Source of the DNA: an uncultured Methylibium sp.
Lineage (GTDB): Bacteria > Pseudomonadota > Gammaproteobacteria > Burkholderiales > Burkholderiaceae_C
Direction: 5' to 3'
Length of the DNA: 64,000 nt
NCBI RefSeq assembly: GCF_902826655.1
Contig: NZ_CADEFR010000004.1
Location: forward strand, 99,291 to 163,290
A model generated the notes under the pieces. The model had not been told where the DNA came from, made no database searches, and saw only the letters and a program-made list of their open reading frames with translations. The first letter of the stretch is position 1; the number at the start of each line of letters is the position of its first letter. Positions 1 to 64,000 of the stretch are shown here, piece after piece. The position numbers were made by a program, and so were the translations under genes.

Positions 1-1493
1 AATCCACCGGTGGCGCCGTGTGGGAGCAGATCCCGCTCGACCAGATCGAACGCATCGAGATCCTGCGCGGACCAGCCGCGGCCATCTATGGCTCGGACGC
101 CATCGCGGGCGTGGTCCAACTCTTCACGAAGCGCGGCCAGGGGCCTGCCCGCCCGACGGCCTCGCTGACCGTCGGCTCGTACAACACGGTGCAGGGCCAG
201 GTCGGCGTCAGCGGCTCGGCCAACGCACTGAACTACGCACTGTCGGGAGTCCGGGGCCGCAGCGACGGCTTCGACGCCACAAAGCCCGGCGCCTTCGGGC
301 ACAACCCCGACAAGGACGGCTGGAAGCGCAGTTCGGTGCAGGGTCGCGTCGGCTACCAGATCAACGCCGAGCATCGCGTGGATGCCTCCCTGCTCGCCAG
401 TAACCTGAAGTCAAGCTACGACGGCTCGGCCACAACCAATGACGAGAACCACCACACGCTGCGCACCGGCAACGTGGTCTGGCAGGGCCGCTGGAACGCC
501 GATTCGACGACCCGTCTGCAGGTCGGTCAGACCCGCAGCACCTACGAAACCCAGCCGAGCTTCTACCGGACCGAGACGACGCTGAACGACTACACCCTGC
601 TGCACGAGCAGAAGGTCGGCGGCAACGTGTTCACCGGCACGCTGGAACGGCGCGAGGACAAGCTCTTCAACCCCGAAACCGCGTTCAGCGCGGCCTTCGG
701 CGGCAAGCGTCATCAGGACGCCATCGGCCTGGGCTGGCGCGGCGATTTCGGCGACCATGGCCTGCAGGCGCATGTGCGCCGCGACGACGACAGCGAGTTC
801 GGCGGCAAGAGCACCGGCAGCCTGGCTTGGGGCTGGAAGTTCCTGCCCGAGTGGCGCGTGACGGCTGCGGCCGCCACGTCCTTCCGCGTGCCGACCCTGT
901 ACCAGCGCTTCAGCGAGTACGGCGTGGCCAGCCTCGTGCCCGAGTCCGGTCGCAATGTCGAACTGGGCTTGCGTTGGGCTGCCGCGGGCGGCGAAGCGAG
1001 CCTGACGGCGTGGCGCAACAAGGTCATCAATCTGATCGAGTTTGGTCCGCCTGGCCCGTGCCTGAACGCCTTCGGCTGCTACCAGAACGTCGGCCGCGCC
1101 GAACTGGAAGGTGTCACGCTCGCCGGTCGTACCGACTTGGACGGCGTCACGCTGCGCGCCTCGCTGGGCTGGCACGACCCACGCAACGTTGACACCGACA
1201 AGGTGCTGCGGCGCCGCGCCAAGCGGCTGGCGACCTTCGGTGCCGAGACGGTGCTGGCAGGCTGGACGGTGGGCACCGAAGTGCAGGCTGCGGGACTGCG
1301 ATACGAGAACGCGGCCAATACCCAGGTGCTCGGTGGCTTCGGCCTCGTGAATCTCTACGTCAGCACGCAGCTGAACCCGGGGATGTCGCTCGAGGCGCGC
1401 ATCGACAACCTCGGCGACAAGTCCTACGAGTTGGCGCGCAACTACGCGACCGCCCGCCGCAACGGCCAGGTCTTGCTGCGCTGGTCGCTCTGA
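1..1493 (+). CDS. btuB: TonB-dependent vitamin B12 receptor BtuB, C-terminal part (5' truncated)
   Basis: The reading frame is open from the window edge, so the true start lies upstream. The first residues carry the end of the plug domain (LDQIERIEILRGP, then IYGSDAIAGVV), the typical BtuB/FepA plug signature. About 450 residues of alternating outer-membrane beta-barrel strands follow, ending in an aromatic-rich strand (VLLRWSL). The family moves cobalamin across the outer membrane using TonB energy. Placement directly before cobB, cobU and btuFCD supports corrinoid as the substrate. Any B12 riboswitch for the operon would lie upstream, outside the window. Confidence 0.93.
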   Translation, partial: STGGAVWEQIPLDQIERIEILRGPAAAIYGSDAIAGVVQLFTKRGQGPARPTASLTVGSYNTVQGQVGVSGSANALNYALSGVRGRSDGFDATKPGAFGHNPDKDGWKRSSVQGRVGYQINAEHRVDASLLASNLKSSYDGSATTNDENHHTLRTGNVVWQGRWNADSTTRLQVGQTRSTYETQPSFYRTETTLNDYTLLHEQKVGGNVFTGTLERREDKLFNPETAFSAAFGGKRHQDAIGLGWRGDFGDHGLQAHVRRDDDSEFGGKSTGSLAWGWKFLPEWRVTAAAATSFRVPTLYQRFSEYGVASLVPESGRNVELGLRWAAAGGEASLTAWRNKVINLIEFGPPGPCLNAFGCYQNVGRAELEGVTLAGRTDLDGVTLRASLGWHDPRNVDTDKVLRRRAKRLATFGAETVLAGWTVGTEVQAAGLRYENAANTQVLGGFGLVNLYVSTQLNPGMSLEARIDNLGDKSYELARNYATARRNGQVLLRWSL

Positions 1494-1539
1494 GTCATCG
1501 CGATCCGACCCCCGCCTGACAGTCACTCGAGTTGTCGAC

Positions 1540-2880
1540 ATGGCCGCCGCCCTGCTGATCGCCGCCCCGGCCTCTGGCCAGGGCAAGACCACGGTGTCGG
1601 CGGCACTGGCGCGGCTGCACGAACGGCAGGGCCGGCGCGTGCGCTGCTTCAAGTGCGGTCCCGACTTCCTCGATCCGATGTGGCTGGAAGCGGCGAGCGG
1701 CTGCCCGGTCGACGCCCTGGACCTGTGGATCAACGGCCCCGACGACTGCGCGCAGCGCCTGGCCGCTGCCGCCAGCAAGGCCGACCTCATCATCGTCGAA
1801 GGCGTCATGGGCCTCTTCGATGGCGAGCCCAGCGCCGCGGACCTGGCGCAGCGCTTCGGCATCCCGGTGGCGGCGGTGATCGACGCCGGTGCGATGGCCG
1901 GTACCTTCGCCGCCGTGGCGCATGGTCTGCGCCACTGGCAGCCTGCCCTGCCGTGGGCGGGGGTCTTCGCCAACCGGGTTGGCAGCCCCCGGCACGCCGA
2001 CATGTTGCGCGAAGCGCTGGACCCTTCGCGGCCCGATGACGGCGGCCCGTGGCTGGGCCACCTGGCGCGCAGTGACACCATCGCCCTGCCCGAGCGCCAC
2101 CTGGGTCTGACGATGCCCGCCGAAGCAGCGGACACGCTGGCCAGGCTCGATGCCGCCGCGAATGCCGTTGCGGGCCAGCCCCTGGGGCGCGACCTCGCCG
2201 CCTGGCCTCGGTGGCAGCCACCGCAGGCTCCGCAGCCGGCGCCTCGCCAGCGGCCCCTGGCCGGGCGGCGCATCGCCGTGGCGCGCGACGCGGCTTTCGC
2301 GTTCGTTTATCCCGCCAACCTCGAGGTCCTGCGCGACCTCGGTGCGCGGCCGGTGTTGTTCTCCCCGTTGGCCGGCGACCCCTTGCCGCCCTGCGACGCG
2401 CTGTGGCTACCCGGCGGCTATCCCGAGTTGCACGCGGCGCGGCTGGCCGAACTCTCCGGGTTGCGCGCGCAGATTGCGGCGCATGTGCAGTCGGGCAAGC
2501 CGCTGTGGGCCGAGTGCGGTGGCCTGATGGTGCTGGCCGAGCACCTGGTCGACGCCGCGGGCCGACCACATGCCCTCTGGGGCCTGCTGCCGGGAACTGC
2601 CATGCTGGGGCGGCGCCTCGCGGCCTTGGGTCCGCATGAGATGCCGCTCGCGGGAGAGGCGATGCCACTGCGCGGGCACAGCTTCCACTGGTCCCGCCTC
2701 GAGACCACGCTCGAGCCTGCCTCCTTCACCACGCCGCAGCGCCGGTCCGCAGCCGCTGGCGGCGGCGAGGCGGTCTACGAGCTCGGCAGCCTGCGCGCGA
2801 GCTGGTTCCACCCGTGGTTCGCCTCGTCACCTGCCGCGGCCGCCCGCTTGTTCGACACGCCCTCGCCGTTCCGGCCATGA
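1540..2880 (+). CDS. cobB: Cobyrinate a,c-diamide synthase (CobB/CbiA)
   Basis: This 446-residue protein amidates the a and c side chains of cobyrinate with glutamine and ATP. The N-terminal P-loop is visible (APASGQGKTT, residues about 8-17), followed by the KCGPDFLDP motif of the CobB/CbiA family. The C-terminal half is a class I glutamine amidotransferase domain with its catalytic cysteine in AECGGLMVL (about residue 327). Length matches the family. It begins 46 bases after btuB and overlaps cobU by ATGA, which indicates one transcript. Corrin-ring methylation genes are not in this window. Confidence 0.95.
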   Translation: MAAALLIAAPASGQGKTTVSAALARLHERQGRRVRCFKCGPDFLDPMWLEAASGCPVDALDLWINGPDDCAQRLAAAASKADLIIVEGVMGLFDGEPSAADLAQRFGIPVAAVIDAGAMAGTFAAVAHGLRHWQPALPWAGVFANRVGSPRHADMLREALDPSRPDDGGPWLGHLARSDTIALPERHLGLTMPAEAADTLARLDAAANAVAGQPLGRDLAAWPRWQPPQAPQPAPRQRPLAGRRIAVARDAAFAFVYPANLEVLRDLGARPVLFSPLAGDPLPPCDALWLPGGYPELHAARLAELSGLRAQIAAHVQSGKPLWAECGGLMVLAEHLVDAAGRPHALWGLLPGTAMLGRRLAALGPHEMPLAGEAMPLRGHSFHWSRLETTLEPASFTTPQRRSAAAGGGEAVYELGSLRASWFHPWFASSPAAAARLFDTPSPFRP

Positions 2881-3458
2881 CGCAGGCACGACATGAACTG
2901 ATCCTGGGCGGCGCCAAGTGCGGCAAGTCGCGCACCGCGGAATGCCGTGCCGCCAGATGGCTGGGCGAAGGCGGCAACCGGCGCGCGGCGCTGGTGGCCA
3001 CGGCGCTTCCCGGCAAAGTCACCGGCGATGCGGAGATGGACCGGCGCATCGCGCGGCATCGCGCGGACCGTGCGGCCCGCGTCCCGCAACTGCAGACCGT
3101 CGAAGCGGCGGATGCCCTCGGCGGCACCCTGCAGGGTCTGTCGGACCCGCAACTCCTCATCGTGGTCGACTGCTTGACGCTTTGGCTGACCCAGATCCTG
3201 ATGCCGCTGCCCGGACGGGTCGCGTCAGCCGCGCTCTGGCACCAGGAGCGGGCGGCCTTGCTGTCGGCCCTGAGCGAGAGCGCCTCGCCCATCGTGCTGG
3301 TGTCCAACGAGATCGGCCTGGGGGTGCTGCCGACGTCGCGCGAGGCGCGCGAATTCATCGACACGCTGGGTCTGCTTCACCAGGCCGTGGCCGGGCTCTG
3401 CGGCCGCGTGACCTTGATGGTGGCCGGCTGTGAACTGAGCGTGAAGGACGAACCTTGA
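2877..3458 (+). CDS. cobU: Adenosylcobinamide kinase / guanylyltransferase (CobU/CobP)
   Basis: This 193-residue bifunctional enzyme phosphorylates adenosylcobinamide and transfers GMP to it, the activation step of nucleotide-loop assembly. The N-terminus shows the P-loop GGAKCGKS and ELILGG strand typical of CobU. VVDCLTLWL and the VSNEIGLGVLP loop are further family hallmarks. The start was chosen at the ATG that overlaps the cobB stop codon; an earlier in-frame start would intrude far into cobB. The end overlaps btuF by four bases. Confidence 0.94.
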   Translation: MTQARHELILGGAKCGKSRTAECRAARWLGEGGNRRAALVATALPGKVTGDAEMDRRIARHRADRAARVPQLQTVEAADALGGTLQGLSDPQLLIVVDCLTLWLTQILMPLPGRVASAALWHQERAALLSALSESASPIVLVSNEIGLGVLPTSREAREFIDTLGLLHQAVAGLCGRVTLMVAGCELSVKDEP

Positions 3459-4411
3459 TCCGCACTGAACCGCCCATTCGGTCCTCCACACGGTCCATCG
3501 GGAAGAGGCCGCAGCCACGCGCGGCGTCGCGCCTGCTGCGATGGCTGCTGGTGTGGCTCTACCTGACGCTGGCTCCGTCATGGGTAGCGGCGCAGCCGAT
3601 CCAGATTCGAGACGACCGCGGCACCGAGCACCGCCTGAGCGCGCCGCCGCAGCGCATCGTGACCATGCTGCCGTCGCTCACCGAGACCGCCTGGGTGCTC
3701 GGCGCCGGGTCGCGACTGGTGGGCGTGGACCGGTACTCGAACTGGCCGGCCGAGGTCGCGAAGCTGCCGCACCTGGGCGGGTTGGACGATGCGCACATCG
3801 AGGCCATCGCGGCGCTCAAGCCCGATCTCATCCTGGCCTCCGCCTCGTCGCGCGCAATGGAGCGGCTCGAAGCGCTCGGCTTCTCCGTCGTGCGCCTGAA
3901 GTCGGAAAGCCATGCCGACGTGCACCGCACGCTCGACCTGATTGCGCGCCTGCTGGGCAACCCCGACGAAGGTTCCCGGGTGTGGGCACGCCTGGCCCGC
4001 GAGATCGATGCCGAAGCGAGCCGTGTGCCGGCCTCGCTGCGCGGGCAGCGCGTCTACTTCGAGATCGGCGGCGGCCCCTATGCCGCCGGCACTACCTCGT
4101 TCATCGGCGAGACCCTGGCGCGGTTGGGGCTGGCGAACATCGCGCCGCCGGACCTCGGTCCCTTCCCGAAGCTGAACCCCGAGTACATTGTGCGCGCCAA
4201 GCCCGACCTCATCATGGGCGTGCAACGCGAGCAGTCGGCCTTGATGGCGCGCCCCGGCTGGAATGCCCTGGCTGCCGTGCGTGAGCGGCGCTTGTGCGGC
4301 TTCGAGACGCCTCAGTACGAGATGCTGATTCGGCCCGGACCGCGGATGGGTGAAGCCGCCGGTCTGCTGGCGGACTGCCTGGCGCGGCTCGGGACGACGG
4401 CGACCCGATGA
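3455..4411 (+). CDS. btuF: Periplasmic cobalamin-binding protein BtuF
   Basis: This 318-residue protein is the solute-binding partner of the BtuCD transporter. A positively charged N-terminus and a hydrophobic stretch (LLRWLLVWLYLTLAPS, about residues 27-42) ending near VAAQP form a signal peptide. The mature part has the BtuF/FecB pattern: PQRIVTMLPSLTETAWVLG, VGVDRYSNWP, and LKPDLILA. The proposed start is a TTG overlapping the cobU stop (TTGA). A downstream start is possible, but the signal peptide must be retained. Its stop overlaps btuC by ATGA. Confidence 0.92.
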   Translation: MIRTEPPIRSSTRSIGKRPQPRAASRLLRWLLVWLYLTLAPSWVAAQPIQIRDDRGTEHRLSAPPQRIVTMLPSLTETAWVLGAGSRLVGVDRYSNWPAEVAKLPHLGGLDDAHIEAIAALKPDLILASASSRAMERLEALGFSVVRLKSESHADVHRTLDLIARLLGNPDEGSRVWARLAREIDAEASRVPASLRGQRVYFEIGGGPYAAGTTSFIGETLARLGLANIAPPDLGPFPKLNPEYIVRAKPDLIMGVQREQSALMARPGWNALAAVRERRLCGFETPQYEMLIRPGPRMGEAAGLLADCLARLGTTATR

Positions 4412-5469
4412 GCATGTCCTTTGTCTCAACGAACCGGCCGGCGTTCGACGCAGCGATGGGCGACGCAGAGGCACGCCGCCGGCTCGCGGCCGGGATCGCA
4501 CTGGCCATCGTCGTGGGCCTCGCCTGCGGCCTGGCCACCGGCTCGACGGGCTTCGCGCCCAGGGACTTCTGGGCGGACCTCAACGGCAACGACGCCGCGC
4601 TCCTGCTCGGACAGATCCGCGCACCCCGGACGCTGGGTGCCGCGCTGGTGGGTGCGCTGCTGGGCCTGTCCGGCGCGATCGCGCAAGGCGTCTTCCGCAA
4701 CCCGCTGGCCGACCCCTACCTTCTCGGCAGCGCGGCGGGCGCGGGGCTGGGGGTGGTGCTGGTGCTGGCGGCTGCCGCACTTGGCGGCGCCACCATCAGC
4801 CTAGCCACCGTGGCCTGGATCGAGCGCGTAGGGATTGTCACCGCCGCGTTCGTCGGCGCGCTGGCGGGGGTGTCGCTCACGTTGACGCTGGCAAGCGGCG
4901 CCGTCCACACCCTGCGGCTGCTGCTGGCCGGCGTGGTGATCGGCGTGCTGCTGGGAGGCGTCAGCGACCTCATCACGGTCGTCTCGCCGGACGCGCTGCG
5001 CGGCAAGCAGGCCTTCATGCTCGGCAGCACCGGCTTTCTCGGCTGGGACGCGCTGGCGCTGATGCTCGCCGGCCTGACGCTGCTGGTGGTGCTGGCACAG
5101 CGGCATGCCCGCGCGTTGGATGCGCTGACGCTCGGCGAGGACAGCGCCACCAGTCTCGGCCTGAACCTCGGGAAAGTGCGACTGGCCCTGGTGCTGATGC
5201 TCAGCCTCGGCACGGCGCTGGCGGTCTCGCAGGCCGGGCTGGTCGCCTTCGTCGGGCTGGTCGCCCCACATCTTGTGCGGCGCCGCGCACCGGGCACGCA
5301 CGCCTGGCTGCTGGTGGCCAGCGCCGGCATGGGCGCCGCAATCCTGCTGTGGGCCGACGTCATTTCGCGCGCTCTGATCGCCCCGGAAGAACTGCCCGTC
5401 GGGGTGGTCACCGCCGTGCTGGGCGGCAGTTACCTTGTCTGGCTGCTCAAACAAAGGACGAGCGCATGA
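4408..5469 (+). CDS. btuC: Vitamin B12 ABC transporter permease BtuC
   Basis: This 353-residue membrane protein has about ten hydrophobic segments in the FecCD/BtuC arrangement. Family motifs include RAPRTLGAALVGALLGLSGA near residues 68-87, FRNPLADPYLLG just after, and GLVAFVGLVAPHLVRR near residue 275, which carries the coupling helix contact to the ATPase. It forms the homodimeric channel for cobalamin across the inner membrane. It overlaps btuF upstream and btuD downstream by ATGA. Confidence 0.95.
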   Translation: MSMSFVSTNRPAFDAAMGDAEARRRLAAGIALAIVVGLACGLATGSTGFAPRDFWADLNGNDAALLLGQIRAPRTLGAALVGALLGLSGAIAQGVFRNPLADPYLLGSAAGAGLGVVLVLAAAALGGATISLATVAWIERVGIVTAAFVGALAGVSLTLTLASGAVHTLRLLLAGVVIGVLLGGVSDLITVVSPDALRGKQAFMLGSTGFLGWDALALMLAGLTLLVVLAQRHARALDALTLGEDSATSLGLNLGKVRLALVLMLSLGTALAVSQAGLVAFVGLVAPHLVRRRAPGTHAWLLVASAGMGAAILLWADVISRALIAPEELPVGVVTAVLGGSYLVWLLKQRTSA

Positions 5470-6269
5470 ATCCGACCCTGCAGGCGCTGGGTGTGAACGT
5501 CCGACTGGGCCGCCGCGACGTGCTGCATGCCGTGAGTCTTGGGATCGGCGCCGGCTGGACCGCGCTCGTCGGCCCGAACGGTGCCGGCAAGTCGACGCTG
5601 TTGCGGGCCCTCGCAGGACTACAGCCCTTGGCGGCGGGGCAGGTCTTCCTGAACCCGGGCGCGGCGGGCCAGCCGCTCGACATGCACCGGACCGCGCCCG
5701 CCGAGCGCGCCCGCGTGCTGGCCTGGCTCGCGCAGCAGGGCGAGGTCACCGGCGAGCTGACTGTGCGCGAGACCGTCGAGCTCGGCGGCATCGCCCGTCT
5801 CGGTCTGCTGGGCACGCCGGTCGCGGCCGACCGCAAGGCTGTCGACCGTGCGATGACCTTGACCGAGAGCTTGCCGTGGCAGCACCGGCGGCTGCACGAA
5901 CTCTCCGGCGGAGAACGCCAGCGTGTGCTGCTGGCGAGGGTATTGGCCACAGAGGCGCCGATGCTGCTGCTCGACGAGCCGACCACCCACCTCGATGCGC
6001 CACACCAAGTGGCCCTGGCCCGCCTGTTCAGGCGTCTGACACACGACCGCTCGGCGCCGCGCGCGGTGCTGAGCGTGCTGCACGACCTGCCCATCGCACT
6101 GCAGGCCGATCGCCTTCTGGTGCTGGATGCGGGCACGCTGCAGGCCGACGGCCCGCCGACTGATCCGGCCGTGCAGGCCGCGCTGGTGCGCGTCTTCGGC
6201 GGCGCCATCCGCATCGAGTCCGACTCCCAGGACCGCCCGCGTGTCGCTCTGGCCCTGGACGCCGCCTGA
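5466..6269 (+). CDS. btuD: Vitamin B12 ABC transporter ATP-binding protein BtuD
   Basis: This 267-residue ABC ATPase powers BtuC. The Walker A motif GPNGAGKST (about residues 38-46), signature LSGGERQRV (about 144-152) and Walker B LLLDEPTTHLD are intact. The start is the ATG overlapping the btuC stop; longer readings of the same frame upstream are read-through. Together with btuB and btuF it gives a complete corrinoid uptake system, so the strain can probably salvage external cobalamin precursors. Confidence 0.95.
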   Translation: MNPTLQALGVNVRLGRRDVLHAVSLGIGAGWTALVGPNGAGKSTLLRALAGLQPLAAGQVFLNPGAAGQPLDMHRTAPAERARVLAWLAQQGEVTGELTVRETVELGGIARLGLLGTPVAADRKAVDRAMTLTESLPWQHRRLHELSGGERQRVLLARVLATEAPMLLLDEPTTHLDAPHQVALARLFRRLTHDRSAPRAVLSVLHDLPIALQADRLLVLDAGTLQADGPPTDPAVQAALVRVFGGAIRIESDSQDRPRVALALDAA

Positions 6270-6290
6270 AGCCCCCTCGACCGCCTGCCC

Positions 6291-6857
6291 ATGGACATCG
6301 TCTCACCACCCACTGCACCCCGCCCGAAGGCCGAAGGCGAACGCCGCGGCCTGATCCTCGTGCACACCGGCCACGGCAAGGGCAAGAGCACGGCCGCCTT
6401 CGGCCTGGCACTGCGGGCGCACGGCCGCGGCAAGCCAGTGAAGATCTACCAGTTCATGAAGGTGCCCTCGGCCCGCTTTGGCGAGCACCGCATGTTCGAG
6501 CAGCTCGGCATCCCGATCGAGGGTCTGGGCGACGGCTTCAGCTGGAAGAGCCGTGACCTCGAACACAGCGCCCAGCTCGCCCGCGACGGCTGGGCACGCG
6601 CCGAGGAGACCATCCGTGCCGGCGAGCACTTCCTCGTCGTGCTCGACGAGATCACCTACCCGCTGCGCTACGGCTGGCAGACGCTGGAGCCCGTGCTGGC
6701 CTGCCTGCGCGAGCGGCCGGCCCATGTGCATGTGGTGCTCACCGGCCGCGATGCGCCGCAGGAGCTGATCGATCTGGCCGACACCGTCACCGAGATGACG
6801 CTGGTCAAGCACCACCACCAGCAGGGCGTGCCGGCGCAGCGGGGCATTGAGGACTGA
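6291..6857 (+). CDS. cobO: Cob(I)yrinate a,c-diamide adenosyltransferase (CobO/BtuR type)
   Basis: This 188-residue enzyme transfers the 5'-deoxyadenosyl group from ATP to the Co(I) corrinoid. The P-loop [14 protein letters not shown] (about residues 22-35) and the KIYQFMK strand are diagnostic of the CobA/CobO family, as is the C-terminal TEMTLVKHH. It lies 21 bases after btuD and overlaps cbiB by one base (TGATG). Two further adenosyltransferases of the unrelated PduO type lie in the catabolic operon, at 31596 and 35017. Confidence 0.95.
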
Positions 6858-7759
6858 TGGTCGCCGCCGCCGCGCTCGCCCTGGCCTGGTTGATCGACAG
6901 CCGCTTCGGCGAGCCTCGCTCGACCTGGCACCCGGTGGCCTGGTTCGGCCGCATCGCCGCGCCTCTGGGTCGTCGTGTGCACTCCTGGGCTGCACCTGCC
7001 GCCTTCGCGGCCGGTGCGGTGTTGTGGTGCAGCCTCGTCGCCGCTGTCGCAGGAGCGGCCTTCGCCGTGGAGCAGGCCGCCGGGGCAGCGCCGGCCTGGA
7101 TCGCGATCCCGCTGCTCGCCGCGGCGCTGAAGCCGACATTCGCGTGGCGGATGCTGAACGACGAGGTGCACGCCGTCGAAGTGGCGCTCGGGCATGGGCT
7201 CGAACAAGGCCAAGCCCGCGTAGCCCGGCTGTGCAGCCGCGACGTCACCCAGCTCGACGCGGCTGCGGTGCGCGAGACGGCCATCGAAACGTTGGCCGAG
7301 AACTTCAACGATTCGCTGGTCGCGCCGCTGTTCTGGTTCCTGGTCGCCGGCCTGCCCGGTGCCTGGGCCTGGCGCGCCGCCAATACGCTCGACGCGATGT
7401 GGGGCTATCGCGGCCCCTGGGAATGGGCCGGCAAATGGGCGGCGCGGGCCGACGACGTGATGGGCTGTGTGCCCGCGCGCCTGGCGGCGTTGCTGCTGTG
7501 GCGGCCGAGCGTGGGCGTGGCTCGTCTCACGCGCGAGGCTCCGCTGACGCCGTCGCCCAACGGCGGCTGGCCGATGGCGGCGATGGCGTTTCGCATCGGG
7601 GTCCGGCTCGGCAAACCGGGCGCCTATGCCTTGAACGCGCAGGCCCCGGCGCCGGATGCCGCAGCACTGACGAATGCCTTGACGGTCGGCGAGGGGGCGG
7701 CACGCGGGGCGATCGCGGCTGCGCTGCTGCTGGTCGTGCTCAAGGTGAACTTGTGGTGA
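6857..7759 (+). CDS. cbiB: Adenosylcobinamide-phosphate synthase CbiB
   Basis: This 300-residue membrane protein attaches (R)-1-aminopropan-2-ol O-phosphate to adenosylcobyrate. It has several hydrophobic helices and the family motifs STWHPVAWFGR near the N-terminus, VRETAIETLAENFNDSLVAP near residue 140, and ANTLDAMWGY near residue 175. It is called CobD in Pseudomonas nomenclature. It overlaps cobD, the next gene, by GTGA, fitting their consecutive roles. Confidence 0.94.
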   Translation: MVAAAALALAWLIDSRFGEPRSTWHPVAWFGRIAAPLGRRVHSWAAPAAFAAGAVLWCSLVAAVAGAAFAVEQAAGAAPAWIAIPLLAAALKPTFAWRMLNDEVHAVEVALGHGLEQGQARVARLCSRDVTQLDAAAVRETAIETLAENFNDSLVAPLFWFLVAGLPGAWAWRAANTLDAMWGYRGPWEWAGKWAARADDVMGCVPARLAALLLWRPSVGVARLTREAPLTPSPNGGWPMAAMAFRIGVRLGKPGAYALNAQAPAPDAAALTNALTVGEGAARGAIAAALLLVVLKVNLW

Positions 7760-8787
7760 GCCCCGGTACGGCCGCCCGCGTCCACGGCGGTGCCGACTCA
7801 CACGGTGCCGCGCGCTGGGACTTCTCCACCTGCGCCAACGCGGCGGGACCGTGCCCGGCCGCGCTCGCAGCCGTGCAGGCAGCCGACGCGACGCGCTATC
7901 CCGACCCGGCCGCCACGGCAGTCCGGCAGGCGCTGGGGGCACTGCACGACGTCGAACCTTCGCGGATCCTGCCCGCCGCCAGTGCGAGCGAATTCATCCA
8001 GCGTGTCACCGCGGTCACCGCTCGGCTTTGGCCCGGTACCGTGCGGGTTCCACGGTTCGCCTACGGCGACTACTCAGCGGCCGCCGCGGCCTGCGGGCGC
8101 GTCTGTGTCCCGGAGGATGCAGCGCGCCCGGAGGCGCCGACGCGCTGTACGCTGCGTTGGCATGCCGATCCGACGAGTCCGCTGGGCCAGGACGGCGCTG
8201 TCGCCCGTGACGATGCCCCCTGCTGCCCCGCCGTGCTCGACGCGGTGTACGCGCCGCTAAGGCTTCAGGGAGCGTCGGCGTGGAAAGCATCCGCGCGCGA
8301 TGCGGTCTTCGTGCTGCACAGCCCCAACAAGGCGCTGGGCCTGACCGGCGTGCGCGGCGCCTACGCGGTCGCGCCACGAGATCGCGGTGGCGCCGGCTAC
8401 GACGTGCTGGCGTCCCGAGCCGCGCTGGAAGCTGCGGCGCCGTCGTGGCCGCTGTCGGCCCACGCCGAGGCCATGCTGCTGGCCTGGGCCACGCCCGACG
8501 TGCACGCCTGGGTGGCCGAATCACGCACCCGCCTGGCGGCCTGGAAGGCGGACCTGCTGCGGCGCCTGTCGGCACGCGGCTTCGAGGTGCGGCCGAGCGT
8601 GACGCCGTACGTGGTCGTGCGCCCACCGCGCCCCGTGGCACCATCGCTGCTGCGCAGGCACCACGTCGCGGTACGCGACGCGACTTCGTTCGGCCTGCCC
8701 GGCTGGTGGCGCCTCTCGGCGCAAGCGCCCTCGGCACAGGACGCGTTGATGCACGCACTGGACCTGCTCGACGGGGGCCTGCCATGA
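7756..8787 (+). CDS. cobD: L-threonine-O-3-phosphate decarboxylase (CobD; CobC in Pseudomonas naming)
   Basis: This 343-residue fold-type I PLP enzyme supplies aminopropanol phosphate for CbiB. The start is a GTG that overlaps the cbiB stop. The N-terminus has the histidinol-phosphate-aminotransferase-like WDFSTCANAAGPCP, and the PLP lysine is expected in HSPNKALGLTGVRGAY. The N-terminal G-G-x-x motif and the C-terminal small domain are recognisable though divergent. Length is normal for the family. It overlaps cobQ by ATGA. Confidence 0.88.
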   Translation: MSPGTAARVHGGADSHGAARWDFSTCANAAGPCPAALAAVQAADATRYPDPAATAVRQALGALHDVEPSRILPAASASEFIQRVTAVTARLWPGTVRVPRFAYGDYSAAAAACGRVCVPEDAARPEAPTRCTLRWHADPTSPLGQDGAVARDDAPCCPAVLDAVYAPLRLQGASAWKASARDAVFVLHSPNKALGLTGVRGAYAVAPRDRGGAGYDVLASRAALEAAAPSWPLSAHAEAMLLAWATPDVHAWVAESRTRLAAWKADLLRRLSARGFEVRPSVTPYVVVRPPRPVAPSLLRRHHVAVRDATSFGLPGWWRLSAQAPSAQDALMHALDLLDGGLP

Positions 8788-10295
8788 AGACCGCCCTGAT
8801 GGTCTGGGGTGCGAGCAGCGGCGCCGGCAAGAGTCTGCTCGCGACAGCACTGTGCCGCTGGGCCGCGCGCGAGGGCCTGGACGTGGCGCCGTTCAAGGCC
8901 CAGAACATGAGCAACAACGCCCGCGTCGTGCCGCTGGCCGCGCACGGATCGGACGCGGAAGTGGGCGAGATCGGCTCGGCCCAGTACTTCCAGGCGCTGG
9001 CCGCCCGTGCGGCGCCGCAGGTGGACATGAACCCCGTGCTGCTCAAGCCCGAGCGCGACACGGCCAGCCAAGTGGTGGTGCGGGGCCGGGTCGACGCCGC
9101 GCTGTCGCGCATGCCCTGGCGCGAACGCAGCGCCCGGCTGGCACGGGCCGCGCGCGAGAGCTTCGATCGCCTGGCCGCGCGGCATGAGGTTCTGGTGATC
9201 GAGGGCGCCGGCTCGCCGGCGGAGATCAACCTCGCGCCGCAGGACTATGTCAACCTCGGCACGGCACGCTGGGCACGCGAGATCGCCACCCTGCGGGCAC
9301 TGCTGGTGGTGGACATCGACCGCGGCGGCGCTTTCGCCCACCTGCACGGCACCTGGGCGCTGCTGCCCGACGACCTGCGCACCAGTCTTGCCGGGTTCGT
9401 GCTCAACAGGTTCCGCGGCGATGCGGTACTGCTGGCACCCGGGCCCGAGCGATTGCAGGCGCTGACCGGCGTGCCAGTGCTGGGCGTGCTGCCGATGAAC
9501 CGCGACCACGGGCTGCCGGAGGAGGACGGGCTGTACGGCGCGGCGTCGGGCCCGGCCGGTGGCCTGCGCGTGGCCATCGTCGCCTGGCCGCAGCTGAGCA
9601 ACCTCGACGAATTCCAGCCACTGGCCGCTGTGGCATCGGTACGCTGGGTGCGCAGCGCGGGCGACCTGGACGGTGCCGATTGGATCGTGCTGCCCGGCTC
9701 CAAGCAGGTCAGCGGCGACCTCGCCTGGCTGAAGGCGCAGGGCCTGGACGCCGCCATCGTGCGGCATGCACGCGCCGGGCGGCCGGTGCTGGGCATCTGC
9801 GGCGGCCTGCAGGCGCTGGGTGCCTTGCTCGACGACCCCGATGGCGTGGACGGAGAGGCCCATGGCCCGCTGCCGGGCCTGGGCCTGCTGCCGCTGGCCA
9901 CGCGCTATGCCGCGCCCAAGCGGCTGCGGGCCGCGCCGGTGCGCTTCGCGCATCTGGCCCACCCGTGGCAGGCGCTGTCATCTCAGCGCTGGGCCGCCTA
10001 CGAGATCCGCTGCGGACGCACACAGTCCATCGCAGGTGCCGCCTCCGCGGCCACGCTGGCGTTGCACGATGCCGAGGGCCTGCCGATCGGCTGGTCGGCC
10101 GCCGCGGACCCGGGGCAACCGGACCGGCACAACGTGCTCGGCATCGCCACCCACGGGCTGTTCGAGGACGCTGCGGTGCTGCGCGCCCTCTTCGGCCAGC
10201 AGGTGCGCACGCTCGACGCCACTTTCGACGGCCTGGCGGATTTCATCGACACCCATCTCGGCGCGGCCACGCTGCGCACACTCTTTCACTGCTGA
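8784..10295 (+). CDS. cobQ: Cobyric acid synthase (CobQ/CbiP)
   Basis: This 503-residue glutamine-dependent enzyme amidates the b, d, e and g side chains of adenosylcobyrinate a,c-diamide. The N-terminus has the P-loop-like MVWGASSGAGKSLL and the CobQ hallmark PFKAQNMSNNA. EGAGSPAEINL and DIDRGGAFAHL follow. The class I amidotransferase domain has its nucleophile in GICGGLQALG (about residue 337). Only three bases separate it from cobT. Confidence 0.96.
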   Translation: MKTALMVWGASSGAGKSLLATALCRWAAREGLDVAPFKAQNMSNNARVVPLAAHGSDAEVGEIGSAQYFQALAARAAPQVDMNPVLLKPERDTASQVVVRGRVDAALSRMPWRERSARLARAARESFDRLAARHEVLVIEGAGSPAEINLAPQDYVNLGTARWAREIATLRALLVVDIDRGGAFAHLHGTWALLPDDLRTSLAGFVLNRFRGDAVLLAPGPERLQALTGVPVLGVLPMNRDHGLPEEDGLYGAASGPAGGLRVAIVAWPQLSNLDEFQPLAAVASVRWVRSAGDLDGADWIVLPGSKQVSGDLAWLKAQGLDAAIVRHARAGRPVLGICGGLQALGALLDDPDGVDGEAHGPLPGLGLLPLATRYAAPKRLRAAPVRFAHLAHPWQALSSQRWAAYEIRCGRTQSIAGAASAATLALHDAEGLPIGWSAAADPGQPDRHNVLGIATHGLFEDAAVLRALFGQQVRTLDATFDGLADFIDTHLGAATLRTLFHC

Positions 10296-10298
10296 CCC

Positions 10299-11354
10299 AT
10301 GGATTCCGATTTCGACACCACCCTGCCGCTGCCCACTCTTGACCACGCCGCCCGTCCGCGTGTCCAGGCGGCGCTTGATGCCAAGACCAAGCCGCTGGGC
10401 GCACTGGGCCGGCTCGAATCGTTGGCCGTTCAGCTCGCGGTCGCGCTCGGCACCGGCCAGCCCGCCTTGCACGCGCCGCAGCTGGTGGTGTTCGCCGCCG
10501 ACCACGGCATCGCCGCGCGTGGCATCTCGGCCTATCCGGCCGAGGTGACGCGGCAGATGGTGCTGAACTTCCTGACCGGCGGTGCGGCCGTGTCGGTCCT
10601 GGCGCGTCAGCACGGCCTGGCCCTGACAGTGGCCGACTGCGGCGTCGCCGCCGAGTTCGAGGCTCACCCGATGCTGGCGCGGCTGAAGGTGGCCGGCGTC
10701 GAGCGAGGCACCGCCGATGCGAGCCGCGGCCCGGCGATGAGCGAGGCGCAATGCCGCACCGCCATCGTGCAGGGCCGCCGCCTCGTCGCGGCGCTGCCCG
10801 GCAACGTGCTGCTGCTGGGCGAGATGGGCATTGGCAACACCTCGGCGGCCGCCTTGCTGATGGCCCGCCTGACCGGCGCGCCGCTGCAGGTGTGCACCGG
10901 CCGTGGCACGGGTCTCGACGATGCGGGCCTCGCCGCCAAGCGCGCGGTGCTGGCCGAGGCACTGGAGGCCAACGCCCAGGCGACGCGGCCGCTGCAGGCC
11001 CTGGCCGCACTCGGTGGCCTGGAGATCGCAACCATGGTCGGCGCTGTGCAGCAGGCCGCGGCGGGCGGGCGCGTGATCGTGGTCGACGGCTTCATCACGA
11101 CAGCCGCCGTGGCAGTGGCGGCCGCGCTGCAGCCAGGGGTGCTCGCGCACTGCGTGTTCGCGCACCGTTCGCAGGAGACCGGGCACACGCACTGGCTGCA
11201 GCACCTGGGCGTCCAGGCCTTGCTGGACCTGGATCTGCGGCTTGGCGAAGGCTCGGGGGCCGCGCTGGTGTGGCCGCTGCTCGAATCCGCCTGCCGCGTG
11301 CTGGCCGAGATGGCCAGCTTCGCCACGGCCGGGGTCAGCCAGCGCACGCCATGA
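10299..11354 (+). CDS. cobT: Nicotinate-nucleotide--dimethylbenzimidazole phosphoribosyltransferase CobT
   Basis: This 351-residue enzyme makes alpha-ribazole phosphate from dimethylbenzimidazole and nicotinate mononucleotide. Family motifs visible are KPLGALGRLE near residue 30, VVFAADHGIAARGISAYP near 65-82, GEMGIGNTSAAALL near 170-183 and the HRSQETGHTHWL segment near 290. The catalytic glutamate of the family is expected near the C-terminus (LRLGEGSGAAL). It overlaps cobS by ATGA. Confidence 0.96.
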   Translation: MDSDFDTTLPLPTLDHAARPRVQAALDAKTKPLGALGRLESLAVQLAVALGTGQPALHAPQLVVFAADHGIAARGISAYPAEVTRQMVLNFLTGGAAVSVLARQHGLALTVADCGVAAEFEAHPMLARLKVAGVERGTADASRGPAMSEAQCRTAIVQGRRLVAALPGNVLLLGEMGIGNTSAAALLMARLTGAPLQVCTGRGTGLDDAGLAAKRAVLAEALEANAQATRPLQALAALGGLEIATMVGAVQQAAAGGRVIVVDGFITTAAVAVAAALQPGVLAHCVFAHRSQETGHTHWLQHLGVQALLDLDLRLGEGSGAALVWPLLESACRVLAEMASFATAGVSQRTP

Positions 11355-12154
11355 CGATGCTGGTGCGAGAGCTGAGGCTCTTCCTGCTGGCGCTGCAGTT
11401 CCTGACCCGCGTGCCGGTGCCGGCCTGGGTCGGCTTCGACGCAGCGCTGATGCGGCACGCCGTTCGCCACTTCCCGCTCGTGGGCGTGCTGATCGGGGCA
11501 TTCGGCGCCTGCATCGCACTGGCCGCGAACCGGTTCTGGCCACCGACCGTGGCGGCCGCATTGGCGCTTGCCGGTACCGTGTGGCTCACCGCGGCCTTCC
11601 ACGAGGATGGCGTGGCCGATACCTTCGACGCGCTGCTGGGTACCGCTTCGCGCGAGAAGGCGCTGGCGATCATGACGGATTCGCGCATAGGCACCTACGG
11701 CGCCGTGGCCCTGGTGCTGTCGCTCCTGCTGCGCGTGCTGTTGCTGGCCGAGCTGATGGCGCGCGATCAGGCGGCAGCCGCAGTCATCCTGATCGCAGCC
11801 CATGCGGGCGGTCGCAGCGCTGCGGTGGCGTTGATGGCGGCCCTGCCCTATGCGCGCACTGAGGAGGGCGATGCAGCGCAGGCCAAGGCGGGCAGCGTGG
11901 CGCGCGACGTGCACGGCATCGACGCAGCATGGGCTGTCGCCGTCGGCCTGCTCGCGCTGGGGTTCGCGGCCTGGACCCAGGCACCGACGATCGCGGCGGG
12001 TGCCTCACTACTGGCGCTGGGCGGCATGGTCCTCATGTTGCGCCGCTGGCTTCGACATCGCTTGGGTGGCTACACCGGCGACACTCTGGGCGCCGCCGAA
12101 CAGCTCGGCGAGGTCGCCATCCTGCTGTCGTTCGCCGCGTCGGCGTGGCGATGA
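11351..12154 (+). CDS. cobS: Adenosylcobinamide-GDP ribazoletransferase (cobalamin synthase CobS)
   Basis: This 267-residue polytopic membrane protein joins AdoCbi-GDP and alpha-ribazole phosphate. The N-terminus FLLALQFLTRVPVP, followed by FPLVGVLIGAF, is typical. The acidic metal-binding cluster is present in FHEDGVADTFDALLG (about residues 80-94), followed by DSRIGTYGAVALVL. It starts on the cobT stop and its own stop overlaps cobC, so translation of the three is probably coupled. Confidence 0.95.
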   Translation: MTMLVRELRLFLLALQFLTRVPVPAWVGFDAALMRHAVRHFPLVGVLIGAFGACIALAANRFWPPTVAAALALAGTVWLTAAFHEDGVADTFDALLGTASREKALAIMTDSRIGTYGAVALVLSLLLRVLLLAELMARDQAAAAVILIAAHAGGRSAAVALMAALPYARTEEGDAAQAKAGSVARDVHGIDAAWAVAVGLLALGFAAWTQAPTIAAGASLLALGGMVLMLRRWLRHRLGGYTGDTLGAAEQLGEVAILLSFAASAWR

Positions 12155-12705
12155 ACGGGCTGCGGCTGCACGTATGGCGACACCCGTCCGCGATCGGGGC
12201 GGAAGGCCGGTGCATCGGGCGGACGGATCTGCGCGTCGATGCCCGGCGTGCGAAGCGGCTGGCGCACCGAGTCCGCGCCTTCGCCCGACTGCATGGCCTG
12301 CCGCATATCGTCGTCACGTCGCCATTGAAACGCTGCCGCGCGGTCGGTCGCTGGCTGTCGCGCTGGGGCTGGGAACACTGGATCGACCCAGCGCTCATCG
12401 AAGTGAGCTTCGGTGAGTGGGACGGACAACCCTGGACGGCTGTGGCGCCCGAGGCGATCGATGCCTGGTGCGCCGACTTCGTGGACCACGCCCCGGGCGG
12501 CGGCGAGCCCGTCGCATCGGTGCTGCAGAGAGTGCAGTCCTTCGACCCCGGCGATGCACGGCTGCTGGTCACGCACGGAGGCTGGCTATGCGCCGCGCTG
12601 TGGGTGCGCGATCAAGGTGGCGCGCGGCCGAAGAGCGAGCGGTGGCCGGCTCCGCCGCGCCACGGGCAACGGATCGACCTCGAATGGCAGCGGATCGCAC
12701 GATGA
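12151..12705 (+). CDS. cobC: Alpha-ribazole phosphatase-like histidine phosphatase (CobC)
   Basis: This 184-residue protein belongs to the histidine phosphatase (phosphoglycerate mutase-like) superfamily. The catalytic motif is RHP rather than the usual RHG (residues 10-12), so the phospho-accepting histidine is kept. TSPLKRC, the acidic EVSFGEWDGQPW and the second histidine in LLVTHGGWL are all present. By position it should dephosphorylate alpha-ribazole or adenosylcobalamin phosphate. It is the last gene of the operon with a known cobalamin role. Confidence 0.88.
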   Translation: MNGLRLHVWRHPSAIGAEGRCIGRTDLRVDARRAKRLAHRVRAFARLHGLPHIVVTSPLKRCRAVGRWLSRWGWEHWIDPALIEVSFGEWDGQPWTAVAPEAIDAWCADFVDHAPGGGEPVASVLQRVQSFDPGDARLLVTHGGWLCAALWVRDQGGARPKSERWPAPPRHGQRIDLEWQRIAR

Positions 12706-13430
12706 GTCGCGCCGACCAGAATGCGGCCGCGAAGGCACCAGTGCGCGACTTCACGATCGCGAGCCAGCAAAGAGACTTTTCCGAGTGGCACCTGGGCCGG
12801 CCCCTTTTCGCGGTATGGGCCCTCGCGCTGGAGGATCCAGCTCTGGACGTGCGCCTCAGACAGGTTCGAACCGCCCTCGACGGCCTGCTGCTACGCGGCT
12901 ACGAGCGGCAGCCGCACATCACCCTGCACGTGTGCGGCTTCCCCACGACGACGGCACGCCGGAACGATGACTTCGCGGTCGACGAAATCAAGGTGCAGAT
13001 CGACGCTCTGGTCCAGTCGGATATCGCCGCGTTCGACGTGCACGTCAGCGAGCCGTTCACGTTCACGTCCGCCGCATGCCTCTCGGTCGAGGCTGCTGCG
13101 GGCAGCTTGACCGGCATTCGATCCATCTGGGAACGGGCCGCGCCGACCTGGGACAGGACACACTATGTGCCGCACGTCACCGCCGGCCTCTATGCCGGCG
13201 CGTGGCCGTTGGCCGAGATCGAGGCGCGCCTGCGTTCGATTCCGCGCCCATCCCCCGTTGCGCTGCGAATCAGTTCGGTCGACTGGATGTGCTACGAGAG
13301 CGCCCGGATTGCCGGCCCCCTGCGAACCCTGATTCGATTCGATCTCGAGCGCCGGCAGGCGCATGTCGTCGACGGCAAGCGGCTGCGACAAACGTTCGGA
13401 CAGGGAGCAGGTCAACTCGAGCAGGCATGA
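12702..13430 (+). CDS. 2H phosphoesterase / 2'-5' RNA ligase-like protein
   Basis: This 242-residue protein carries two HxTx-type motifs, HITLHV (about residues 69-74) and HVTAGLY (about 158-164). These are the paired catalytic histidines of the 2H phosphoesterase superfamily (LigT/CPDase). Such enzymes hydrolyse 2',3'-cyclic nucleotides or other cyclic phosphates. The ATG overlaps the cobC stop, so it is co-transcribed with the cobalamin genes. A role on a nucleotide-loop or RNA phosphate is possible, but its substrate cannot be read from the sequence. Confidence 0.75.
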   Translation: MSRADQNAAAKAPVRDFTIASQQRDFSEWHLGRPLFAVWALALEDPALDVRLRQVRTALDGLLLRGYERQPHITLHVCGFPTTTARRNDDFAVDEIKVQIDALVQSDIAAFDVHVSEPFTFTSAACLSVEAAAGSLTGIRSIWERAAPTWDRTHYVPHVTAGLYAGAWPLAEIEARLRSIPRPSPVALRISSVDWMCYESARIAGPLRTLIRFDLERRQAHVVDGKRLRQTFGQGAGQLEQA

Positions 13431-14137
13431 TCACCATGATTCCCTTCAAGTCCATGCTGGACGAGGCCGGGCTGAACCGGCAGCATATCTTCGATCTCGC
13501 ACGGCTCCCGCCGGACCTGCTTGCGCCGTTGGACCTTGGCGAGCACGAACGTCAGCTCATCCTCATCGGACACGCTGGGCGCCTCCTGTGGGAGCGCGTG
13601 CAGGAGCAGGCAACCGACCCGGTGCATCCGATCGACTCCTACTCGATAGGCGTGGTCGAGCAATGGGCAGCCCTTGCGCTGCCCCATGCGCGGATTCGCT
13701 TCGTCTACCCCAGGGGACTACCATCCAACCGGCACGTCGGTCTCCAGCGCCTCGGGACGCTCGCGGGTTGGCACCATCCATCCCCGTTCATGGCGGGCAT
13801 CGATGCCAGGTGGGGCAGCTGGTTTGCCTACCGCGCAGCGATCATCGTGGACTCGGAACTTCCGGCTTCACCGGTCGAAGACCACGGGCATCCATGCGTC
13901 GATTGCACCGCCAAGCCGTGCATCGGGACGTGCCCAGCGTCTGCGCTCGACTCGGGGACCATGGACACGAACGCCTGCCACCGCCAGCGGCTCTCGGAAG
14001 CCTCGCCCTGCGCGTACGCCTGCCCGGCGCGACAGGCCTGCCCTGTCGGCGTCGAGCACCGGTACGACAAGAGCCAGGTCCGGCACAGCGGGACTGGATC
14101 GCTCGCAGCCATAAGGCGCTTGCTGAAGCCGTCGTAA
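13427..14137 (+). CDS. 4Fe-4S double-cluster protein, QueG/CblC-like neighbourhood protein
   Basis: This 236-residue protein has a C-terminal ferredoxin-like cysteine array. It reads CVDCTAKPCIGTCP (C-x2-C-x4-C-x3-CP), then a lone cysteine in NACHRQR, then CAYACPARQACP. The spacing resembles epoxyqueuosine reductase (QueG) but is not identical. QueG is itself a cobalamin-dependent Fe-S enzyme, so a corrinoid reductase role is an inference from this resemblance and from operon position (ATGA overlap with the preceding gene). The N-terminal 150 residues show no motif I recognise. It is the last gene before the IS region. Confidence 0.65.
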   Translation: MITMIPFKSMLDEAGLNRQHIFDLARLPPDLLAPLDLGEHERQLILIGHAGRLLWERVQEQATDPVHPIDSYSIGVVEQWAALALPHARIRFVYPRGLPSNRHVGLQRLGTLAGWHHPSPFMAGIDARWGSWFAYRAAIIVDSELPASPVEDHGHPCVDCTAKPCIGTCPASALDSGTMDTNACHRQRLSEASPCAYACPARQACPVGVEHRYDKSQVRHSGTGSLAAIRRLLKPS

Positions 14138-14523
14138 CCGCGCCGACCGGACGCCAAGCAGAAGACGAAAGCCGCGGGACAATCCGCTTGAATCAGTTGC
14201 CCCACCGCGCTTCGCGCGACCCGCGACGCACGAAGCGGGCATCTAAAATTGCGCTGCGGCGTCCGGCACAGAGGTCCGTTTCACTTCAGACCGCGGTTGG
14301 CACAACCCGCGCCGGACGAGGCACTCAGAGTGCGTGTAAGCGATCGAGGCGCCGACCAGCGGAACCCATCAGGGACAGCGAGCTCGTCTCGCATCGGAAG
14401 TCCGGATGTACGGGTGCATTCTCTTCCTTCGTGCAGCAGCGCGCTGGTCGCTTGGCAAACCGAGGGCGTCCATGTACGCCCGGGGAACACAGCTTGCACT
14501 GAAGCGGCCCGGATAGTGAACAT
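14138..14523. other. Non-coding stretch after the cobalamin operon
   Basis: About 390 bases with no convincing gene on either strand. Short open frames here have no recognisable motif and no ribosome binding site. This is the boundary between the cobalamin operon and IS-rich DNA. I saw no tRNA fragment in it. Confidence 0.6.
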
Positions 14524-14549
14524 GTGTCCGCGACAGGAGAGGCGGACAC
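14524..14549. repeat. Inverted repeat just before the IS66-type tnpA remnant
   Basis: GTGTCCG at 14524-14530 is matched by CGGACAC at 14543-14549 with 12 bases between them. The second arm abuts the GTG start of the tnpA-like frame, and the loop contains its purine-rich AGGAGAGG. The hairpin could mask that ribosome binding site or be part of the IS end. Confidence 0.55.
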
Positions 14550-14948
14550 GTGAACACTTACGGGGTGGATCTGATGGGTCGTCGGCGCCGACGCCGACAC
14601 AGCGCCGAGTTCAAGGCGACGGTGATCGAGGAATGCCTGAGGCCGGGCGTCTCGATCACCGCAGCGGCGCTGGCACACAGCCTGAACGCCAACGTGCTGA
14701 GCAAGTGGGTGACCGACGCCGAGCACAAGGAGCCGGTGCTGCACCCTCGTGTTGCGAAGCCATTGGCCTTGATCGAAGCGACGACGGTGCCACGGACCTG
14801 GCGAACTGCAAGAGCGTTGTCTCCGCCTTCTTCTTTCGCAACGCTTGGATATGTCCCACAGGCGGCGAAGTCATTATCCGGACCGGACAGCGCGCTTGCC
14901 TGCGATTTGTCCGCCGGGGCCGTAGTTCCCGCGCCTGCCACCCTCTAG
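14550..14948 (+). pseudogene. IS66-type TnpA remnant
   Basis: The frame starts at GTG and its first about 60 residues match the IS66 OrfA (TnpA) helix-turn-helix pattern: RRRRRRHSAEFKATVIEECL, PGVSITAAALAHSLN and NVLSKWV. After about residue 75 the sequence no longer looks like a transposase and no TnpB or TnpC follows. It is therefore a truncated piece of an IS66-family element. It separates the cobalamin operon from the membrane protein gene at 15051. Confidence 0.7.
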
Positions 14949-15050
14949 AGTCGCGACCGCGGGCAGCCCCGATCGAAAGTTCAGCAGGACCGTCGATATG
15001 GGAGCGATTGCTCCGCCGAGTCGAGCGTCGCACGAATAGGAGACAACCTC

Positions 15051-16169
15051 ATGGACACGCAAACGCAGCAGAAGCCTCCCTTCGGCCTGCAACTCGGACC
15101 TGTCACTTTCTCGGTGATGAGCCTGTTGGTCATTGCGGTGGGCAGCTACCTGATCTGGGCCCTACTCGCCGACCCGTCCCGAGCGGTATGGAAGACCTAT
15201 CCGCAGCCGTTCGGCGTGGTGCTGTTCTGGTCGATCCTGTTCGTCGTGTTCTTCGGCTTTCTTGGGCAGCTGTGGGGCCTCGGTCACTTGCCTCAGCCGA
15301 TCGGCGGCGTGACGTGGTTCATGCTCGCGACCGCGTTGGCGGTGGTCGTCCCGAGCGTCCTGCTGCACGGCTACGGGGCCCTGGACCCCGCCTTCGACAT
15401 CGGCAAGGGCGGCTATACCGCGACGACGATGATCGTCCTCATCGGCTTCTACACCTGGGGCATCCTCGGCACGAGCATGGGGCATTGGCCCTGGGTCGAC
15501 CTGGGGCTCAAGCAGCCGTGGGTCGGCATCGGCGGCTTTCTCTTCGGCTTCGTGCTCACCTTCTTGGGCTACCTGGTGCTGATCTATCCGAACCTCGCCA
15601 GCTGGACATCGCCGGAACGAACCGTGCTGCCGCTGACGACCGTCATCGGCTGGTTCTACAGCGTGATCGTGTCGTGGCTCACCACGTTCCTCATCCTGGA
15701 CAACTGGCCATGGAGCACGCTCGGGTCACGGGCGAAGACCGCGCTCGCCGCCTTGGTCGGCAACTTCATCATCGGCACCGCCATTTACTTCTTCCTTCTG
15801 GCGTTGCTCAAAGGCTTCCTGATGCCGGTGGAAGCGCAGACGGCGCTCGGCGCCGCGATCAACATCTGGCCGGCGCACCTGGGCGTGTTCATGTCGTTCT
15901 GGCTGATCTTCTGGGCCAACGTGGCGGGCAACCCTCCGCTCAATCTCGGTCCGGCGGCCAACAGAGTGGTGCGCCTCGTCGTCACGTTCGGCCTGGCCGT
16001 CGCCACGTTCGTGGGCTACACGCGGTGGTTCGCGGTCCAGGTCCTCAACGAGAAAGAAATCTCCCCAGGCTTCGGTGGCGACCCGCTGACCTGGGTCGAC
16101 TTGATGATCTACGTCATGCTGGTCTATGTCATCTACTTTGGCTCTTACGGCCTCAACCGAAAGACCTGA
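15051..16169 (+). CDS. Polytopic membrane protein, unrecognised family
   Basis: This 372-residue protein has about ten hydrophobic segments rich in W, F and G, separated by short loops (for example SVMSLLVIAVGSYLIWALL and VVLFWSILFVVFFGFLGQLW near the N-terminus). No signal cleavage site, ATPase motif or obvious redox motif is visible. A ribosome binding site (AGGAGACAAC) lies 4 bases before the ATG. I do not recognise the family. It is the only intact gene between two groups of broken IS elements. By location it may be a carrier for a substrate of the catabolic genes, but that is a guess. Confidence 0.75.
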   Translation: MDTQTQQKPPFGLQLGPVTFSVMSLLVIAVGSYLIWALLADPSRAVWKTYPQPFGVVLFWSILFVVFFGFLGQLWGLGHLPQPIGGVTWFMLATALAVVVPSVLLHGYGALDPAFDIGKGGYTATTMIVLIGFYTWGILGTSMGHWPWVDLGLKQPWVGIGGFLFGFVLTFLGYLVLIYPNLASWTSPERTVLPLTTVIGWFYSVIVSWLTTFLILDNWPWSTLGSRAKTALAALVGNFIIGTAIYFFLLALLKGFLMPVEAQTALGAAINIWPAHLGVFMSFWLIFWANVAGNPPLNLGPAANRVVRLVVTFGLAVATFVGYTRWFAVQVLNEKEISPGFGGDPLTWVDLMIYVMLVYVIYFGSYGLNRKT

Positions 16170-16469
16170 CGGCGGCGCTACGGTCGCGGTCGAGCCGACG
16201 CGAGGCGCCGCCGAGGAACGCAAGGGTCGAGCGAGCGGATCGCAAGCGCCATGAGGATCCGCTGCAGGCTTCGGCATGCGCGGCGCGCAGATGCGCAACG
16301 CACGCTGCGACAGCGTACCCCGCTCGACAGGTGGCGAGCGTCGAGCCTCCGGGCCGGGAAGTTTGGCACGTCCTTTTCGCGAAGCCCGGGATCGTCGGAA
16401 AGCGGCCTAGGGAAGGTCTGCAAAGCCCGGTGCCGATCCGCATAGTGTGATTGGGCCTCCGATGCGACG
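16170..16469. other. Non-coding stretch before the IS5 remnant
   Basis: Three hundred bases between the membrane protein stop and the IS5-type transposase remnant. Open frames on either strand are short and compositionally typical of high-GC shadows. I see no gene, RNA or clear terminator here. Confidence 0.5.
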
Positions 16470-17036
16470 ATGGCGACCATGAAGCAACTCGGACTTGGCC
16501 TGAACCTTTCGACCAGGAGGACGCGCAAGCGCGAGTGTCTCGACGAGATGGAACGCGTGGTGCCCTGGGGCGCACTGGTGCAGGTCGGTCGTGGAGCCGT
16601 ACTACCCGCGCTCCAAGACCGGCCGCCCGCCATTCGGCATCGAGACGATGCTGCGCATCCACTACCTGCAGTGGTTCGCGCTGTCGGACCCGGCGGCGGA
16701 AGAAGCGCTGCACGACATGCCGGTGTTCCGCGAGTTCGCCAAGCTCGAGGACGGTGTTGAGCGACTGCCCGACGAGACCACGATCCTGAGGTTCCGCCAC
16801 CTACTGGAGAAGCACGACCTGGCCACCGACATGCTGTGGGTCGTTAACGACATCTTGGCGGCCAAGGGCTTGGCAATGAAGCAGGGCACGGTGGTCGACG
16901 CCACGCTCGTCGCTGCGCCGAGTTCGACGAAAAACGCCGAAGGTCAGCGCGACCCAGAGATGCACCGGACCCGCAAGGGCAGGCAGGGGCATGAAGGCCC
17001 ACATCGGCATGGACGCGCACTCTGACCTGACTTTGA
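16470..17036 (+). pseudogene. IS5-family transposase, frameshifted and 3' truncated
   Basis: The N-terminus (MKQLGLGLNLSTRRTRKR, then DEMERVVPWGALVQ) is in one frame up to about 16590. The continuation EPYYPRSKTGRPPFG, then IETMLRIHYLQWF and LPDETTILRFRHLLEKH, is in another frame up to about 16990. KAHIGMDAHSDL then appears in a third frame. These are consecutive parts of an IS5-family DDE transposase, so at least two frameshifts have broken it. It stops at about 17036, before the catalytic C-terminus. Confidence 0.85.
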
Positions 17037-17153
17037 CAGTTCCGGGGCACATGGCCCCGGTTCTGGCGCGTCGGGCTTGCGTAAGTCGTTGATTTGACTG
17101 GCCGTGGCGTCGTCGCTCGGCGCCAAATGCCTAGATACATGGATCGCCGTGTA

Positions 17154-17966
17154 GCCCTTGCTTTTCCGCGGCGATGCTGCCTACGCCGTGGGCACATGTA
17201 CCTGCGCGAATCCAAGCAGCGCCGCGCCGACGGCAGCACGGTGTCGTACCTGCAACTTGCCGAGAACGTGTGGGCGCCCGAGCGGCGGCGCTCCGAGACG
17301 CACGTGGTCTACAACTGCGGCCGCGCCGACGATCGTCGTGGGCATGGCCGTCACGCGCGAAGGCTTCCCGGTGCGACACTGGGTGTTCCCCGGCAACACG
17401 GTGGACGTGAGCACGGTGGCGCAGGTCAAGCGCGACTTGCGCGACTGGCAACTCACGCGTTGTCTGTTCGTCGGCGATGCGGGCATGGTCTCGGCGGCCA
17501 ACTTCAAGGCGCTGGCCGCTGGCGGCGGCAAGTACCTCATGTGCATGCCGATGCGTCGTGGCGACGCGCTGACCGAGCAGGTCCTCTCGCGCGCCGGCCG
17601 CTACCGCACCGTCAACGAGCGCTTGCAGATCAAGGAGGTCGTGATCGGTGATGGCGAGCGTCGTCTGCGCTACGTGGTGTGCTTCAACCCCGAAGAAGCC
17701 GCACGGCACCAAGCCCATCGCCGCCAGTTGCTTGACCACCTTGAAGCCGAACTGGCGGCGATGGGTGACGCCGCCCAGGATGTGCAGAGCAAGCGCGTGG
17801 CCGCGTTGCGCAGCTCCAGCCGCTATGGCAAGTACCTCACGCTTGGCGCCAGGGCCTTGCAGCTCGACGCCAAGGCGATCAAGGCCGCTGAGCACTACGA
17901 CGGCAAGTTCCTCGTGCACGGCAACGACGACACCCTCAGCGCCGAAGACATGGCGCTGGACTACAT
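17154..17966 (+). pseudogene. IS1634-family transposase fragment
   Basis: A frame from about 17290 contains VGMAVTREGFPVRHWVFPGN, LFVGDAGMVSAANF, and GGKYLMCMPMRRGD, which are typical of IS1634/IS4-like transposases. An N-terminal piece (MYLRESKQRRADG, then YLQLAENVW) is in a different frame at 17196-17330. The middle is deleted and the C-terminus is cut at about 17966, where a second IS5 remnant begins on the opposite strand. The copy is non-functional. Confidence 0.8.
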
Positions 17967-18411
17967 GATGGTGGCGTCCACCACGGTGCCGGTCTTGAGT
18001 ATCAGGCCTTGCTGCGCCAGGCCTGCGTTGATGGTGGCCAGCACCTGCGGCGCAAGGTCGTGCTTCTCCAGCAGATGCCGGAACCGCAGGATGGTGGTCT
18101 CGTCGGGCATGCGGGCCGCACCGTCAAGGCCGACGAAACGACGGTACAGAGGACGCTCGTGCAGTTCCTCTTCCATGGCTGGATCGCTCAGGTTCCACCA
18201 CAACTGCAGGCAGTGAATGCGCACCATGGTCTCGATGGGAAACGGCGGTCGCCCGCCCAGTGCCTGGTGCGCGCCGCGGGCGTGCGGCTGAATCAACGCG
18301 ACGAGCGCGGCCCAAGGAAGACCTGGTTCACCTCGTCGAGGAAGACCTCCTTGCGGGTCTTCTTGGGCAGCGGGTCCAGGCCAAACGTCATCTGATCCAT
18401 GCCCTGCATCG
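17961..18411 (-). pseudogene. IS5-family transposase fragment, opposite strand
   Basis: Read on the minus strand, the start MDQMTFGLDPLPKKTRKEVF is in one frame. The continuation WAALVALIQPHARG, GRPPFPIETMVRIHCLQ and DETTILRFRHLLEKHDL is in another. The pattern matches the IS5 remnant at 16470 but the sequences differ clearly, so it is a different IS5-type element. It ends after VVDATI, before the catalytic core. Confidence 0.82.
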
Positions 18412-18630
18412 TGCTACGCCATCAAGCGGCGCAACAGTCGAAGTGACCAGAGGTCTTGCAGACCGTCCCTAGGGTATTTCCCATGGGATCAAGTTTCGTT
18501 GGCGCGCCCGGACAGCGGGTCGTGCTTCGTTTTGTCTGCCATGGCTATAGCTCCGGATTCGACAGCTCCCTACAGTCGCTGCAAACAAGCTGGCCCAGAA
18601 TCGGCACAGACCGGACCTGAGGAGACAATC

Positions 18631-19635
18631 GTGATTCGCGACGACGACGCAGACTTTCACGCACCCGATCCGGCCCATCCGACCTGGGCGGAGACCAACT
18701 ACTTCGGCTTCTACAACGCCGAGGAGCATCTCAACGTCGGGGTGTATGCCCTGTTCCGCCCCAATCTCGGCACGGTCACGACCTCGGTCTGCATGAACTC
18801 GCGCCGCACGGTGACGCACTGGGAGGCTGACTTCTGCGACATGCGCTCCGCCGTGCCGATCCCGCAGCCGCGCAACCTGCGCGACTACGCGCTCAGCAGC
18901 GGCCTGCACGTGCGCTGCCTTGCGCCCAACCGGCAGTGGCAGATCGACTACGACGACGGCCACGGCACCCGCATCGACGTTCGCTACGAAGCGCTGATGC
19001 CGGCCTTCGACATCCACGATCCGGCGATGGACCCGATGTGCGCGTCGGCGTCTCAGGAGGGTAAGTTCGCCTGGGGCACCGCCTACAACGGGCACTTCGA
19101 TCAGACCGGCGCCTTCAAGGGCAGCGTCACGGTGCGCGGGCGCACTGTGCCGATCGATTGCGTTTCGACGATGGACCACAGCTGGGGCCCGCGCCCCGAG
19201 CGCGGCGCGCCCGCGATGAGCTGGCTGCACGCTCACTTCTCGAAGGACTTGGCGATCCACGCCATCCTCGGTTTCAATCCGGCACAGGACAACGGGCGCG
19301 AACTGTGGCTCGCGCACGGCTATGTGCTCGAGCGCGGCAAGGTCTTCGGGCTGAAGGCCGGCACCGGCCAGACGCTGCGAAAGCAGGAGCGCTATCCCGA
19401 GAGCATCGCCCTGCGACTGACCGACGGCACCAATCGCGTGTGGGAGCTGAATGGGCGCGCCGTGACCACGATGCCTTGGGTCTACGTGCCCAACAGCATC
19501 GGCTTCAACACGCTCAGCGAGTGGACCTGCGGCACGCAGCGCGGCTGGGGCGAGGTGATGGACTTCATCGAGTTGCCGGTCCTCAATACGCTCAACAGCG
19601 CCCCGGCCACGTTGCGCGCGTCCAAACCGCTTTGA
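18631..19635 (+). CDS. DUF7064-like protein, possible lipocalin-fold hydratase-type enzyme
   Basis: The 334-residue frame starts at GTG, chosen because GAGGAGAC lies 5 bases upstream; the frame is open further back but without a good start. The central motif MDHSWGPRPERG (about residues 178-189) recalls the DHSWGPR signature of the DUF7064/7065 proteins, which I remember as related in fold to CrtC carotenoid hydratases. Histidines and tryptophans around it (WLHAHF) could line a hydrophobic pocket. There is no signal peptide. A role in hydrating or dehydrating a small branched alcohol is speculation. It is the first intact gene of the catabolic block. Confidence 0.6.
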   Translation: MIRDDDADFHAPDPAHPTWAETNYFGFYNAEEHLNVGVYALFRPNLGTVTTSVCMNSRRTVTHWEADFCDMRSAVPIPQPRNLRDYALSSGLHVRCLAPNRQWQIDYDDGHGTRIDVRYEALMPAFDIHDPAMDPMCASASQEGKFAWGTAYNGHFDQTGAFKGSVTVRGRTVPIDCVSTMDHSWGPRPERGAPAMSWLHAHFSKDLAIHAILGFNPAQDNGRELWLAHGYVLERGKVFGLKAGTGQTLRKQERYPESIALRLTDGTNRVWELNGRAVTTMPWVYVPNSIGFNTLSEWTCGTQRGWGEVMDFIELPVLNTLNSAPATLRASKPL

Positions 19636-19644
19636 GGCTTCGCG

Positions 19645-19800
19645 TGCCGCCCGCCATCTTCTTCGACACAGATGACACCCTGGTGGACACGCGCGCCGCA
19701 TCGTGGAAGCTGTTCGCGCAGACGAACAGCAAGCACGGTCCGGGCGCCCCCACTCGCCTTGCATCCTCTGCCATCTTCGAGGAGAGTTTCCTCGAGTCGC
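19645..19800 (+). pseudogene. HAD-hydrolase N-terminal remnant
   Basis: Beginning at a GTG ten bases after the previous stop, the frame reads PPAIFFDTDDTLVDTRAASW. This is a clear HAD motif I (the DxDDT type with its nucleophilic aspartate) and start of the cap. After about 30 more residues the frame turns into arginine-rich shadow sequence and no later HAD motif follows. It appears to be the leftover start of a phosphatase gene. Confidence 0.55.
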
Positions 19801-20135
19801 TGACGCGGCGCTGTTCGTCGGCATCGCGCCCTGCTTTTCAAACGCGTTTTCGGGCGACTGCAGCACGGCCTACCGCGAGGACGCGCCGGGCGGGGACATC
19901 CGCGGCGCACGGCCGCGGACGCCCAGGTGATTTGGGCGCCGCGCCGCGTGACCCGGAGGCCGGCGTGAAGGCGCAGCAGCGTGGTGGGCGGGCCGGCGCC
20001 GAGCCCGTCGCCACGCGCCGCCCGCGCGACCACTCGCCGTAGCGCCGGCCCTGAAGTTAAGCCCGTGGTCGCGTGGCTACGCCGCCTAACGTGGCCAGCA
20101 AAAAACCGAAGTTCCTTCCTCAAGGAGACACGAAG
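19801..20135. other. Intergenic region before the 20136 operon
   Basis: No gene is visible. The stretch contains decayed sequence after the HAD remnant and should hold the promoter for the genes starting at 20136. I could not pick out a convincing -35/-10 pair. AAGGAG lies 10 bases before the next ATG. Confidence 0.45.
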
Positions 20136-21383
20136 ATGAAGTGCCTAGAACTGATGCCCCTCGAAGAAACCGTCAAGTGGGCCAAGCATAACTCCTGGTA
20201 CGTGGCCGACCTGTTGGCCCGCCGGGGCACAGAGGGCGTGAACCCGCTGATTCCGCGCGCGGAATACGAGATGCTGTCGTTCCAAACCACGTTCTTGCAG
20301 CACCCATGGCTGTACATGTGGCTGGGCGAGAAGGTCGGCATGGAGGGCATCCGCGCAACCTGCAGCTCCGGCCACCGGGAGTTCGGGATCAAGACGATCA
20401 CGCCGTGCAACATCCAGTGGGGCTGCGGGATTGCGCTGTTCGGCCGGCTGTTCCTGATCGACGGTGGTCTGATCGGGCCGAACGACTACACCGACAACCT
20501 GCGCATCATCTACAGTTTCTGGCGCACCGTCTTCGAGGGCTACATGCGGCAGAAGAAGCCCGCGGTCATGGACCTGGGCTATGCGCTGCAGGTGCTCGAC
20601 CAGGACGTGGTCGAAGATCTTGGCACGAAGGTGGAGTCGCTGCGCGACCCGGAACTGCGCGCCACCGTGGGCCGCTTCAACTCGCTGGCGCAGCTGATGG
20701 GCTTCCTCGACCACTACGACAACCGGCTCGGGCTGGGCGACACCGGCCCGTACGACCTCGGCGACCGCTTGATGCTGGTCCGGGACTGCTTCGTCAACGA
20801 GAAGTCATTCCCTTGGACCTACGTCGTCGGCGACCTGCCGTTCTCGTACTCGCTGGTCCTGACCTACGACAAGAAGAAGATGATGCGCGACCGCCAGAGC
20901 GGCAAGCTGAAGATGTTCTCGATCTACAACACCGGCACGCTGTTCTGCGATCCGGCCGACTACGAGGACGAGGCACTGATCGAGGCGGCAGTCTATATGC
21001 GCGACGCCGACTTCCCGAATGGCACGACCACCAGGATTCCGCTGAATGAGCTGGAGACGCACATCGAGAAGATCGAGGGCGCAGTCGAGCGGATGTACTC
21101 GTATCTCGCGATGAAGCCACATTTCGACAAGATCCTCGAAGGCAACTGGACCTATGTCGCTGCCTCGCTGCCCTACGTGCGGGCGCACGACCTCGAGGCC
21201 GAGGCCGCCTCCATGGGGTTCTGGGACATGGATCTGCGCAGCATGGAGTACCTGCTCAAGGGCTACGGCAGGGCCGGCGAAGTCCAGCGCAAGGCGACGG
21301 CCGGGCTGGGAGCGCCTCCGCCGCAGCTTCCGGGGTTCCGCTGCAGGGGAACCAAGTTCGGCAGATACGAGATCAACAACTGA
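20136..21383 (+). CDS. Unrecognised 415-residue protein of a putative phosphotransfer operon
   Basis: I do not recognise this protein. It is soluble, with no signal peptide, and rich in aromatic and acidic residues. Conserved-looking features include ATCSSGHREFGIKTITPCNIQWGC (about residues 75-98, two possible cysteine ligands), DHYDNRLGLGDTGPYDLGDR (about 199-218) and SIYNTGTLFCDP. The cluster of Cys/His could bind metal. It is followed at 36 bases by 21420 and then by a stand-alone phosphohistidine domain at 21903, each with a strong ribosome binding site. It may be the catalytic or acceptor subunit of that system; this is inference. Confidence 0.7.
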   Translation: MKCLELMPLEETVKWAKHNSWYVADLLARRGTEGVNPLIPRAEYEMLSFQTTFLQHPWLYMWLGEKVGMEGIRATCSSGHREFGIKTITPCNIQWGCGIALFGRLFLIDGGLIGPNDYTDNLRIIYSFWRTVFEGYMRQKKPAVMDLGYALQVLDQDVVEDLGTKVESLRDPELRATVGRFNSLAQLMGFLDHYDNRLGLGDTGPYDLGDRLMLVRDCFVNEKSFPWTYVVGDLPFSYSLVLTYDKKKMMRDRQSGKLKMFSIYNTGTLFCDPADYEDEALIEAAVYMRDADFPNGTTTRIPLNELETHIEKIEGAVERMYSYLAMKPHFDKILEGNWTYVAASLPYVRAHDLEAEAASMGFWDMDLRSMEYLLKGYGRAGEVQRKATAGLGAPPPQLPGFRCRGTKFGRYEINN

Positions 21384-21419
21384 CAACGCGGCGCTTCGTC
21401 GAATGGAAAGGAGCTGAAC

Positions 21420-21881
21420 ATGGCTGATATCAAAGTGAAGAAGGACGCCGAGAAGCGGTTTGCTTGGTCGCACGAGGAGTGGACCCTGAGCAAGAACTTC
21501 CAGACGGCCGACGAGTTCGAGACCTGGCTGAGCAACGAGTCGAAGTACTTCATCCGCTGCAACTCGGGCTTCTACGCCCAATGCGTGATCGTCTGCATCG
21601 AGTCCAAGGGCGACGAGTTCCTGGCTTACGTGGACGCGTACAAGGGCAAGTTCCCCCCCTGGTACACGGCCGAGGAACTGGCCGTACTCGACATCGACGA
21701 GCTGCGCAAGGAGCCGGCGAAGATCAAGTGGGACGAAGATTGGGAGTGGACGACGCTGCGCAAGACCGACTTCCCGCTGCGTCTGAAGGAAGTTGTCTTC
21801 CTCTACCCGCCTCAGGAACCCGCGATTCCGTGGCTCTTCCTCTCGCCCGAGGAAAGCGGTCTGGACAAGATGAAGATCTGA
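21420..21881 (+). CDS. Unrecognised 153-residue acidic protein
   Basis: A soluble, acidic, tryptophan-rich protein (KIKWDEDWEWTTLRKTDFP near residues 100-118) without motifs I can assign. GAAAGGAG precedes the ATG at good distance. It lies between the 415-residue protein and the phosphohistidine-domain protein, so it is probably a small subunit of the same complex. The middle IRCNSGFYAQCVIVCIESK resembles an exposed beta strand pair. Confidence 0.7.
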   Translation: MADIKVKKDAEKRFAWSHEEWTLSKNFQTADEFETWLSNESKYFIRCNSGFYAQCVIVCIESKGDEFLAYVDAYKGKFPPWYTAEELAVLDIDELRKEPAKIKWDEDWEWTTLRKTDFPLRLKEVVFLYPPQEPAIPWLFLSPEESGLDKMKI

Positions 21882-21902
21882 CTCACCACAGGAGACACTC
21901 AC

Positions 21903-22352
21903 ATGGCTAACGAGACCGAGATCGACGGTTACCGCTACATCGGACAGGGCTACAACGTGGTTCCGATCGGCCGCCACAAGGGCGTGGCGCTGAACGTGAC
22001 AGATCCGAAACAGATGATCGCGTTGATGAAGGACCCGCAGAAGATCAAAGAGACGATGGTGGTCACGCCCGGCGGCACGACGACCTTCGTCGCGCCGCTG
22101 CTGTACAAGAAGCCCGCCGGCATCATCACCTACGCCGGAACGCCCGAATCTCACCTCGGCATCGTGGGGCGCAACTTCCGCGTGCCGATCATCATGACGC
22201 TGACCCTCGAGGGGGCGGAGTCCATTCCCGACGGCACGCCGCTGCTGATGGAGTGCGACGGCAAGCTGGGCCGCGTCTATGCGAAGATGGAAGTGAAAGC
22301 GGGGGCGCAGCAAGCGCCTGCGGATCAGTCGCCCGGGTCGACGCTCGGGTAA
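21903..22352 (+). CDS. Stand-alone PEP-synthase-type phosphohistidine swivelling domain
   Basis: This 149-residue protein matches the PEP-utilising mobile domain. GIITYAGTPESHLGIVGRNF aligns with the G-I-V-T-x-x-G-G-x-x-S-H-A-A-I-V-A-R core, with H84 as the predicted phosphohistidine; the strand VPIIMTLTLEGAESIPDGT follows. In PEP synthase and pyruvate phosphate dikinase this domain shuttles phosphate between an ATP-grasp site and the acceptor site. Here it is encoded alone, with no ATP-grasp gene beside it. The dikinase homologue at 43342 could serve as its partner. Phenylphosphate synthase is a known case of such a split enzyme acting on an alcohol. Confidence 0.78.
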   Translation: MANETEIDGYRYIGQGYNVVPIGRHKGVALNVTDPKQMIALMKDPQKIKETMVVTPGGTTTFVAPLLYKKPAGIITYAGTPESHLGIVGRNFRVPIIMTLTLEGAESIPDGTPLLMECDGKLGRVYAKMEVKAGAQQAPADQSPGSTLG

Positions 22353-22452
22353 TTGCCGAATCCGGCCGGCGTCCGGTCCTGGCCGGACCGCCGCCGGAGC
22401 CCCAACGCTCGAAGGAGCGACAAGAGCGGCGCGATGCCGCCATGCGACAATC

Positions 22453-23025
22453 ATGCTTACCGAAACTGAATTCCTCGTCTTCAATGCGGTCTATTTGAAG
22501 AAGATGGTCGCTGCACCGCAGATCGTCGAAATGACGGGCATAGGGGCGGACGACGTCGCGCGCTGTCTCGAGGACGCGACGACGCGGGGTTGGGTAATGG
22601 ATATGGGCGCCGACGGCGTGATGGTGCTCGACGACGGCGCCGCTGAGGTGTTGAAGCACTACGCCGAGGCCTATGTCCAACAGCGCAAAGATCCGGCGAT
22701 GACCGCCTGGTACCACGGCTTCGAGGCGCTGAACCTGCGCTTCATCGCCGCGGTGACGCAATGGCAGGAGAGCGACGGGGACTCGACCGCCGAGCGCCGA
22801 CTGCTGCAAGCGGCCGAACGGCTGGCCAAGGACATCGCGCTGCTGATGCCGGCGATCCCCCGCTATGCGGGCTACGTCGGCCGTCTGGAGAGCAGCATGG
22901 AAAGGGTCGACTTGGGCGAACGCGACTTCGTCTGCAACCCGACCGTGGACTCGGTGCACAACGTCTGGTTCGAATTCCACGAGGACATCCTCACGGTGCT
23001 CGGGCGCAAGCGCGATACGACGTGA
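22453..23025 (+). CDS. Small winged-helix-like protein, unrecognised
   Basis: This 190-residue protein has an N-terminal part ([20 protein letters not shown], then [20 protein letters not shown]) that reads like a winged-helix DNA-binding domain, with a predicted beta wing ending in GVMVLDDG. The rest is probably alpha-helical. It could regulate the operon or bind one of its proteins. It is separated by 100 bases from the swivelling-domain gene and by 250 bases from the shell protein gene. Confidence 0.6.
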
Positions 23026-23275
23026 ACGTACGCGCCGCCGATGCTGCGCCATGGCGCCGCGCCGATGCCGCAGGGCCGCCGCTGGGCCTCCGTCCAGCGG
23101 GCGCGGCGGGGGCGGGCGGCGCTGCATGGACGTACACTGCGGTTCGCACGGAGACCGCTTGTTGACGCGGGAGCCGCGCGGCATGGCGGGAAGGCTGCGC
23201 TCCGCGCATGCGGCCGCTTCGATGCGGGCGAAGAGCTGTGCTCAGGTTCAAGGCAATCGATGGAAGGGGACGATC

Positions 23276-23554
23276 ATGACCGATGCCCTGCGCGGGGCGG
23301 CGCTGGGGCTGGTAGAGACGATCGGCAAGACTGCCGGGATGCACGCTGCCGACGCGATGGTGAAGGCGGCGAACGTGACCCTGCAGACGGCGCAGCAGCC
23401 GGGCGGCGGCATCATCACGGCGATCGTGGTGGGCGCGGTGCGCGCGGCCGGCGCGGCCGCGAAGGGTACCGTCGGAAAGGTGGGCGCCGCGCACGTGATT
23501 CCCCGCCCGCACGAAGAGGTCGAAGACATTATCGAGCGGCCCTGCGTGCGCTGA
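23276..23554 (+). CDS. Bacterial microcompartment hexameric shell protein (BMC-H)
   Basis: This 92-residue protein is a single BMC domain of standard length. [12 protein letters not shown], then [14 protein letters not shown] (with K30, the edge lysine of BMC hexamers), the pore-loop region QQPGGG (41-45) and [12 protein letters not shown] (with the conserved R77) are all canonical PduA/EutM features. The start has GGAAGGGG a few bases upstream. No BMC-P pentamer, BMC-T trimer or encapsulation-tagged enzyme is evident in the window. Either the other shell genes lie elsewhere or this protein acts without a closed compartment. The GAF-PucR regulator follows 15 bases later. Confidence 0.9.
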
Positions 23555-23569
23555 AGGACGGAGCAGTCG

Positions 23570-25882
23570 ATGCACCGGGCAAAGCGCAGCAAACACTTGG
23601 CCGTCGTGCCGCCTTCGGCTGGCGAGGCTTTGCCGGACCCTTGGCCGCACCTTGCTCCCAGCCCCGAGCCGGCCCTGCAGATCGGCGGCGCCCTGCGGGC
23701 GGTGGCCGACGCCGCGCTCGGCGGCGATCAACGGGTGAAGGAGGTGGCGGCAGCGTGCTTCGCCGCCGCGCTTGGCGGTTGCGGCGTGGCCGTGATCGAA
23801 CGGGTGGGCGCAGGTTGGTGCCGCGCCAGTGAGAATGCGTGCGGGCCGGGCGAACTCATTGCTGAGCTTCCGACGTCGGTCGCGACGTCGGGCGACATCT
23901 CCGTGCTGCCGGGTGTAGGCACCTTCGTGCCGGTGAATCCGGGGATCGGCGTCCTGGCGGATTGCCAGCTCGTCGACGCGGACCGGGCCCAGGTGCTGCG
24001 CTGCCTTGCGATCGGCTTCGAACTCGCGCTCACCGCGGCGAACCAGTATCGCGTCACGAGGGACGCGATGGAAGAGATCGACAGCCTGCAGCAGGTCGCC
24101 AGGCGCATTCTGTCCGCATCCGAACTGGACGAGGTGCTGTTCTCGATCGCGCGCGAGACGGTCCGGCTCCTTGGCGCGGACATCGGCGGGGTGTTTCTTC
24201 GAGACGGCGACGAGCTCGTGATGCGCAGTTGCGTCGGCAACGACACGCTGGACATCGATCGGCTCAGGATGAAGCGTGGACAGGGCCTTGCAGGGCGCGT
24301 TCTAGAGACCGGGCGCCCGTGCAAGGTCGACGACTACCTCGCCAGCGATCATGTCAGCCGCGACTACTTCTGGCTCGTTCGCGACGAGCAAATCCGCTGC
24401 GCGGTGGGCGCGCCGCTGCTTGCGCGAGAAGGCGTGATCGGCGTGCTCGAGGTTTGGCGCCGACGCGACGTGCCGTTCACCGATCAGGACGAGAAGCGCG
24501 TCGCCGCGCTCGCCAATCTGACGGCGATCGCGGTCCAGAATGCCCGGCTGTACGAAAGCCAGAAGGCTTCAGTGCAGCAGCTCACACAGACCAACGAGAG
24601 TCTGCGCCAGCAGCACGAGGTCGTGCGTGTGTCGGCACAACTCCAGGACGACGTCATCGGCGCCCTACTGGACGGCGGCGGCATCACGGCGATCGCGCGG
24701 ATCGTCGCCCGCCGTGCCGGTGTGGAGGTCGCGATCCTGGGGACCGATCTCGGGGTAATGGCTGCCTATCCGGCGCAGGTCTCGAACGGCGACTGGCTCG
24801 AGCGGGTGGAGACCGCCGTGCGGCAGTTCCCCGGGTACGCCAACAACACCAGCGTGACCTCCCGAGAGCGCGATGGCTGGCTCTCGCTGCGTCCGATCGT
24901 TGCTGGCGGGGACCGGATTGGCTGGGTATGCATGCGCTCGAACAGTGAGCCGGCCGAGATGCAAGAAGCCGCGAGCCGTCAAGGAGCGGTCGCTAGCGCG
25001 CTGTATTGCCTTGAGCAGCGTGCTGCAAGCGTCGCCCGGGCATCCGCGCTCGGCGCGTTGATGTGGGACTTGCTGGAGGGCACGCCGCCGGTCAGGCAAT
25101 CCGCGCTCGAGCGTTTGGCGGAGTTCCACATCGACCTGAGGGGTCCGCACCGCGTCGTCCATTGCACCATCGAGGGCCTGGCCGAGACGGCGCGCGGCGA
25201 GGGTTGGAACATGGACACGGTGCAGCGCAAGCAGCGCGACGTGCGAGATGCGAGCGAGCGAGCGCTGAGCGCTGCGGGACTGAAGTTGGCGTCCTCCCGT
25301 GGCGATCTGATCGTGGCGATCATCCCAGCGCTGGACGCCGCGCAGGTGACGCGGCAGCTCAAGTCGCTGAACGAGGAGATCCTGGCGAGGGACAAGGTCA
25401 GAACGTTCTGGGGCGTCAGCGCTCCATTCGATTCGCCGTCGCAGCTGTCGAACGCCAACCAGGAGGCCAAGTGTGCCGCGCTGGCCGTTGGGAAGCTGGG
25501 CACGGCGCAGAGCCCGGTGGTAATTCACGAGCATCTGGGCGTGCTGACGTTGTTATTGAATGGTGGCGGTATTGCCGAGGGGCACGACCTTCGCAAGTAC
25601 GTCGACCGCATGCTGGGCCCGATGCTCAAGTACGACTCCGCGCACCATGGCGTCCTGGCGAAGACGATCCGGTCCTATCTGGACAACGATTGTTCACTGA
25701 AGCTGACGGCGCTGCAGCTTTTCGTCCACGAGAAGACCGTCCGCTACCGTCTCGCCCAGTTCGAGGAGCTGACGGGCGTCGACTTGCGCCGCCACCGCGA
25801 ACGGATGTCGGTCGACCTAGCGTTGCTGATGCACGACTTCGCGACCCGGTCGGCCGGCGTAGCAGGCAAAGGGGCGGGCTGA
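23570..25882 (+). CDS. GAF-domain PucR/CdaR-type transcriptional regulator
   Basis: This 770-residue protein has an N-terminal region of unknown type (1-150), a GAF domain at about 170-330 (SELDEVLFSIARETVRLLGA through FTDQDEKRVAALANLTAIAVQNARLY), and a middle region resembling the PucR regulatory module. The C-terminus carries the PucR helix-turn-helix (LFVHEKTVRYRLAQFEELTG, about 715-734). The GAF domain probably senses a small pathway molecule. It is co-oriented with the shell protein gene at a 15-base distance and may control the 20136-23554 genes or the oxygenase genes. Confidence 0.85.
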   Translation: MHRAKRSKHLAVVPPSAGEALPDPWPHLAPSPEPALQIGGALRAVADAALGGDQRVKEVAAACFAAALGGCGVAVIERVGAGWCRASENACGPGELIAELPTSVATSGDISVLPGVGTFVPVNPGIGVLADCQLVDADRAQVLRCLAIGFELALTAANQYRVTRDAMEEIDSLQQVARRILSASELDEVLFSIARETVRLLGADIGGVFLRDGDELVMRSCVGNDTLDIDRLRMKRGQGLAGRVLETGRPCKVDDYLASDHVSRDYFWLVRDEQIRCAVGAPLLAREGVIGVLEVWRRRDVPFTDQDEKRVAALANLTAIAVQNARLYESQKASVQQLTQTNESLRQQHEVVRVSAQLQDDVIGALLDGGGITAIARIVARRAGVEVAILGTDLGVMAAYPAQVSNGDWLERVETAVRQFPGYANNTSVTSRERDGWLSLRPIVAGGDRIGWVCMRSNSEPAEMQEAASRQGAVASALYCLEQRAASVARASALGALMWDLLEGTPPVRQSALERLAEFHIDLRGPHRVVHCTIEGLAETARGEGWNMDTVQRKQRDVRDASERALSAAGLKLASSRGDLIVAIIPALDAAQVTRQLKSLNEEILARDKVRTFWGVSAPFDSPSQLSNANQEAKCAALAVGKLGTAQSPVVIHEHLGVLTLLLNGGGIAEGHDLRKYVDRMLGPMLKYDSAHHGVLAKTIRSYLDNDCSLKLTALQLFVHEKTVRYRLAQFEELTGVDLRRHRERMSVDLALLMHDFATRSAGVAGKGAG

Positions 25883-25956
25883 CCACGCGCGGCGAAGTCG
25901 CCGTGCTGCGAGACGGCCACAAAGATGGCGACACCAGCCCGTCCGGCGCACGGCGT

Positions 25957-26628
25957 TCAGCTATGCGCGACTTGCCATTCTTTGCACCCGACGCGGTCGT
26001 GTGCCGCGGTGATATGGGCGCCGATGGCACGCGCCGCGCCAGCTGCATCACCTCGAGCGATGGCTTCCAGCACCGCGGCATGTTCATTCCACACATCGCG
26101 TGCCAACTCACGATGCTGCAACACTTCACCCATGGACCGGCGCAGGTGCTGCCAGTGGGCCTGCATCGACTGAACCACGAGCGGATTCCCGCTGGCCTGG
26201 TAGATCCACTCATGAAAGTCCACGTCTGCCAGAAGTGCGGCGTGCGCGTCGCCTGCAGCTGCAACCTTCAGGCCGAACTGAACGATAGCCTTGCCGGCGG
26301 TGACCTGCCCCTTCGTCGCGCGTACTGCAGCCAGCGAAGCCGCCAGCGGCTCCAAGGCCGAGCGCAACTCGAAGATCGCGTCAAAGCGGGCGCGGTCGAC
26401 GGGCGCCACTTGAAGCCCACGTCTTCCGCGGTCTACCAAGAAGCCTTGCACTTTGAGCTGACTCAGCGCAGTCAACACCGGCTGGCGAGACACCTGCAGC
26501 TTCTCCGCGAGTTCATCCTGCCGCACCGGGTCTCCTGGTGCCAGAACCCCCTCGCAGATCGCGTCCAGGATCTTCTCGTAGACCTGTTCGACGAGCGGCT
26601 TGGTGCGCTGAACGGATTCGATGCTCAT
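25957..26628 (-). CDS. GntR-family (FadR subfamily) transcriptional repressor
   Basis: This 223-residue regulator has an N-terminal winged helix (PVRQDELAEKLQVSRQPVLT, about residues 34-53) and an all-helical FCD effector domain with the usual metal-binding Asp/His pattern (FHEWIYQASGN, and histidines in NEHAAVLEAI and GAHI). FadR-type regulators normally bind an acid or acyl ligand. It diverges from hcmB across 119 bases, so it most likely controls the mutase operon and itself. The start MSIESV was chosen over a longer frame that would run into the operator region. Confidence 0.85.
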   Translation of the reverse strand: MSIESVQRTKPLVEQVYEKILDAICEGVLAPGDPVRQDELAEKLQVSRQPVLTALSQLKVQGFLVDRGRRGLQVAPVDRARFDAIFELRSALEPLAASLAAVRATKGQVTAGKAIVQFGLKVAAAGDAHAALLADVDFHEWIYQASGNPLVVQSMQAHWQHLRRSMGEVLQHRELARDVWNEHAAVLEAIARGDAAGAARAIGAHITAAHDRVGCKEWQVAHS

Positions 26629-26747
26629 GGCGCCTGCATTATCGCTGCGATCTAGGGTAAATACCGAATGTCGCATGTCGCATGTCGCATACGATAAGCG
26701 CATTCTCAGCGACTTGCAACCTTCTTCATCGGAAACAACAGCTCGCC
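26629..26747. promoter_or_regulatory. Divergent gntR / hcmB control region with three tandem ATGTCGC repeats
   Basis: The 119 bases between the repressor start and the hcmB start hold three perfect head-to-tail copies of ATGTCGC at 26668-26674, 26675-26681 and 26682-26688, followed at once by ATACGAT. An imperfect palindrome ATCGCTGCGAT lies at 26641-26651. Such sites are plausible operators for the adjacent GntR protein and for overlapping divergent promoters. No -35/-10 pair can be named with confidence. Confidence 0.55.
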
Positions 26748-27158
26748 ATGGACCAAACCCCGATTCGCGTTCTTCTCGCCAAAGTCGGCCTCGACGGCCA
26801 TGACCGAGGCGTCAAGGTCGTCGCTCGCGCGCTGCGCGACGCCGGCATGGACGTCATCTACTCCGGCCTTCATCGCACGCCCGAAGAGGTGGTCAACACC
26901 GCCATCCAGGAGGACGTGGACGTGCTGGGTGTGAGCCTCCTGTCCGGCGTGCAGCTCACGGTTTTCCCCAAGATCTTCAAGCTCCTGGACGAGAGAGGCG
27001 CTGGCGACTTGATCGTGATCGCCGGTGGCGTGATGCCGGACGAGGACGCCGCAGCCATCCGCAAACTGGGCGTGCGCGAGGTGCTCCTGCAGGACACGCC
27101 CCCGCAGGCCATCATCGACTCGATCCGCTCCTTGGTCGCCGCGCGCGGCGCCCGCTGA
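26748..27158 (+). CDS. hcmB: 2-Hydroxyisobutyryl-CoA mutase small, B12-binding subunit HcmB
   Basis: This 136-residue protein is a stand-alone cobalamin-binding domain. The D-x-H-x-x-G motif is D16-x-H18-x-x-G21, with H18 as lower axial ligand; SLLSG and GGVMPDED complete the B12 pocket. The start gives the exact length I recall for HcmB of Aquincola tertiaricarbonis. The split small/large subunit arrangement is that of the isobutyryl-CoA mutase group. It opens a ten-gene operon whose next members are the ligase, chaperone and large subunit of the same enzyme. Confidence 0.92.
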   Translation: MDQTPIRVLLAKVGLDGHDRGVKVVARALRDAGMDVIYSGLHRTPEEVVNTAIQEDVDVLGVSLLSGVQLTVFPKIFKLLDERGAGDLIVIAGGVMPDEDAAAIRKLGVREVLLQDTPPQAIIDSIRSLVAARGAR

Positions 27159-27173
27159 CCTTGGAGGCGCACC

Positions 27174-28607
27174 ATGGAAGAGTGGAACTTTCCGGTCGAG
27201 TATGACGAGAACTACTTGCCGCCGGCCGACAGCCGGTACTGGTTTCCGCGACGCGAAACGATGCCGGCGGCGGAGCGTGACAAGGCCATCCTCGGTCGCC
27301 TCCAGCAGGTGTGCCAGTACGCATGGGACACCTCGCCGTTCTACCGGCGCAAGTGGGAGGAAGCCAACTTCCACCCCAGCCAACTGAAGTCGTTGGAGGA
27401 CTTCGAGACGCGCGTGCCGGTGATCAAGAAGACGGATCTTCGCGAATCGCAGGCCGCCCACCCGCCGTTTGGCGACTACGTGTGCGTGCCCGATTCCGAA
27501 ATCTTCCACGTCCACGGAACCAGCGGCACCACCGGGCGCCCGACCGCTTTCGGCATCGGTCGGGCCGACTGGCGCGCCATCGCCAACGCGCACGCCCGGA
27601 TCATGTGGGGCATGGGCATCCGCACGGGCGACCTGGTCTGCGTCGCAGCCGTTTTCAGCCTCTATATGGGTAGCTGGGGTGCACTGGCCGGCGCGGAGCG
27701 GTTGCGCGCCAAGGCCTTTCCCTTCGGCGCCGGCGCGCCAGGCATGAGTGCCCGCCTGGTGCAATGGCTCGACACCATGAAGCCGGCGGCCTTCTACGGC
27801 ACGCCAAGCTACGCGATCCATCTCGCTGAGGTAGCGCGCGAGGAGAAGCTGAATCCGCGCGACTTCGGACTGAAGTGCCTGTTCTTCAGCGGCGAGCCGG
27901 GCGCTTCGGTGCCTGGCGTCAAGGACCGTATCGAGGAGGCTTATGGCGCCAAGGTCTACGACTGCGGTTCGATGGCCGAGATGTCCCCTTTCATGAACGT
28001 CGCCGGCACCGAACAGAGCAACGACGGCATGCTGTGCTGGCAGGACATCATCTACACCGAGGTCTGTGACCCGGCCAATATGCGGCGCGTGCCCTACGGC
28101 CAGCGCGGCACGCCAGTGTACACCCACCTGGAGCGCACCAGCCAGCCGATGATCCGGCTGCTCTCGGGCGACCTCACGCTATGGACGAACGACGAGAATC
28201 CCTGCGGCCGCACCTATCCCCGGCTGCCGCAAGGAATCTTTGGCCGCATCGACGACATGTTCACCATACGCGGCGAGAACATCTACCCGAGCGAGATCGA
28301 CGCAGCACTCAACCAGATGTCGGGCTACGGCGGTGAGCACCGGATCGTCATCACGCGCGAGTCGGCGATGGACGAGCTCTTGCTGCGCGTCGAACCCAGC
28401 GAGAGCGTTCACGCGGCGGGGGCTGCTGCGCTGGAGACGTTCCGCGCAGAAGCATCGCACCGTGTTCAGACCGTGCTCGGCGTTCGTGCCAAGGTGGAAC
28501 TGGTCGCGCCGAACTCGATCGCACGCACCGACTTCAAGGCGCGGCGCGTGATCGACGACCGCGAAGTGTTCCGGGCGCTGAACCAGCAATTGCAATCGAG
28601 CGCCTGA
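27174..28607 (+). CDS. hcl: 2-Hydroxyisobutyrate-CoA ligase (phenylacetate-CoA ligase-like)
   Basis: This 477-residue AMP-forming ligase belongs to the phenylacetate-CoA ligase branch. The ATP-binding loop HGTSGTTGRPT lies near residues 114-124, and DCGSMAEMSPF near 263-273 gives the adenine-binding segment. GRIDDMFTIRGENIYPSEID near 358-377 is the hinge and C-terminal core. Its position between the two mutase subunit genes points to 2-hydroxyisobutyrate as substrate, as reported for the homologous locus in Aquincola. TTGGAGG precedes the ATG. Confidence 0.88.
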   Translation: MEEWNFPVEYDENYLPPADSRYWFPRRETMPAAERDKAILGRLQQVCQYAWDTSPFYRRKWEEANFHPSQLKSLEDFETRVPVIKKTDLRESQAAHPPFGDYVCVPDSEIFHVHGTSGTTGRPTAFGIGRADWRAIANAHARIMWGMGIRTGDLVCVAAVFSLYMGSWGALAGAERLRAKAFPFGAGAPGMSARLVQWLDTMKPAAFYGTPSYAIHLAEVAREEKLNPRDFGLKCLFFSGEPGASVPGVKDRIEEAYGAKVYDCGSMAEMSPFMNVAGTEQSNDGMLCWQDIIYTEVCDPANMRRVPYGQRGTPVYTHLERTSQPMIRLLSGDLTLWTNDENPCGRTYPRLPQGIFGRIDDMFTIRGENIYPSEIDAALNQMSGYGGEHRIVITRESAMDELLLRVEPSESVHAAGAAALETFRAEASHRVQTVLGVRAKVELVAPNSIARTDFKARRVIDDREVFRALNQQLQSSA

Positions 28608-28623
28608 GCAGGCAGGGACTGGA

Positions 28624-29607
28624 ATGACCTACGTTCCCTCATTCGCCCTGCTCGAGCAGCTCAGAGCCGGCAACACCTGGGCGCTTGGCCGCCTGATCTC
28701 GCGCGCCGAGGCCGGTGTGGCCGAGGCGCGGCCGGCATTGGCCGAGGTCTATCGGCACGCCGGCTCGGCGCATGTGATCGGTCTCACCGGGGTGCCGGGG
28801 AGTGGCAAGTCGACTCTCGTGGCGAAGCTCACGGCCGCCCTGCGCGAGCGTGGTGAGAAGGTCGGCATCGTCGCGATCGATCCGTCGAGCCCGTACTCGG
28901 GTGGCGCCATCCTGGGCGATCGCATCCGAATGACCGAACTCGCCAACGATCTCGGCGTATTCATCCGCAGTATGGCCACCCGCGGCGCGACGGGGGGCAT
29001 GGCACGCGCTGCCCTCGACGCCGTGGACCTGCTGGATGTCGCCGGCTACCGCACCATCATCCTGGAAACCGTCGGAGTCGGTCAGGACGAAGTGGAGGTG
29101 GCGCATGCGTCGGACACGACGGTCGTCGTATCGGCGCCGGGCCTTGGCGACGAGATCCAGGCCATCAAAGCCGGCGTGCTGGAGATCGCCGACATCCACG
29201 TTGTCAGCAAGTGCGACCGCGACGACGCGAATCGCACGCTCACCGATCTCAAGCAGATGCTGACGCTCGGCACCATGGTCGGGCCCAAGCGCGCATGGGC
29301 GATCCCGGTCGTGGGTGTCAGTTCGTACACAGGCGAAGGCGTCGACGACCTGCTCGGTCGCATCGCCGCCCACCGACAGGCGACGTCCGACACCGAACTC
29401 GGCCGCGAACGGCGCCGTCGCGTAGCCGAATTCCGCCTTCAGAAGACCGCCGAGACGCTGCTCCTGGAGCGTTTCGCCACCGGAGCGCAGCCCTTCTCGC
29501 GTGCGCTCGCAGACAGCCTCAGCAACCGTGCATCGGATCCCTACACCGCAGCACGCGAACTCATCGCCCGAACGATCCGCAAGGAGTACTCGAATGACCT
29601 GGCTTGA
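28624..29607 (+). CDS. meaB: MeaB-family G-protein chaperone of the mutase
   Basis: This 327-residue GTPase has the G1 loop GVPGSGKST at residues 56-64, DPSSPYSGGAILGDRIRM, ETVGVGQDEVEV and SKCDRDDANR (a divergent NKxD). MeaB/ArgK proteins gate delivery of adenosylcobalamin to acyl-CoA mutases and eject damaged cofactor. Its final codons overlap hcmA by 14 bases, so it is co-translated with the large subunit. Distinguishing it from a generic ArgK rests on this context. Confidence 0.93.
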   Translation: MTYVPSFALLEQLRAGNTWALGRLISRAEAGVAEARPALAEVYRHAGSAHVIGLTGVPGSGKSTLVAKLTAALRERGEKVGIVAIDPSSPYSGGAILGDRIRMTELANDLGVFIRSMATRGATGGMARAALDAVDLLDVAGYRTIILETVGVGQDEVEVAHASDTTVVVSAPGLGDEIQAIKAGVLEIADIHVVSKCDRDDANRTLTDLKQMLTLGTMVGPKRAWAIPVVGVSSYTGEGVDDLLGRIAAHRQATSDTELGRERRRRVAEFRLQKTAETLLLERFATGAQPFSRALADSLSNRASDPYTAARELIARTIRKEYSNDLA

Positions 29608-31282
29608 GCCGCAGAAAATGTCCCAACTTCAATCGGAGCGCAAGGACTGGGAAGCGAACGAAGTCGGCGCCTTCTTGAAGAAGGCGCCCGAGCGCAAGGA
29701 GCAGTTCCACACGATCGGGGACTTCCCGGTCAAGCGCACCTACACCGCTGCCGACATCGCCGACACGCCGCTGGAGGATATCGGCCTTCCGGGGCGCTAC
29801 CCGTTCACGCGCGGTCCCTACCCGACGATGTACCGCAGCCGCAACTGGACCATGCGCCAGATCGCTGGCTTCGGCACCGGCGAGGACACCAACAAGCGCT
29901 TCAAGTACCTCATCGAGCAGGGCCAGACCGGCATTTCGACGGACTTCGACATGCCCACGCTGATGGGCTACGACTCCGACCACCCGATGAGTGACGGCGA
30001 GGTCGGCCGCGAGGGCGTCGCGATCGACACGCTGGCTGACATGGAGGCCTTGCTCGCCGACATCGATCTCGAGAGGATCTCGGTGTCTCTGACGATCAAC
30101 CCGACGGCCTGGATCCTGCTCGCGATGTACGTTGCGCTCGGCGAGAAGCGCGGCTACGACCTGAACAGACTCTCGGGCACGGTGCAGGCCGACATTCTCA
30201 AGGAGTACATGGCGCAGAAGGAGTACATCTACCCGATCGCGCCTTCGGTGCGCATCGTGCGCGACATCATCACTTACGGCGCCAAGAACCTGAAGCGTTA
30301 CAACCCGATCAACATCTCGGGCTACCACGTCAGCGAGGCCGGCTCCTCGCCGCTTCAGGAGGCGGCGTTCACACTGGCCAACCTGATCACTTACGTGAAC
30401 GAGGTGACGAAGACCGGCATGCACGTCGATGAGTTCGCGCCGCGCCTGGCCTTCTTCTTCGTGTCGCAAGGCGACTTCTTCGAGGAGGTCGCGAAGTTCC
30501 GCGCCCTGCGCCGCTGCTACGCAAAGATCATGAAGGAGCGCTTCGGCGCGAAAAATCCGGAATCGATGCGGCTGCGCTTCCACTGCCAGACCGCGGCAGC
30601 GACGCTGACCAAGCCGCAGTACATGGTCAACGTCGTGCGCACGTCGCTGCAGGCGCTGTCGGCGGTGCTCGGCGGCGCCCAGTCACTGCACACCAACGGC
30701 TACGACGAAGCCTTCGCGATACCGACCGAGGACGCGATGAAGATGGCGCTGCGCACGCAGCAGATCATCGCCGAAGAGAGCGGCGTCGCCGACGTGATCG
30801 ACCCGCTGGGCGGCAGCTACTACGTCGAGGCGCTGACCACTGAGTACGAGAAGAAGATCTTCGAGATCCTCGACGAGGTGGAAAAGCGCGGCGGCGCCAT
30901 CAAGCTGATCGAACAGGGCTGGTTCCAGAAGCAGATTGCCGACTTCGCCTACGAGACGGCACTGCGCAAGCAGTCGGGTCAGAAACCGGTGATCGGGGTG
31001 AACCGGTTCGTCGAGGAGGAGAAGGACGTCAAGATCGAGATCCACCCGTACGACAACACGACCGCCGAGCGCCAGATTTCCCGCACGCGCCGCGTTCGCG
31101 CCGAGCGCGACGAGGCCAAGGTGCAAGCGATGCTCGACCAACTGGTGGCTGTCGCGAAGGACGAGTCCCAGAACCTGATGCCGCTGACCATCGAACTGGT
31201 GAAGGCCGGCGCCACGATGGGGGACATCGTCGAGAAGCTGAAGGGGATCTGGGGTACCTACCGTGAGACGCCGGTCTTCTGA
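29594..31282 (+). CDS. hcmA: 2-Hydroxyisobutyryl-CoA mutase large subunit HcmA
   Basis: This 562-residue protein is the substrate-binding TIM-barrel subunit of an acyl-CoA mutase ([39 protein letters not shown]). Residue 90 is isoleucine and residue 117 is aspartate, the pair that defines 2-hydroxyisobutyryl-CoA mutase; methylmalonyl-CoA and isobutyryl-CoA mutases carry other residues there. It converts 2-hydroxyisobutyryl-CoA to 3-hydroxybutyryl-CoA using the adenosylcobalamin held by HcmB. The start MTWLEP lies inside meaB. Sequence and length look nearly identical to what I recall of the Aquincola enzyme. Confidence 0.95.
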
Positions 31283-31295
31283 GCGTCGACGGGCC

Positions 31296-31565
31296 ATGTC
31301 GGGATCCAGCATGCTGTCACGTGCCGAGGTGCGCCAACTGAAGTCGGCGGTGCGCCGCGAGTCGAACCCGGCTGCGGCCGAGCGGCTGCTGGCCGACAGT
31401 GTGCGAAAGGGACACGACAAGCTGGCGCTGCACCGATACCTTGCACTGCACGGAATCGACGCGGCGCGGTGTGCCCCCTACGAGGAATACTGCTGTCTGG
31501 TGGCCGGCCGTCTGCCGGGCGAGTCACTGCGCCGCGTCCTCCGTCACGCAGGATGGATCGGCTGA
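31296..31565 (+). CDS. Small 89-residue protein after hcmA, unrecognised
   Basis: It starts 13 bases after hcmA and ends 30 bases before the adenosyltransferase gene, inside the operon. The sequence is basic and helical (AEVRQLKSAVRRESNPAAAE, then DKLALHRYLALHGIDAARC and YEEYCCLVAGRLPG). No family is recognised. The start is uncertain: another ATG lies at 31311. Being flanked by mutase and cofactor genes, it could be a cofactor-handling or regulatory peptide, or not expressed. Confidence 0.55.
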   Translation: MSGSSMLSRAEVRQLKSAVRRESNPAAAERLLADSVRKGHDKLALHRYLALHGIDAARCAPYEEYCCLVAGRLPGESLRRVLRHAGWIG

Positions 31566-31595
31566 GGTGCTGAGCAAGGCGCAAGGAGTGGTGGC

Positions 31596-32177
31596 ATGAA
31601 CAGCGATGGCATATCGCGGGACCTTCACCGTGGTGACGACGGTACGACGTCGTTGTCCGGCGGTGCACGGGTCGAGAAGAACAGCCCGTACATGCAGGCG
31701 ATCGGTGTCGTCGATGAGTTGAATAGCCTCATCGGCATGGCGATCGCATCGGAGTGCGGCTCCGACCTGCGCGTGGTGCTGTCGGAAACGCAGGACGAAC
31801 TGGTGGCGCTGTCCACCGAACTGTCGTCGCCGGGCAGCATCGTCTTGACGCTTGCGGCGCTGCAGCGTGTCGACAAGGAGCTGACTAGGTGGCTTGCGGA
31901 CTTGCCTCCGGCGGCCGGCATCGTCCTGCCGCGCGGAACGATGGCCGCGGCGCTGTGCTTCAAGGCACGAGCGACATGTCGCACGTTAGAACGCGAACTC
32001 GTCGGTCTCGAGGAGGCGGATCGCGAGTCTTGCGCGGATTCGTTGCGCCTGCCGTATGTCAACCGGCTGTCCGATCTTCTGCATGCGCTCGCCCGAACTG
32101 TGAATCGACGTGCCGACGCCGAGGCGATCGCCAGGGCCGCCGGCGTCCAGGTTGAATCGGAAAGTCGGAGCGACTGA
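31596..32177 (+). CDS. PduO-type ATP:cob(I)alamin adenosyltransferase, first copy
   Basis: This 193-residue protein shows the PduO pattern: GDDGTTSLSGGARVEK near the N-terminus, GVVDELNSLIGMA (about 37-49), CRTLERELV and YVNRLSDLLHALARTVNRR near the C-terminus. The usual TRTGD start is altered to LHRGDD. It provides adenosylcobalamin from ATP, as expected next to an AdoCbl-dependent mutase. AAGGAG precedes the ATG. A second, more canonical copy is at 35017, so the two may have different roles. Confidence 0.9.
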   Translation: MNSDGISRDLHRGDDGTTSLSGGARVEKNSPYMQAIGVVDELNSLIGMAIASECGSDLRVVLSETQDELVALSTELSSPGSIVLTLAALQRVDKELTRWLADLPPAAGIVLPRGTMAAALCFKARATCRTLERELVGLEEADRESCADSLRLPYVNRLSDLLHALARTVNRRADAEAIARAAGVQVESESRSD

Positions 32178-32202
32178 TACTTCGACATCGAAAGGAGCGG
32201 CG

Positions 32203-33963
32203 ATGAGCCCGGCCCCTATTGGTGTGAACAGCGCCGCTGCCGTGATCGCACGCATGCTCAAGGCGCTTGAGGTCGATCGCGTCTTCGGCCTGTGCGGCGG
32301 CCACATCATGCCGATCTGGATGCGGCTGGATGCGGAAGGCATCCGGATCATCGATGTCCGCGACGAGCGCGCAGCGGTCTACATGGCGCACGCCTATGGT
32401 CAACTCAGTGGCAAGCCCGGGGTGGCACTCGTAACGGCCGGGCCAGGCGTCACCAACGCCATGACAGGCATCGCCAACGCGCATGTCTCGCGTGCTCCCG
32501 TGATGATCCTTTCGGGCGTCCCCCCCAGGCCGCAACTCAACCGCGGCGCCCTGCAGGATCTCGACCACGTCGGTATGGTCAAGGGCATCACGCGCTTTGC
32601 CCTCACCGTGCACGAGGCAAAGCTGGTGCCACGTGCCATGAACCAGGCGTGGGCTATGGCCCTCGGTAACTCGGGCGACGAGCCCGGTCCCGTGTTCCTA
32701 GACTTTCCAACGGACACGCTCCGCGCCGACATTCCGCCCGCCGAGCAGGGGGACGAACCTGCGCACCGAATTACGCACAGCGAGATCCATGCCGATCCAA
32801 CTCTTGTGTCAGAGGCGGCGGACCTGATCTCGCACGCACGGCGGCCGCTTGTAGTCGGTGGACGAGGAGCGCGCGCGGCGAAACCCGAACTCGAGGAGTT
32901 CCTTGCGGCCAGCGGCGCGGTGTTTCTCGATACCGGGGAATGCAAGGGCGTCCTGGCCGACGACCACCCTGGACTGGTGAACGCCATGCGCGCCACGGCC
33001 ATGGGCGAAGCCGACCTCGTGATCACCCTCGGCCGCAAGCTCGACTTCCAGCTGGCCTACGGCTCTCCCGCCGTGTTCAGTGCGGCGCGCTGGTTGCGGA
33101 TCGCCGACAACGTCGCGGAACTACAGGACAACCGACGCGGAGCGGTGGAGCTCCTGGCTTCGCCACGCCTGGCGCTGCGCGCGCTGACTGCCGCCGGACG
33201 AGGACGCGCGTCATCGGTGGACCAAGCTTGGCGGGATCGCCTTTGCGCCGGGCATGCGGAACGATCGGCGCAGCTCGCTTCGGACATGGCCACGGCCGGC
33301 GATGGGTCGGACGGGCGAATGCACCCGAACCGCCTGCTCGCCGAAGTGCAGCGCGCGATCGGTGACGACGCCGTGGTGGTTGCCGACGGGGGTGACTTCC
33401 TGGCCTTCGCGCGCGTGGGCATTCGTTGCGGCACCTATCTCGACCCAGGGCCCTTGGGCTGCATCGGCGTGGGAACGTCCTTCGGCATCGGCGCCGCGCT
33501 GGCCTGCCCGCAACGCACGGTCGCCGTGCTGACCGGCGATGGCGCCTTCGGTTTAAACGCCATGGAGATCGATACCGCCGTGCGCCATGGCGTACCGGTG
33601 CTCGTGGTGGTGGCGAACAACGGCGCTTGGCAAATCGAGGTGCACGACCAGCGGACCACGCATGGCAAGGTGGTTGGCACGCGGCTGCAGCACGCCGACC
33701 ATGCCGCGATGGCACGCGCGTTCGGCGCGCATGGCGAGCGTGTGGAGAGTGCGGAGCAGCTACCGCTCGCGATCGAACGGGCGATGGCGGTGATCAGGTC
33801 GGGACAGCCCGCGTTACTGGACGTGCTGGTGAGCGGCGAGCCCGTGTCGTCGGATGCGAAGTCCGGGCTCGCATGGGTGCCGGACCTGCAGGCGTTGGCC
33901 GCCTGGGATGACGCCGAGCGTCGGTGGCGCGCAGGGACTGCGCGAATCGGCATCGTGAAATGA
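32203..33963 (+). CDS. ThDP enzyme, 2-hydroxyacyl-CoA lyase-like
   Basis: This 586-residue protein has the acetolactate synthase/oxalyl-CoA decarboxylase layout. The N-terminal domain carries the ThDP-activating glutamate E55 in DVRDERAAVYMA. The C-terminal cofactor motif runs from GDG (445-447) to NN (472-473), followed by GAWQIE. The family also contains 2-hydroxyacyl-CoA lyase, which splits 2-hydroxyacyl-CoA into a carbonyl compound and formyl-CoA. In a 2-hydroxyisobutyryl-CoA operon the products would be acetone and formyl-CoA. Acetolactate synthase is less likely because no small subunit follows; oxalyl-CoA decarboxylase remains possible. Confidence 0.75.
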   Translation: MSPAPIGVNSAAAVIARMLKALEVDRVFGLCGGHIMPIWMRLDAEGIRIIDVRDERAAVYMAHAYGQLSGKPGVALVTAGPGVTNAMTGIANAHVSRAPVMILSGVPPRPQLNRGALQDLDHVGMVKGITRFALTVHEAKLVPRAMNQAWAMALGNSGDEPGPVFLDFPTDTLRADIPPAEQGDEPAHRITHSEIHADPTLVSEAADLISHARRPLVVGGRGARAAKPELEEFLAASGAVFLDTGECKGVLADDHPGLVNAMRATAMGEADLVITLGRKLDFQLAYGSPAVFSAARWLRIADNVAELQDNRRGAVELLASPRLALRALTAAGRGRASSVDQAWRDRLCAGHAERSAQLASDMATAGDGSDGRMHPNRLLAEVQRAIGDDAVVVADGGDFLAFARVGIRCGTYLDPGPLGCIGVGTSFGIGAALACPQRTVAVLTGDGAFGLNAMEIDTAVRHGVPVLVVVANNGAWQIEVHDQRTTHGKVVGTRLQHADHAAMARAFGAHGERVESAEQLPLAIERAMAVIRSGQPALLDVLVSGEPVSSDAKSGLAWVPDLQALAAWDDAERRWRAGTARIGIVK

Positions 33964-34982
33964 CTCTTGGGCTCAACCTGATTTCGTACCAGGGTACGCT
34001 CCCCGCGCTCGCCTCTCAGCCCGCGGCGGCGCTGCCTGGTCACGCCGTCGTAGGCCGCGTCTCCCTGGGTCGCGGCGCATGGCTGGGCGCTGGCGCGGTC
34101 ATCCGTGCCGATGGACACTACGTGCGGATCGGTGACGACCTGCACATGGGCCGAGGCGCGACGATCCACATCGCTCACGAGGTCTATCCAACCTTGATTG
34201 GCGCTCGGGTGTGCATCGGCGCCGATGCGGTCGTGCATGCCTGCACCGTGGGTGACGATGTGGTCGTCGAGCGGGGATCCGTGATCCTTGACGGTGCGAA
34301 GGTCGGTGACGGCGCCGTCGTCGAGGCCGGGAGCATCGTCTATCCGCGAAGTACGCTGGAGCCTGGCATGTTGTACGCGGGTCGGCCGGCCAAGCCGGTG
34401 CGGCGGCTGAGCCTGCATGAAGGGCAGAGCCGAAGCGAACTGGAGCGAGCGCGCAATGAGGCAGGCGACGTTCGCTGGACGTGCCAACCGATTCCGACCG
34501 GAGCTGCGCCAGATTCGTTCGTCGCCGGTACGTGCGATCTCTCGGGCCGCGTGCACTTGGCCGAGGGCGCCAGCGTGTGGTTCGGCTGCAGGCTGGATGG
34601 TCGCGAGGGGCCGATTTCGATCGGCAGACTCTGCAACGTGCAGGACAACTCGGTGCTTCGGGCTGGATCCCTGGGGATGTCGTTGGGCGATCAAACCACG
34701 ATCGGACACAACGTCCAGTTGGTGGACTGCAACGTCGGTGCGCGCTGCCTCGTCGGCATCGGCAGTCGCATCGCGCCCGGCACGCGCATCGACGACGACA
34801 CCTTCGTCGCTGGCGGCAGCGTCACCGAGCCCGGCCAGCACCTGACGGGCGGACGGGTCTGGGGTGGCGATCCTGCGCGGCCGATCGGCGAGATGAACGA
34901 GGCCAAGCGGGCGGCGATCTCGAACATCGCGATCGTTTATGCAGGCTATGCACGAGCGTTGCGTGCCGGCGTACCCGGCTGA
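33960..34982 (+). CDS. Tandem gamma-carbonic anhydrase-like (left-handed beta-helix) protein
   Basis: The 340-residue protein contains two consecutive hexapeptide-repeat domains (about 20-150 and 180-330), a fusion of two gamma-carbonic anhydrase/PaaY-type units. Compared with the metal ligands of the archaeal enzyme, domain 1 keeps two histidines (H70 and H93) and has A88 in place of the third. Domain 2 has R234 and V255 at those two places but keeps the third (H250). The ligand sets are complementary. The ATG overlaps the lyase stop (ATGA). Relatives such as PaaY act as acyl-CoA thioesterases, so a CoA-related role is plausible. Confidence 0.8.
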   Translation: MTLGLNLISYQGTLPALASQPAAALPGHAVVGRVSLGRGAWLGAGAVIRADGHYVRIGDDLHMGRGATIHIAHEVYPTLIGARVCIGADAVVHACTVGDDVVVERGSVILDGAKVGDGAVVEAGSIVYPRSTLEPGMLYAGRPAKPVRRLSLHEGQSRSELERARNEAGDVRWTCQPIPTGAAPDSFVAGTCDLSGRVHLAEGASVWFGCRLDGREGPISIGRLCNVQDNSVLRAGSLGMSLGDQTTIGHNVQLVDCNVGARCLVGIGSRIAPGTRIDDDTFVAGGSVTEPGQHLTGGRVWGGDPARPIGEMNEAKRAAISNIAIVYAGYARALRAGVPG

Positions 34983-35016
34983 CCGCAGGTACGGACCGGG
35001 ACGGAAGCGAGAAAGC

Positions 35017-35574
35017 ATGGGAAAGCGACTCACGAGCATCGTCACCCGCACGGGCGACAACGGCACCACGGGACTGGGCGACGGCAGCCGACTGAGCAAG
35101 ACGGCGCCTCGCGTCATGGCCATGGGCGACGTCGACGAACTCAACTCCGCCGTGGGAATGCTGCTGGCCCTCGGCGTGAACGTCGACGAGGACCTGCAGA
35201 CGCCGACCTTGCTGCGCACCGTCCAGCAGGACCTGTTCGACCTGGGCGGTGAACTCAGCATCCCTGGCTACACGCTGCTGAAGGCGGAGCGGGTCGTGGC
35301 CTTGGACGAGTGGCTGCGTCAGGCCAATGCGAGGCTGCCGCGCCTGGAGGAGTTCATCCTGCCCGGTGGTTCCCTGGCCGCTGCGCAGGCGCATATGGCG
35401 CGCACGGTATGTCGTCGCGCCGAGCGCTCCGTCGTCGCGCTGGCCGAACAGCATCCCGTCAATGCAACTGTCCTTCAGTTCCTCAACCGCTTCTCCGATC
35501 TGCTGTTCGTGCTGGCGCGCCTGGTGAACCGGGTAGCGGGCGGCGTCGACGAGCAGTGGAACCGAAGCCGCTGA
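35017..35574 (+). CDS. PduO-type ATP:cob(I)alamin adenosyltransferase, second copy
   Basis: This 185-residue protein is a canonical PduO/CobAT enzyme: VTRTGDNGTTGLGDGSRLSK at the N-terminus, MGDVDELNSAVGML, TVCRRAERSVVAL and FLNRFSDLLFVLARLVNR. It is closer to the standard betaproteobacterial housekeeping form than the copy at 31596. The start at ATG 35017 aligns with the family and has GAAGCGAGAAAG just upstream. It lies 34 bases after the beta-helix protein gene. Confidence 0.93.
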   Translation: MGKRLTSIVTRTGDNGTTGLGDGSRLSKTAPRVMAMGDVDELNSAVGMLLALGVNVDEDLQTPTLLRTVQQDLFDLGGELSIPGYTLLKAERVVALDEWLRQANARLPRLEEFILPGGSLAAAQAHMARTVCRRAERSVVALAEQHPVNATVLQFLNRFSDLLFVLARLVNRVAGGVDEQWNRSR

Positions 35575-35625
35575 GTGTGGCCGCGCACCCCGAACTTTCT
35601 CCTCTATCCATCCAGGCTCCTTCGC

Positions 35626-36483
35626 ATGGCAAACCCTCCAGGCTCCATCGGCGTCATCGGCGCCGGCACCATGGGCAACGGAATCGCGCAGGTCTGCGCG
35701 GTGGCCGGTCTCAACGTGACGATGCTGGACGTCAACGACGCCGCGTTGAAGCGCGGCATGGACACCATCATCCGCAATCTCGACCGCATGGTGGCGAAAG
35801 AGAAGCTGACGGCCAGCGACCGCGATGCCGCACTGGCGAAGATCAGAACCGGCCTGGACTATGGCGCACTGCAGTCCGCCGATATGGTGATCGAGGCTGC
35901 GACGGAGAACCTGGGACTCAAGCTGAAGATCCTGAGGCAAGTCGCCAAGTGCGTCGGCAAGGACGCGATCATTGCGACGAACACCTCTTCGATCTCGATC
36001 ACTCAGCTGGGCGCTGTGCTCGACGCGCCGGAGTGCTTCATTGGCATCCACTTCTTCAACCCCGTGCCGGTGATGTTGCTGCTGGAGGTCATCCGCGGCG
36101 TGCAGACGTCGGACGCAACCCATGCTGCCACGATGGCGTTTGCCAAGACGGTGGGCAAGGCGCCGATCACGGTCCGCAACAGCCCCGGCTTCGTGGTCAA
36201 TCGCATCCTGTGCCCGATGATCAACGAGGCCATCTTCGTGCTGCAGGAAGGCCTGGCGTCTGCCGAAGGCATTGATGCCGGCATGCGCCTGGGATGCAAC
36301 CATCCGATCGGCCCGCTAGCACTGGCCGACATGATCGGGCTCGACACCTTGCTGTCGATCATGGGCGTGCTCTACGACGAGTTCAACGATCCCAAGTACC
36401 GCCCGGCGCTGCTGCTGAAGGAGATGGTCGCCGCCGGCCGCCTCGGCCGGAAGAACAAGCAGGGGTTCTACAGCTACCCCTGA
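35626..36483 (+). CDS. hbd: 3-Hydroxybutyryl-CoA dehydrogenase
   Basis: This 285-residue enzyme has the Rossmann motif IGVIGAGTMGNGIAQVCA at the N-terminus and IIATNTSSISIT near 115-126. GIHFFNPVPVMLLLEVI carries the catalytic histidine (about 140), and NSPGFVVNRILCPMINEA follows near 185. It oxidises the mutase product 3-hydroxybutyryl-CoA to acetoacetyl-CoA, so it completes this branch of the pathway within the operon. A thiolase is not in the window. It is the last gene of the operon. Confidence 0.94.
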   Translation: MANPPGSIGVIGAGTMGNGIAQVCAVAGLNVTMLDVNDAALKRGMDTIIRNLDRMVAKEKLTASDRDAALAKIRTGLDYGALQSADMVIEAATENLGLKLKILRQVAKCVGKDAIIATNTSSISITQLGAVLDAPECFIGIHFFNPVPVMLLLEVIRGVQTSDATHAATMAFAKTVGKAPITVRNSPGFVVNRILCPMINEAIFVLQEGLASAEGIDAGMRLGCNHPIGPLALADMIGLDTLLSIMGVLYDEFNDPKYRPALLLKEMVAAGRLGRKNKQGFYSYP

Positions 36484-36500
36484 AGCAGGACAGCGGAAAT

Positions 36501-36523
36501 CCCGGCGGTTCGAGAACGCCGGG
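36501..36523 (+). terminator. GC-rich hairpin after hbd
   Basis: CCCGGCG at 36501-36507 pairs with CGCCGGG at 36517-36523 across a 9-base loop, between the convergent ends of hbd and the outer-membrane channel gene. It lacks a run of T on either side, so it is either a weak intrinsic terminator or part of a Rho-type end. Confidence 0.5.
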
Positions 36524-36544
36524 ACTGATTGTGGCCCAGGGGCC

Positions 36545-37483
36545 TCAGAATGCTTTCAGCAAGCGCAAGTTGATGCGGTCCGACTCCTTCAGACCGTTGC
36601 GCACGGACAAGTCACGTCCATAGAGAGCTGCGAAGTGCCAGCCGGGCGCGAAGCCCCACCCGAAGCCGAACTTGGCGTTGGTGGTCCGGGTGCGGTCGCC
36701 GTTGGCAACGCCGTCGATGGAGGTCTCGCCGCCGACGAAGTGAGACGTGCCGGCGCGCAGGTCGAAGCCGCCACCCAAGTTGTACTTGAGCCAAGCCTGG
36801 AACTGGTACAGCGGCTTCTGGGTGAGCTTCTGGCTGTTGGGCCCGTAGTCGTCGTTGTCGCCAAAGCCGGTGACGTCGGCCGCGAGTTGCAGCGACAAGT
36901 CCTTCGATCCGAGCGACGTGGTGTAGCCGGCCTGCAGCAGATACTTCCAGCGGTGCTCGCCGAGGTTGAGGGGCTTGTTCTTGTCGTAGGAGCCGATTGG
37001 CACCCAAACCGCCGGCGTGACACCGAAGAACTCGCCCTGGTCGGGCTTGTTCACCAGCCACACGGTACCGGTAACGATCAGATCGCCCACGCCACTTGTG
37101 CTGCCCAGGGCGCTAAGGTCGTTACTGGCCTTGAGGCTGCCGAACGGCAACAGGATCTGCGGGTCGGCGCGGAAACGGCCAATGTCCACGAAACGGACCA
37201 GACGCAGGATCCCCACGTCCGACTTGAGATCGCCTCCGGCGACCTGGTTGCCGTCGCTGTAGACCTTGTTGCGCTGCGCGTGCTGGTAGTACAGCAAAGC
37301 GAGGTTCGTTCCCGCGGGAATGGCGCCGGAGGCGTAGTCGTCGGCGTCCAAATCCAACGCCCGTGCCGGCTGGCTGAGCGATGCCATCAGCGGCAGCATC
37401 GCCGCCAGCGTCAGTGCTTTGATAAGTCCACCGAACTTGCGCTCGTGTGCTCCTTTGCAGCGAACCATCGTATCGTTTGTCAT
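36545..37483 (-). CDS. Outer-membrane channel of the MetA-pathway phenol degradation family
   Basis: This 312-residue protein has a signal peptide (LIKALTLAAMLPLMASLSQP, then ARA-LDLDADDY) and a body of alternating beta strands with the family pattern DYASGAIPAGTNLALLYYQH. It ends in a barrel-closing strand with terminal aromatic (RLLKAF). This family (Phenol_MetA_deg) is found with genes for breakdown of hydrophobic compounds and is thought to form uptake channels. It is co-oriented with the oxygenase genes upstream on the minus strand. The start MTNDTMVR was chosen; a longer frame exists. Confidence 0.82.
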   Translation of the reverse strand: MTNDTMVRCKGAHERKFGGLIKALTLAAMLPLMASLSQPARALDLDADDYASGAIPAGTNLALLYYQHAQRNKVYSDGNQVAGGDLKSDVGILRLVRFVDIGRFRADPQILLPFGSLKASNDLSALGSTSGVGDLIVTGTVWLVNKPDQGEFFGVTPAVWVPIGSYDKNKPLNLGEHRWKYLLQAGYTTSLGSKDLSLQLAADVTGFGDNDDYGPNSQKLTQKPLYQFQAWLKYNLGGGFDLRAGTSHFVGGETSIDGVANGDRTRTTNAKFGFGWGFAPGWHFAALYGRDLSVRNGLKESDRINLRLLKAF

Positions 37484-37589
37484 GTTGTCTCCTATCGGTC
37501 TTGAGTACGTACGAACCACGGTATTGCCCCATCGTCTCGTGGGCAATTCGTTAGCACCACGCGCCGCACGGACGCGAGGCTGAATTCAG

Positions 37590-37860
37590 CGAGAGGTCGG
37601 GAACTCGGCGATCCGCGCGGCCTCCTGCAACGCCTGCTGTTCTGCCGGCCGCAGCTTCAGCGGAACGAGTCCCATGTCGCAAAGTGCCTGACAGACGCCG
37701 TGTCTACGCCGTAGTCGACATCGGCCAGCACCCAATGGCGCGGGGCGCTTTGACCAAGCAGCCTGCGGAGTTGCTCGAGCGCGATCTGCGTCTTGGTGGC
37801 GAAGGCGACCTCATCAGGCACGCCGGCGCTGCGCGTTCGCGACCCACTCTTGTGACGCGC
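37590..37860 (-). pseudogene. IS701-family transposase fragment
   Basis: On the minus strand the segment reads GVPDEVAFATKTQIALEQLR, then WVLADVDYGVDTASVR and, after a frameshift, a LVPLKLRPAEQQALQEAARI-like end. This is the middle of an IS701-type DDE transposase, including the conserved aspartate in VLADVDYG. Only about 90 residues survive. It fills the gap between the channel gene and the phosphatase gene. Confidence 0.7.
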
Positions 37861-37865
37861 CACTC

Positions 37866-38717
37866 TCACGGGTTGCCGGCCCTTCTCGGCGAGAGCAGAC
37901 TTGCGTTGCCCGTGGCCGATTCGGTCAAGCACTCGCGCAGGCGCTGCAGGCGCTGCTCGCCAAATCCCAGCCCGCGGGCGAGGTAATCGTCGACGCCACC
38001 GAACGCGGTGTCGATCGACTCGAACGCGGCCTCGATATAGGCCGGCCTGGCGGCGGTGAACGCCTCGGCCACCGACTCGGTCGTTCCGGACGGCATCAAG
38101 TGCCCGATGTCACGTCTGCAGTCGTTCGTCAGCAGGTAGTCCTCGACGATCACCGTTCGAGGTACGCCGAGCGCCATCAGGATGACCGCCGCACCGAAAC
38201 CCGTGCGATCCTTGCCGCTCACGCAATGGATCAGCGTCGGCCGCCCCGCCGCCTCTTCCACCGCTTCAAGCATGCGCCGATACTCGGCACAATGGTGCAC
38301 CGCATAGCGTCGGTAATGCCCGGTTACGGCGCGCTCAATCCCTGCGGCGTCGATGCGCAACTCGCGCAGGGCCTTCAACATTTCAGGTACGCCGTCCGGC
38401 CAGAAGCCGATCTCCGTGACCTTGGGGCCGGCACCAACAGGCAGCCGGTTGGGATGCAACTCGCGCTCGTGCGGAAGGCGGAAGTCGACGACGCGGTACA
38501 GGTCGAGTGCAGCCACGAGCGCCAAGTCCTCTTCAGTCAGCGCCCCCAACGAGTCGGATCGGAACAGCCGGCCCCAGCGCGTCCGCCGCCCATCGCCGAC
38601 CGGATAGCCGCCGAGGTCGCGGAAGTTCACAGCGCCTTGCAGCGGAACCCGGCGCCGCGCCAAGTCGCCGGTTGAGCCCGCCTGGGGTGAGGCCGGTGCA
38701 TCGCAGTGCGTTCGCAT
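37866..38717 (-). CDS. Tyrosine-specific phosphatase family protein
   Basis: This 283-residue protein has the N-terminal NFRDLGGYPVGDGRRTRWGRLFRSDSL and DFRLPHERE motifs and the P-loop HCVSGKDRTGFG (C-x5-R, about residues 166-177) of the bacterial Y_phosphatase3 group. Members remove phosphate from tyrosine, phosphoinositides or small phosphates. Its start lies 11 bases after the reductase stop, so it is part of the oxygenase operon. This is unusual and could mean that a phosphorylated intermediate exists. Confidence 0.85.
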   Translation of the reverse strand: MRTHCDAPASPQAGSTGDLARRRVPLQGAVNFRDLGGYPVGDGRRTRWGRLFRSDSLGALTEEDLALVAALDLYRVVDFRLPHERELHPNRLPVGAGPKVTEIGFWPDGVPEMLKALRELRIDAAGIERAVTGHYRRYAVHHCAEYRRMLEAVEEAAGRPTLIHCVSGKDRTGFGAAVILMALGVPRTVIVEDYLLTNDCRRDIGHLMPSGTTESVAEAFTAARPAYIEAAFESIDTAFGGVDDYLARGLGFGEQRLQRLRECLTESATGNASLLSPRRAGNP

Positions 38718-38728
38718 GGCGCGCGGCT

Positions 38729-39790
38729 TCAAAGATCCAGGACCAGCGTCGCGCCCTTCGAGCGCGACACGCAGGTGGTCAGGAACTGCGTGCGTGCCTC
38801 GGCGGACAGCAAGTAATCCCGATGCTCGACGTCGCCCGCGAGATAGCGGACCTTGCACGTACCGCACAGGCCGCTCTGGCATGATGTCGGTACTTCGATG
38901 CCGTGCTCGCCAAGCACCTGCGCGATCGACTTGTCGTTCGGTACCGTCAGGACCGTTCCCGTGCTGGCGATCTTGATCTGGAACCCGAGCGCCAGCGCAT
39001 CGCTGCCGATGTCGTGGGGGACTCCCTCGGCGGGAAGCACCGGCGCGCCGACGAAGTACTCGAAGTGCACCGCCTCGGCGGGCCAATTGGTGCAGGCACG
39101 TGCGCAGGCCTCCATGAACCCGGGGGGGCCGCAGTAGTAGAGCTGCCAACCCGGCTCGTACCGCCGCAGCAGCGCCGCGATGTCCAGGCCCTTGGCCGGA
39201 TTGCCGCCGTCGAAGTGCATGATCACGCGCCCCTTGGCGGCCAGCGGCGCGAGTTCCTCCTGGAACGCCGCGTGGGCGCTCGACTTCGCGCAGTAGTGCA
39301 GGGTGTAGTCCGCGCCTATCCTTTCCAACCGATGCACCATGGCCTTCAGCGGCGTGATGCCGATGCCGCCGGCCAGCAGGATCTGGTGGGGCGCCCCCTC
39401 AATCAGCGGGAAGTTGTTGCGCGGGTGTCCGACCGCGACGAGTCGTTGCGTGTGCACACGCTCGTGGATCGCGATCGACCCCCCGCGCCCGTTGTCCTCG
39501 CGCAGCACCGCGATCAGGTACCGCCGACGCTCGGCGGGATCGTTGCACAGCGAATACTGTCGTACGCGTCCGTCGCGAAAGTACAGATCCACGTGGGCCC
39601 CGGCGGTGAACTCCTCCAGTTCGCCGCCGTCCTCGCGCACGAATTCGTAGGCGTTGATGCCGATCCCCTGGTAAGTGATCTGCCGGACCCGCAGGTTCAA
39701 CGCCGTCTTCGGGTACTTGCCGGTGTGACTCAACTGGTACATGTCGCTCTCGGCCCCGGCCTGCGCCGTCGGTTCAGCGGATGCCGGCAC
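38729..39790 (-). CDS. mdpK: MdpK-like oxygenase reductase (FMN, NAD, [2Fe-2S])
   Basis: This 353-residue protein has a flavin domain (RQYSLCNDPAERRRY, about 70-84), an NAD domain (LLAGGIGITPLKAMVHRL) and a C-terminal plant-type ferredoxin domain. The ferredoxin domain has cysteines in CQSGLCGTCKVRY and LTTCVSRSKG. This is the phthalate dioxygenase reductase/VanB layout, delivering electrons to a Rieske oxygenase. The frame starts at GTG 39790; an ATG at 39742 (MYQLSHTG) is an equally good alternative. It follows the oxygenase gene by 38 bases. Confidence 0.88.
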   Translation of the reverse strand: MPASAEPTAQAGAESDMYQLSHTGKYPKTALNLRVRQITYQGIGINAYEFVREDGGELEEFTAGAHVDLYFRDGRVRQYSLCNDPAERRRYLIAVLREDNGRGGSIAIHERVHTQRLVAVGHPRNNFPLIEGAPHQILLAGGIGITPLKAMVHRLERIGADYTLHYCAKSSAHAAFQEELAPLAAKGRVIMHFDGGNPAKGLDIAALLRRYEPGWQLYYCGPPGFMEACARACTNWPAEAVHFEYFVGAPVLPAEGVPHDIGSDALALGFQIKIASTGTVLTVPNDKSIAQVLGEHGIEVPTSCQSGLCGTCKVRYLAGDVEHRDYLLSAEARTQFLTTCVSRSKGATLVLDL

Positions 39791-39828
39791 CGCTCCGGGG
39801 TCGAGCCAGGGGTTGCGCGGGGCGTCGA

Positions 39829-41241
39829 TCAGAGGCTCGCTTCGATCTCATCGAGGCGCCGCAGGATGTGCGGCTTGCGCTGCTCGAGCGGCAGTTCGTC
39901 GCACTCCTTCATGATCGCAAAGACTTGGTGCGCCGCCTTGCGGATGACGTCACTGTCCGCTTCTCGGCTCGTGCGGCGACGGATCCGCAGCCGGCTGTCT
40001 GAGGTGTATCTCGGCAGCGTTTGCCCGCCACCCACTTCGGCCTTCACGCGCACCGGGTCGGGCGGCGCCTTGCCGGCCGCCGCGTCGCGAAGCAGCGAGC
40101 GGCACATGTACACGCCCACGTCCGATCGGCCGGGATGCTCAAGGCCGTGGATGGCTATCGGCCCCTGGCTGACGATGGCTTCGTAGTCGCCCGGAACCCG
40201 CTGCGTCTCTTCATAAGGCCGATGCCGAGTCTGACCGATCAGGAAGTCGATCTTGTCGACCCCACACTCATCTACCTTTCCCCGGTGCTCCGGGTCAACC
40301 TCATCGTTGAAGTGGCGCCAGCCGAAGGCGATCGAGTGCTCATCGTCGACCGGCACCTGCCAACGCGACATCGCCGGGCCGGAGTGTCGCTGCGGCGCCG
40401 CCGCCACGATGGCGGCGTTCTGCATCCAGTTCGGCAGGCCCATCTGCGAGATTCGGATCCACACTTCGTCGTCCGACAGGCGCCGGCCGGCGGTGAAGAT
40501 CATGCCGTTGTTGTCGTTGGTCGGGTGCCAGTCGATGATTGGCATCTCGCCGAAGCCCCCCTGCAGCGTCGCGCCGTCGGCCAGCTTCGAGTCCACGCCG
40601 GCGACCGTCATGTTGTTGTGCAGCAGCGCGGTGTGGTAGTGGTCGATCTGGTTTTCGTAGACCTGAAGCCAGTTGCAGTCGAAGACATTGGAGAACGGAA
40701 TCAACCGCGTTCCCTTCGGCAACACGTAGCCGTCGAACACCGGGAACTCCGGTCTGCGATCCGCCGGCCCCATGTAGGCGAACACCAGGCCGTCGCGCTC
40801 GAAGGCCGGATAGGCGCCCTGGCAGACGGTGTCCTTCAGCTTGGTGTCGGGGGGTTCCGCCGGCGCCTCCAGCAGTTTGCCGTCGACGTCGAAGTGCCAA
40901 CCGTGGTAGCAGCAGCGGATCCCGCGTTCCTGCACGATGCCGAACTCGAGCGAGGCCCCGCGGTGGGCGCACTTGCGGTGCAGCACGCCGACGTTGCCCT
41001 GGCGGTCCCTGAATGCCACCAGATCCTCGTGCAGGATCCGAATCGCCTTGGGCACGTCGGTCAGTTCCTGCGACAGGCATACGGGCTGCCAGTAGCGGCG
41101 CATGTACTCGCCCATCGGCGTGCCGGGGCCCGTACGAAGGATTTCCAGGTTCGTGGGGGCGGCATTCTGCAGGTCGCGCAGCTGGTACCCGCTGTAGGCC
41201 ATCCCCTGCCCGGCCGCGGCCAAACTTTCAATCTTACCCAT
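39829..41241 (-). CDS. mdpJ: MdpJ-like Rieske non-heme iron oxygenase (tert-butyl alcohol hydroxylase)
   Basis: This 470-residue oxygenase has the Rieske ligands C91, H93, C110 and H113 (KCAHRG and CCYHGW) and the mononuclear iron site in ENQIDHYHTALLHN (bridging D200, ligands H201 and H208). It looks very close to MdpJ of Methylibium petroleiphilum and Aquincola as I remember them, including length. MdpJ hydroxylates tert-butyl alcohol to 2-methyl-1,2-propanediol and desaturates tert-amyl alcohol. The start at 41241 has GAGGAG eight bases upstream, and the longer TTG frame is rejected. Substrate assignment is by similarity. Confidence 0.85.
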   Translation of the reverse strand: MGKIESLAAAGQGMAYSGYQLRDLQNAAPTNLEILRTGPGTPMGEYMRRYWQPVCLSQELTDVPKAIRILHEDLVAFRDRQGNVGVLHRKCAHRGASLEFGIVQERGIRCCYHGWHFDVDGKLLEAPAEPPDTKLKDTVCQGAYPAFERDGLVFAYMGPADRRPEFPVFDGYVLPKGTRLIPFSNVFDCNWLQVYENQIDHYHTALLHNNMTVAGVDSKLADGATLQGGFGEMPIIDWHPTNDNNGMIFTAGRRLSDDEVWIRISQMGLPNWMQNAAIVAAAPQRHSGPAMSRWQVPVDDEHSIAFGWRHFNDEVDPEHRGKVDECGVDKIDFLIGQTRHRPYEETQRVPGDYEAIVSQGPIAIHGLEHPGRSDVGVYMCRSLLRDAAAGKAPPDPVRVKAEVGGGQTLPRYTSDSRLRIRRRTSREADSDVIRKAAHQVFAIMKECDELPLEQRKPHILRRLDEIEASL

Positions 41242-41781
41242 CTGAAGATCTCCTCGCAATCCGGAGCGCCCTCAATTCGGGGCGGCTTGCCATCCGCAGT
41301 TTGCCGAGCCAGTCTAGCCAGCGGTAGGCGCGACGTCTTTGGCGCAGTCGGACAAAAACGGCGCCAGGCGTTGGCAGGCAGTGCTAAAGAGCGCTGAAAA
41401 ACACGACATCGGCGCAGCATGACGCGGCTGATCGCGCACAGGCCGTCATCGCGGCGAGATGCGGTCGTTGCTGGCTGTCGGCGCGCGCTTTGAGGGCCCG
41501 AACAAGTCAGCGCTTCCCTGCCGGCACGCCGTGATCGCAGTGCCGACGTCGACCGGCACCGCCGATGTGCGCCCATTACCGCCCGGGAGCCGGCGCTGGA
41601 AGACCGGACGAGCCATCGCATCCCGTTGAGCCCCCGCGCGGCGTACGCCGCGCCCGGTGGCATGTGCGGTCGCGGACAAAGACACAGGGGCGTTTTGCTC
41701 GCTCCGAGCTAGAGACGGCAGCCCGCCGTTTGACCATAGTCTTTCCGTCTACAAGCTCATCAGCAAGGGGAGAGATCAGCC
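41242..41781. promoter_or_regulatory. Divergent intergenic region between mdpJ and the 41782 gene
   Basis: These 540 bases lie between the divergent starts of the oxygenase and the dehydrogenase, and no gene is evident in them. They should contain promoters for both operons and any activator site. I could not identify a confident operator or -24/-12 site by eye. Ribosome binding sites are GAGGAG (oxygenase side) and AAGGGGAG (dehydrogenase side). Confidence 0.6.
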
Positions 41782-42879
41782 ATGAACGCACCGATCATCA
41801 AGAAGGTTCTCGTCGACAGCGGCGAGCTGAGGAAGAAAGTGGCCGCATTGTTCCAGGCGGTCGGAGTGTCCGCCGAGCATGCGGACCAGATCGCCGAGGT
41901 CGTCGTCTTCGCCGATCTGCGCGGCGTCGAATCGCACGGCGTCCAGTTCACGCCGCGCTACGTCCGCGGCATCGCCCGCGGCCATCTGAACCCGAAGCCG
42001 GACATCCGCGTCGTCCACCGACGCGGCGCGGTGGCCGTCGTCGATGCCGACAATGGACTGGGTTTCCTGTCGGCGCGCCGCGCGATGAAGGAGGCCATGA
42101 CGATTGCCGCCGAACACGGCAGCGGCACTGTGGCGGTGCGCAACAGTAATCACTTCGGACCGGCGGCCTTCTACCCGATGATGGCGCTGGAGGCGGGAAT
42201 GATCGGCTACGCCACGACCGACGGGCCGCCGCACACCGTGGTGTGGGGCAGCCGCAGGCCGGTGCTGTCGAACGACCCGGTCGGCTGGGCCTTCCCCACC
42301 CTCGAAGGCCTGCCGATCGTCGTGGACACCGCGTTCACCGGCGTGAAGGAGAAGATCCGGCTGGCCGCCCAGCGAGGCGGCACGATCCCGGCCGACTGGG
42401 CTGTCGGGCCCGACGGCAATCCGACGACCGACCCGAAGATCGCACTCGAGGGCTACCTGCTGCCCATCGGCCAGCACAAGGGCTCGGCGCTGATCGTCGC
42501 CAACGAGGTCGTCTGCGGCGCCTTGGCCGGCGCCCTCTTCAGCTTCGAAGTGTCGCCAAAGCTCGTGATGGGTGCGGACCATCACGATTCGTGGAAGTGC
42601 GGCCACTTCGTCCAAGCGCTGGATCCGGGCGCCTTCGGCGACCGCGACGCGTTCCTGCGCCGCACCAGCGAGCTGGCGTCGGCTCTGCGCAACGCGCCGC
42701 GCGCCGAGGGCGTGCAGCGCATCTACATGCCCGGCGAGATCGAGGCTGAACTGTCGGCTCAGCGGTTGCGGGACGGGCTGCCGCTGGCGGTCACGACGCT
42801 TGAGGCCCTCGACGCCGTGGCCCGCGAGGTCGGCGCGCCCGTACCGTCGGCGACGCTGGTCACGCACGAGATGCCGTGA
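41782..42879 (+). CDS. Ldh2-family malate/L-lactate/2-hydroxyacid dehydrogenase
   Basis: This 365-residue protein belongs to the non-Rossmann malate/lactate dehydrogenase family (Ldh_2). Motifs include FADLRGVESHGVQFTPRYV (about 47-65), AVVDADNGLGF, VAVRNSNHFGPAAFYPMMA (about 120-138, with the catalytic histidine) and LPIGQHKGSALIVANEVV. The family oxidises 2-hydroxy acids or reduces 2-oxo acids and imino acids with NAD(P). 2-Hydroxyisobutyrate itself cannot be oxidised at C2, so its substrate must be another hydroxy acid. It starts the operon 41782-47481. Confidence 0.85.
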   Translation: MNAPIIKKVLVDSGELRKKVAALFQAVGVSAEHADQIAEVVVFADLRGVESHGVQFTPRYVRGIARGHLNPKPDIRVVHRRGAVAVVDADNGLGFLSARRAMKEAMTIAAEHGSGTVAVRNSNHFGPAAFYPMMALEAGMIGYATTDGPPHTVVWGSRRPVLSNDPVGWAFPTLEGLPIVVDTAFTGVKEKIRLAAQRGGTIPADWAVGPDGNPTTDPKIALEGYLLPIGQHKGSALIVANEVVCGALAGALFSFEVSPKLVMGADHHDSWKCGHFVQALDPGAFGDRDAFLRRTSELASALRNAPRAEGVQRIYMPGEIEAELSAQRLRDGLPLAVTTLEALDAVAREVGAPVPSATLVTHEMP

Positions 42880-43319
42880 TGGCGCAGAAACCGGCTCCGG
42901 CGGCTTGGGCCTGTGCCAGCTGCGGGTTCAGGATGGGGGAGCCGATCGCGAGGCTGGGGGTCAGCGAGCTCAGTCTGGTCTCGGACCGGCGCTTCCCCGG
43001 CCGCTGCGTCCTCACGCTGCGCGAGCACGCTACCGAGCTGTTCGAGGCTTCGGCGGCGGCACGGCAGGGGTTCGTCGAGGACATGAGCCGCGCGGCACGC
43101 GCCATCAAAGTGGCGACCGGCGCCTTCAAGATGAACTATGAGATCCTCGGCAATGCAGATCCGCACGTGCATTGCCATCTGATCCCGCGCCGGCAGGACG
43201 AGCCCAACCCACGCGTACCGGCGTGGCTGCATCCGCAGCCGCAGGCTGAACTCGACGAGGCCAGCGCGCAGCAGATAAAGGCGCGCATCCGGGAGTTGCT
43301 CGATGCCGCGGACAACTAG
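42879..43319 (+). CDS. HIT-family nucleotide-binding hydrolase
   Basis: This 146-residue protein has the histidine triad HVHCHLIPR near residue 94 and the upstream N-terminal strand pattern of HIT proteins (FPGRCVLTLREHATELFE). HIT proteins hydrolyse or transfer nucleotidyl groups. A pair of cysteines near the N-terminus (CASCGF) may bind metal. The ATG overlaps the dehydrogenase stop (TGATG), and it precedes the dikinase homologue by 22 bases. Confidence 0.85.
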   Translation: MAQKPAPAAWACASCGFRMGEPIARLGVSELSLVSDRRFPGRCVLTLREHATELFEASAAARQGFVEDMSRAARAIKVATGAFKMNYEILGNADPHVHCHLIPRRQDEPNPRVPAWLHPQPQAELDEASAQQIKARIRELLDAADN

Positions 43320-43341
43320 GACTAAAGGGAGACAAGAGTCG

Positions 43342-45921
43342 ATGACCAGTGTCGCCGCCGCCGAGCGCTTCGTCTATTCCTTCGCCGAGGCCACGCATCT
43401 CGACGCGGCCGCGCTCGGCGGCAAGGGCGCGGGACTGGTCCAGATGACGGCCGCGGGCTTTCCCGTGCCGCCGGGTTTCGTCATCACGACGCAGGCCTGC
43501 CGGGTCAGCAAGGACGGTGCGGTTCCCGAGGCGCTGTGGGGCGAGATCGTCCAGGCCGTGCATCAACTCGAGGCCCGGACCGGTTGCGGCTTCGGCAAGG
43601 GGCCGCGGCCGCTGCTTGTGTCAGTCCGCTCGGGCGCGCCGGTGAGCATGCCGGGCATGATGGACACCGTCCTCAACCTCGGGATGAACGAGGAGACCAC
43701 GGTTGCGCTGGCGAAGGCGACCGGCGGCCGCTACCGCTTCGCCGCCGAGACCTTCGCCCGTTTCGCGCGCATGTTCGCCGACATCGTGCTTGGCGCTGCC
43801 GACGAGAGCGCCGCCGACGGTGCGAGCCTCGACACCGTCGAGGACGAGAGGTCGCTGCGATCAGCTGTCCGACTCGTCGCCGAAGGCGTGGGTACGTCCG
43901 GCACCTTTCCGGCCGACCCGTGGGCGCAGCTCAGACAGGCGGTGGTCGCGGTATTCGAGTCATGGAACTCGCGCCGTGCGATCCGTTATCGCGACCATCA
44001 CGGAATCGCGCACGATCTGGGCACGGCGGTGGTCGTGCAGCAGATGGTCTTCGGCAATCTCGGCAGCCCGTCGGGGACGGGCGTGGCCTTCACCCGCGAC
44101 CCGCGGGACGGTTCGCCGAAGCTGTTCGGCGAGTACCTCGAGAACGGCCAGGGGGAGGACATCGTCGCGGGAACGCACACCCCGGAATCGCTCGACGATG
44201 TGGGGCGCCGCTATCCGGAGCTGATCGGGCAGTTCCACTCGTTGGCGCGTTCGCTCGAGAAGACCTACGGGGACGTGCTCGACATTGAATTCACGGTTCA
44301 GGAGGGCGTGCTCTACCTGCTGCAGGTGCGTCCGGGCAAGCGGACAGCCGAGGCGGCGATCAGGATCGCGTGGGATCTGTACGAGGAGGGTCTTGTCGAC
44401 CGCGAGACCGTGCTGCAGCGCGTGACGGCCGATCATCTGCGCCAAGTGCTTCGCCCGCGGTTCCTCGTGGAGGCCGTCGAGGCGGCGCGCGCCGGGGGTG
44501 CGAGGTTGGCGGTGGGCACGGGCGCGTCGCCGGGGCAGGTCAGCGGACGCATCGTTTTCGACCCGGATCGGGCCGAGCAGATGGCCTCTGGAGGAGACCC
44601 GGTCGTCCTGATGCGGCTGTTCACGAGCCCACGGGACTTGCACGGGATGCTCGCCGCGCGGGGAATTGTGACGGCCCGAGGAGGTTCGACCAGTCACGCG
44701 GCGGTTGTGGCGCGCGCACTCGACAAGCCGTGCATCGTCGGCTGCGAGTCGCTTGACATCGACCCCGAACGGCGCGTGGTCCGCGTGGCCGACCGCGAAC
44801 TGCCGGAAGGCGCCGTCGTCTCGCTCGACGGCTCCACTGGCGAGGTGTTCGAAGGGGCGTTGTCGACCGGCGCCCGCAGCACCGATTCGGTGAACCACAT
44901 CGGCGCCATCCTGGGTCTGGCCGACGACCTCAGCGGCTGCACCGTCTTCAACCGGGTCTCCACGCCGGACATGGCGCGTCAGGCGATCGCTGCCGGCGCC
45001 CACGGCATCGGCACCCGCATCGACGAGACGCTGGCCGCGACCGCGGGATTCGAAACGCTGGTCGATGCGGTGTCGGCCTACAAGCGCGGTGTGACATCGG
45101 CGGACTCCAACTCCAACGCGCTGGTCGCGCTCGAGGAAGTGATCGCGGAGGCCCTGGCCGACGTCATGCGGGCCGTCTATCCGAAGCCCTTCGCGGCGCG
45201 GATCGCCAACCTATCCAGCGGTGTCGCAGGCGAGGCGGTGTCGGATTTCACCGACGTCGCGCCCTCGCCGGCCATCTGGCTGCCGCTAGGCTCGCCGCAG
45301 TTGCTGCGCGCGCAGATTCGAGGACTGGTGCGCGCGAAAGAGGCCACCGGCTACCCGGACAACGTGATCCTGATGATCGGCGGCATCAACACAGAAGCCG
45401 AGGCGATCGCGTTGAGGGCCGCATGCCGAGAGGCAGGCGGCACCAAGCTCAGGCTCGGCGTGGCCGCGCGCAGCCCGCACGGGCTGTTGGAGTTGCCCCG
45501 CATCGCCCGCCACGTCGACATGGCCTGGATCGACTACCGGTCGCTGTGTGCCGCGATCTACCGCTATCCCGACGACCTGATGCTCGCGCAGGACGCATGG
45601 AAGTCGTACATCGCCGACGGCTTCATCCCGCTGGACCCTGCCAATGAAGTGGACGAGGCAATCGAGCGGCTGATGCCTACCCTGACGCCGGGCGCACACG
45701 CTTGCGAGTTCGGCGTCACCTTTTATGGCTGGGGGGTCAGCGAGAAGGTGGTGCGCTTCTTCACCGAGCGCGGTTTCAGGAACTTCGGCGTCGAGATGAA
45801 CGGACTCGCGGCCACCCGGCTGCTGCTGGGGCGCCAGGCGTCGCAACCGGGCGCGTTCGGCCCGCTCGCCGGAGGCGCTCCGGTTTGGTCGCCGCCACGA
45901 GCAATTGACACAAATCCTTAA
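43342..45921 (+). CDS. Pyruvate phosphate dikinase-like enzyme with an altered acceptor site
   Basis: This 859-residue protein follows the PPDK layout. The N-terminal ATP-grasp region has LGGKGAGLVQMTAAGFPVPP and SVRSGAPVSMPGMMDTVLNL, and the swivelling domain has H452 in ARGGSTSHAAVVAR. The C-terminal barrel region is much diverged. The CGEHGG motif that carries the acid/base cysteine of PPDK is replaced by GVTFYGW (about 791-797), while the closing GLAATRLLLGRQ is kept. The ATP side and phosphohistidine are thus intact, but pyruvate is unlikely to be the acceptor. An alcohol or other small molecule could be phosphorylated instead. AAAGGGAG precedes the ATG. Confidence 0.85.
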   Translation: MTSVAAAERFVYSFAEATHLDAAALGGKGAGLVQMTAAGFPVPPGFVITTQACRVSKDGAVPEALWGEIVQAVHQLEARTGCGFGKGPRPLLVSVRSGAPVSMPGMMDTVLNLGMNEETTVALAKATGGRYRFAAETFARFARMFADIVLGAADESAADGASLDTVEDERSLRSAVRLVAEGVGTSGTFPADPWAQLRQAVVAVFESWNSRRAIRYRDHHGIAHDLGTAVVVQQMVFGNLGSPSGTGVAFTRDPRDGSPKLFGEYLENGQGEDIVAGTHTPESLDDVGRRYPELIGQFHSLARSLEKTYGDVLDIEFTVQEGVLYLLQVRPGKRTAEAAIRIAWDLYEEGLVDRETVLQRVTADHLRQVLRPRFLVEAVEAARAGGARLAVGTGASPGQVSGRIVFDPDRAEQMASGGDPVVLMRLFTSPRDLHGMLAARGIVTARGGSTSHAAVVARALDKPCIVGCESLDIDPERRVVRVADRELPEGAVVSLDGSTGEVFEGALSTGARSTDSVNHIGAILGLADDLSGCTVFNRVSTPDMARQAIAAGAHGIGTRIDETLAATAGFETLVDAVSAYKRGVTSADSNSNALVALEEVIAEALADVMRAVYPKPFAARIANLSSGVAGEAVSDFTDVAPSPAIWLPLGSPQLLRAQIRGLVRAKEATGYPDNVILMIGGINTEAEAIALRAACREAGGTKLRLGVAARSPHGLLELPRIARHVDMAWIDYRSLCAAIYRYPDDLMLAQDAWKSYIADGFIPLDPANEVDEAIERLMPTLTPGAHACEFGVTFYGWGVSEKVVRFFTERGFRNFGVEMNGLAATRLLLGRQASQPGAFGPLAGGAPVWSPPRAIDTNP

Positions 45922-45932
45922 GGAGTTAATCC

Positions 45933-46826
45933 ATGAAAGAGATCGGCCTAATCGGGCTTGGAAACATCGGCGGCGGAATGTGCCGGCGCCTTCTCGAACG
46001 CGGCATCGGCGTTGTCGGGTTCGACCTTTCGCCGGCGGCCACGAAAGCCGCCGCGGAACACGGCGCCCGGATCCAGGTCAGCCCCGCGGCGGTCGCGCAG
46101 CAGGTCGATGTCGTTGTCACGTCGCTGCCGAATCCCGCCATCGTGCGTGATGTCTACTTGGGCGAACAGGGTCTGGTCGCCCAGGCGCGGCCGGGGAGCA
46201 CGCTGATCGAGACCAGCACCATCGACCCGAACACCATTCGTGAGGTCGCGCAGGCGGCGACCAAGTCCGGCATCCGAGTCCTCGACATCGCACTGTCCGG
46301 CGAGCCGCCGCAGGCGATCCTTGGGGAACTGGTCTTCCAGGTGGGCGGCCCCGACGAGTTGATCGACCAGCATCTCGAGTTGCTGCAGGTGCTGGCAAAG
46401 AAGATCAACCGCACCGGCGGCATTGGGACCGCCAAGACGGTCAAGCTCGTGAACAACCTGATGTCTCTGGGCAACATTGCCGTTGCCGCCGAGGCTTTCG
46501 TCCTGGGCGTGAAGTGCGGGATGGAACCGAAGCGGTTGTACGAGATCCTGTCCGTCTCGGGCGGACGTTCGGCGCACTTCATCAGCGGGTTCCAGAAGGT
46601 CATCGAAGGTGACTACGGCGCCAGCTTCAAGACCAGCCTGGCGCTGAAGGACATCAACCTCATTCTCGACCTCGCCAACGAGGAACACTACGCGGCGCGG
46701 CTCGCGCCGGTCATCGCATCACTGTACAGTGACGCCGTTGGGCGCGGGCTGGGCGAAGAGAATTTCACGTCGGTGGTCAAGGGTTACGAAGCCACTGCAG
46801 GGATTCGCGTTGCTGAGTCCGGCTAG
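45933..46826 (+). CDS. 3-Hydroxyisobutyrate dehydrogenase-family oxidoreductase
   Basis: This 297-residue protein has the Rossmann motif IGLIGLGNIGGGMCRRLLERG at its N-terminus, the substrate loop DIALSGEPPQAILGEL (about 114-129) and the catalytic lysine in GTAKTVKLVNNLM (about 168). It belongs to the beta-hydroxyacid dehydrogenase family that oxidises 3-hydroxyisobutyrate, tartronate semialdehyde and similar compounds. It follows the dikinase homologue by 11 bases. A 3-hydroxyisobutyrate-like compound would fit a branched C4/C5 pathway, but the substrate is unknown. Confidence 0.85.
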   Translation: MKEIGLIGLGNIGGGMCRRLLERGIGVVGFDLSPAATKAAAEHGARIQVSPAAVAQQVDVVVTSLPNPAIVRDVYLGEQGLVAQARPGSTLIETSTIDPNTIREVAQAATKSGIRVLDIALSGEPPQAILGELVFQVGGPDELIDQHLELLQVLAKKINRTGGIGTAKTVKLVNNLMSLGNIAVAAEAFVLGVKCGMEPKRLYEILSVSGGRSAHFISGFQKVIEGDYGASFKTSLALKDINLILDLANEEHYAARLAPVIASLYSDAVGRGLGEENFTSVVKGYEATAGIRVAESG

Positions 46827-46848
46827 CGCAGCGCCGGTTGCACATGGC

Positions 46849-47481
46849 ATGGCTGCCACGCAGTTCGTCGTTGTTCGGCACGTCGAGACGGAGTGGAACC
46901 GAGACGGCAGGATCCAGGGCCACATGGACAGCCCGTTGACGTTGGAAGGGATCACCCAGGCTCAGGCCCTCGCAAGGCGATTGGGCGAGATCCAGTTCGA
47001 CCTGCTCGTAAGCAGCGACTTGGGCCGGGCGAGCGCGACGGCTGCTTACATCGCTACCGAGACGAAACTGCCCGTCCTGTTTGATGCCAGGCTGCGCGAG
47101 CGGAACTACGGAATCTTCCAAGGCCTCACACGCCCGGAGGCGCAGGCCAAGTTTCCGGAAGCCTATCGGCGCTACAGCGACGAAGACGTCAATTTTGCGA
47201 TTCCCGGCGGGGAAAGCACACAAGCCGCCTTCGACCGCAGCCTCGGATGTTTGGAGGAACTTGCGGCGCAGCGGGCTGGGCAGCGGATTCTCGTCGTCAC
47301 GCACGGGGGGGTGCTGGACGGCCTCTATCGACACACGACGGGCTTGCCCCATGTCGGCTCTCGCGTGTTCAAAATGGTTAACGGAAGCATCAACGGGTTT
47401 TCTTACGAGTGCGGCGTGTGGCGCCTGGATTTCTGGGCCGATGTGGCGCATTTGGACGGTAAGTCGTTGGATGACGTTTGA
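46849..47481 (+). CDS. Histidine phosphatase superfamily protein
   Basis: This 210-residue phosphoglycerate-mutase-like phosphatase has the motif RHVETEWN in place of RHGETEWN (residues 9-16), and keeps ERNYGIFQGLTRPEA and VVTHGGVLDGLYR. The catalytic histidines and arginine are therefore present. It ends the operon that contains the dikinase homologue and HIT protein. A phosphatase next to a phosphorylating enzyme suggests that a phosphate ester is made and later hydrolysed. Confidence 0.85.
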   Translation: MAATQFVVVRHVETEWNRDGRIQGHMDSPLTLEGITQAQALARRLGEIQFDLLVSSDLGRASATAAYIATETKLPVLFDARLRERNYGIFQGLTRPEAQAKFPEAYRRYSDEDVNFAIPGGESTQAAFDRSLGCLEELAAQRAGQRILVVTHGGVLDGLYRHTTGLPHVGSRVFKMVNGSINGFSYECGVWRLDFWADVAHLDGKSLDDV

Positions 47482-47699
47482 CGCACGCAGGCGAAAGAGT
47501 AGTCTCCATCAGCAATATCACTCAGCCATGCAAACCTAAAGAAGCACTGAGTGCCAGTCCAGTTCAGCGTTGTCCGGGCTGTGAGCCTACACCGCGGAGA
47601 TGGGGCATGACCAAGTCGAACGTGATGGGCTCCGCGTTGCCCGACGCGGTGAGCAGAGCGGCCTGTCGCTGCCTGCGCGGGCGCTGTAGGCCGAGGCGA

Positions 47700-48174
47700 T
47701 CAACCTCTGGGCACTTGGGCTGGCACCTCCTGAAGCAGCTCCGTCATCAGTGCCTGGCAGAAGCTGGTGAGTTCGTCGTCGCACTGCTTGAGGATCTCGG
47801 GCAAGGCTCGCTTGAAGGCCGCAGGCGACTGCGCGATCGTGATTCCCCGCTCACCCAGCAGGCCCCTGACCTGGTTGATGAGCGCGGTATGCTGATGGAC
47901 CAGCAGCTCGCGAACGCGATGCGCCGCTTGCATGTCCTGCTGTTCGATCGACTTCACGGTCACGAATCGCATCGCCGGGCGGCACGCGGCTTCGACGAGA
48001 TCGCCTCGGCATCGTTGCGGTCGTTCTTGTTCGTCTTCACGAACGGTGAGACGTACTGCGGGCTGATAAGGTGCACCTCGATGCCCAGCTCTTGGAAGCG
48101 TCGGGCCCAGTGATGAGCAGAGCTGCAAGCCTCCATCGCGATGACGCGAGGCCGCAGCTCGCGTAGGCTACCAG
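47700..48174 (-). pseudogene. IS110-family transposase fragment
   Basis: The N-terminal part (VIAMEACSSAHHWARRFQEL, GIEVHLISPQYV, KTNKNDRNDAEAI) and the continuation (MRFVTVKSIEQQDMQAAHRV, RELLVHQHTALINQVRGLLG) are in different frames with a shift near 48000. Both match the DEDD domain region of IS110 transposases. The C-terminal half is missing. Its N-terminal end is fused to an IS21 fragment at about 48175. Confidence 0.85.
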
Positions 48175-48669
48175 CCAGAACGCGCGGCTCGCGCACAGCT
48201 TCATGTGGGCCACCTGCAGCTTCTGGTAGACCCCGCCGATGACCAGCGACTCCTCGCTCCAGTCGTACTGGAACGCCTCGCCGAGTGCGAAGCTTAGCGG
48301 CACGTAGGCATCGCCCGCCGCCACGCCACCTTGCGCAGCGCGCCACTGGCGGATGTAGTCGGTCAGCCGGGTGTAGCCGCCTTCGTAGCCGGCAGCCACC
48401 AGTTGCGCATGCAGCGCCTTGGCCGTGCGCCGCTCCTTCTTCGGCCGCCTCGCGTCGGCCAGCAGCGCCTGCTGCACCGTCTCGATGAACGGCGTCAGCT
48501 TCGTCGGCACCGCCGGACGCCGGTACTTCGGCACCTCAGCCTTGCCGTTGCGCAGATACTTGCGCACCGTATTGCGCGACAGGCTCGTCGCCTTGACGAT
48601 CTCGCGCACCGACTTCTTCTCGCGTCGGTGCATCCTCAAGACCTTGCCAATCATGGCCATGGTGATCAC
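48175..48669 (-). pseudogene. IS21-family IstA, N-terminal fragment
   Basis: About 165 residues of an IstA transposase are present: IGKVLRMHRREKKSVREIVK, SLSRNTVRKYLR, and a partial DDE region with FQYDWSEESLVIGG. The sequence breaks at MKLCASRAFWLVAY, where the IS110 fragment begins. No IstB follows, so the element is dead. Confidence 0.85.
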
Positions 48670-48757
48670 TCCTCATACCCCCGCCCCGTTGTGAATAACT
48701 CGGGCAGGGTAGGTTGAACACCTGGGTCAGTTTTCAGTCGGCACAGGCCTCACAGGT

Positions 48758-50369
48758 GGGCCTGCGGATGAAATCTTGGACTACTTCATGGAGGTAGTTC
48801 ATGTATTCGTACGAGGATCGACTACGAGCGGTCCGTCTCTACATCAAGCTGGGCTTGCGGGTCGGGCCCACCATCCGTCAGTTGGGATACCCGACGAAGA
48901 ACTCACTCAAGAGCTGGCATCAGGAGTACGCGCAACGACATGACCTGGCCGCAGGGTACAAGCGAGCGCCGAAGTATTCGCAGGCGCAGAAGGCGCGAGC
49001 GGTCGAGCACTACCTGGAGCATGGGCGCTGTCTCACTGCGACTATCCAGGCACTGGGCTATCCCGCGCGAGGATCGCTTTCGACCTGGATTCAGGAACTG
49101 CACCCGGAGACCACGCGCGTCGTTGGCAGATCCCAGGTTCGTCCGGCACCTGCGCCCGAGGTGAAGCATGCCGCAGTCATCGCTTTGTGCATGCGACAGG
49201 GAGGTGCGCAGGCGGTTGCCGATAAGGTTGGCGTGTGCAGGCCGACGTTGTACAACTGGAAGAACCAGTTGCTCGGTACCGAGGCACCACCCGCATCCAT
49301 GAAGCGTCCGAAAGACTCCACCCCCCCAGATATCCAACGAGCAGAGCTGGAGAAGCAGCTCGATGAGCTTCGCCGGAACGTCCGCCGCTTGCCGCTCGAG
49401 CAAGACGTGCTCAAGAAGGCGAATGAACTCATAAAAAAAGACGTGGGCATCGACCAGCGCCTCCTGACGAACCGGGAGAAGACCCAGCTGGTTGATGCCC
49501 TGACCCACACCTACACGCTGACGGACTTGCTCAACGAGGTGGGCCTCGCGCGCAGCACCTACTTCTATCACCGCGCGCAGCTCGACGTCGCAGACAAGTA
49601 TGCCGACGTGCGTCGGGCGATGGCCGAGATCTTCGAGCGCAATCACCGTTGCTATGGCTACCGGCGCATAAAGGCGTCGTTGAGCGAACTTCGCCTGCGC
49701 GTCTCGGAGAAGGTTGTGCAGCGGCTGATGAAGCAAGAGCAGTTGGTCGCGGCCACGTCGAAGCGCCGTCGCTATGGCTCGTACCTGGGCGAGATCAGTC
49801 CAGCGCCGGCCAACCTGTTGAACCGCGACTTCAGTGCCGCGGCACCCAACGAGAAGTGGCTCACCGACATCACCGAGTTCCAGATCCCCGCGGGCAAGGT
49901 GTACCTGTCGCCCATGATCGACTGCTTCGACGGCATGGTGGTCAGCTGGACGATCGGCACGCGCCCAGACGCTGAGCTCGTCAACACGATGCTGGACGCC
50001 GCCATCGAGTCGGTCGAGGCCAGCGACGTCCGACCAGTGATCCACTCGGATCGCGGAGCCCACTATCGGTGGCCGGGGTGGCTCTCACGGATCGCCGAAG
50101 CGAAGCTGGTGCGTTCGATGTCGCGCAAAGGCTGTTCACCGGACAACGCGGCGTGTGAAGGCTTCTTCGGGCGGCTGAAGACCGAACTGTTCTACCCGCG
50201 GGACTGGATGACCACGACCATCGACGAGTTCGTCGCTTCCTTGGACTCCTACATCCGCTGGTACAACGAGAAGAGAATCAAGCTCTCATTGGGCTTCCGC
50301 AGCCCGCTCGAGCACCGAAGGAGTCTCGGTCTGGCGGTCTAACCAGTCCAAGAAATCGTCCGCAGCCCC
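48758..50369 (+). mobile_element. Complete IS3-family insertion sequence
   Basis: Inverted repeats of about 25 bases flank the transposase: GGGCCTGCGGATGAAATCTT onward at 48758 and its imperfect complement ending at 50369. Both ends are bordered by GGT (48755-48757 and 50370-50372), a plausible 3-base target duplication. The element sits inside an IS21 end and looks intact, so it is probably the youngest insertion here. Confidence 0.72.
48801..50342 (+). CDS. IS3-family transposase, single open frame
   Basis: This 513-residue protein joins the usual OrfA and OrfB parts without a frameshift. The N-terminus has repeated helix-turn-helix modules (YEDRLRAVRLYIKLG and YSQAQKARAVEHYLEHG), followed by a coiled region (AELEKQLDELRRNVRRL). 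The rve catalytic core has its acidic triad in LTDITEFQ, HSDRGAHY and ACEGFFGRLKTE. Most IS3 elements make this fusion by programmed -1 frameshifting; here it is encoded directly. The gene appears functional. Confidence 0.93.
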   Translation: MYSYEDRLRAVRLYIKLGLRVGPTIRQLGYPTKNSLKSWHQEYAQRHDLAAGYKRAPKYSQAQKARAVEHYLEHGRCLTATIQALGYPARGSLSTWIQELHPETTRVVGRSQVRPAPAPEVKHAAVIALCMRQGGAQAVADKVGVCRPTLYNWKNQLLGTEAPPASMKRPKDSTPPDIQRAELEKQLDELRRNVRRLPLEQDVLKKANELIKKDVGIDQRLLTNREKTQLVDALTHTYTLTDLLNEVGLARSTYFYHRAQLDVADKYADVRRAMAEIFERNHRCYGYRRIKASLSELRLRVSEKVVQRLMKQEQLVAATSKRRRYGSYLGEISPAPANLLNRDFSAAAPNEKWLTDITEFQIPAGKVYLSPMIDCFDGMVVSWTIGTRPDAELVNTMLDAAIESVEASDVRPVIHSDRGAHYRWPGWLSRIAEAKLVRSMSRKGCSPDNAACEGFFGRLKTELFYPRDWMTTTIDEFVASLDSYIRWYNEKRIKLSLGFRSPLEHRRSLGLAV

Positions 50370-50394
50370 GGTGGGTCAATTTTCGGTCGGCGGC

Positions 50395-50485
50395 AACATG
50401 TCCTGCTGCTCAACTGACTTCACGGTGACGAAGCGCATGGACGGACGACACGCCGCCTCGACGATTGCCTCAGATGCTATGCAGG
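50395..50485 (-). pseudogene. Short IS110 remnant
   Basis: On the minus strand, about 85 bases match, with mismatches, the IS110 segment at 47935-48015 (the FVTVKS-EQQDM region). It is in the same orientation but a different copy. It marks the other side of the IS21/IS3 insertion or a second decayed IS110. Confidence 0.6.
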
Positions 50486-50560
50486 ATCCAGGGCGAAGCA
50501 GCGCGAGACGCGTCGCGCTACAACGGATTTCCCAGCTTCGTTTCGTAAAGGAGTCCGGAA

Positions 50561-51697
50561 ATGTCTACGACCATGGCAATCCTGCAAAGCAGGGATACGG
50601 TGACGCGTGGCGACCTGTGCGTGAGCTTCGAGCTCGGTGACAAGAAGTGGAAGGTGACGGCCAGCGATGGTTTCTACACGCCGAGCCAGTACAGCGTCGA
50701 CGTCGGCGACAAGAAGGCGGTCCTGGAAGTTGTGCGCAAGGCCAGGGCGCGCTGCAAGCTTGATCCGCATGGCAAGGTGCACTCGTGCTACGAGGCCGGC
50801 CGTGACGGCTGGTGGCTGCACCGATGGCTGATCGAGCAAGGCATCGACAACATCGTGGTCGACTCTGCCAGCATCGAAGTGAACCGCCGTGCCAGGCGTG
50901 CCAAGACCGACCGGCTCGACGGCTTCAAGCTGGTGGCGATGCTGCTGCGCCACCGCCGCGGCGAGCGCGTGTGGTCGGTACTGCGTGAGCCCACTGCCGA
51001 GCAGGAGGATGCGCGCCGCAGGGACCGCGAACTGGCCAGGCTATCGAAGGAGCGCACGCAACACACAACAAGCATTGGGTCTCTGCTCGTGCTGCACAAC
51101 CTGCGCTCGCATACCGTCATCGGTGGGCGCGACTGGGCACGTTGGTGGGACGCCCAAGGCATGCAGGTGCCTCCGGCGCTTCGCGCCGAGATCGAGCGCG
51201 AGATCGCACGGCTGGCGCTGGTCCAGGAGCAGGTCAAGGCACTGGTGGCCGCGCAGCATGACGAAGTCGAAGCCGGCGTTCGGCCGATCGTGGCGCAACT
51301 CATCAGGCTGCGGGCGATCGGCGTCAGGAGCGCTTGGCGGCTGGACAAGGAGCTGTTCGGTTGGAGGCGCTTCGCCAACCGGCGCGAGCTGGCGGGCTGT
51401 GTGGGGTTGGCCCCCACACCTTACGCCAGCGGCGACAGCCAAGTCGAGCAAGGCATAAGCAAGGCTGGCAACAAGCGGGTGCGGGCGTTGTTGGTCGAGC
51501 TGGCCTGGAGCTGGCTGCGCTTCCAGCCCGACAGCGCCCTGAGTGAATGGTTCAACCAGCGCTTTGCAGGCAGCGGCAAGCGCTCGCGGCGCGTGGGCAT
51601 CGTGGCCTTGGCCAGGCGGCTGCTGATCGCGTTGTGGCGTTACCTGGATCGCGGCGAGATCCCGGCTGGGGCCGAACTCAACCCGCTTGCCGCTTGA
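50561..51697 (+). CDS. IS110-family transposase, apparently intact
   Basis: This 378-residue protein has the N-terminal DEDD-type domain (CYEAGRDGWWLHRWLIEQGI, NIVVDSASIEVNRRARRAKT, DRLDGFKLVAML) and the C-terminal transposase_20 domain (LRAIGVRSAWRLDKELFGWR, VGLAPTPYASGDSQVEQGIS, KAGNKRVRALLVELAW). AAAGGAG precedes the ATG. IS110 elements lack obvious inverted repeats, so ends cannot be set by eye. It differs clearly from the IS110 fragment at 47700. Confidence 0.92.
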   Translation: MSTTMAILQSRDTVTRGDLCVSFELGDKKWKVTASDGFYTPSQYSVDVGDKKAVLEVVRKARARCKLDPHGKVHSCYEAGRDGWWLHRWLIEQGIDNIVVDSASIEVNRRARRAKTDRLDGFKLVAMLLRHRRGERVWSVLREPTAEQEDARRRDRELARLSKERTQHTTSIGSLLVLHNLRSHTVIGGRDWARWWDAQGMQVPPALRAEIEREIARLALVQEQVKALVAAQHDEVEAGVRPIVAQLIRLRAIGVRSAWRLDKELFGWRRFANRRELAGCVGLAPTPYASGDSQVEQGISKAGNKRVRALLVELAWSWLRFQPDSALSEWFNQRFAGSGKRSRRVGIVALARRLLIALWRYLDRGEIPAGAELNPLAA

Positions 51698-52270
51698 GCC
51701 ATCGAGAAGCTGCGGCTGAACACCACTCGGCACTGGATCGAATCATCATGATCAAAGGTCGACGCGCCCGCAGTATCGTTGGGTCACCTGAGCGTGACCG
51801 TCCCCTCAGATTGGGCGCCTCGGTAAGCAGGGTTTGTCAGTGCGCTTCACGCGCATGCAGCATGTGGTGCGGGGCTTGCACGACCCGCACGGATAGAAGT
51901 TCGTCCGAGCACTGGCTCGACGCTCATCACACCCCCACCTCGAATCAGGATGGATCAGAACGGTACCGCGCGTTGCATGAGGGGGGTCGACATAAAGCTC
52001 CATTGATCGATGCCGCCGAAAGAGGCTTGACTACCGGGTCCACATAGAAGCGATACTGTTCCCGCTCGGCTGTCCGCTGTGGCTCGCTGAGTACCGCGCA
52101 CTTCAGCTCTCTCCGGGGCTGTGGACTTACACCATGCGCTGGGACACGACCTCACGCGACAGAGCCCGCTCTTGTGCAACGCCAATTGGGCACAGCTCCG
52201 CGACCGGTTTCGCGATGCCACTGCCCGGGGTCAGGCAAAAGCAACTTTGGGAAGAACTTGGGAATTTGGG
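51698..52270. other. Non-coding stretch between the IS110 gene and the tRNA-Val terminator
   Basis: About 570 bases without a convincing gene. No integrase fragment is recognisable. The open frames that run through it toward tRNA-Val have no motifs. It probably contains the IS110 right end and decayed island DNA. Confidence 0.55.
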
Positions 52271-52300
52271 AAAAAAGAATGCCCACCTGTTAGTGGGCAC
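52271..52300 (-). terminator. Intrinsic terminator downstream of tRNA-Val
   Basis: Read on the minus strand, GCCCAC and GTGGGC (52281-52298) form a six-pair stem with a six-base loop, followed by ATTC and a run of six T (52271-52276). It lies 23 bases beyond the tRNA 3' end and is a standard Rho-independent terminator. Confidence 0.85.
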
Positions 52301-52322
52301 TCTCGCGGACAACCGCATGTGT

Positions 52323-52399
52323 TGGTAGGCGCGATTGGACTCGAACCAACGACCCCCACCATGTCAAGGTGGTGCTCTAACCAGCTGAGCTACGCGCCT
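52323..52399 (-). tRNA. tRNA-Val (anticodon GAC)
   Basis: The minus strand gives a 77-nucleotide cloverleaf: acceptor stem AGGCGCG/CGCGCCT, D arm with GCTCAGCTGGTTAGAGC, and anticodon stem CCACC/GGTGG with loop TTGACAT (anticodon GAC). The T arm has TTCGAGT, and the 3' CCA is encoded. Its 3' end faces the IS-rich, catabolic region, the orientation expected if that region was inserted at the tRNA gene. Confidence 0.95.
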
Positions 52400-52438
52400 G
52401 AAGCGGGCCGCAGTCTAGCACGCGACGATGGCCGGACC

Positions 52439-54670
52439 TCAGCGGCGCCGCGCGCTGCGCACGCCGTCGATGCGGCACACCGCCGCCAGCACCGACTGCA
52501 GCCGGGCCGAGTCGTTGACCTCGACGGTGAAGGCCATCGACGCCGTCCCGCGCAGGCTCTGCGACTGCACGCCGACGACGTTCATCTTTTCCTTGGCGAA
52601 CAGCTCGCTGATGTCGCGCAGCAGCCCTTGCCGGTCGGCCGCCTCGACGATCACATCGACCGGATAGACGGCATCGCCGGCGCGGCCCCAGGCCACCGCG
52701 ATCACGCGTTCCGGCGCGCGCCCGGCCATCTGCCGGAAGTTGGCGCAGTCGCGGCGGTGGATCGCGACGCCCTTGCCGCGCGTCACGTAGCCGCCGATCG
52801 CGTCCGGCGGTGCCGGCTTGCAGCAGCGCGCCATGCTGGTCAGCAAGGATTCGACGCCGACCACCAGCACGCCACCGCGCGCCGGCGCCGCCGTGGCTCC
52901 GCGGCTCAGGCGCTGCGCCAGAAGCTCGTCGGCGTCGGGCGGCGGCTCGGCCGGGCGCAGCAACGCCTCGATGTGCCTCAGCGAGAACTCGTCCTTGCCG
53001 ACGACCTCGAACAGCGCCTCGGCATCGCGAAACCCCAGCCGCTCGGCCAGCTCGTCGAGCTTCACCGACGTGCGGCCTTCGCGCTGCAGCAGCTTCTCGA
53101 CTGCCTCGCGGCCGCGCGCCACCGTCTGGGCCTGGGCCAGCGCGTTGAACCAGGCGCGCACCTTGGCCTTGGCCCGCGAGCTCCTCAGGTAGCCGAGTTC
53201 GGCGTTCAGCCAGTCGAGCGACGGGCCGCCCTCCTTCGCGCTGACGATCTCGACCGTCTGCCCGCTCTGCAGCGGCGTGCTCAGCGTGACCATCGCGCCG
53301 TCGACGCGCGCACCGCGGCAGCGGTGGCCCAGGTCGGTGTGCAGGCTGTAGGCGAAGTCGACCGCCGTCGCGCCGGCCGGCAGTTCGATGATCGCGGCCT
53401 GCGGCGTGAAGACGTAGATCCGGTCGTCGAAGAGACCCTGCCCCGCAGCGGCGCCCGGCTCGACCAGCTCGCGCTCCCAGGCCAGCAGCTGGCGCAGCAC
53501 GGCCTTGCGCGCCTGCGCCACCTGCTCCTCGAAGTCGCCGGCCGCGGCCACACCGGCGTAGCCGCGCGCGCCGGCTTCCTTGTAGGCCCAGTGGGCGGCG
53601 ATGCCGCTCTCGGCGTGGTCGTGCATCGCCCGCGTGCGGATCTGGATCTCGAGTGAGCGACCCTGCTCGTCGAAGACGACGGTGTGCAGCGACTGGTAGC
53701 CGTTGGCCTTGGGCCGCGCGATGTAGTCGTCGAACTCCTCCGGCAGCGACCGCCACAGCTCGTGCGCACGGCCCAGTGCGGCATAGCAGGCCGGCACGTC
53801 GTCGACGATGACGCGCAGCGCGCGCACGTCCAGCACCTGCTCGAAGTTCAGCTGCTTGCCCTGCATCTTCTTCCAGATGCTGTAGAGGTGCTTGGGCCGG
53901 CCCTGCACCTCGGCATGCAGCCCGGCCCCCGTCAGCGCGGCCGCGAGGCGGTCCCGCACGGCCTCGACGCCCTGCTCGCGCTCGACGCGCTTCTCGTCCA
54001 GAAGCCGGGCGACGCGCTTGTAGTCCTCGGGCTGCTGGAAGCGGAAGGCGAGGTCCTCGAGCTCCCACTTGATCTGCCAGATGCCCAGGCGATTGGCCAG
54101 CGGCGCGAACACCTGCATCGATTCGCGCGCCAGCGCCTGCGGACACGGCTGCCTGCTGGCCGCATAGTGACGCAGGGTCTGCAGCCGCGAGGCCAGCCGC
54201 AGCAGCACCACCCGCAGATCGCGCGAGAAGGCCAGCAGCATCTTGCGCACGCGCTCCACCTGTGCCGCCTGCTGGGCGGCGTCCAGCAGCGCATCGCCCA
54301 GCGCCTCGCGCGCGGTGCGCTGCGCCTGCACCAGCTTGCGCGTGTGCGTGACGAGGCTGGCGTAGCTTTCGCCGTACGCCTTGGCGATCACTTCCTCCGG
54401 CCGCGTCAGGAAGTCACCGGCGTAGACGAGGTAGGCCGCCGCGCGCATCGACGGCGCCGCACCGACGGCCTGCAGGATCGCCGCGACGCCGTCGGCATGC
54501 GCCAGCGCGTCCTCGCCGGTGTCGAAGCGCTCACCGGCCAGCAGCGGCGCCGCGAAGGCGCGGGCGCGCGCCAGCACGTCGTCGTCCCGCCCCGAGCCCT
54601 CGGCGGCACCGGCCGCCAGCAGGACGATCGGAGCCGCGTTCGGCGCCGACTCCGCCAACGCAGTCTTCAT
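52439..54670 (-). CDS. relA: (p)ppGpp synthetase RelA
   Basis: This 743-residue protein has the RelA/SpoT order: N-terminal hydrolase-like domain, synthetase domain (RPKANGYQSLHTVVFDEQGR), TGS domain (RIYVFTPQAAIIELPAGATAVDFAYSLHTDLGHRCRGARV) and C-terminal ACT domain (ADRQGLLRDISELFAKEKMN). The HD motif of the hydrolase is lost (LVYAGDFL where SpoT has an HDxxED stretch), so this is the synthetase-only RelA. Its start overlaps the stop of the alpha/beta hydrolase gene (ATGA). Confidence 0.95.
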   Translation of the reverse strand: MKTALAESAPNAAPIVLLAAGAAEGSGRDDDVLARARAFAAPLLAGERFDTGEDALAHADGVAAILQAVGAAPSMRAAAYLVYAGDFLTRPEEVIAKAYGESYASLVTHTRKLVQAQRTAREALGDALLDAAQQAAQVERVRKMLLAFSRDLRVVLLRLASRLQTLRHYAASRQPCPQALARESMQVFAPLANRLGIWQIKWELEDLAFRFQQPEDYKRVARLLDEKRVEREQGVEAVRDRLAAALTGAGLHAEVQGRPKHLYSIWKKMQGKQLNFEQVLDVRALRVIVDDVPACYAALGRAHELWRSLPEEFDDYIARPKANGYQSLHTVVFDEQGRSLEIQIRTRAMHDHAESGIAAHWAYKEAGARGYAGVAAAGDFEEQVAQARKAVLRQLLAWERELVEPGAAAGQGLFDDRIYVFTPQAAIIELPAGATAVDFAYSLHTDLGHRCRGARVDGAMVTLSTPLQSGQTVEIVSAKEGGPSLDWLNAELGYLRSSRAKAKVRAWFNALAQAQTVARGREAVEKLLQREGRTSVKLDELAERLGFRDAEALFEVVGKDEFSLRHIEALLRPAEPPPDADELLAQRLSRGATAAPARGGVLVVGVESLLTSMARCCKPAPPDAIGGYVTRGKGVAIHRRDCANFRQMAGRAPERVIAVAWGRAGDAVYPVDVIVEAADRQGLLRDISELFAKEKMNVVGVQSQSLRGTASMAFTVEVNDSARLQSVLAAVCRIDGVRSARRR

Positions 54671-55557
54671 GGCGCGCCCAGGAACTCCCGCACCACCGCG
54701 ACCTGGTCGTCGGCCACCAGGGTCGGCGCGTGACCCACGCCGGCCAGCTCGACGAGGCGCGCCTTCGGACCGCGCTGCGTCATCGCCTGCGCGGTCTCGG
54801 GCGACAGCAGGTCGGACTGCGCGCCGCGCAGCAACAGCGTCGGGCAGTCGAGCGCGTCGTAGCGTTGCCACAGCAGCGCCTCGCCGGCGGCGGCCATCTC
54901 GGGCGTGACGGCCTTGAAGGGCAGGCCGATGCGCGGGTCGTAGGCCGAGACGAAGCCCTCGCCCTGCTCGTCCTTCACGGCGCGCAGCTGAGGCCGCGTC
55001 AGCGCCAGCCATTGCTCGCGCGTGTGCGGCCCGAAGCCCTGCGAGATGCTCCACAGATAGTCGGCCGCCTCGTCGACGTTGGCGTAGCGTCGCGGCAGGC
55101 CGAGGTAGGCGCCGATGCGCTGCACCGCCGCGGCGTTGATCGTCGGGCCCACGTCGTTGAGCACCAGCCGCCGCACCGGCGACCGGCCCTCGCGGTCGCG
55201 CAGCGAGGCCAGGCCCAGGCCGATCAGGCCGCCCATCGAGGTGCCGACCCAGTCGACCTGCGGCACCCCCAGCCGCGCCAGCAGGCTCACCATGTCGGCC
55301 ACGTAGGCCGGCACCTGGTAGCCCATCGGGTCGGCCAGCCAGTCCGACCGGCCGCGGCCGACGACATCGGGGCAGACCACGCGGCAGTCGCCGGCCAGCG
55401 CACGGGCCAGCGTGTCGAAGTCCCGGCCCTGGCGCGTCAGGCCGTGGACGCAGACCACCACGCGGGGGTTGTCGCGCTCGCCCCATTCCCAGAACGCCAT
55501 GCGGTGCAGTCCCTGTCCGTCGAGGCAGTGGACGAAGTCGAGGCGCGGTTCATGCAT
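54667..55557 (-). CDS. Alpha/beta-fold hydrolase
   Basis: This 296-residue hydrolase has the oxyanion loop VCVHGLTRQGRDFD, the nucleophile elbow GTSMGGLIG (serine about 107), an acid in LLLRGAQSDLLSP and the histidine in GVGHAPTL. It is a typical esterase/haloperoxidase-like protein with unknown substrate. It is translationally coupled to relA and diverges from the 3-hydroxybutyrate dehydrogenase gene across 48 bases. Confidence 0.88.
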   Translation of the reverse strand: MHEPRLDFVHCLDGQGLHRMAFWEWGERDNPRVVVCVHGLTRQGRDFDTLARALAGDCRVVCPDVVGRGRSDWLADPMGYQVPAYVADMVSLLARLGVPQVDWVGTSMGGLIGLGLASLRDREGRSPVRRLVLNDVGPTINAAAVQRIGAYLGLPRRYANVDEAADYLWSISQGFGPHTREQWLALTRPQLRAVKDEQGEGFVSAYDPRIGLPFKAVTPEMAAAGEALLWQRYDALDCPTLLLRGAQSDLLSPETAQAMTQRGPKARLVELAGVGHAPTLVADDQVAVVREFLGAP

Positions 55558-55605
55558 GTCGGGGCTCCATTCGATAATCATCCTAACCAAGGAACGGAGA
55601 ACTCC

Positions 55606-56388
55606 ATGCTCAAAGGCAAGACCGCCCTCGTCACCGGCTCCACCAGCGGCATCGGCCTGGGGATCGCGCTGGTGCTGGCGCGCCAGGGCGCGAACCTGGT
55701 GCTCAACGGCTTCGGCGACGCCGAGGGCCCGAAGGCCGAGGTGCTGGCGGCCGGCAAGGCGCACGGCATCAAGGTCGGCTACCACGGCGCCGACATGAGC
55801 AAGCCGGCCGAGATCGAGGCCCTGATGGCCTACGCAGCCAGCGACTTCGGTGGCGTCGACGTCCTCGTCAACAACGCCGGCATCCAGCACGTCGCGCCGG
55901 TCGAGGACTTTCCGGTCGCCAGGTGGGACGCGATCATCGCCATCAACCTCAGCTCGGCCTTCCACACCACGCGCCTGGCCATCCCCGGCATGCGCAGGAA
56001 GGCCTGGGGCCGCGTCGTCAACATCGCCTCGGCGCACGGCCTGGTGGCCTCGGCCAACAAGTCGGCCTACGTGGCGGCCAAGCACGGCATCGTCGGCTTC
56101 ACCAAGTCGGTGGCGCTCGAGACCGCCACCAGCGGCATCACCGCCAACGCCATCTGCCCCGGCTGGGTGCTGACGCCGCTGGTGCAGAAGCAGATCGACG
56201 ACCGGGCCGCGCGCGAGGGCATCCCCGTCGCACAGGCCGAGAAGGACCTGCTCGGCGAGAAGCAGCCCTCGCTGCGCTTCACCACGCCCGAGCAGCTGGG
56301 CGAACTCGCCGCCTTCCTGTGCTCGGCGGCCGGCGGCAACGTCACCGGCCAGGCCTGGGCCGTGGACGGCGGCTGGACCGCCCAGTAG
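55606..56388 (+). CDS. bdhA: 3-Hydroxybutyrate dehydrogenase
   Basis: This 260-residue short-chain dehydrogenase has TGSTSGIGLGIALVLA (cofactor loop), NNAGIQHVAPVEDFP and the catalytic YVAAKHG. The C-terminal LGEKQPSLRFTTPEQLG is characteristic of D-3-hydroxybutyrate dehydrogenase. It oxidises 3-hydroxybutyrate to acetoacetate, normally in polyhydroxybutyrate turnover. It is outside the catabolic block. CAAGGAACGGAG precedes the ATG. Confidence 0.93.
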   Translation: MLKGKTALVTGSTSGIGLGIALVLARQGANLVLNGFGDAEGPKAEVLAAGKAHGIKVGYHGADMSKPAEIEALMAYAASDFGGVDVLVNNAGIQHVAPVEDFPVARWDAIIAINLSSAFHTTRLAIPGMRRKAWGRVVNIASAHGLVASANKSAYVAAKHGIVGFTKSVALETATSGITANAICPGWVLTPLVQKQIDDRAAREGIPVAQAEKDLLGEKQPSLRFTTPEQLGELAAFLCSAAGGNVTGQAWAVDGGWTAQ

Positions 56389-57105
56389 CTACTTCGTCAG
56401 CTGCACGCTGCCGCTGACGGTCGCGGTGATCAGGCCCTTGCCGGGCTCGACCGGCACCGGCGCGTCGCTCGCCATCGACATCTGCGTCTTCGCACGCACC
56501 ATGTAGGGCTGCGGCCCGCCGCCCTGGTCGGCGGCCTGCACGTTGACTTCGCGGATCTGGTAGCCCGCAAAGCCGAACTGCTGCGCGTACTCCTGCGCCT
56601 TGGCGCGGTACTTCCGGATCGCCTGCGCGGTGACCTCGGCCTCGTGCTTCTCGGCCAGCTCGCGCGAGATGCTGTAGCCGACGCTGGTCACGTTCATCGT
56701 GCCCAGCTTGCCGGCGGTCTGCGCGACGCGCTGGCTGTCCTTGCCTTCCAGCACCAGCTCGGCCTGGCCCTGCCAGCCGTTGATCTTGCCGTCCTTGCCA
56801 TAGCGCGGGAACAGCGAGAAGCCGCCGGTTCGAACCTCCATCGCGCCCGGCGCGGCGGCCTTCTTCGCCTCGGCCAGCGCGGCGTCGAGCACCTGCTTGA
56901 GCTGCGCCTGCACCGCCGCGGAGTCATTGCCGTCGCGCACGACCTGCAGCGTGATGCCGAGCAGGTCCTTGGTCACCTCGATCTGGGCGCTGGTGCTGAA
57001 GCTGACCAGGTTCTCGCGCGCCGGCTCGGCGGCCTGCACGGGCGGCAAGGTCAGCGCGGCCGCAGCGGCCAGTCCGGCGAGCGACGAGCGGCTTGCATTC
57101 GGCAT
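56389..57105 (-). CDS. SIMPL-domain (DUF541) periplasmic protein
   Basis: This 238-residue protein has a signal peptide (SLAGLAAAAALTLPPVQAAE) and a SIMPL/DUF541 body (VSFSTSAQIEVTKDLLGITL, VGYSISRELAEKHEAEVTAQ, YRAKAQEYAQQFGFAGYQIR). The family includes periplasmic proteins linked to oxidative-stress protection. AAAGGA precedes the ATG. It converges directly on bdhA, with adjoining stop codons, and diverges from ompR across 171 bases. Confidence 0.88.
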   Translation of the reverse strand: MPNASRSSLAGLAAAAALTLPPVQAAEPARENLVSFSTSAQIEVTKDLLGITLQVVRDGNDSAAVQAQLKQVLDAALAEAKKAAAPGAMEVRTGGFSLFPRYGKDGKINGWQGQAELVLEGKDSQRVAQTAGKLGTMNVTSVGYSISRELAEKHEAEVTAQAIRKYRAKAQEYAQQFGFAGYQIREVNVQAADQGGGPQPYMVRAKTQMSMASDAPVPVEPGKGLITATVSGSVQLTK

Positions 57106-57276
57106 GGGGATCCTTTCGGGGTTCGTGGACGAGGCCGGCACTGTGGCACAGCCCTCCGCAGCACCCCCTCGACAGCCCGCCAGGCCTGGGCGCAAGATAT
57201 GTAACAACGCGAAAAGCCCCCGGCGGACCCCGAAACCCCTGCGCACAATCGCCGCTGTTACAAATATGGAGTCGCG

Positions 57277-58014
57277 ATGAACGCCACCGCCAACAACCAG
57301 CGCGCCGACCGCATCGTCGTGGTCGACGACGATGCCCGCATCCGCGACCTGCTGCGCCGCTACCTCACGCAGGAAGGCTTCGAGGTGCTGCTGGCCGAGG
57401 ACGCCAAGGCGCTGAACCGCGTGATGACGCGCGAGACCATCGACCTGATCGTGCTGGACCTGATGCTCCCCGGCGAAGACGGGCTGTCGATCTGCCGCCG
57501 CCTGCGCGCCAACAACGACACCACGCCCATCATCATGCTGACCGCCAAGGTCGAGGACGTCGATCGCATCGTCGGCCTGGAGGTCGGCGCCGACGACTAC
57601 CTGCCCAAGCCCTTCAATCCGCGCGAGCTGCTGGCGCGCATCCACGCGGTGCTGCGCCGCCGGCCCTCGCTGGAGGCGCCCGGCGCGCCCGCCAAGGAAC
57701 CGCAGACCGTCAGCTTCGGGCCCTTCGAGTTCGACCTCGCCCTGCGCCGCCTGACCAAGGACGGCGAGCAGATCGCGCTGACCACCGGCGAGTTCTCGAT
57801 GCTCAAGGCCCTGGTGCGCCACCCGCGCCAGCCGCTGTCGCGCGACAAGCTGGCGCAGCTGGCGCGCGGCCGCGAGTTCGAGCCCTTCGACCGCAGCCTG
57901 GACGTGCAGATCTCGCGCCTGCGCAAGATGATCGAGCCCGACCCGGCCCAGCCGCGCTACATCCAGACCGTCTGGGGCGTGGGCTACGTGTTCGTGCCGG
58001 ACGGCGCGGCCTGA
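57277..58014 (+). CDS. ompR: Osmolarity response regulator OmpR
   Basis: This 245-residue response regulator has a receiver domain with D17-D19, phospho-acceptor D61 in VLDLMLP, T89 and K111. The C-terminal winged helix (ALVRHPRQPLSRDKLAQLAR through YIQTVWGVGYVFVPDG) is of the OmpR type. Together with the kinase encoded 37 bases downstream it forms a two-component system. Confidence 0.94.
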   Translation: MNATANNQRADRIVVVDDDARIRDLLRRYLTQEGFEVLLAEDAKALNRVMTRETIDLIVLDLMLPGEDGLSICRRLRANNDTTPIIMLTAKVEDVDRIVGLEVGADDYLPKPFNPRELLARIHAVLRRRPSLEAPGAPAKEPQTVSFGPFEFDLALRRLTKDGEQIALTTGEFSMLKALVRHPRQPLSRDKLAQLARGREFEPFDRSLDVQISRLRKMIEPDPAQPRYIQTVWGVGYVFVPDGAA

Positions 58015-58051
58015 CGCGCCGTCGCCACTCCGCACTCCATGAGATGAGCTG

Positions 58052-59479
58052 ATGGCCGCCGACTCGGCCACATCGAGCGAGCGCGTGCGCCGCGCCTCGC
58101 GCGGCAGCTCGCGGCACGTGTCGCAGCGGCCGCGCAAGAAGCGCTTCCGGCTGCGCCTGCCGCGCTTTGCCATGAGCCTGTTCTGGCGCACCTTCATCCT
58201 GCTGGCCCTGCTGCTGGGCGGCGGCGTGTTCGCCTGGGTGCAGACCTTCCGGGCGCTGGAGTTCGAGCCGCGCGCGGTGCAATCGGCCCAGCAGATCGCC
58301 AGCCTGGTGAACCTGTCGCGCGCCGCGCTGCGCTACGCCGATGCGATCAACCGCGTCACCGTGGTCAAGACCATGAGCGACCAGGAGGCCGTCAAGGTCG
58401 TGCCGCGCGAGCCGAAGGACCAGTTCGAGCCCTTCGAGGTCGACCGCTTCAGCCGCGCCGTCGGCCAGGCGCTGCGCTCGCGGCTGGGGCCCGAGACCAT
58501 CGTCGCCAACAGCGTCAACGGCAACGCCGGGCTGTGGGTGGGCTTCACGATCGAGAACGACCCCTACTGGCTGCAGGCCGACCCCAAGCGCCTGCAGGCG
58601 GTGGCCGGCAGCACCTACTTCGTGTGGATCAGCATCGCGCTGCTGGCCACGGCGCTGGGCTCGGCAGCGATCGCCGGCCTGATCAACCGGCCGCTCAAGC
58701 AGCTGTCCTTCGCGGCCAGCCGCATCCGGGACGGCGAGTACGAATCACAGCTCGACGAGCTGACGATGACCAGCGAGATCCGCGAGGTCAACATGGGCTT
58801 CAACCGCATGGCGCGCGAGCTCGCGAAGGTGGAGGAAGACCGCGCGGTGATGCTGGCCGGCATCAGCCACGACCTGCGCACGCCGCTGGCGCGGATGCGG
58901 CTCGAGACCGAGATGAGCGTCGTCGACGAAGACGCCAAGCGCAACATGGCGGCCGACATCGACCAGCTCGACGCCATCATCGACAAGTTCATGGACTACG
59001 CGCGGCCCGGCGAGGTCAAGCTGGTGCCGGTGCACCTGTCCAGCGTGGTCGACCGCGAGATCGCCGCTTTCCGCGACCCGACGCAGATCCGCATCGAGTC
59101 GCGCGTCGCGATCGACACCCGCGTGATGGCCGACGACACCGAGCTCGGCCGCGTCATCGGCAACCTGTTCGAGAACGCGCGCCGCTACGGCCGCGGCACC
59201 GACACCGGCTGGGCGCGCGTCGTCGTCAGCTACGCGCGCACCGGCCCCTGGGTCATCGTCAGCGTGCGCGACCACGGCCCCGGCGTCGCGCAGGAGAAGC
59301 TCAAGCAGCTGCCCACGCCGTTCTTCCGTGGGGATGCGGCACGCACGGCTGCGAACGGTGCCGGCCTGGGCCTCGCGATCGTCGAGAAGACCGTGCTGCG
59401 CATGGGCGGGAGCTTCGAGCTGGCCAACGCCAGCGATGGCGGCCTGGTCGCGCACATCCGCCTGAAGCGGGCGCCTTGA
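58052..59479 (+). CDS. envZ: Sensor histidine kinase EnvZ-like
   Basis: This 475-residue kinase has an N-terminal membrane segment (LFWRTFILLALLLGGGVFAW), a periplasmic loop, a second membrane segment (ISIALLATALGSAAIAGLI) and a HAMP domain (LSFAASRIRDGEYESQ). The H-box is ISHDLRTPLARMRLETEMS with H273. The ATPase domain has NLFENARRYG, DHGPGV and GAGLGLAIV. The pairing with OmpR fixes the assignment. Confidence 0.93.
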   Translation: MAADSATSSERVRRASRGSSRHVSQRPRKKRFRLRLPRFAMSLFWRTFILLALLLGGGVFAWVQTFRALEFEPRAVQSAQQIASLVNLSRAALRYADAINRVTVVKTMSDQEAVKVVPREPKDQFEPFEVDRFSRAVGQALRSRLGPETIVANSVNGNAGLWVGFTIENDPYWLQADPKRLQAVAGSTYFVWISIALLATALGSAAIAGLINRPLKQLSFAASRIRDGEYESQLDELTMTSEIREVNMGFNRMARELAKVEEDRAVMLAGISHDLRTPLARMRLETEMSVVDEDAKRNMAADIDQLDAIIDKFMDYARPGEVKLVPVHLSSVVDREIAAFRDPTQIRIESRVAIDTRVMADDTELGRVIGNLFENARRYGRGTDTGWARVVVSYARTGPWVIVSVRDHGPGVAQEKLKQLPTPFFRGDAARTAANGAGLGLAIVEKTVLRMGGSFELANASDGGLVAHIRLKRAP

Positions 59480-59505
59480 CGGGGCAGTGATCGGTGATCA
59501 GTGAG

Positions 59506-59538
59506 CCGTGATCACAGATCACAGATCACTGATCACGG
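59506..59538. repeat. TGATCA-rich inverted repeat between envZ and ispF
   Basis: CCGTGATC (59506-59513) and GATCACGG (59531-59538) form an inverted repeat with ATCACAG units between them. A similar copy (GTGATCGGTGATCAGTGAG) lies just before it. The block covers the last codons of ispF and the space after envZ, and may act as a bidirectional terminator or a small repeated element. Confidence 0.6.
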
Positions 59539-60020
59539 CCCACCAACAGGCAGACCGCGCGCGCCTCGATGGCGCGCCCCTCGCCCACCGGCCCCATCTT
59601 CTCGGCCGTCTTGGCCTTGACGTTGACCTGCGCCGGCGCCACACCCAGGCAGCCGGCGATGCACTCGACCATCCGCGGCACGTGCGGTGCCATCTTCGGC
59701 GCCTGCGCGACGATGGTCGCGTCGACATTGCCGACGACCCAGCCGGCCGCATGCGCGCGCTGCACCGCCTCGGCCAGCAGCACGCGCGAATCCGCACCGG
59801 CATGGCGCGGGTCCGTGTCCGGAAAGAGCCGCCCGATGTCGCCCAATCCGGCGGCGCCCAACACCGCGTCGGTGATGGCGTGCAGCAGCGCATCGGCATC
59901 GGAGTGGCCCAGCAGCCCGTGGCTGTGCGCGATCTCGACGCCGCCCAGCACCAGCTTGCGGCCGACGACCAGCGCGTGCGTGTCCCAGCCCTCGCCGATG
60001 CGGAAGTTCGGAGCCGTCAT
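59526..60020 (-). CDS. ispF: 2-C-methyl-D-erythritol 2,4-cyclodiphosphate synthase IspF
   Basis: This 164-residue enzyme of the MEP isoprenoid pathway shows [15 protein letters not shown] with metal ligands D and [22 protein letters not shown], and the [20 protein letters not shown] end. It cyclises CDP-ME 2-phosphate. It lies 106 bases downstream of ispD on the same strand, the usual arrangement. Confidence 0.96.
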
Positions 60021-60126
60021 GTGGCGCCTCCGGGCGATCGTGCACCATCGACTGCCGCGCCGTCGGCGCTGGGCCGCACGAGCACAGCTTCGATCCCCGC
60101 GCAGCGGGGCCCCTCTTTCGCAGTGC

Positions 60127-60834
60127 TCATGCGCGCGTCCTCAGCAGTCGTTCAGCCAGCGCGAAGTCGGCCGGCCAGGTGAGCTTGAAGTTCTCCAGCG
60201 TGCCCGGCACCAGCCGCGGCGCGTGGCCCAGGGCCTCGACGGCGCTGGCCTCGTCGGTCACGCCTTCGCCCGCCTCGGCCAGCGCCCGCCGCAGCAGCCC
60301 CAGGCGGAACATCTGCGGCGTCTGCGCCTGCCACAGGCCGCGGCGGTCGACGGTGATGGCGATACGGTCGTCGTCGGCCTGGCGCTTCAGCGTGTCGGCC
60401 ACCGGCAGCGCCAGCAGGCCACCGACGGCGTCGTGCTCGCAGGCGACGATCAGGCGTTCGACGTCGGCCGGCTGCAGCAGGCAGCGCGCGGCATCGTGCA
60501 CCAGCACCCAGTCGTCGTCGCGCGCACCGCGCTCGACCAGCACGCCCAGGCCGTTGGCGACCGTGGCGGCGCGGCTCGCGCCGCCGACCCGGGCCACCCA
60601 GGCCGGTCCCTGCGGCACATGCCGCTCGAACACGGTGTCGTCCGGCGCCACGACGACCAGCGTCGCCGCGAGCCGCGGCACGCGGGCCAGCGCCGACAAG
60701 GTGTGCGCGACGACGCTGCGCCCTGCGATCTCGCGGTACTGCTTGGGGCCGCCGGCTCCGGCGCGCTCGCCGACGCCGGCGCAGGGCACGAGGGCATAAC
60801 AGCGCGGCGGGGTCGAGGGCAAGTCCAGGGTCAT
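60127..60834 (-). CDS. ispD: 2-C-methyl-D-erythritol 4-phosphate cytidylyltransferase IspD
   Basis: This 235-residue nucleotidyltransferase has the CTP-binding loop [35 protein letters not shown] and [11 protein letters not shown] with [12 protein letters not shown]. It forms CDP-methylerythritol. It diverges from mfd, the starts being 79 bases apart. Confidence 0.95.
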
Positions 60835-60913
60835 CGAAGCCCGATTCTAGAATTCGCCTGCTTCATCGCCCCGCCTGCACCCGCGGCGGGGCGATCTGCA
60901 TTTCTCCGGCGCC

Positions 60914-63900
60914 ATGCACCTCCCTGTCCTCGCCCCCGGCAAACGCTTCCAGCTGCCCCGCCCGCTCGGTTCGGCCGATGCGCTGCTGCTCGCGCGCTTC
61001 GTGCAGGCGCGCGCGGCTGAACGCCAGCTCACCGCCGTCGTCACGGCCGACCCGGCCGACGCGCAAAGGCTGCCCGAGGAGCTGGGCTTCTTTGCGCCCG
61101 GGCTGCGCGTGGCGGTGTTCCCGGACTGGGAGACCCTGCCCTACGACAGCTTCTCGCCGCACCAGGACCTGATCTCGGAGCGGCTCGCGACGCTGTGGCG
61201 CATCCTGCAGGCGCACAAGAACGGCGACCTCGACGCGGTGCTGATGCCCGCGACCACCGCGCTGGTGCGGCTGGCACCGCCGTCCTTCCTCGCCGCCTAC
61301 ACCTTCGACTTCCGGCACAAGCAGAAGCTCGACGAGGCCGGCCTCAAGGCGCAGCTGACGCTCGCCGGCTACCAGCACGTGAGCCAGGTCGTGTCGCCGG
61401 GCGAGTACGCGGTGCGCGGCGGACTGATCGACCTGTTCCCGATGGGTTCGGCCGTGCCCTACCGCGTCGACCTGTTCGACAACGAGGTCGACTCGATCCG
61501 CACCTTCGACCCCGACTCGCAGCGCAGCCTCTACCCGGTGCCCGAGGTGCGGCTGCTGCCGGGGCGCGAGTTCCCGATGGACGAGGCGGCGCGCACCGCC
61601 TTCCGCTCGCGCTGGCGCGAGAAGATGGACGGCGACCCCAGCAAGTCGCGCGTCTACAAGGACATCGGCGCGGGCCTCGCCAGCCCGGGCATCGAGTTCT
61701 ACCTGCCGCTGTTCTTCGACCAGACGGCGACGGTGTTCGACTACCTCGGCGCCGCAGCGACCGTGGTCCTGCACGGCGAGGTCGACGCGGCCCTGCAGAA
61801 GTTCTGGACCGAGACGCGCGAGCGCCACCGCTTCCTGCAGCACGACCCCGAGCGCCCCATCCTGGCGCCGCAGGAGATCTACCTGCCGCCCGAGGCCTTC
61901 TTCACGCGCGCGGGCGAGCAGGCGCTGCTGTCGATCCGCGGCGGCGAGCCGGGCGCCGCCGCCGACGCGTGGGCCCGCCCCCTGCCCGACCTCGCCGTCG
62001 AGCGCAACACGCCCGACCCCCTGCGCAAGCTGGAGCAGCATCTCGCCAGGACGGCGCACCGCGTGCTGCTGGTGGCCGAGAGCGACGGCCGCCGCGAGAG
62101 CCTGCTCGAGCTGCTGCGTGACCACAGGCTCGAGCCGCCGGCCGTGGAGTCGCTGGCCGCCTTCGAGGCCGGCGACCACCGCTACGCGATCACCGTGGCG
62201 CCGCTGGCAGCCGGCTTCCACTGGATCGAATCCGATGTCCAGTTCGTCACCGAGACCGAACTCTTCGACAGCGCGCCCACCGTGCGCCGGCGCCGCAAGC
62301 AGGAGGCCACCAGCGATGTCGATGCGCTGATCAAGGACCTGTCGGAGCTGAAGGTCGGCGATCCGGTGGTGCACGCGAACCACGGGATCGGACGCTACGT
62401 GGGGCTGGTGAACATCGACCTGGGGAACGACGAAGGGGGTCCCAGCGAGTTCCTGCACCTCGAGTACGCCGACCAGGCGACGCTCTACGTGCCGGTCGCG
62501 CAGCTGCAGCTGATCAGCCGCTACACCGGCGTCAGCGCGGAGGAAGCCCCGCTGCACCGCCTGGGCTCGGGCCAGTGGGAGAAGGCCCGGCGCAAGGCCG
62601 CCGAACAGGTGCGCGACACGGCCGCCGAGCTGCTGAACCTGTATGCGCGACGCGCGGCGCGCGAAGGCTACGCCTTCCGCTTCTCGCCCCAGGACTACGA
62701 GGCCTTCGCGGCCAGCTTCGGTTTCGAGGAGACGCCCGACCAGCGCGCCGCCATCCACGCCGTGATCCAGGACATGGTGTCGCCCAGGCCCATGGATCGG
62801 CTGGTGTGCGGCGATGTCGGTTTCGGCAAGACCGAGGTCGCGCTGCGCGCTGCCTTCGTGGCCGTCACCGGCGGCAAGCAGGTCGCGCTGCTGGCGCCGA
62901 CCACGCTGTTGGCGGAGCAGCACTTCTCGACCATCAGCGACCGTTTCGCCAAGTGGCCGGTCCGGGTCGCGGAGATGTCGCGCTTCCGCTCCGCCAAGGA
63001 GATCAAGGCAGCGATGGCCGGGCTGGCCGACGGCAGCATCGACATCGTCATCGGCACCCACAAGCTGCTGAGCCAGGACACGAAGTTCAAGAACCTCGGC
63101 CTGCTGATCATCGACGAGGAGCATCGCTTCGGCGTGCGCCACAAGGAGGCGATGAAGGCGCTGCGCGCCGAGGTCGACGTGCTGACGCTGACCGCCACGC
63201 CGATCCCGCGCACGCTGGGCATGGCGCTCGAAGGCCTGCGCGACCTGAGCGTGATCGCTACCGCGCCGCAGCGCCGCCTGGCGATCAAGACCTTCGTCAG
63301 GACCGAGATGAGCGGCGTGATCCGCGAGGCGGTGATGCGCGAGCTCAAGCGCGGCGGCCAGGTCTACTTCCTGCACAACGAGGTCGAGACCATCGAGAAC
63401 CGCCGCAGCAAGCTGGCCGAGCTTCTGCCCGAGGCGCGCATCGCGGTCGCCCACGGCCAGATGCCGGAGCGCGAGCTGGAGCGCGTGATGCGCGAGTTCG
63501 TCGGCCAGAAGCACAACCTGCTGCTGTGCTCGACCATCATCGAGACCGGCATTGACGTGCCGACCGCCAACACCATCGTGATGAGCCGCGCCGACAAGTT
63601 CGGCCTGGCCCAGCTGCACCAGCTGCGCGGCCGCGTCGGCCGTTCGCACCACCAGGCCTACGCCTACCTGCTGGTGCCCGACGTGGAGGGACTCACCAAG
63701 CAGGCCGCTCAGCGCCTCGAGGCCATCCAGCAGATGGAGGAACTGGGCTCCGGCTTCTACCTCGCGATGCACGACCTCGAGATCCGCGGCGCCGGCGAGG
63801 TGCTGGGCGAGCACCAGAGCGGCAACATGATGGAGGTCGGCTTCCAGCTCTACAACGAGATGCTGGCCACCGCGGTGCGCGAGCTCAAGGCCGGCCGCAG

Positions 63901-64000
63901 CGCCGACGTGGCCGACCTGCTGAACCCCGGCAACACCGGCACCGAGATCAACCTGCACGCCCCCGCCCTGCTGCCCGACGCCTACTGCGGCGACGTGCAC
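60914..64000 (+). CDS. mfd: Transcription-repair coupling factor Mfd (3' truncated)
   Basis: The first 1029 residues of Mfd are present and the frame is open at the window end. The UvrB-homology region (FPDWETLPYDSFSPHQDLIS) is followed by the RNA-polymerase interaction domain (VGDPVVHANHGIGRYVGL). The helicase core has Walker A GDVGFGKT (633-640), the DEEH box (734-737), TATPIPRTL, and QLRGRVGRS. Mfd removes stalled RNA polymerase and recruits UvrA. Family length is about 1150, so roughly 120 residues are missing. Confidence 0.96.
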   Translation, partial: MHLPVLAPGKRFQLPRPLGSADALLLARFVQARAAERQLTAVVTADPADAQRLPEELGFFAPGLRVAVFPDWETLPYDSFSPHQDLISERLATLWRILQAHKNGDLDAVLMPATTALVRLAPPSFLAAYTFDFRHKQKLDEAGLKAQLTLAGYQHVSQVVSPGEYAVRGGLIDLFPMGSAVPYRVDLFDNEVDSIRTFDPDSQRSLYPVPEVRLLPGREFPMDEAARTAFRSRWREKMDGDPSKSRVYKDIGAGLASPGIEFYLPLFFDQTATVFDYLGAAATVVLHGEVDAALQKFWTETRERHRFLQHDPERPILAPQEIYLPPEAFFTRAGEQALLSIRGGEPGAAADAWARPLPDLAVERNTPDPLRKLEQHLARTAHRVLLVAESDGRRESLLELLRDHRLEPPAVESLAAFEAGDHRYAITVAPLAAGFHWIESDVQFVTETELFDSAPTVRRRRKQEATSDVDALIKDLSELKVGDPVVHANHGIGRYVGLVNIDLGNDEGGPSEFLHLEYADQATLYVPVAQLQLISRYTGVSAEEAPLHRLGSGQWEKARRKAAEQVRDTAAELLNLYARRAAREGYAFRFSPQDYEAFAASFGFEETPDQRAAIHAVIQDMVSPRPMDRLVCGDVGFGKTEVALRAAFVAVTGGKQVALLAPTTLLAEQHFSTISDRFAKWPVRVAEMSRFRSAKEIKAAMAGLADGSIDIVIGTHKLLSQDTKFKNLGLLIIDEEHRFGVRHKEAMKALRAEVDVLTLTATPIPRTLGMALEGLRDLSVIATAPQRRLAIKTFVRTEMSGVIREAVMRELKRGGQVYFLHNEVETIENRRSKLAELLPEARIAVAHGQMPERELERVMREFVGQKHNLLLCSTIIETGIDVPTANTIVMSRADKFGLAQLHQLRGRVGRSHHQAYAYLLVPDVEGLTKQAAQRLEAIQQMEELGSGFYLAMHDLEIRGAGEVLGEHQSGNMMEVGFQLYNEMLATAVRELKAGRSADVADLLNPGNTGTEINLHAPALLPDAYCGDVH

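What the first reader, a model, noticed from the sequence alone, without database searches (positions are those of the whole stretch)
20136..23025. Putative split phosphotransferase: stand-alone phosphohistidine domain with unknown partner proteins
The 149-residue product at 21903 is a PEP-synthase-type swivelling domain with H84, encoded with a 415-residue and a 153-residue protein I cannot assign. A free swivelling domain needs a separate ATP- or PEP-binding partner and an acceptor enzyme. Phenylphosphate synthase sets a precedent for such a split enzyme that phosphorylates an alcohol. In this locus a tertiary or allylic alcohol is a reasonable acceptor.
Basis: inference. Interest (0 to 1): 0.85.

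Follow-up and report, generated by a model that had tools for sequence, protein, structure and literature searches.

The report
Multi-part kinase for branched alcohols
Genes in a gasoline-additive-degrading cluster, filed as unknown proteins, a regulator and a pyruvate enzyme, probably form one multi-part enzyme that uses ATP to put phosphate on a small branched alcohol, which may be an unexplained step in breaking such alcohols down.

Summary
In detail: 20136-23025 encodes four co-oriented genes: a 415-aa and a 153-aa protein matching no family, a 149-aa phosphohistidine domain with H84, and a 190-aa protein. A likely ATP partner is in the window: the PPDK-like protein at 43342-45921 keeps its ATP-grasp and its own phosphohistidine domain but its pyruvate/PEP half is degenerate; 4 of 16 relatives compared lack that half. 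Phosphohistidine domain and 415-type protein are adjacent or fused in all 24 loci laid out. In R. opacus, domain, 415-type and 190-type proteins are one polypeptide, so the '190-aa MarR regulator' is probably an enzyme part. The 415 family shows no sequence relation to a rifampin-phosphotransferase-like kinase. The kinase travels with phosphatases, a DUF7064 protein, dehydrogenases, CoA ligases and often a microcompartment; once with a methylcrotonyl-CoA-carboxylase-like set. Best reading: a twin-swivel, multi-component ATP-dependent dikinase for a branched (tertiary or allylic) alcohol, perhaps 2-methyl-3-buten-2-ol. Enzyme type fairly well supported; substrate inferred. The window's subtype also tracks with 2-hydroxyisobutyryl-CoA mutase, so tert-butanol or its diol remain open. 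Structure prediction failed.

The parts
20136..21383 (+). 415-aa protein (K415): proposed acceptor-alcohol-binding component
   Evidence: No family match. Fused to a swivel domain in R. opacus pROB02 and R. pyridinivorans pA. Y44, R104, F190, R197, G204, P205, R216, W227, P273, Y340 invariant in 24 of 24 aligned sequences.
21420..21881 (+). 153-aa protein (K153): subtype-specific accessory component, role unknown
   Evidence: 72-97% identical in the other type-1 loci, present in all 12; no similarity to the R. oxybenzonivorans 206-aa protein or the R. opacus fusion; structure prediction poor (pLDDT 49.1).
21903..22352 (+). 149-aa free phosphohistidine (swivel) domain; H84 codon at 22152-22154
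   Evidence: PF00391 E 1.1e-5; H84 in 20 of 20 aligned swivels.
22453..23025 (+). 190-aa protein (K190), annotated as MarR regulator in PM1 but proposed enzyme component
   Evidence: Aligns with the C-terminal part of the R. opacus 793-aa fusion; next to the swivel/415 pair in several distant loci.
43342..45921 (+). 859-aa PPDK-like protein: proposed ATP-binding, phosphoryl-donating component with its own swivel (H452 codon 44695-44697) and a degenerate C-terminal barrel
   Evidence: PPDK_N 3.6e-46, PEP-utilizers 2.3e-21, C-terminal domain 20.5 bits below its 22.8 cut-off; retains 119/159, 34/46 and 38/145 of the columns invariant in three PPDKs taken as housekeeping for ATP-grasp, swivel and barrel.
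18631..19635 (+). DUF7065/DUF7064 protein (start inferred from the length of the PM1 gene; searches used 18523-19632): candidate isomerase/lyase acting on the phosphorylated alcohol
   Evidence: Pfam matches; in the same run as this kinase type in Paraburkholderia; next to or one gene from genes annotated as phosphotransferase family in 4 of 4 annotated distant loci.
19650..20040 (+). probable decayed remnant of a HAD phosphatase gene that is intact at this place in relatives
   Evidence: Reading of the frames; a 306-aa HAD homologue at this place in L075 18143-19063.
23276..23554 (+). BMC-domain microcompartment shell protein
   Evidence: PF00936 E 2.1e-16.
23570..25882 (+). PucR/GAF-type regulator
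   Evidence: Pfam.
26748..31282 (+). hcmB, hcl, meaH, hcmA: 2-hydroxyisobutyryl-CoA ligase/mutase set
   Evidence: Pfam/NCBIfam for the B12-binding, ligase and mutase proteins; PM1 annotation of the same order; WTMRQIAGF motif.
38729..41259 (-). Rieske oxygenase (MdpJ-like) and its reductase
   Evidence: Pfam; PM1 has the same pair at the same place, presumably Mpe_B0555/B0554 (tags not matched in a call).
41782..43319 (+). Ldh_2-family dehydrogenase and HIT-family protein, upstream of the PPDK-like gene
   Evidence: Pfam.
45933..47481 (+). HIBADH-like dehydrogenase and histidine-phosphatase-superfamily protein, downstream of the PPDK-like gene
   Evidence: Pfam; His-phosphatases also near the trio in L008 and L010.

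Best explanation
The trio plus the 190-aa protein and the PPDK-like protein form one multi-component, ATP-dependent small-molecule dikinase. Proposed working: the PPDK-like protein binds ATP in its ATP-grasp domain and phosphorylates a swivel histidine (its own H452, H84 of the free swivel, or first one and then the other); the free swivel carries the phosphate to the 415-aa protein, which holds a small alcohol; the alcohol leaves as a phosphate ester. The phosphate is then used in a 'phosphorylate, rearrange, dephosphorylate, oxidise' pathway in which a DUF7064 protein probably rearranges or eliminates the ester and a HAD, histidine-type or tyrosine-type phosphatase releases the product for alcohol and aldehyde dehydrogenases and a CoA ligase. 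In this cluster the likeliest acceptors are branched tertiary or allylic alcohols of the fuel-oxygenate pathways, with 2-methyl-3-buten-2-ol (from tert-amyl alcohol) ahead of tert-butanol or 2-methylpropane-1,2-diol. Shown by sequence: the components, their linkage, the fusions, the invariant histidines, the degeneration of the pyruvate/PEP half. Inferred: complex formation, direction of phosphate flow, substrate, roles of DUF7064 and the 153-aa protein. My odds: multi-component alcohol-type dikinase about 0.75; tertiary or allylic alcohol class about 0.5; 2-methyl-3-buten-2-ol specifically about 0.3.
For: Four genes together in 12 of 12 type-1 loci. Swivel and 415-type adjacent or fused in 24 of 24 loci laid out. 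Fusions: R. opacus 793 aa = swivel + 415-type + 190-type; R. pyridinivorans 577 aa = swivel + 415-type. PPDK-like gene on the same contig within 25 kb in 8 of 12 type-1 loci and a match in 10 of 10 genomes, partial in one; in the same gene run in R. oxybenzonivorans, Paraburkholderia, G075 and G405, about 7 kb away in R. opacus. PPDK-like keeps 119/159 ATP-grasp and 34/46 swivel columns but 38/145 barrel columns; the CGEHGG motif and the terminal Cys region are not seen in any of the 12 full-length ones aligned; 4 of 16 have no barrel. Neighbours are catabolic: alcohol/aldehyde dehydrogenases, ligases, phosphatases, oxygenases. Product clue: the R. oxybenzonivorans cluster adds a carboxylase whose relatives sit with isovaleryl-CoA dehydrogenase (2 of 3 loci inspected) and HMG-CoA lyase (1 of 3). 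Working precedent: HpeHI (PMC12167813; abstract, structure and discussion sections read).
Against: No activity, structure or expression data. AlphaFold2 failed for the 415-aa protein (pLDDT 31.7) and was poor for the 153-aa one (49.1). The PPDK-like gene is about 20 kb away in the window and PM1; in 4 of 12 type-1 loci it is not on the same contig (in L007's genome only partial matches); no PPDK-like gene was found near L106 (19 kb) or in the 16 kb around the R. pyridinivorans pairs. Two swivel domains in one enzyme has no counterpart in the precedents read. The carboxylase clue comes from one locus of type 2, not the window's type 1, and its family-model matches are mostly unspecific and mostly below cut-off. 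[quoted passage not shown] no close MdpJ relative was found in 4 of 10 genomes with the trio.
Confidence: 0.65

Rival explanations
1. Same kinase, other substrate: it phosphorylates tert-butanol, 2-methylpropane-1,2-diol or another compound on the way to 2-hydroxyisobutyrate, not an allylic alcohol.
For: HcmA orthologues at 63% identity or more in 8 of 10 trio genomes, with the WTMRQIAGF motif in 5 of 5 checked, window included (that this Ile marks the mutase is recalled). In P. sulfidoxydans, without a close MdpJ, a diiron-like protein (weak DUF455 match), a Rieske-domain protein and a NuoF-like reductase stand beside HcmA, Ldh_2 and the PPDK-like gene.
Against: The route from tert-butanol to 2-hydroxyisobutyryl-CoA, in the passages of PMC7176365 that I saw, mentions no phosphorylation. 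G402 has trio and MdpJ but no close HcmA (completeness not given).
Confidence: 0.35
2. The phosphate comes from PEP, or the PPDK-like protein is an ordinary pyruvate phosphate dikinase for gluconeogenesis, unrelated to the trio.
For: It is annotated as pyruvate, phosphate dikinase in PM1 and Rhodococcus. Weak PEP-synthase matches run on into its C-terminal half (to residues 683 and 828).
Against: Barrel columns reduced to 38/145; motif and terminal Cys region lost; four relatives beside kinase genes or in the same genome lack the barrel.
Confidence: 0.07
3. A regulatory phosphorelay: the free swivel and the 190-aa protein sense and signal, like a PTS branch.
For: The 190-aa protein has weak, below-cut-off winged-helix-like matches and is annotated MarR in PM1.
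Against: In R. opacus it is one chain with swivel and 415-type protein; all residues invariant in the nine aligned sequences lie at position 90 or later, outside the weak matches at 2-76; a PucR regulator is already present.
Confidence: 0.08
4. An orthodox two-component phenolic kinase of the PpsAB/CreHI/HpeHI family acting on an aromatic alcohol.
For: Same logic of separate ATP and swivel/acceptor parts; in G075 a related set stands beside a biotin carrier and carboxyltransferase genes, as HpeHI stands beside a biotin-dependent carboxylase.
Against: The 415-type profile shows no relation to an RPH/HpeH-like protein (probability 0.1%) against 100% for a true relative; the donor is PPDK-type, while the paper says that an ATP-site motif of the phenolic kinases resembles PEP synthase more than PPDK; I saw no aromatic-degradation genes beside the trio in the window.
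Confidence: 0.08

Closest known systems
HpeHI / CreHI / PpsAB two-component small-molecule dikinases (HpeHI: PMC12167813)
   Same: ATP-grasp partner separate from the swivel/acceptor part; conserved swivel His; catabolic operons; phosphatase and sometimes biotin carboxylase nearby.
   Different: Here the acceptor protein is a different family by sequence (tested on a proxy), the swivel is a free protein (or N-terminal in fusions), the donor is PPDK-type with a second swivel, and there are extra 190-aa and 153-aa parts.
Rifampin phosphotransferase (RPH)
   Same: ATP-grasp, His swivel and acceptor modules.
   Different: Single chain; the 415 family matches no chain of the PDB set, which holds RPH.
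Pyruvate phosphate dikinase
   Same: Donor protein keeps ATP-grasp and swivel of this family (E about 4e-126 over residues 9-559).
   Different: C-terminal pyruvate/PEP half degenerate or missing.
Linalool isomerase / linalool dehydratase-isomerase
   Same: Would perform the analogous tertiary-to-primary allylic alcohol conversion, if the 2-methyl-3-buten-2-ol reading is right.
   Different: The known enzymes convert linalool to geraniol, with no phosphate ester mentioned in the passage seen (PMC4791888); here the route would run through a phosphate ester.
Bacterial microcompartment metabolosomes
   Same: BMC-H, BMC-P, BMC-T, EutJ-like and acylating-type aldehyde dehydrogenase genes beside the kinase.
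   Different: I recognised none of the usual signature enzymes in these loci; the kinase/DUF7064/HAD set stands in that place. 'dikinase' and 'kinase' do not occur in the main text of the catalog paper PMC8217296 (word search; supplements not read).

Membership tests
His-swivel dikinase (general kind) | phosphohistidine swivel domain with invariant His | tested here: met
   H84 in 20 of 20; PF00391.
His-swivel dikinase (general kind) | linked ATP-grasp partner with conserved nucleotide-binding domain | tested here: met
   PPDK_N 3.6e-46; 119/159 columns kept; same contig within 25 kb in 8 of 12 type-1 loci. Physical partnership not shown.
His-swivel dikinase (general kind) | ATP-dependent phosphorylation of a small molecule | not testable with these tools
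   Needs protein and assay.
PpsA/CreH/HpeH family | acceptor domain homologous to HpeH/RPH acceptor domain | tested here: not met
   hhalign of A7 with an RPH-like protein of P. sulfidoxydans (identified by its match to RPH residues 569-865): probability 0.1%; positive control 100%; no PDB hits. Proxy, as HpeH itself was not at hand; folds not compared.
PpsA/CreH/HpeH family | swivel at the C-terminus of the acceptor chain | tested here: not met
   Free swivel here; N-terminal in the R. opacus and R. pyridinivorans fusions.
Pyruvate phosphate dikinase (for the 859-aa protein) | ATP-grasp and swivel domains | tested here: met
Pyruvate phosphate dikinase (for the 859-aa protein) | pyruvate/PEP barrel with CGEHGG motif and terminal catalytic Cys region | tested here: not met
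   38/145 columns; motif and Cys region absent (the Cys region is visible in 2 of the 3 reference PPDKs, the third has an odd end). That the Cys is catalytic is recalled.
MarR regulator (for the 190-aa protein) | MarR/winged-helix family match above cut-off | tested here: not met
   MarR_2 13.1 bits, cut-off 27.
Linalool-isomerase-type hydroxyl mutase | isomerisation of a tertiary allylic alcohol | not testable with these tools
   Substrate inferred only.

The most novel reading that the evidence does not exclude
A phosphorylation-driven isomerisation of tertiary allylic alcohols: the twin-swivel dikinase makes 2-methyl-3-buten-2-yl phosphate, the DUF7064 protein (a CrtC/AttH-like fold, recalled) moves the phosphate to the primary carbon, a phosphatase releases prenol, and an alcohol dehydrogenase with an acylating aldehyde dehydrogenase, in a microcompartment or not, makes 3-methylcrotonyl-CoA. 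This would be the missing step of tert-amyl alcohol and methylbutenol degradation and a new kind of microcompartment entry reaction.
Probability: 0.28. Interest if true: 0.92.

Novelty: new variant of a known kind. Interest (0 to 1): 0.74.

Why it matters
If right, it adds a second branch of small-molecule dikinases, unrelated in its acceptor part by sequence, with two swivel domains and a repurposed PPDK, inside a well-studied pollutant-degradation cluster (Methylibium petroleiphilum PM1), where its parts are annotated as hypothetical proteins, a PEP-utilizing enzyme, a MarR regulator and pyruvate, phosphate dikinase. It offers a concrete candidate for an enzyme that a 2016 paper calls uncharacterised, the conversion of 2-methyl-3-buten-2-ol to prenol in PM1 and Aquincola (PMC4791888, passage), and a possible genomic signature (kinase + DUF7064 + phosphatase) for activating unreactive alcohols.

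Tried and rejected
Structure prediction: the 415-aa model (11 rows, 85-98% identical) reached pLDDT 31.7 and the 153-aa model (8 rows) 49.1; both discarded, no fold search run. Sequence search against the PDB: nothing credible for the 415 family, the 153 family (best E 0.88), the 190-aa protein or DUF7064 (best E 0.17). Anti-phage defence (PADLOC): no match at E<=0.01 for the four proteins. PEP-dependent donor and housekeeping PPDK: rejected on the state of the barrel. PpsA/HpeH membership: acceptor-domain test on a proxy not met. Promoter/terminator scan of 19560-23600: nothing found. The isobutylene ibc clusters (PMC13188929, word search and passages: 'dikinase' and 'phospho' not found in the main text) and the Hpe pathway (PMC9618137, passages) were looked at as alternatives. 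A PRK08296 (NF006149) search in five genomes matched only swivel regions in most rows, none over the cut-off. Literature: searches listed no paper that I recognised as describing this enzyme set; several lists were capped (10 to 15 shown of 33, 54 and 5,424) and most subscription journals are not held, so this does not show it is unpublished. The two key papers on tert-amyl alcohol and alkene formation are not held. That MdpJ-bearing strains form alkenes from tertiary alcohols is known to me only from a title in a reference list and recall.

Counts and dropped rows: the 24 loci are 12 type-1 (window, PM1, L002-L011) and 12 others (L013, L014, L015, L019, L101, L102 counted as two, L103, L104, L105, L106, L122). 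A 190-type protein was found in 12 of 12 type-1 loci and 6 of the 12 others; of the other six, L101, L103, L104 and L105 lie on short contigs or at a contig end, L102 (second set) has none of its own, and L122 was not tested for it. The L106 row was cut from the wrong frame and corrected. In the distant DUF7064 set six records were fetched (H74, H75, H76, H77, H79, H80); two (H75, H79) had no annotation and were not counted; 'phosphotransferase family' there is the record's wording, not domain-tested. In one search four close relatives show one TGA inside the 859-residue match; PM1's protein is 843 aa. Gene calls in unannotated loci come from a simple codon-bias script of mine or a GC3-based one and may have wrong starts. 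The DUF7064 query used an arbitrary start (18523).
Full report
What is there. The four genes at 20136-23025 are real and co-oriented. The 149-aa product is a phosphohistidine domain (PF00391, E 1.1e-5) with the GTPESHLG motif at H84. The 415- and 153-aa proteins match no Pfam or NCBIfam model at E<=1. The own genome has one match to the 149-aa protein. I read the window as a fuel-oxygenate cluster: 2-hydroxyisobutyryl-CoA ligase/mutase genes (26748-31282), MdpJ-like Rieske oxygenase and reductase (38729-41259), Ldh_2, HIT, PPDK-like, HIBADH-like and histidine-phosphatase genes (41782-47481). The Methylibium petroleiphilum PM1 plasmid carries the same set (415-aa protein 97.6% identical), and a draft-genome paper lists Mpe_B0555 as tert-butyl alcohol hydroxylase and Mpe_B0538/B0541 as the mutase of PM1 (PMC4517660, passages).

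Relatives. A scan of genome contigs found 10 loci at 85-98% identity in Burkholderiales, a Steroidobacter bin, a deltaproteobacterial bin, Pseudonocardia sulfidoxydans and two other actinobacterial bins. All 10, like the window and PM1, carry the 415, 153, 149 and 190 genes together ('type 1'). The family is rare in the samples searched: 2 of 399 genomes of the order (own included), 1 of 398 of the phylum (own only), 6 of 396 of the Pseudonocardia phylum (two of them already known). The 415-aa protein is the most conserved part: 86-88% identity to L006, L008 and L011, where the mutase has 62-76%, the swivel 71-79% and the PPDK-like protein 53-70% in the same genomes, with dN far below dS.

Distant versions. 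Plasmid searches and genome searches gave 12 further loci at about 18-32% identity. In all 24 loci laid out, a swivel domain is next to or fused with the 415-type protein. The 793-aa 'PEP-utilizing enzyme' of R. opacus pROB02 is swivel (residues about 14-150), 415-type (223-543) and 190-type (about 593-793) in one chain; R. pyridinivorans has a 577-aa swivel+415 fusion. A 190-type protein is adjacent or fused in 12 of 12 type-1 loci and 6 of the 12 others; four of the remaining six lie on short contigs or at a contig end. So the '190-aa MarR regulator' is most simply an enzyme part.

The donor. A PPDK-like gene lies on the same contig within 25 kb in 8 of 12 type-1 loci (window, PM1, L002, L004, L005, L006, L010, L011) and on other contigs of the genome for the rest, only as partial matches for L007. 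It is in the same gene run as the kinase in R. oxybenzonivorans, Paraburkholderia PGU19, G075 and G405 and about 7 kb away in R. opacus; none was found near L106 or L122. Against three PPDKs taken as housekeeping, the window protein keeps 119 of 159 invariant columns in the ATP-grasp domain, 34 of 46 in the swivel and 38 of 145 in the barrel; over the 12 full-length PPDK-like proteins the barrel figure is 28-41 of 145, and 4 of 16 proteins have no barrel. The CGEHGG motif and the terminal cysteine region are gone. It should still bind ATP and carry phosphate on H452, but probably cannot make or use PEP. PDB sequences agree: the best PPDK matches stop near residue 559 (one at 601), though weak PEP-synthase matches run on to 683 and 828, as a degenerate barrel would give.

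How it would work. Published precedents are HpeHI, CreHI and PpsAB, in which an ATP-grasp protein phosphorylates a swivel His on a second protein that then phosphorylates a small molecule (PMC12167813, abstract, structure and discussion sections). The same logic fits here with two twists: a free swivel, and a donor that carries its own swivel, so a His-to-His relay is possible. The acceptor family is new by sequence: its profile (14 rows, A7) gives probability 0.1% against a protein that matches rifampin phosphotransferase over residues 569-865, beyond the swivel alone, 100% against the R. pyridinivorans relative, and no PDB hit up to E=10. Ten residues, among them R104, R197 and R216, are invariant in 24 sequences. 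Structure prediction failed, so the fold is open.

What it is for. In G401 one contiguous stretch reads: Ldh_1-type gene, BMC-T, EutJ-like, aldehyde dehydrogenase, BMC-H, BMC-P, DUF7064, HAD, 415, 153, 149, 190, BMC-H, PucR, a phosphatase (tyrosine-type by the PM1 annotation), MdpK, MdpJ, Ldh_2, HIT, PPDK-like, HIBADH, histidine phosphatase, HcmB, HCL, MeaH, HcmA. Paraburkholderia PGU19 has DUF7064, HAD, swivel, 415, 190, PPDK-like, alcohol dehydrogenase, aldehyde dehydrogenase and, by eye, an AMP-ligase gene, with no microcompartment gene seen in the 17 kb. R. oxybenzonivorans pRB98 combines the kinase, a full microcompartment locus and a biotin-dependent carboxylase plus MaoC. Family models do not tell which carboxylase it is; relatives of its carboxyltransferase sit next to isovaleryl-CoA dehydrogenase in 2 of 3 loci inspected, one of them also with HMG-CoA lyase, although other hits are annotated propionyl-CoA carboxylase. 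The best models for the own genome's microcompartment aldehyde dehydrogenase are acylating ones, below their cut-offs. Together these fit an allylic C5 alcohol going to 3-methylcrotonyl-CoA. DUF7064 proteins also stand next to (3) or one gene from (1) a gene annotated as phosphotransferase family, which I take for an unrelated APH-type kinase, in 4 of 4 annotated distant loci; this suggests that they act on phosphorylated alcohols.

Limits of the substrate claim. The product clue is from 'type 2' (R. oxybenzonivorans, Paraburkholderia). Just upstream of the window the own genome has a microcompartment locus whose type-2 415 gene is decayed (profile match to residues 4-43 only; a swivel remnant is seen by eye) while its PPDK-like gene is open over 844 residues; PM1 has the same locus with a 104-aa hypothetical gene at that place, which I take for the same remnant. 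In L004-L006 the type-1 genes sit with DUF7064 and the microcompartment genes, so type 1 may have replaced type 2. But P. sulfidoxydans carries both, and type 1 co-occurs with HcmA in 8 of 10 genomes and with a close MdpJ in 6 of 10; in P. sulfidoxydans an apparent other oxygenase stands in. A role on tert-butanol or its diol therefore stays open.

Verdict. A real, conserved, multi-part kinase system whose likely ATP partner and one further component were missed or misnamed; new variant of the small-molecule dikinases; substrate unproven.

Noticed in passing
G000:C4 80000-99290 (L020), just upstream of the window: Microcompartment locus (PucR, Zn-ADH, Ldh_1, BMC-T, EutJ-like, acylating-type AldDH, BMC-H, BMC-P, DUF7064, HAD, PPDK-like, BMC-H) in which the kinase's own 415-type gene, and by eye its swivel gene, are decayed; the PM1 plasmid has the same locus with a 104-aa hypothetical gene at that place.
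   Followed up: partly
L116, L118, L119, L121: DUF7064 proteins adjacent to, or one gene from, genes annotated as phosphotransferase family, twice with P450s and alcohol dehydrogenases nearby: perhaps a second, independent kinase-plus-DUF7064 pathway.
   Followed up: partly
L019 (G075:C5) and L102 (G405:C72): A third version of the kinase: in L019 beside a biotin carrier and carboxyltransferase-like genes, in L102 beside what looks like the start of a similar small gene at the contig end; recalls the Hpe pathway.
   Followed up: no
L081 5390-7981: In P. sulfidoxydans a weakly DUF455-like (ferritin-like) protein, a Rieske-domain protein and a NuoF-like reductase next to HcmA and near the PPDK-like gene: candidate alternative hydroxylase for a tertiary carbon.
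   Followed up: no
window 19650-20040: Decayed HAD phosphatase remnant between DUF7064 and the 415-aa gene.
   Followed up: partly
window 16591-18300: Fragments that look like transposase genes (reading of the ORFs only) upstream of the DUF7064 gene.
   Followed up: no
window 15051-16169: 372-aa probable membrane protein without a family match that also occurs near the cluster in L003, L004 (split) and L006.
   Followed up: no
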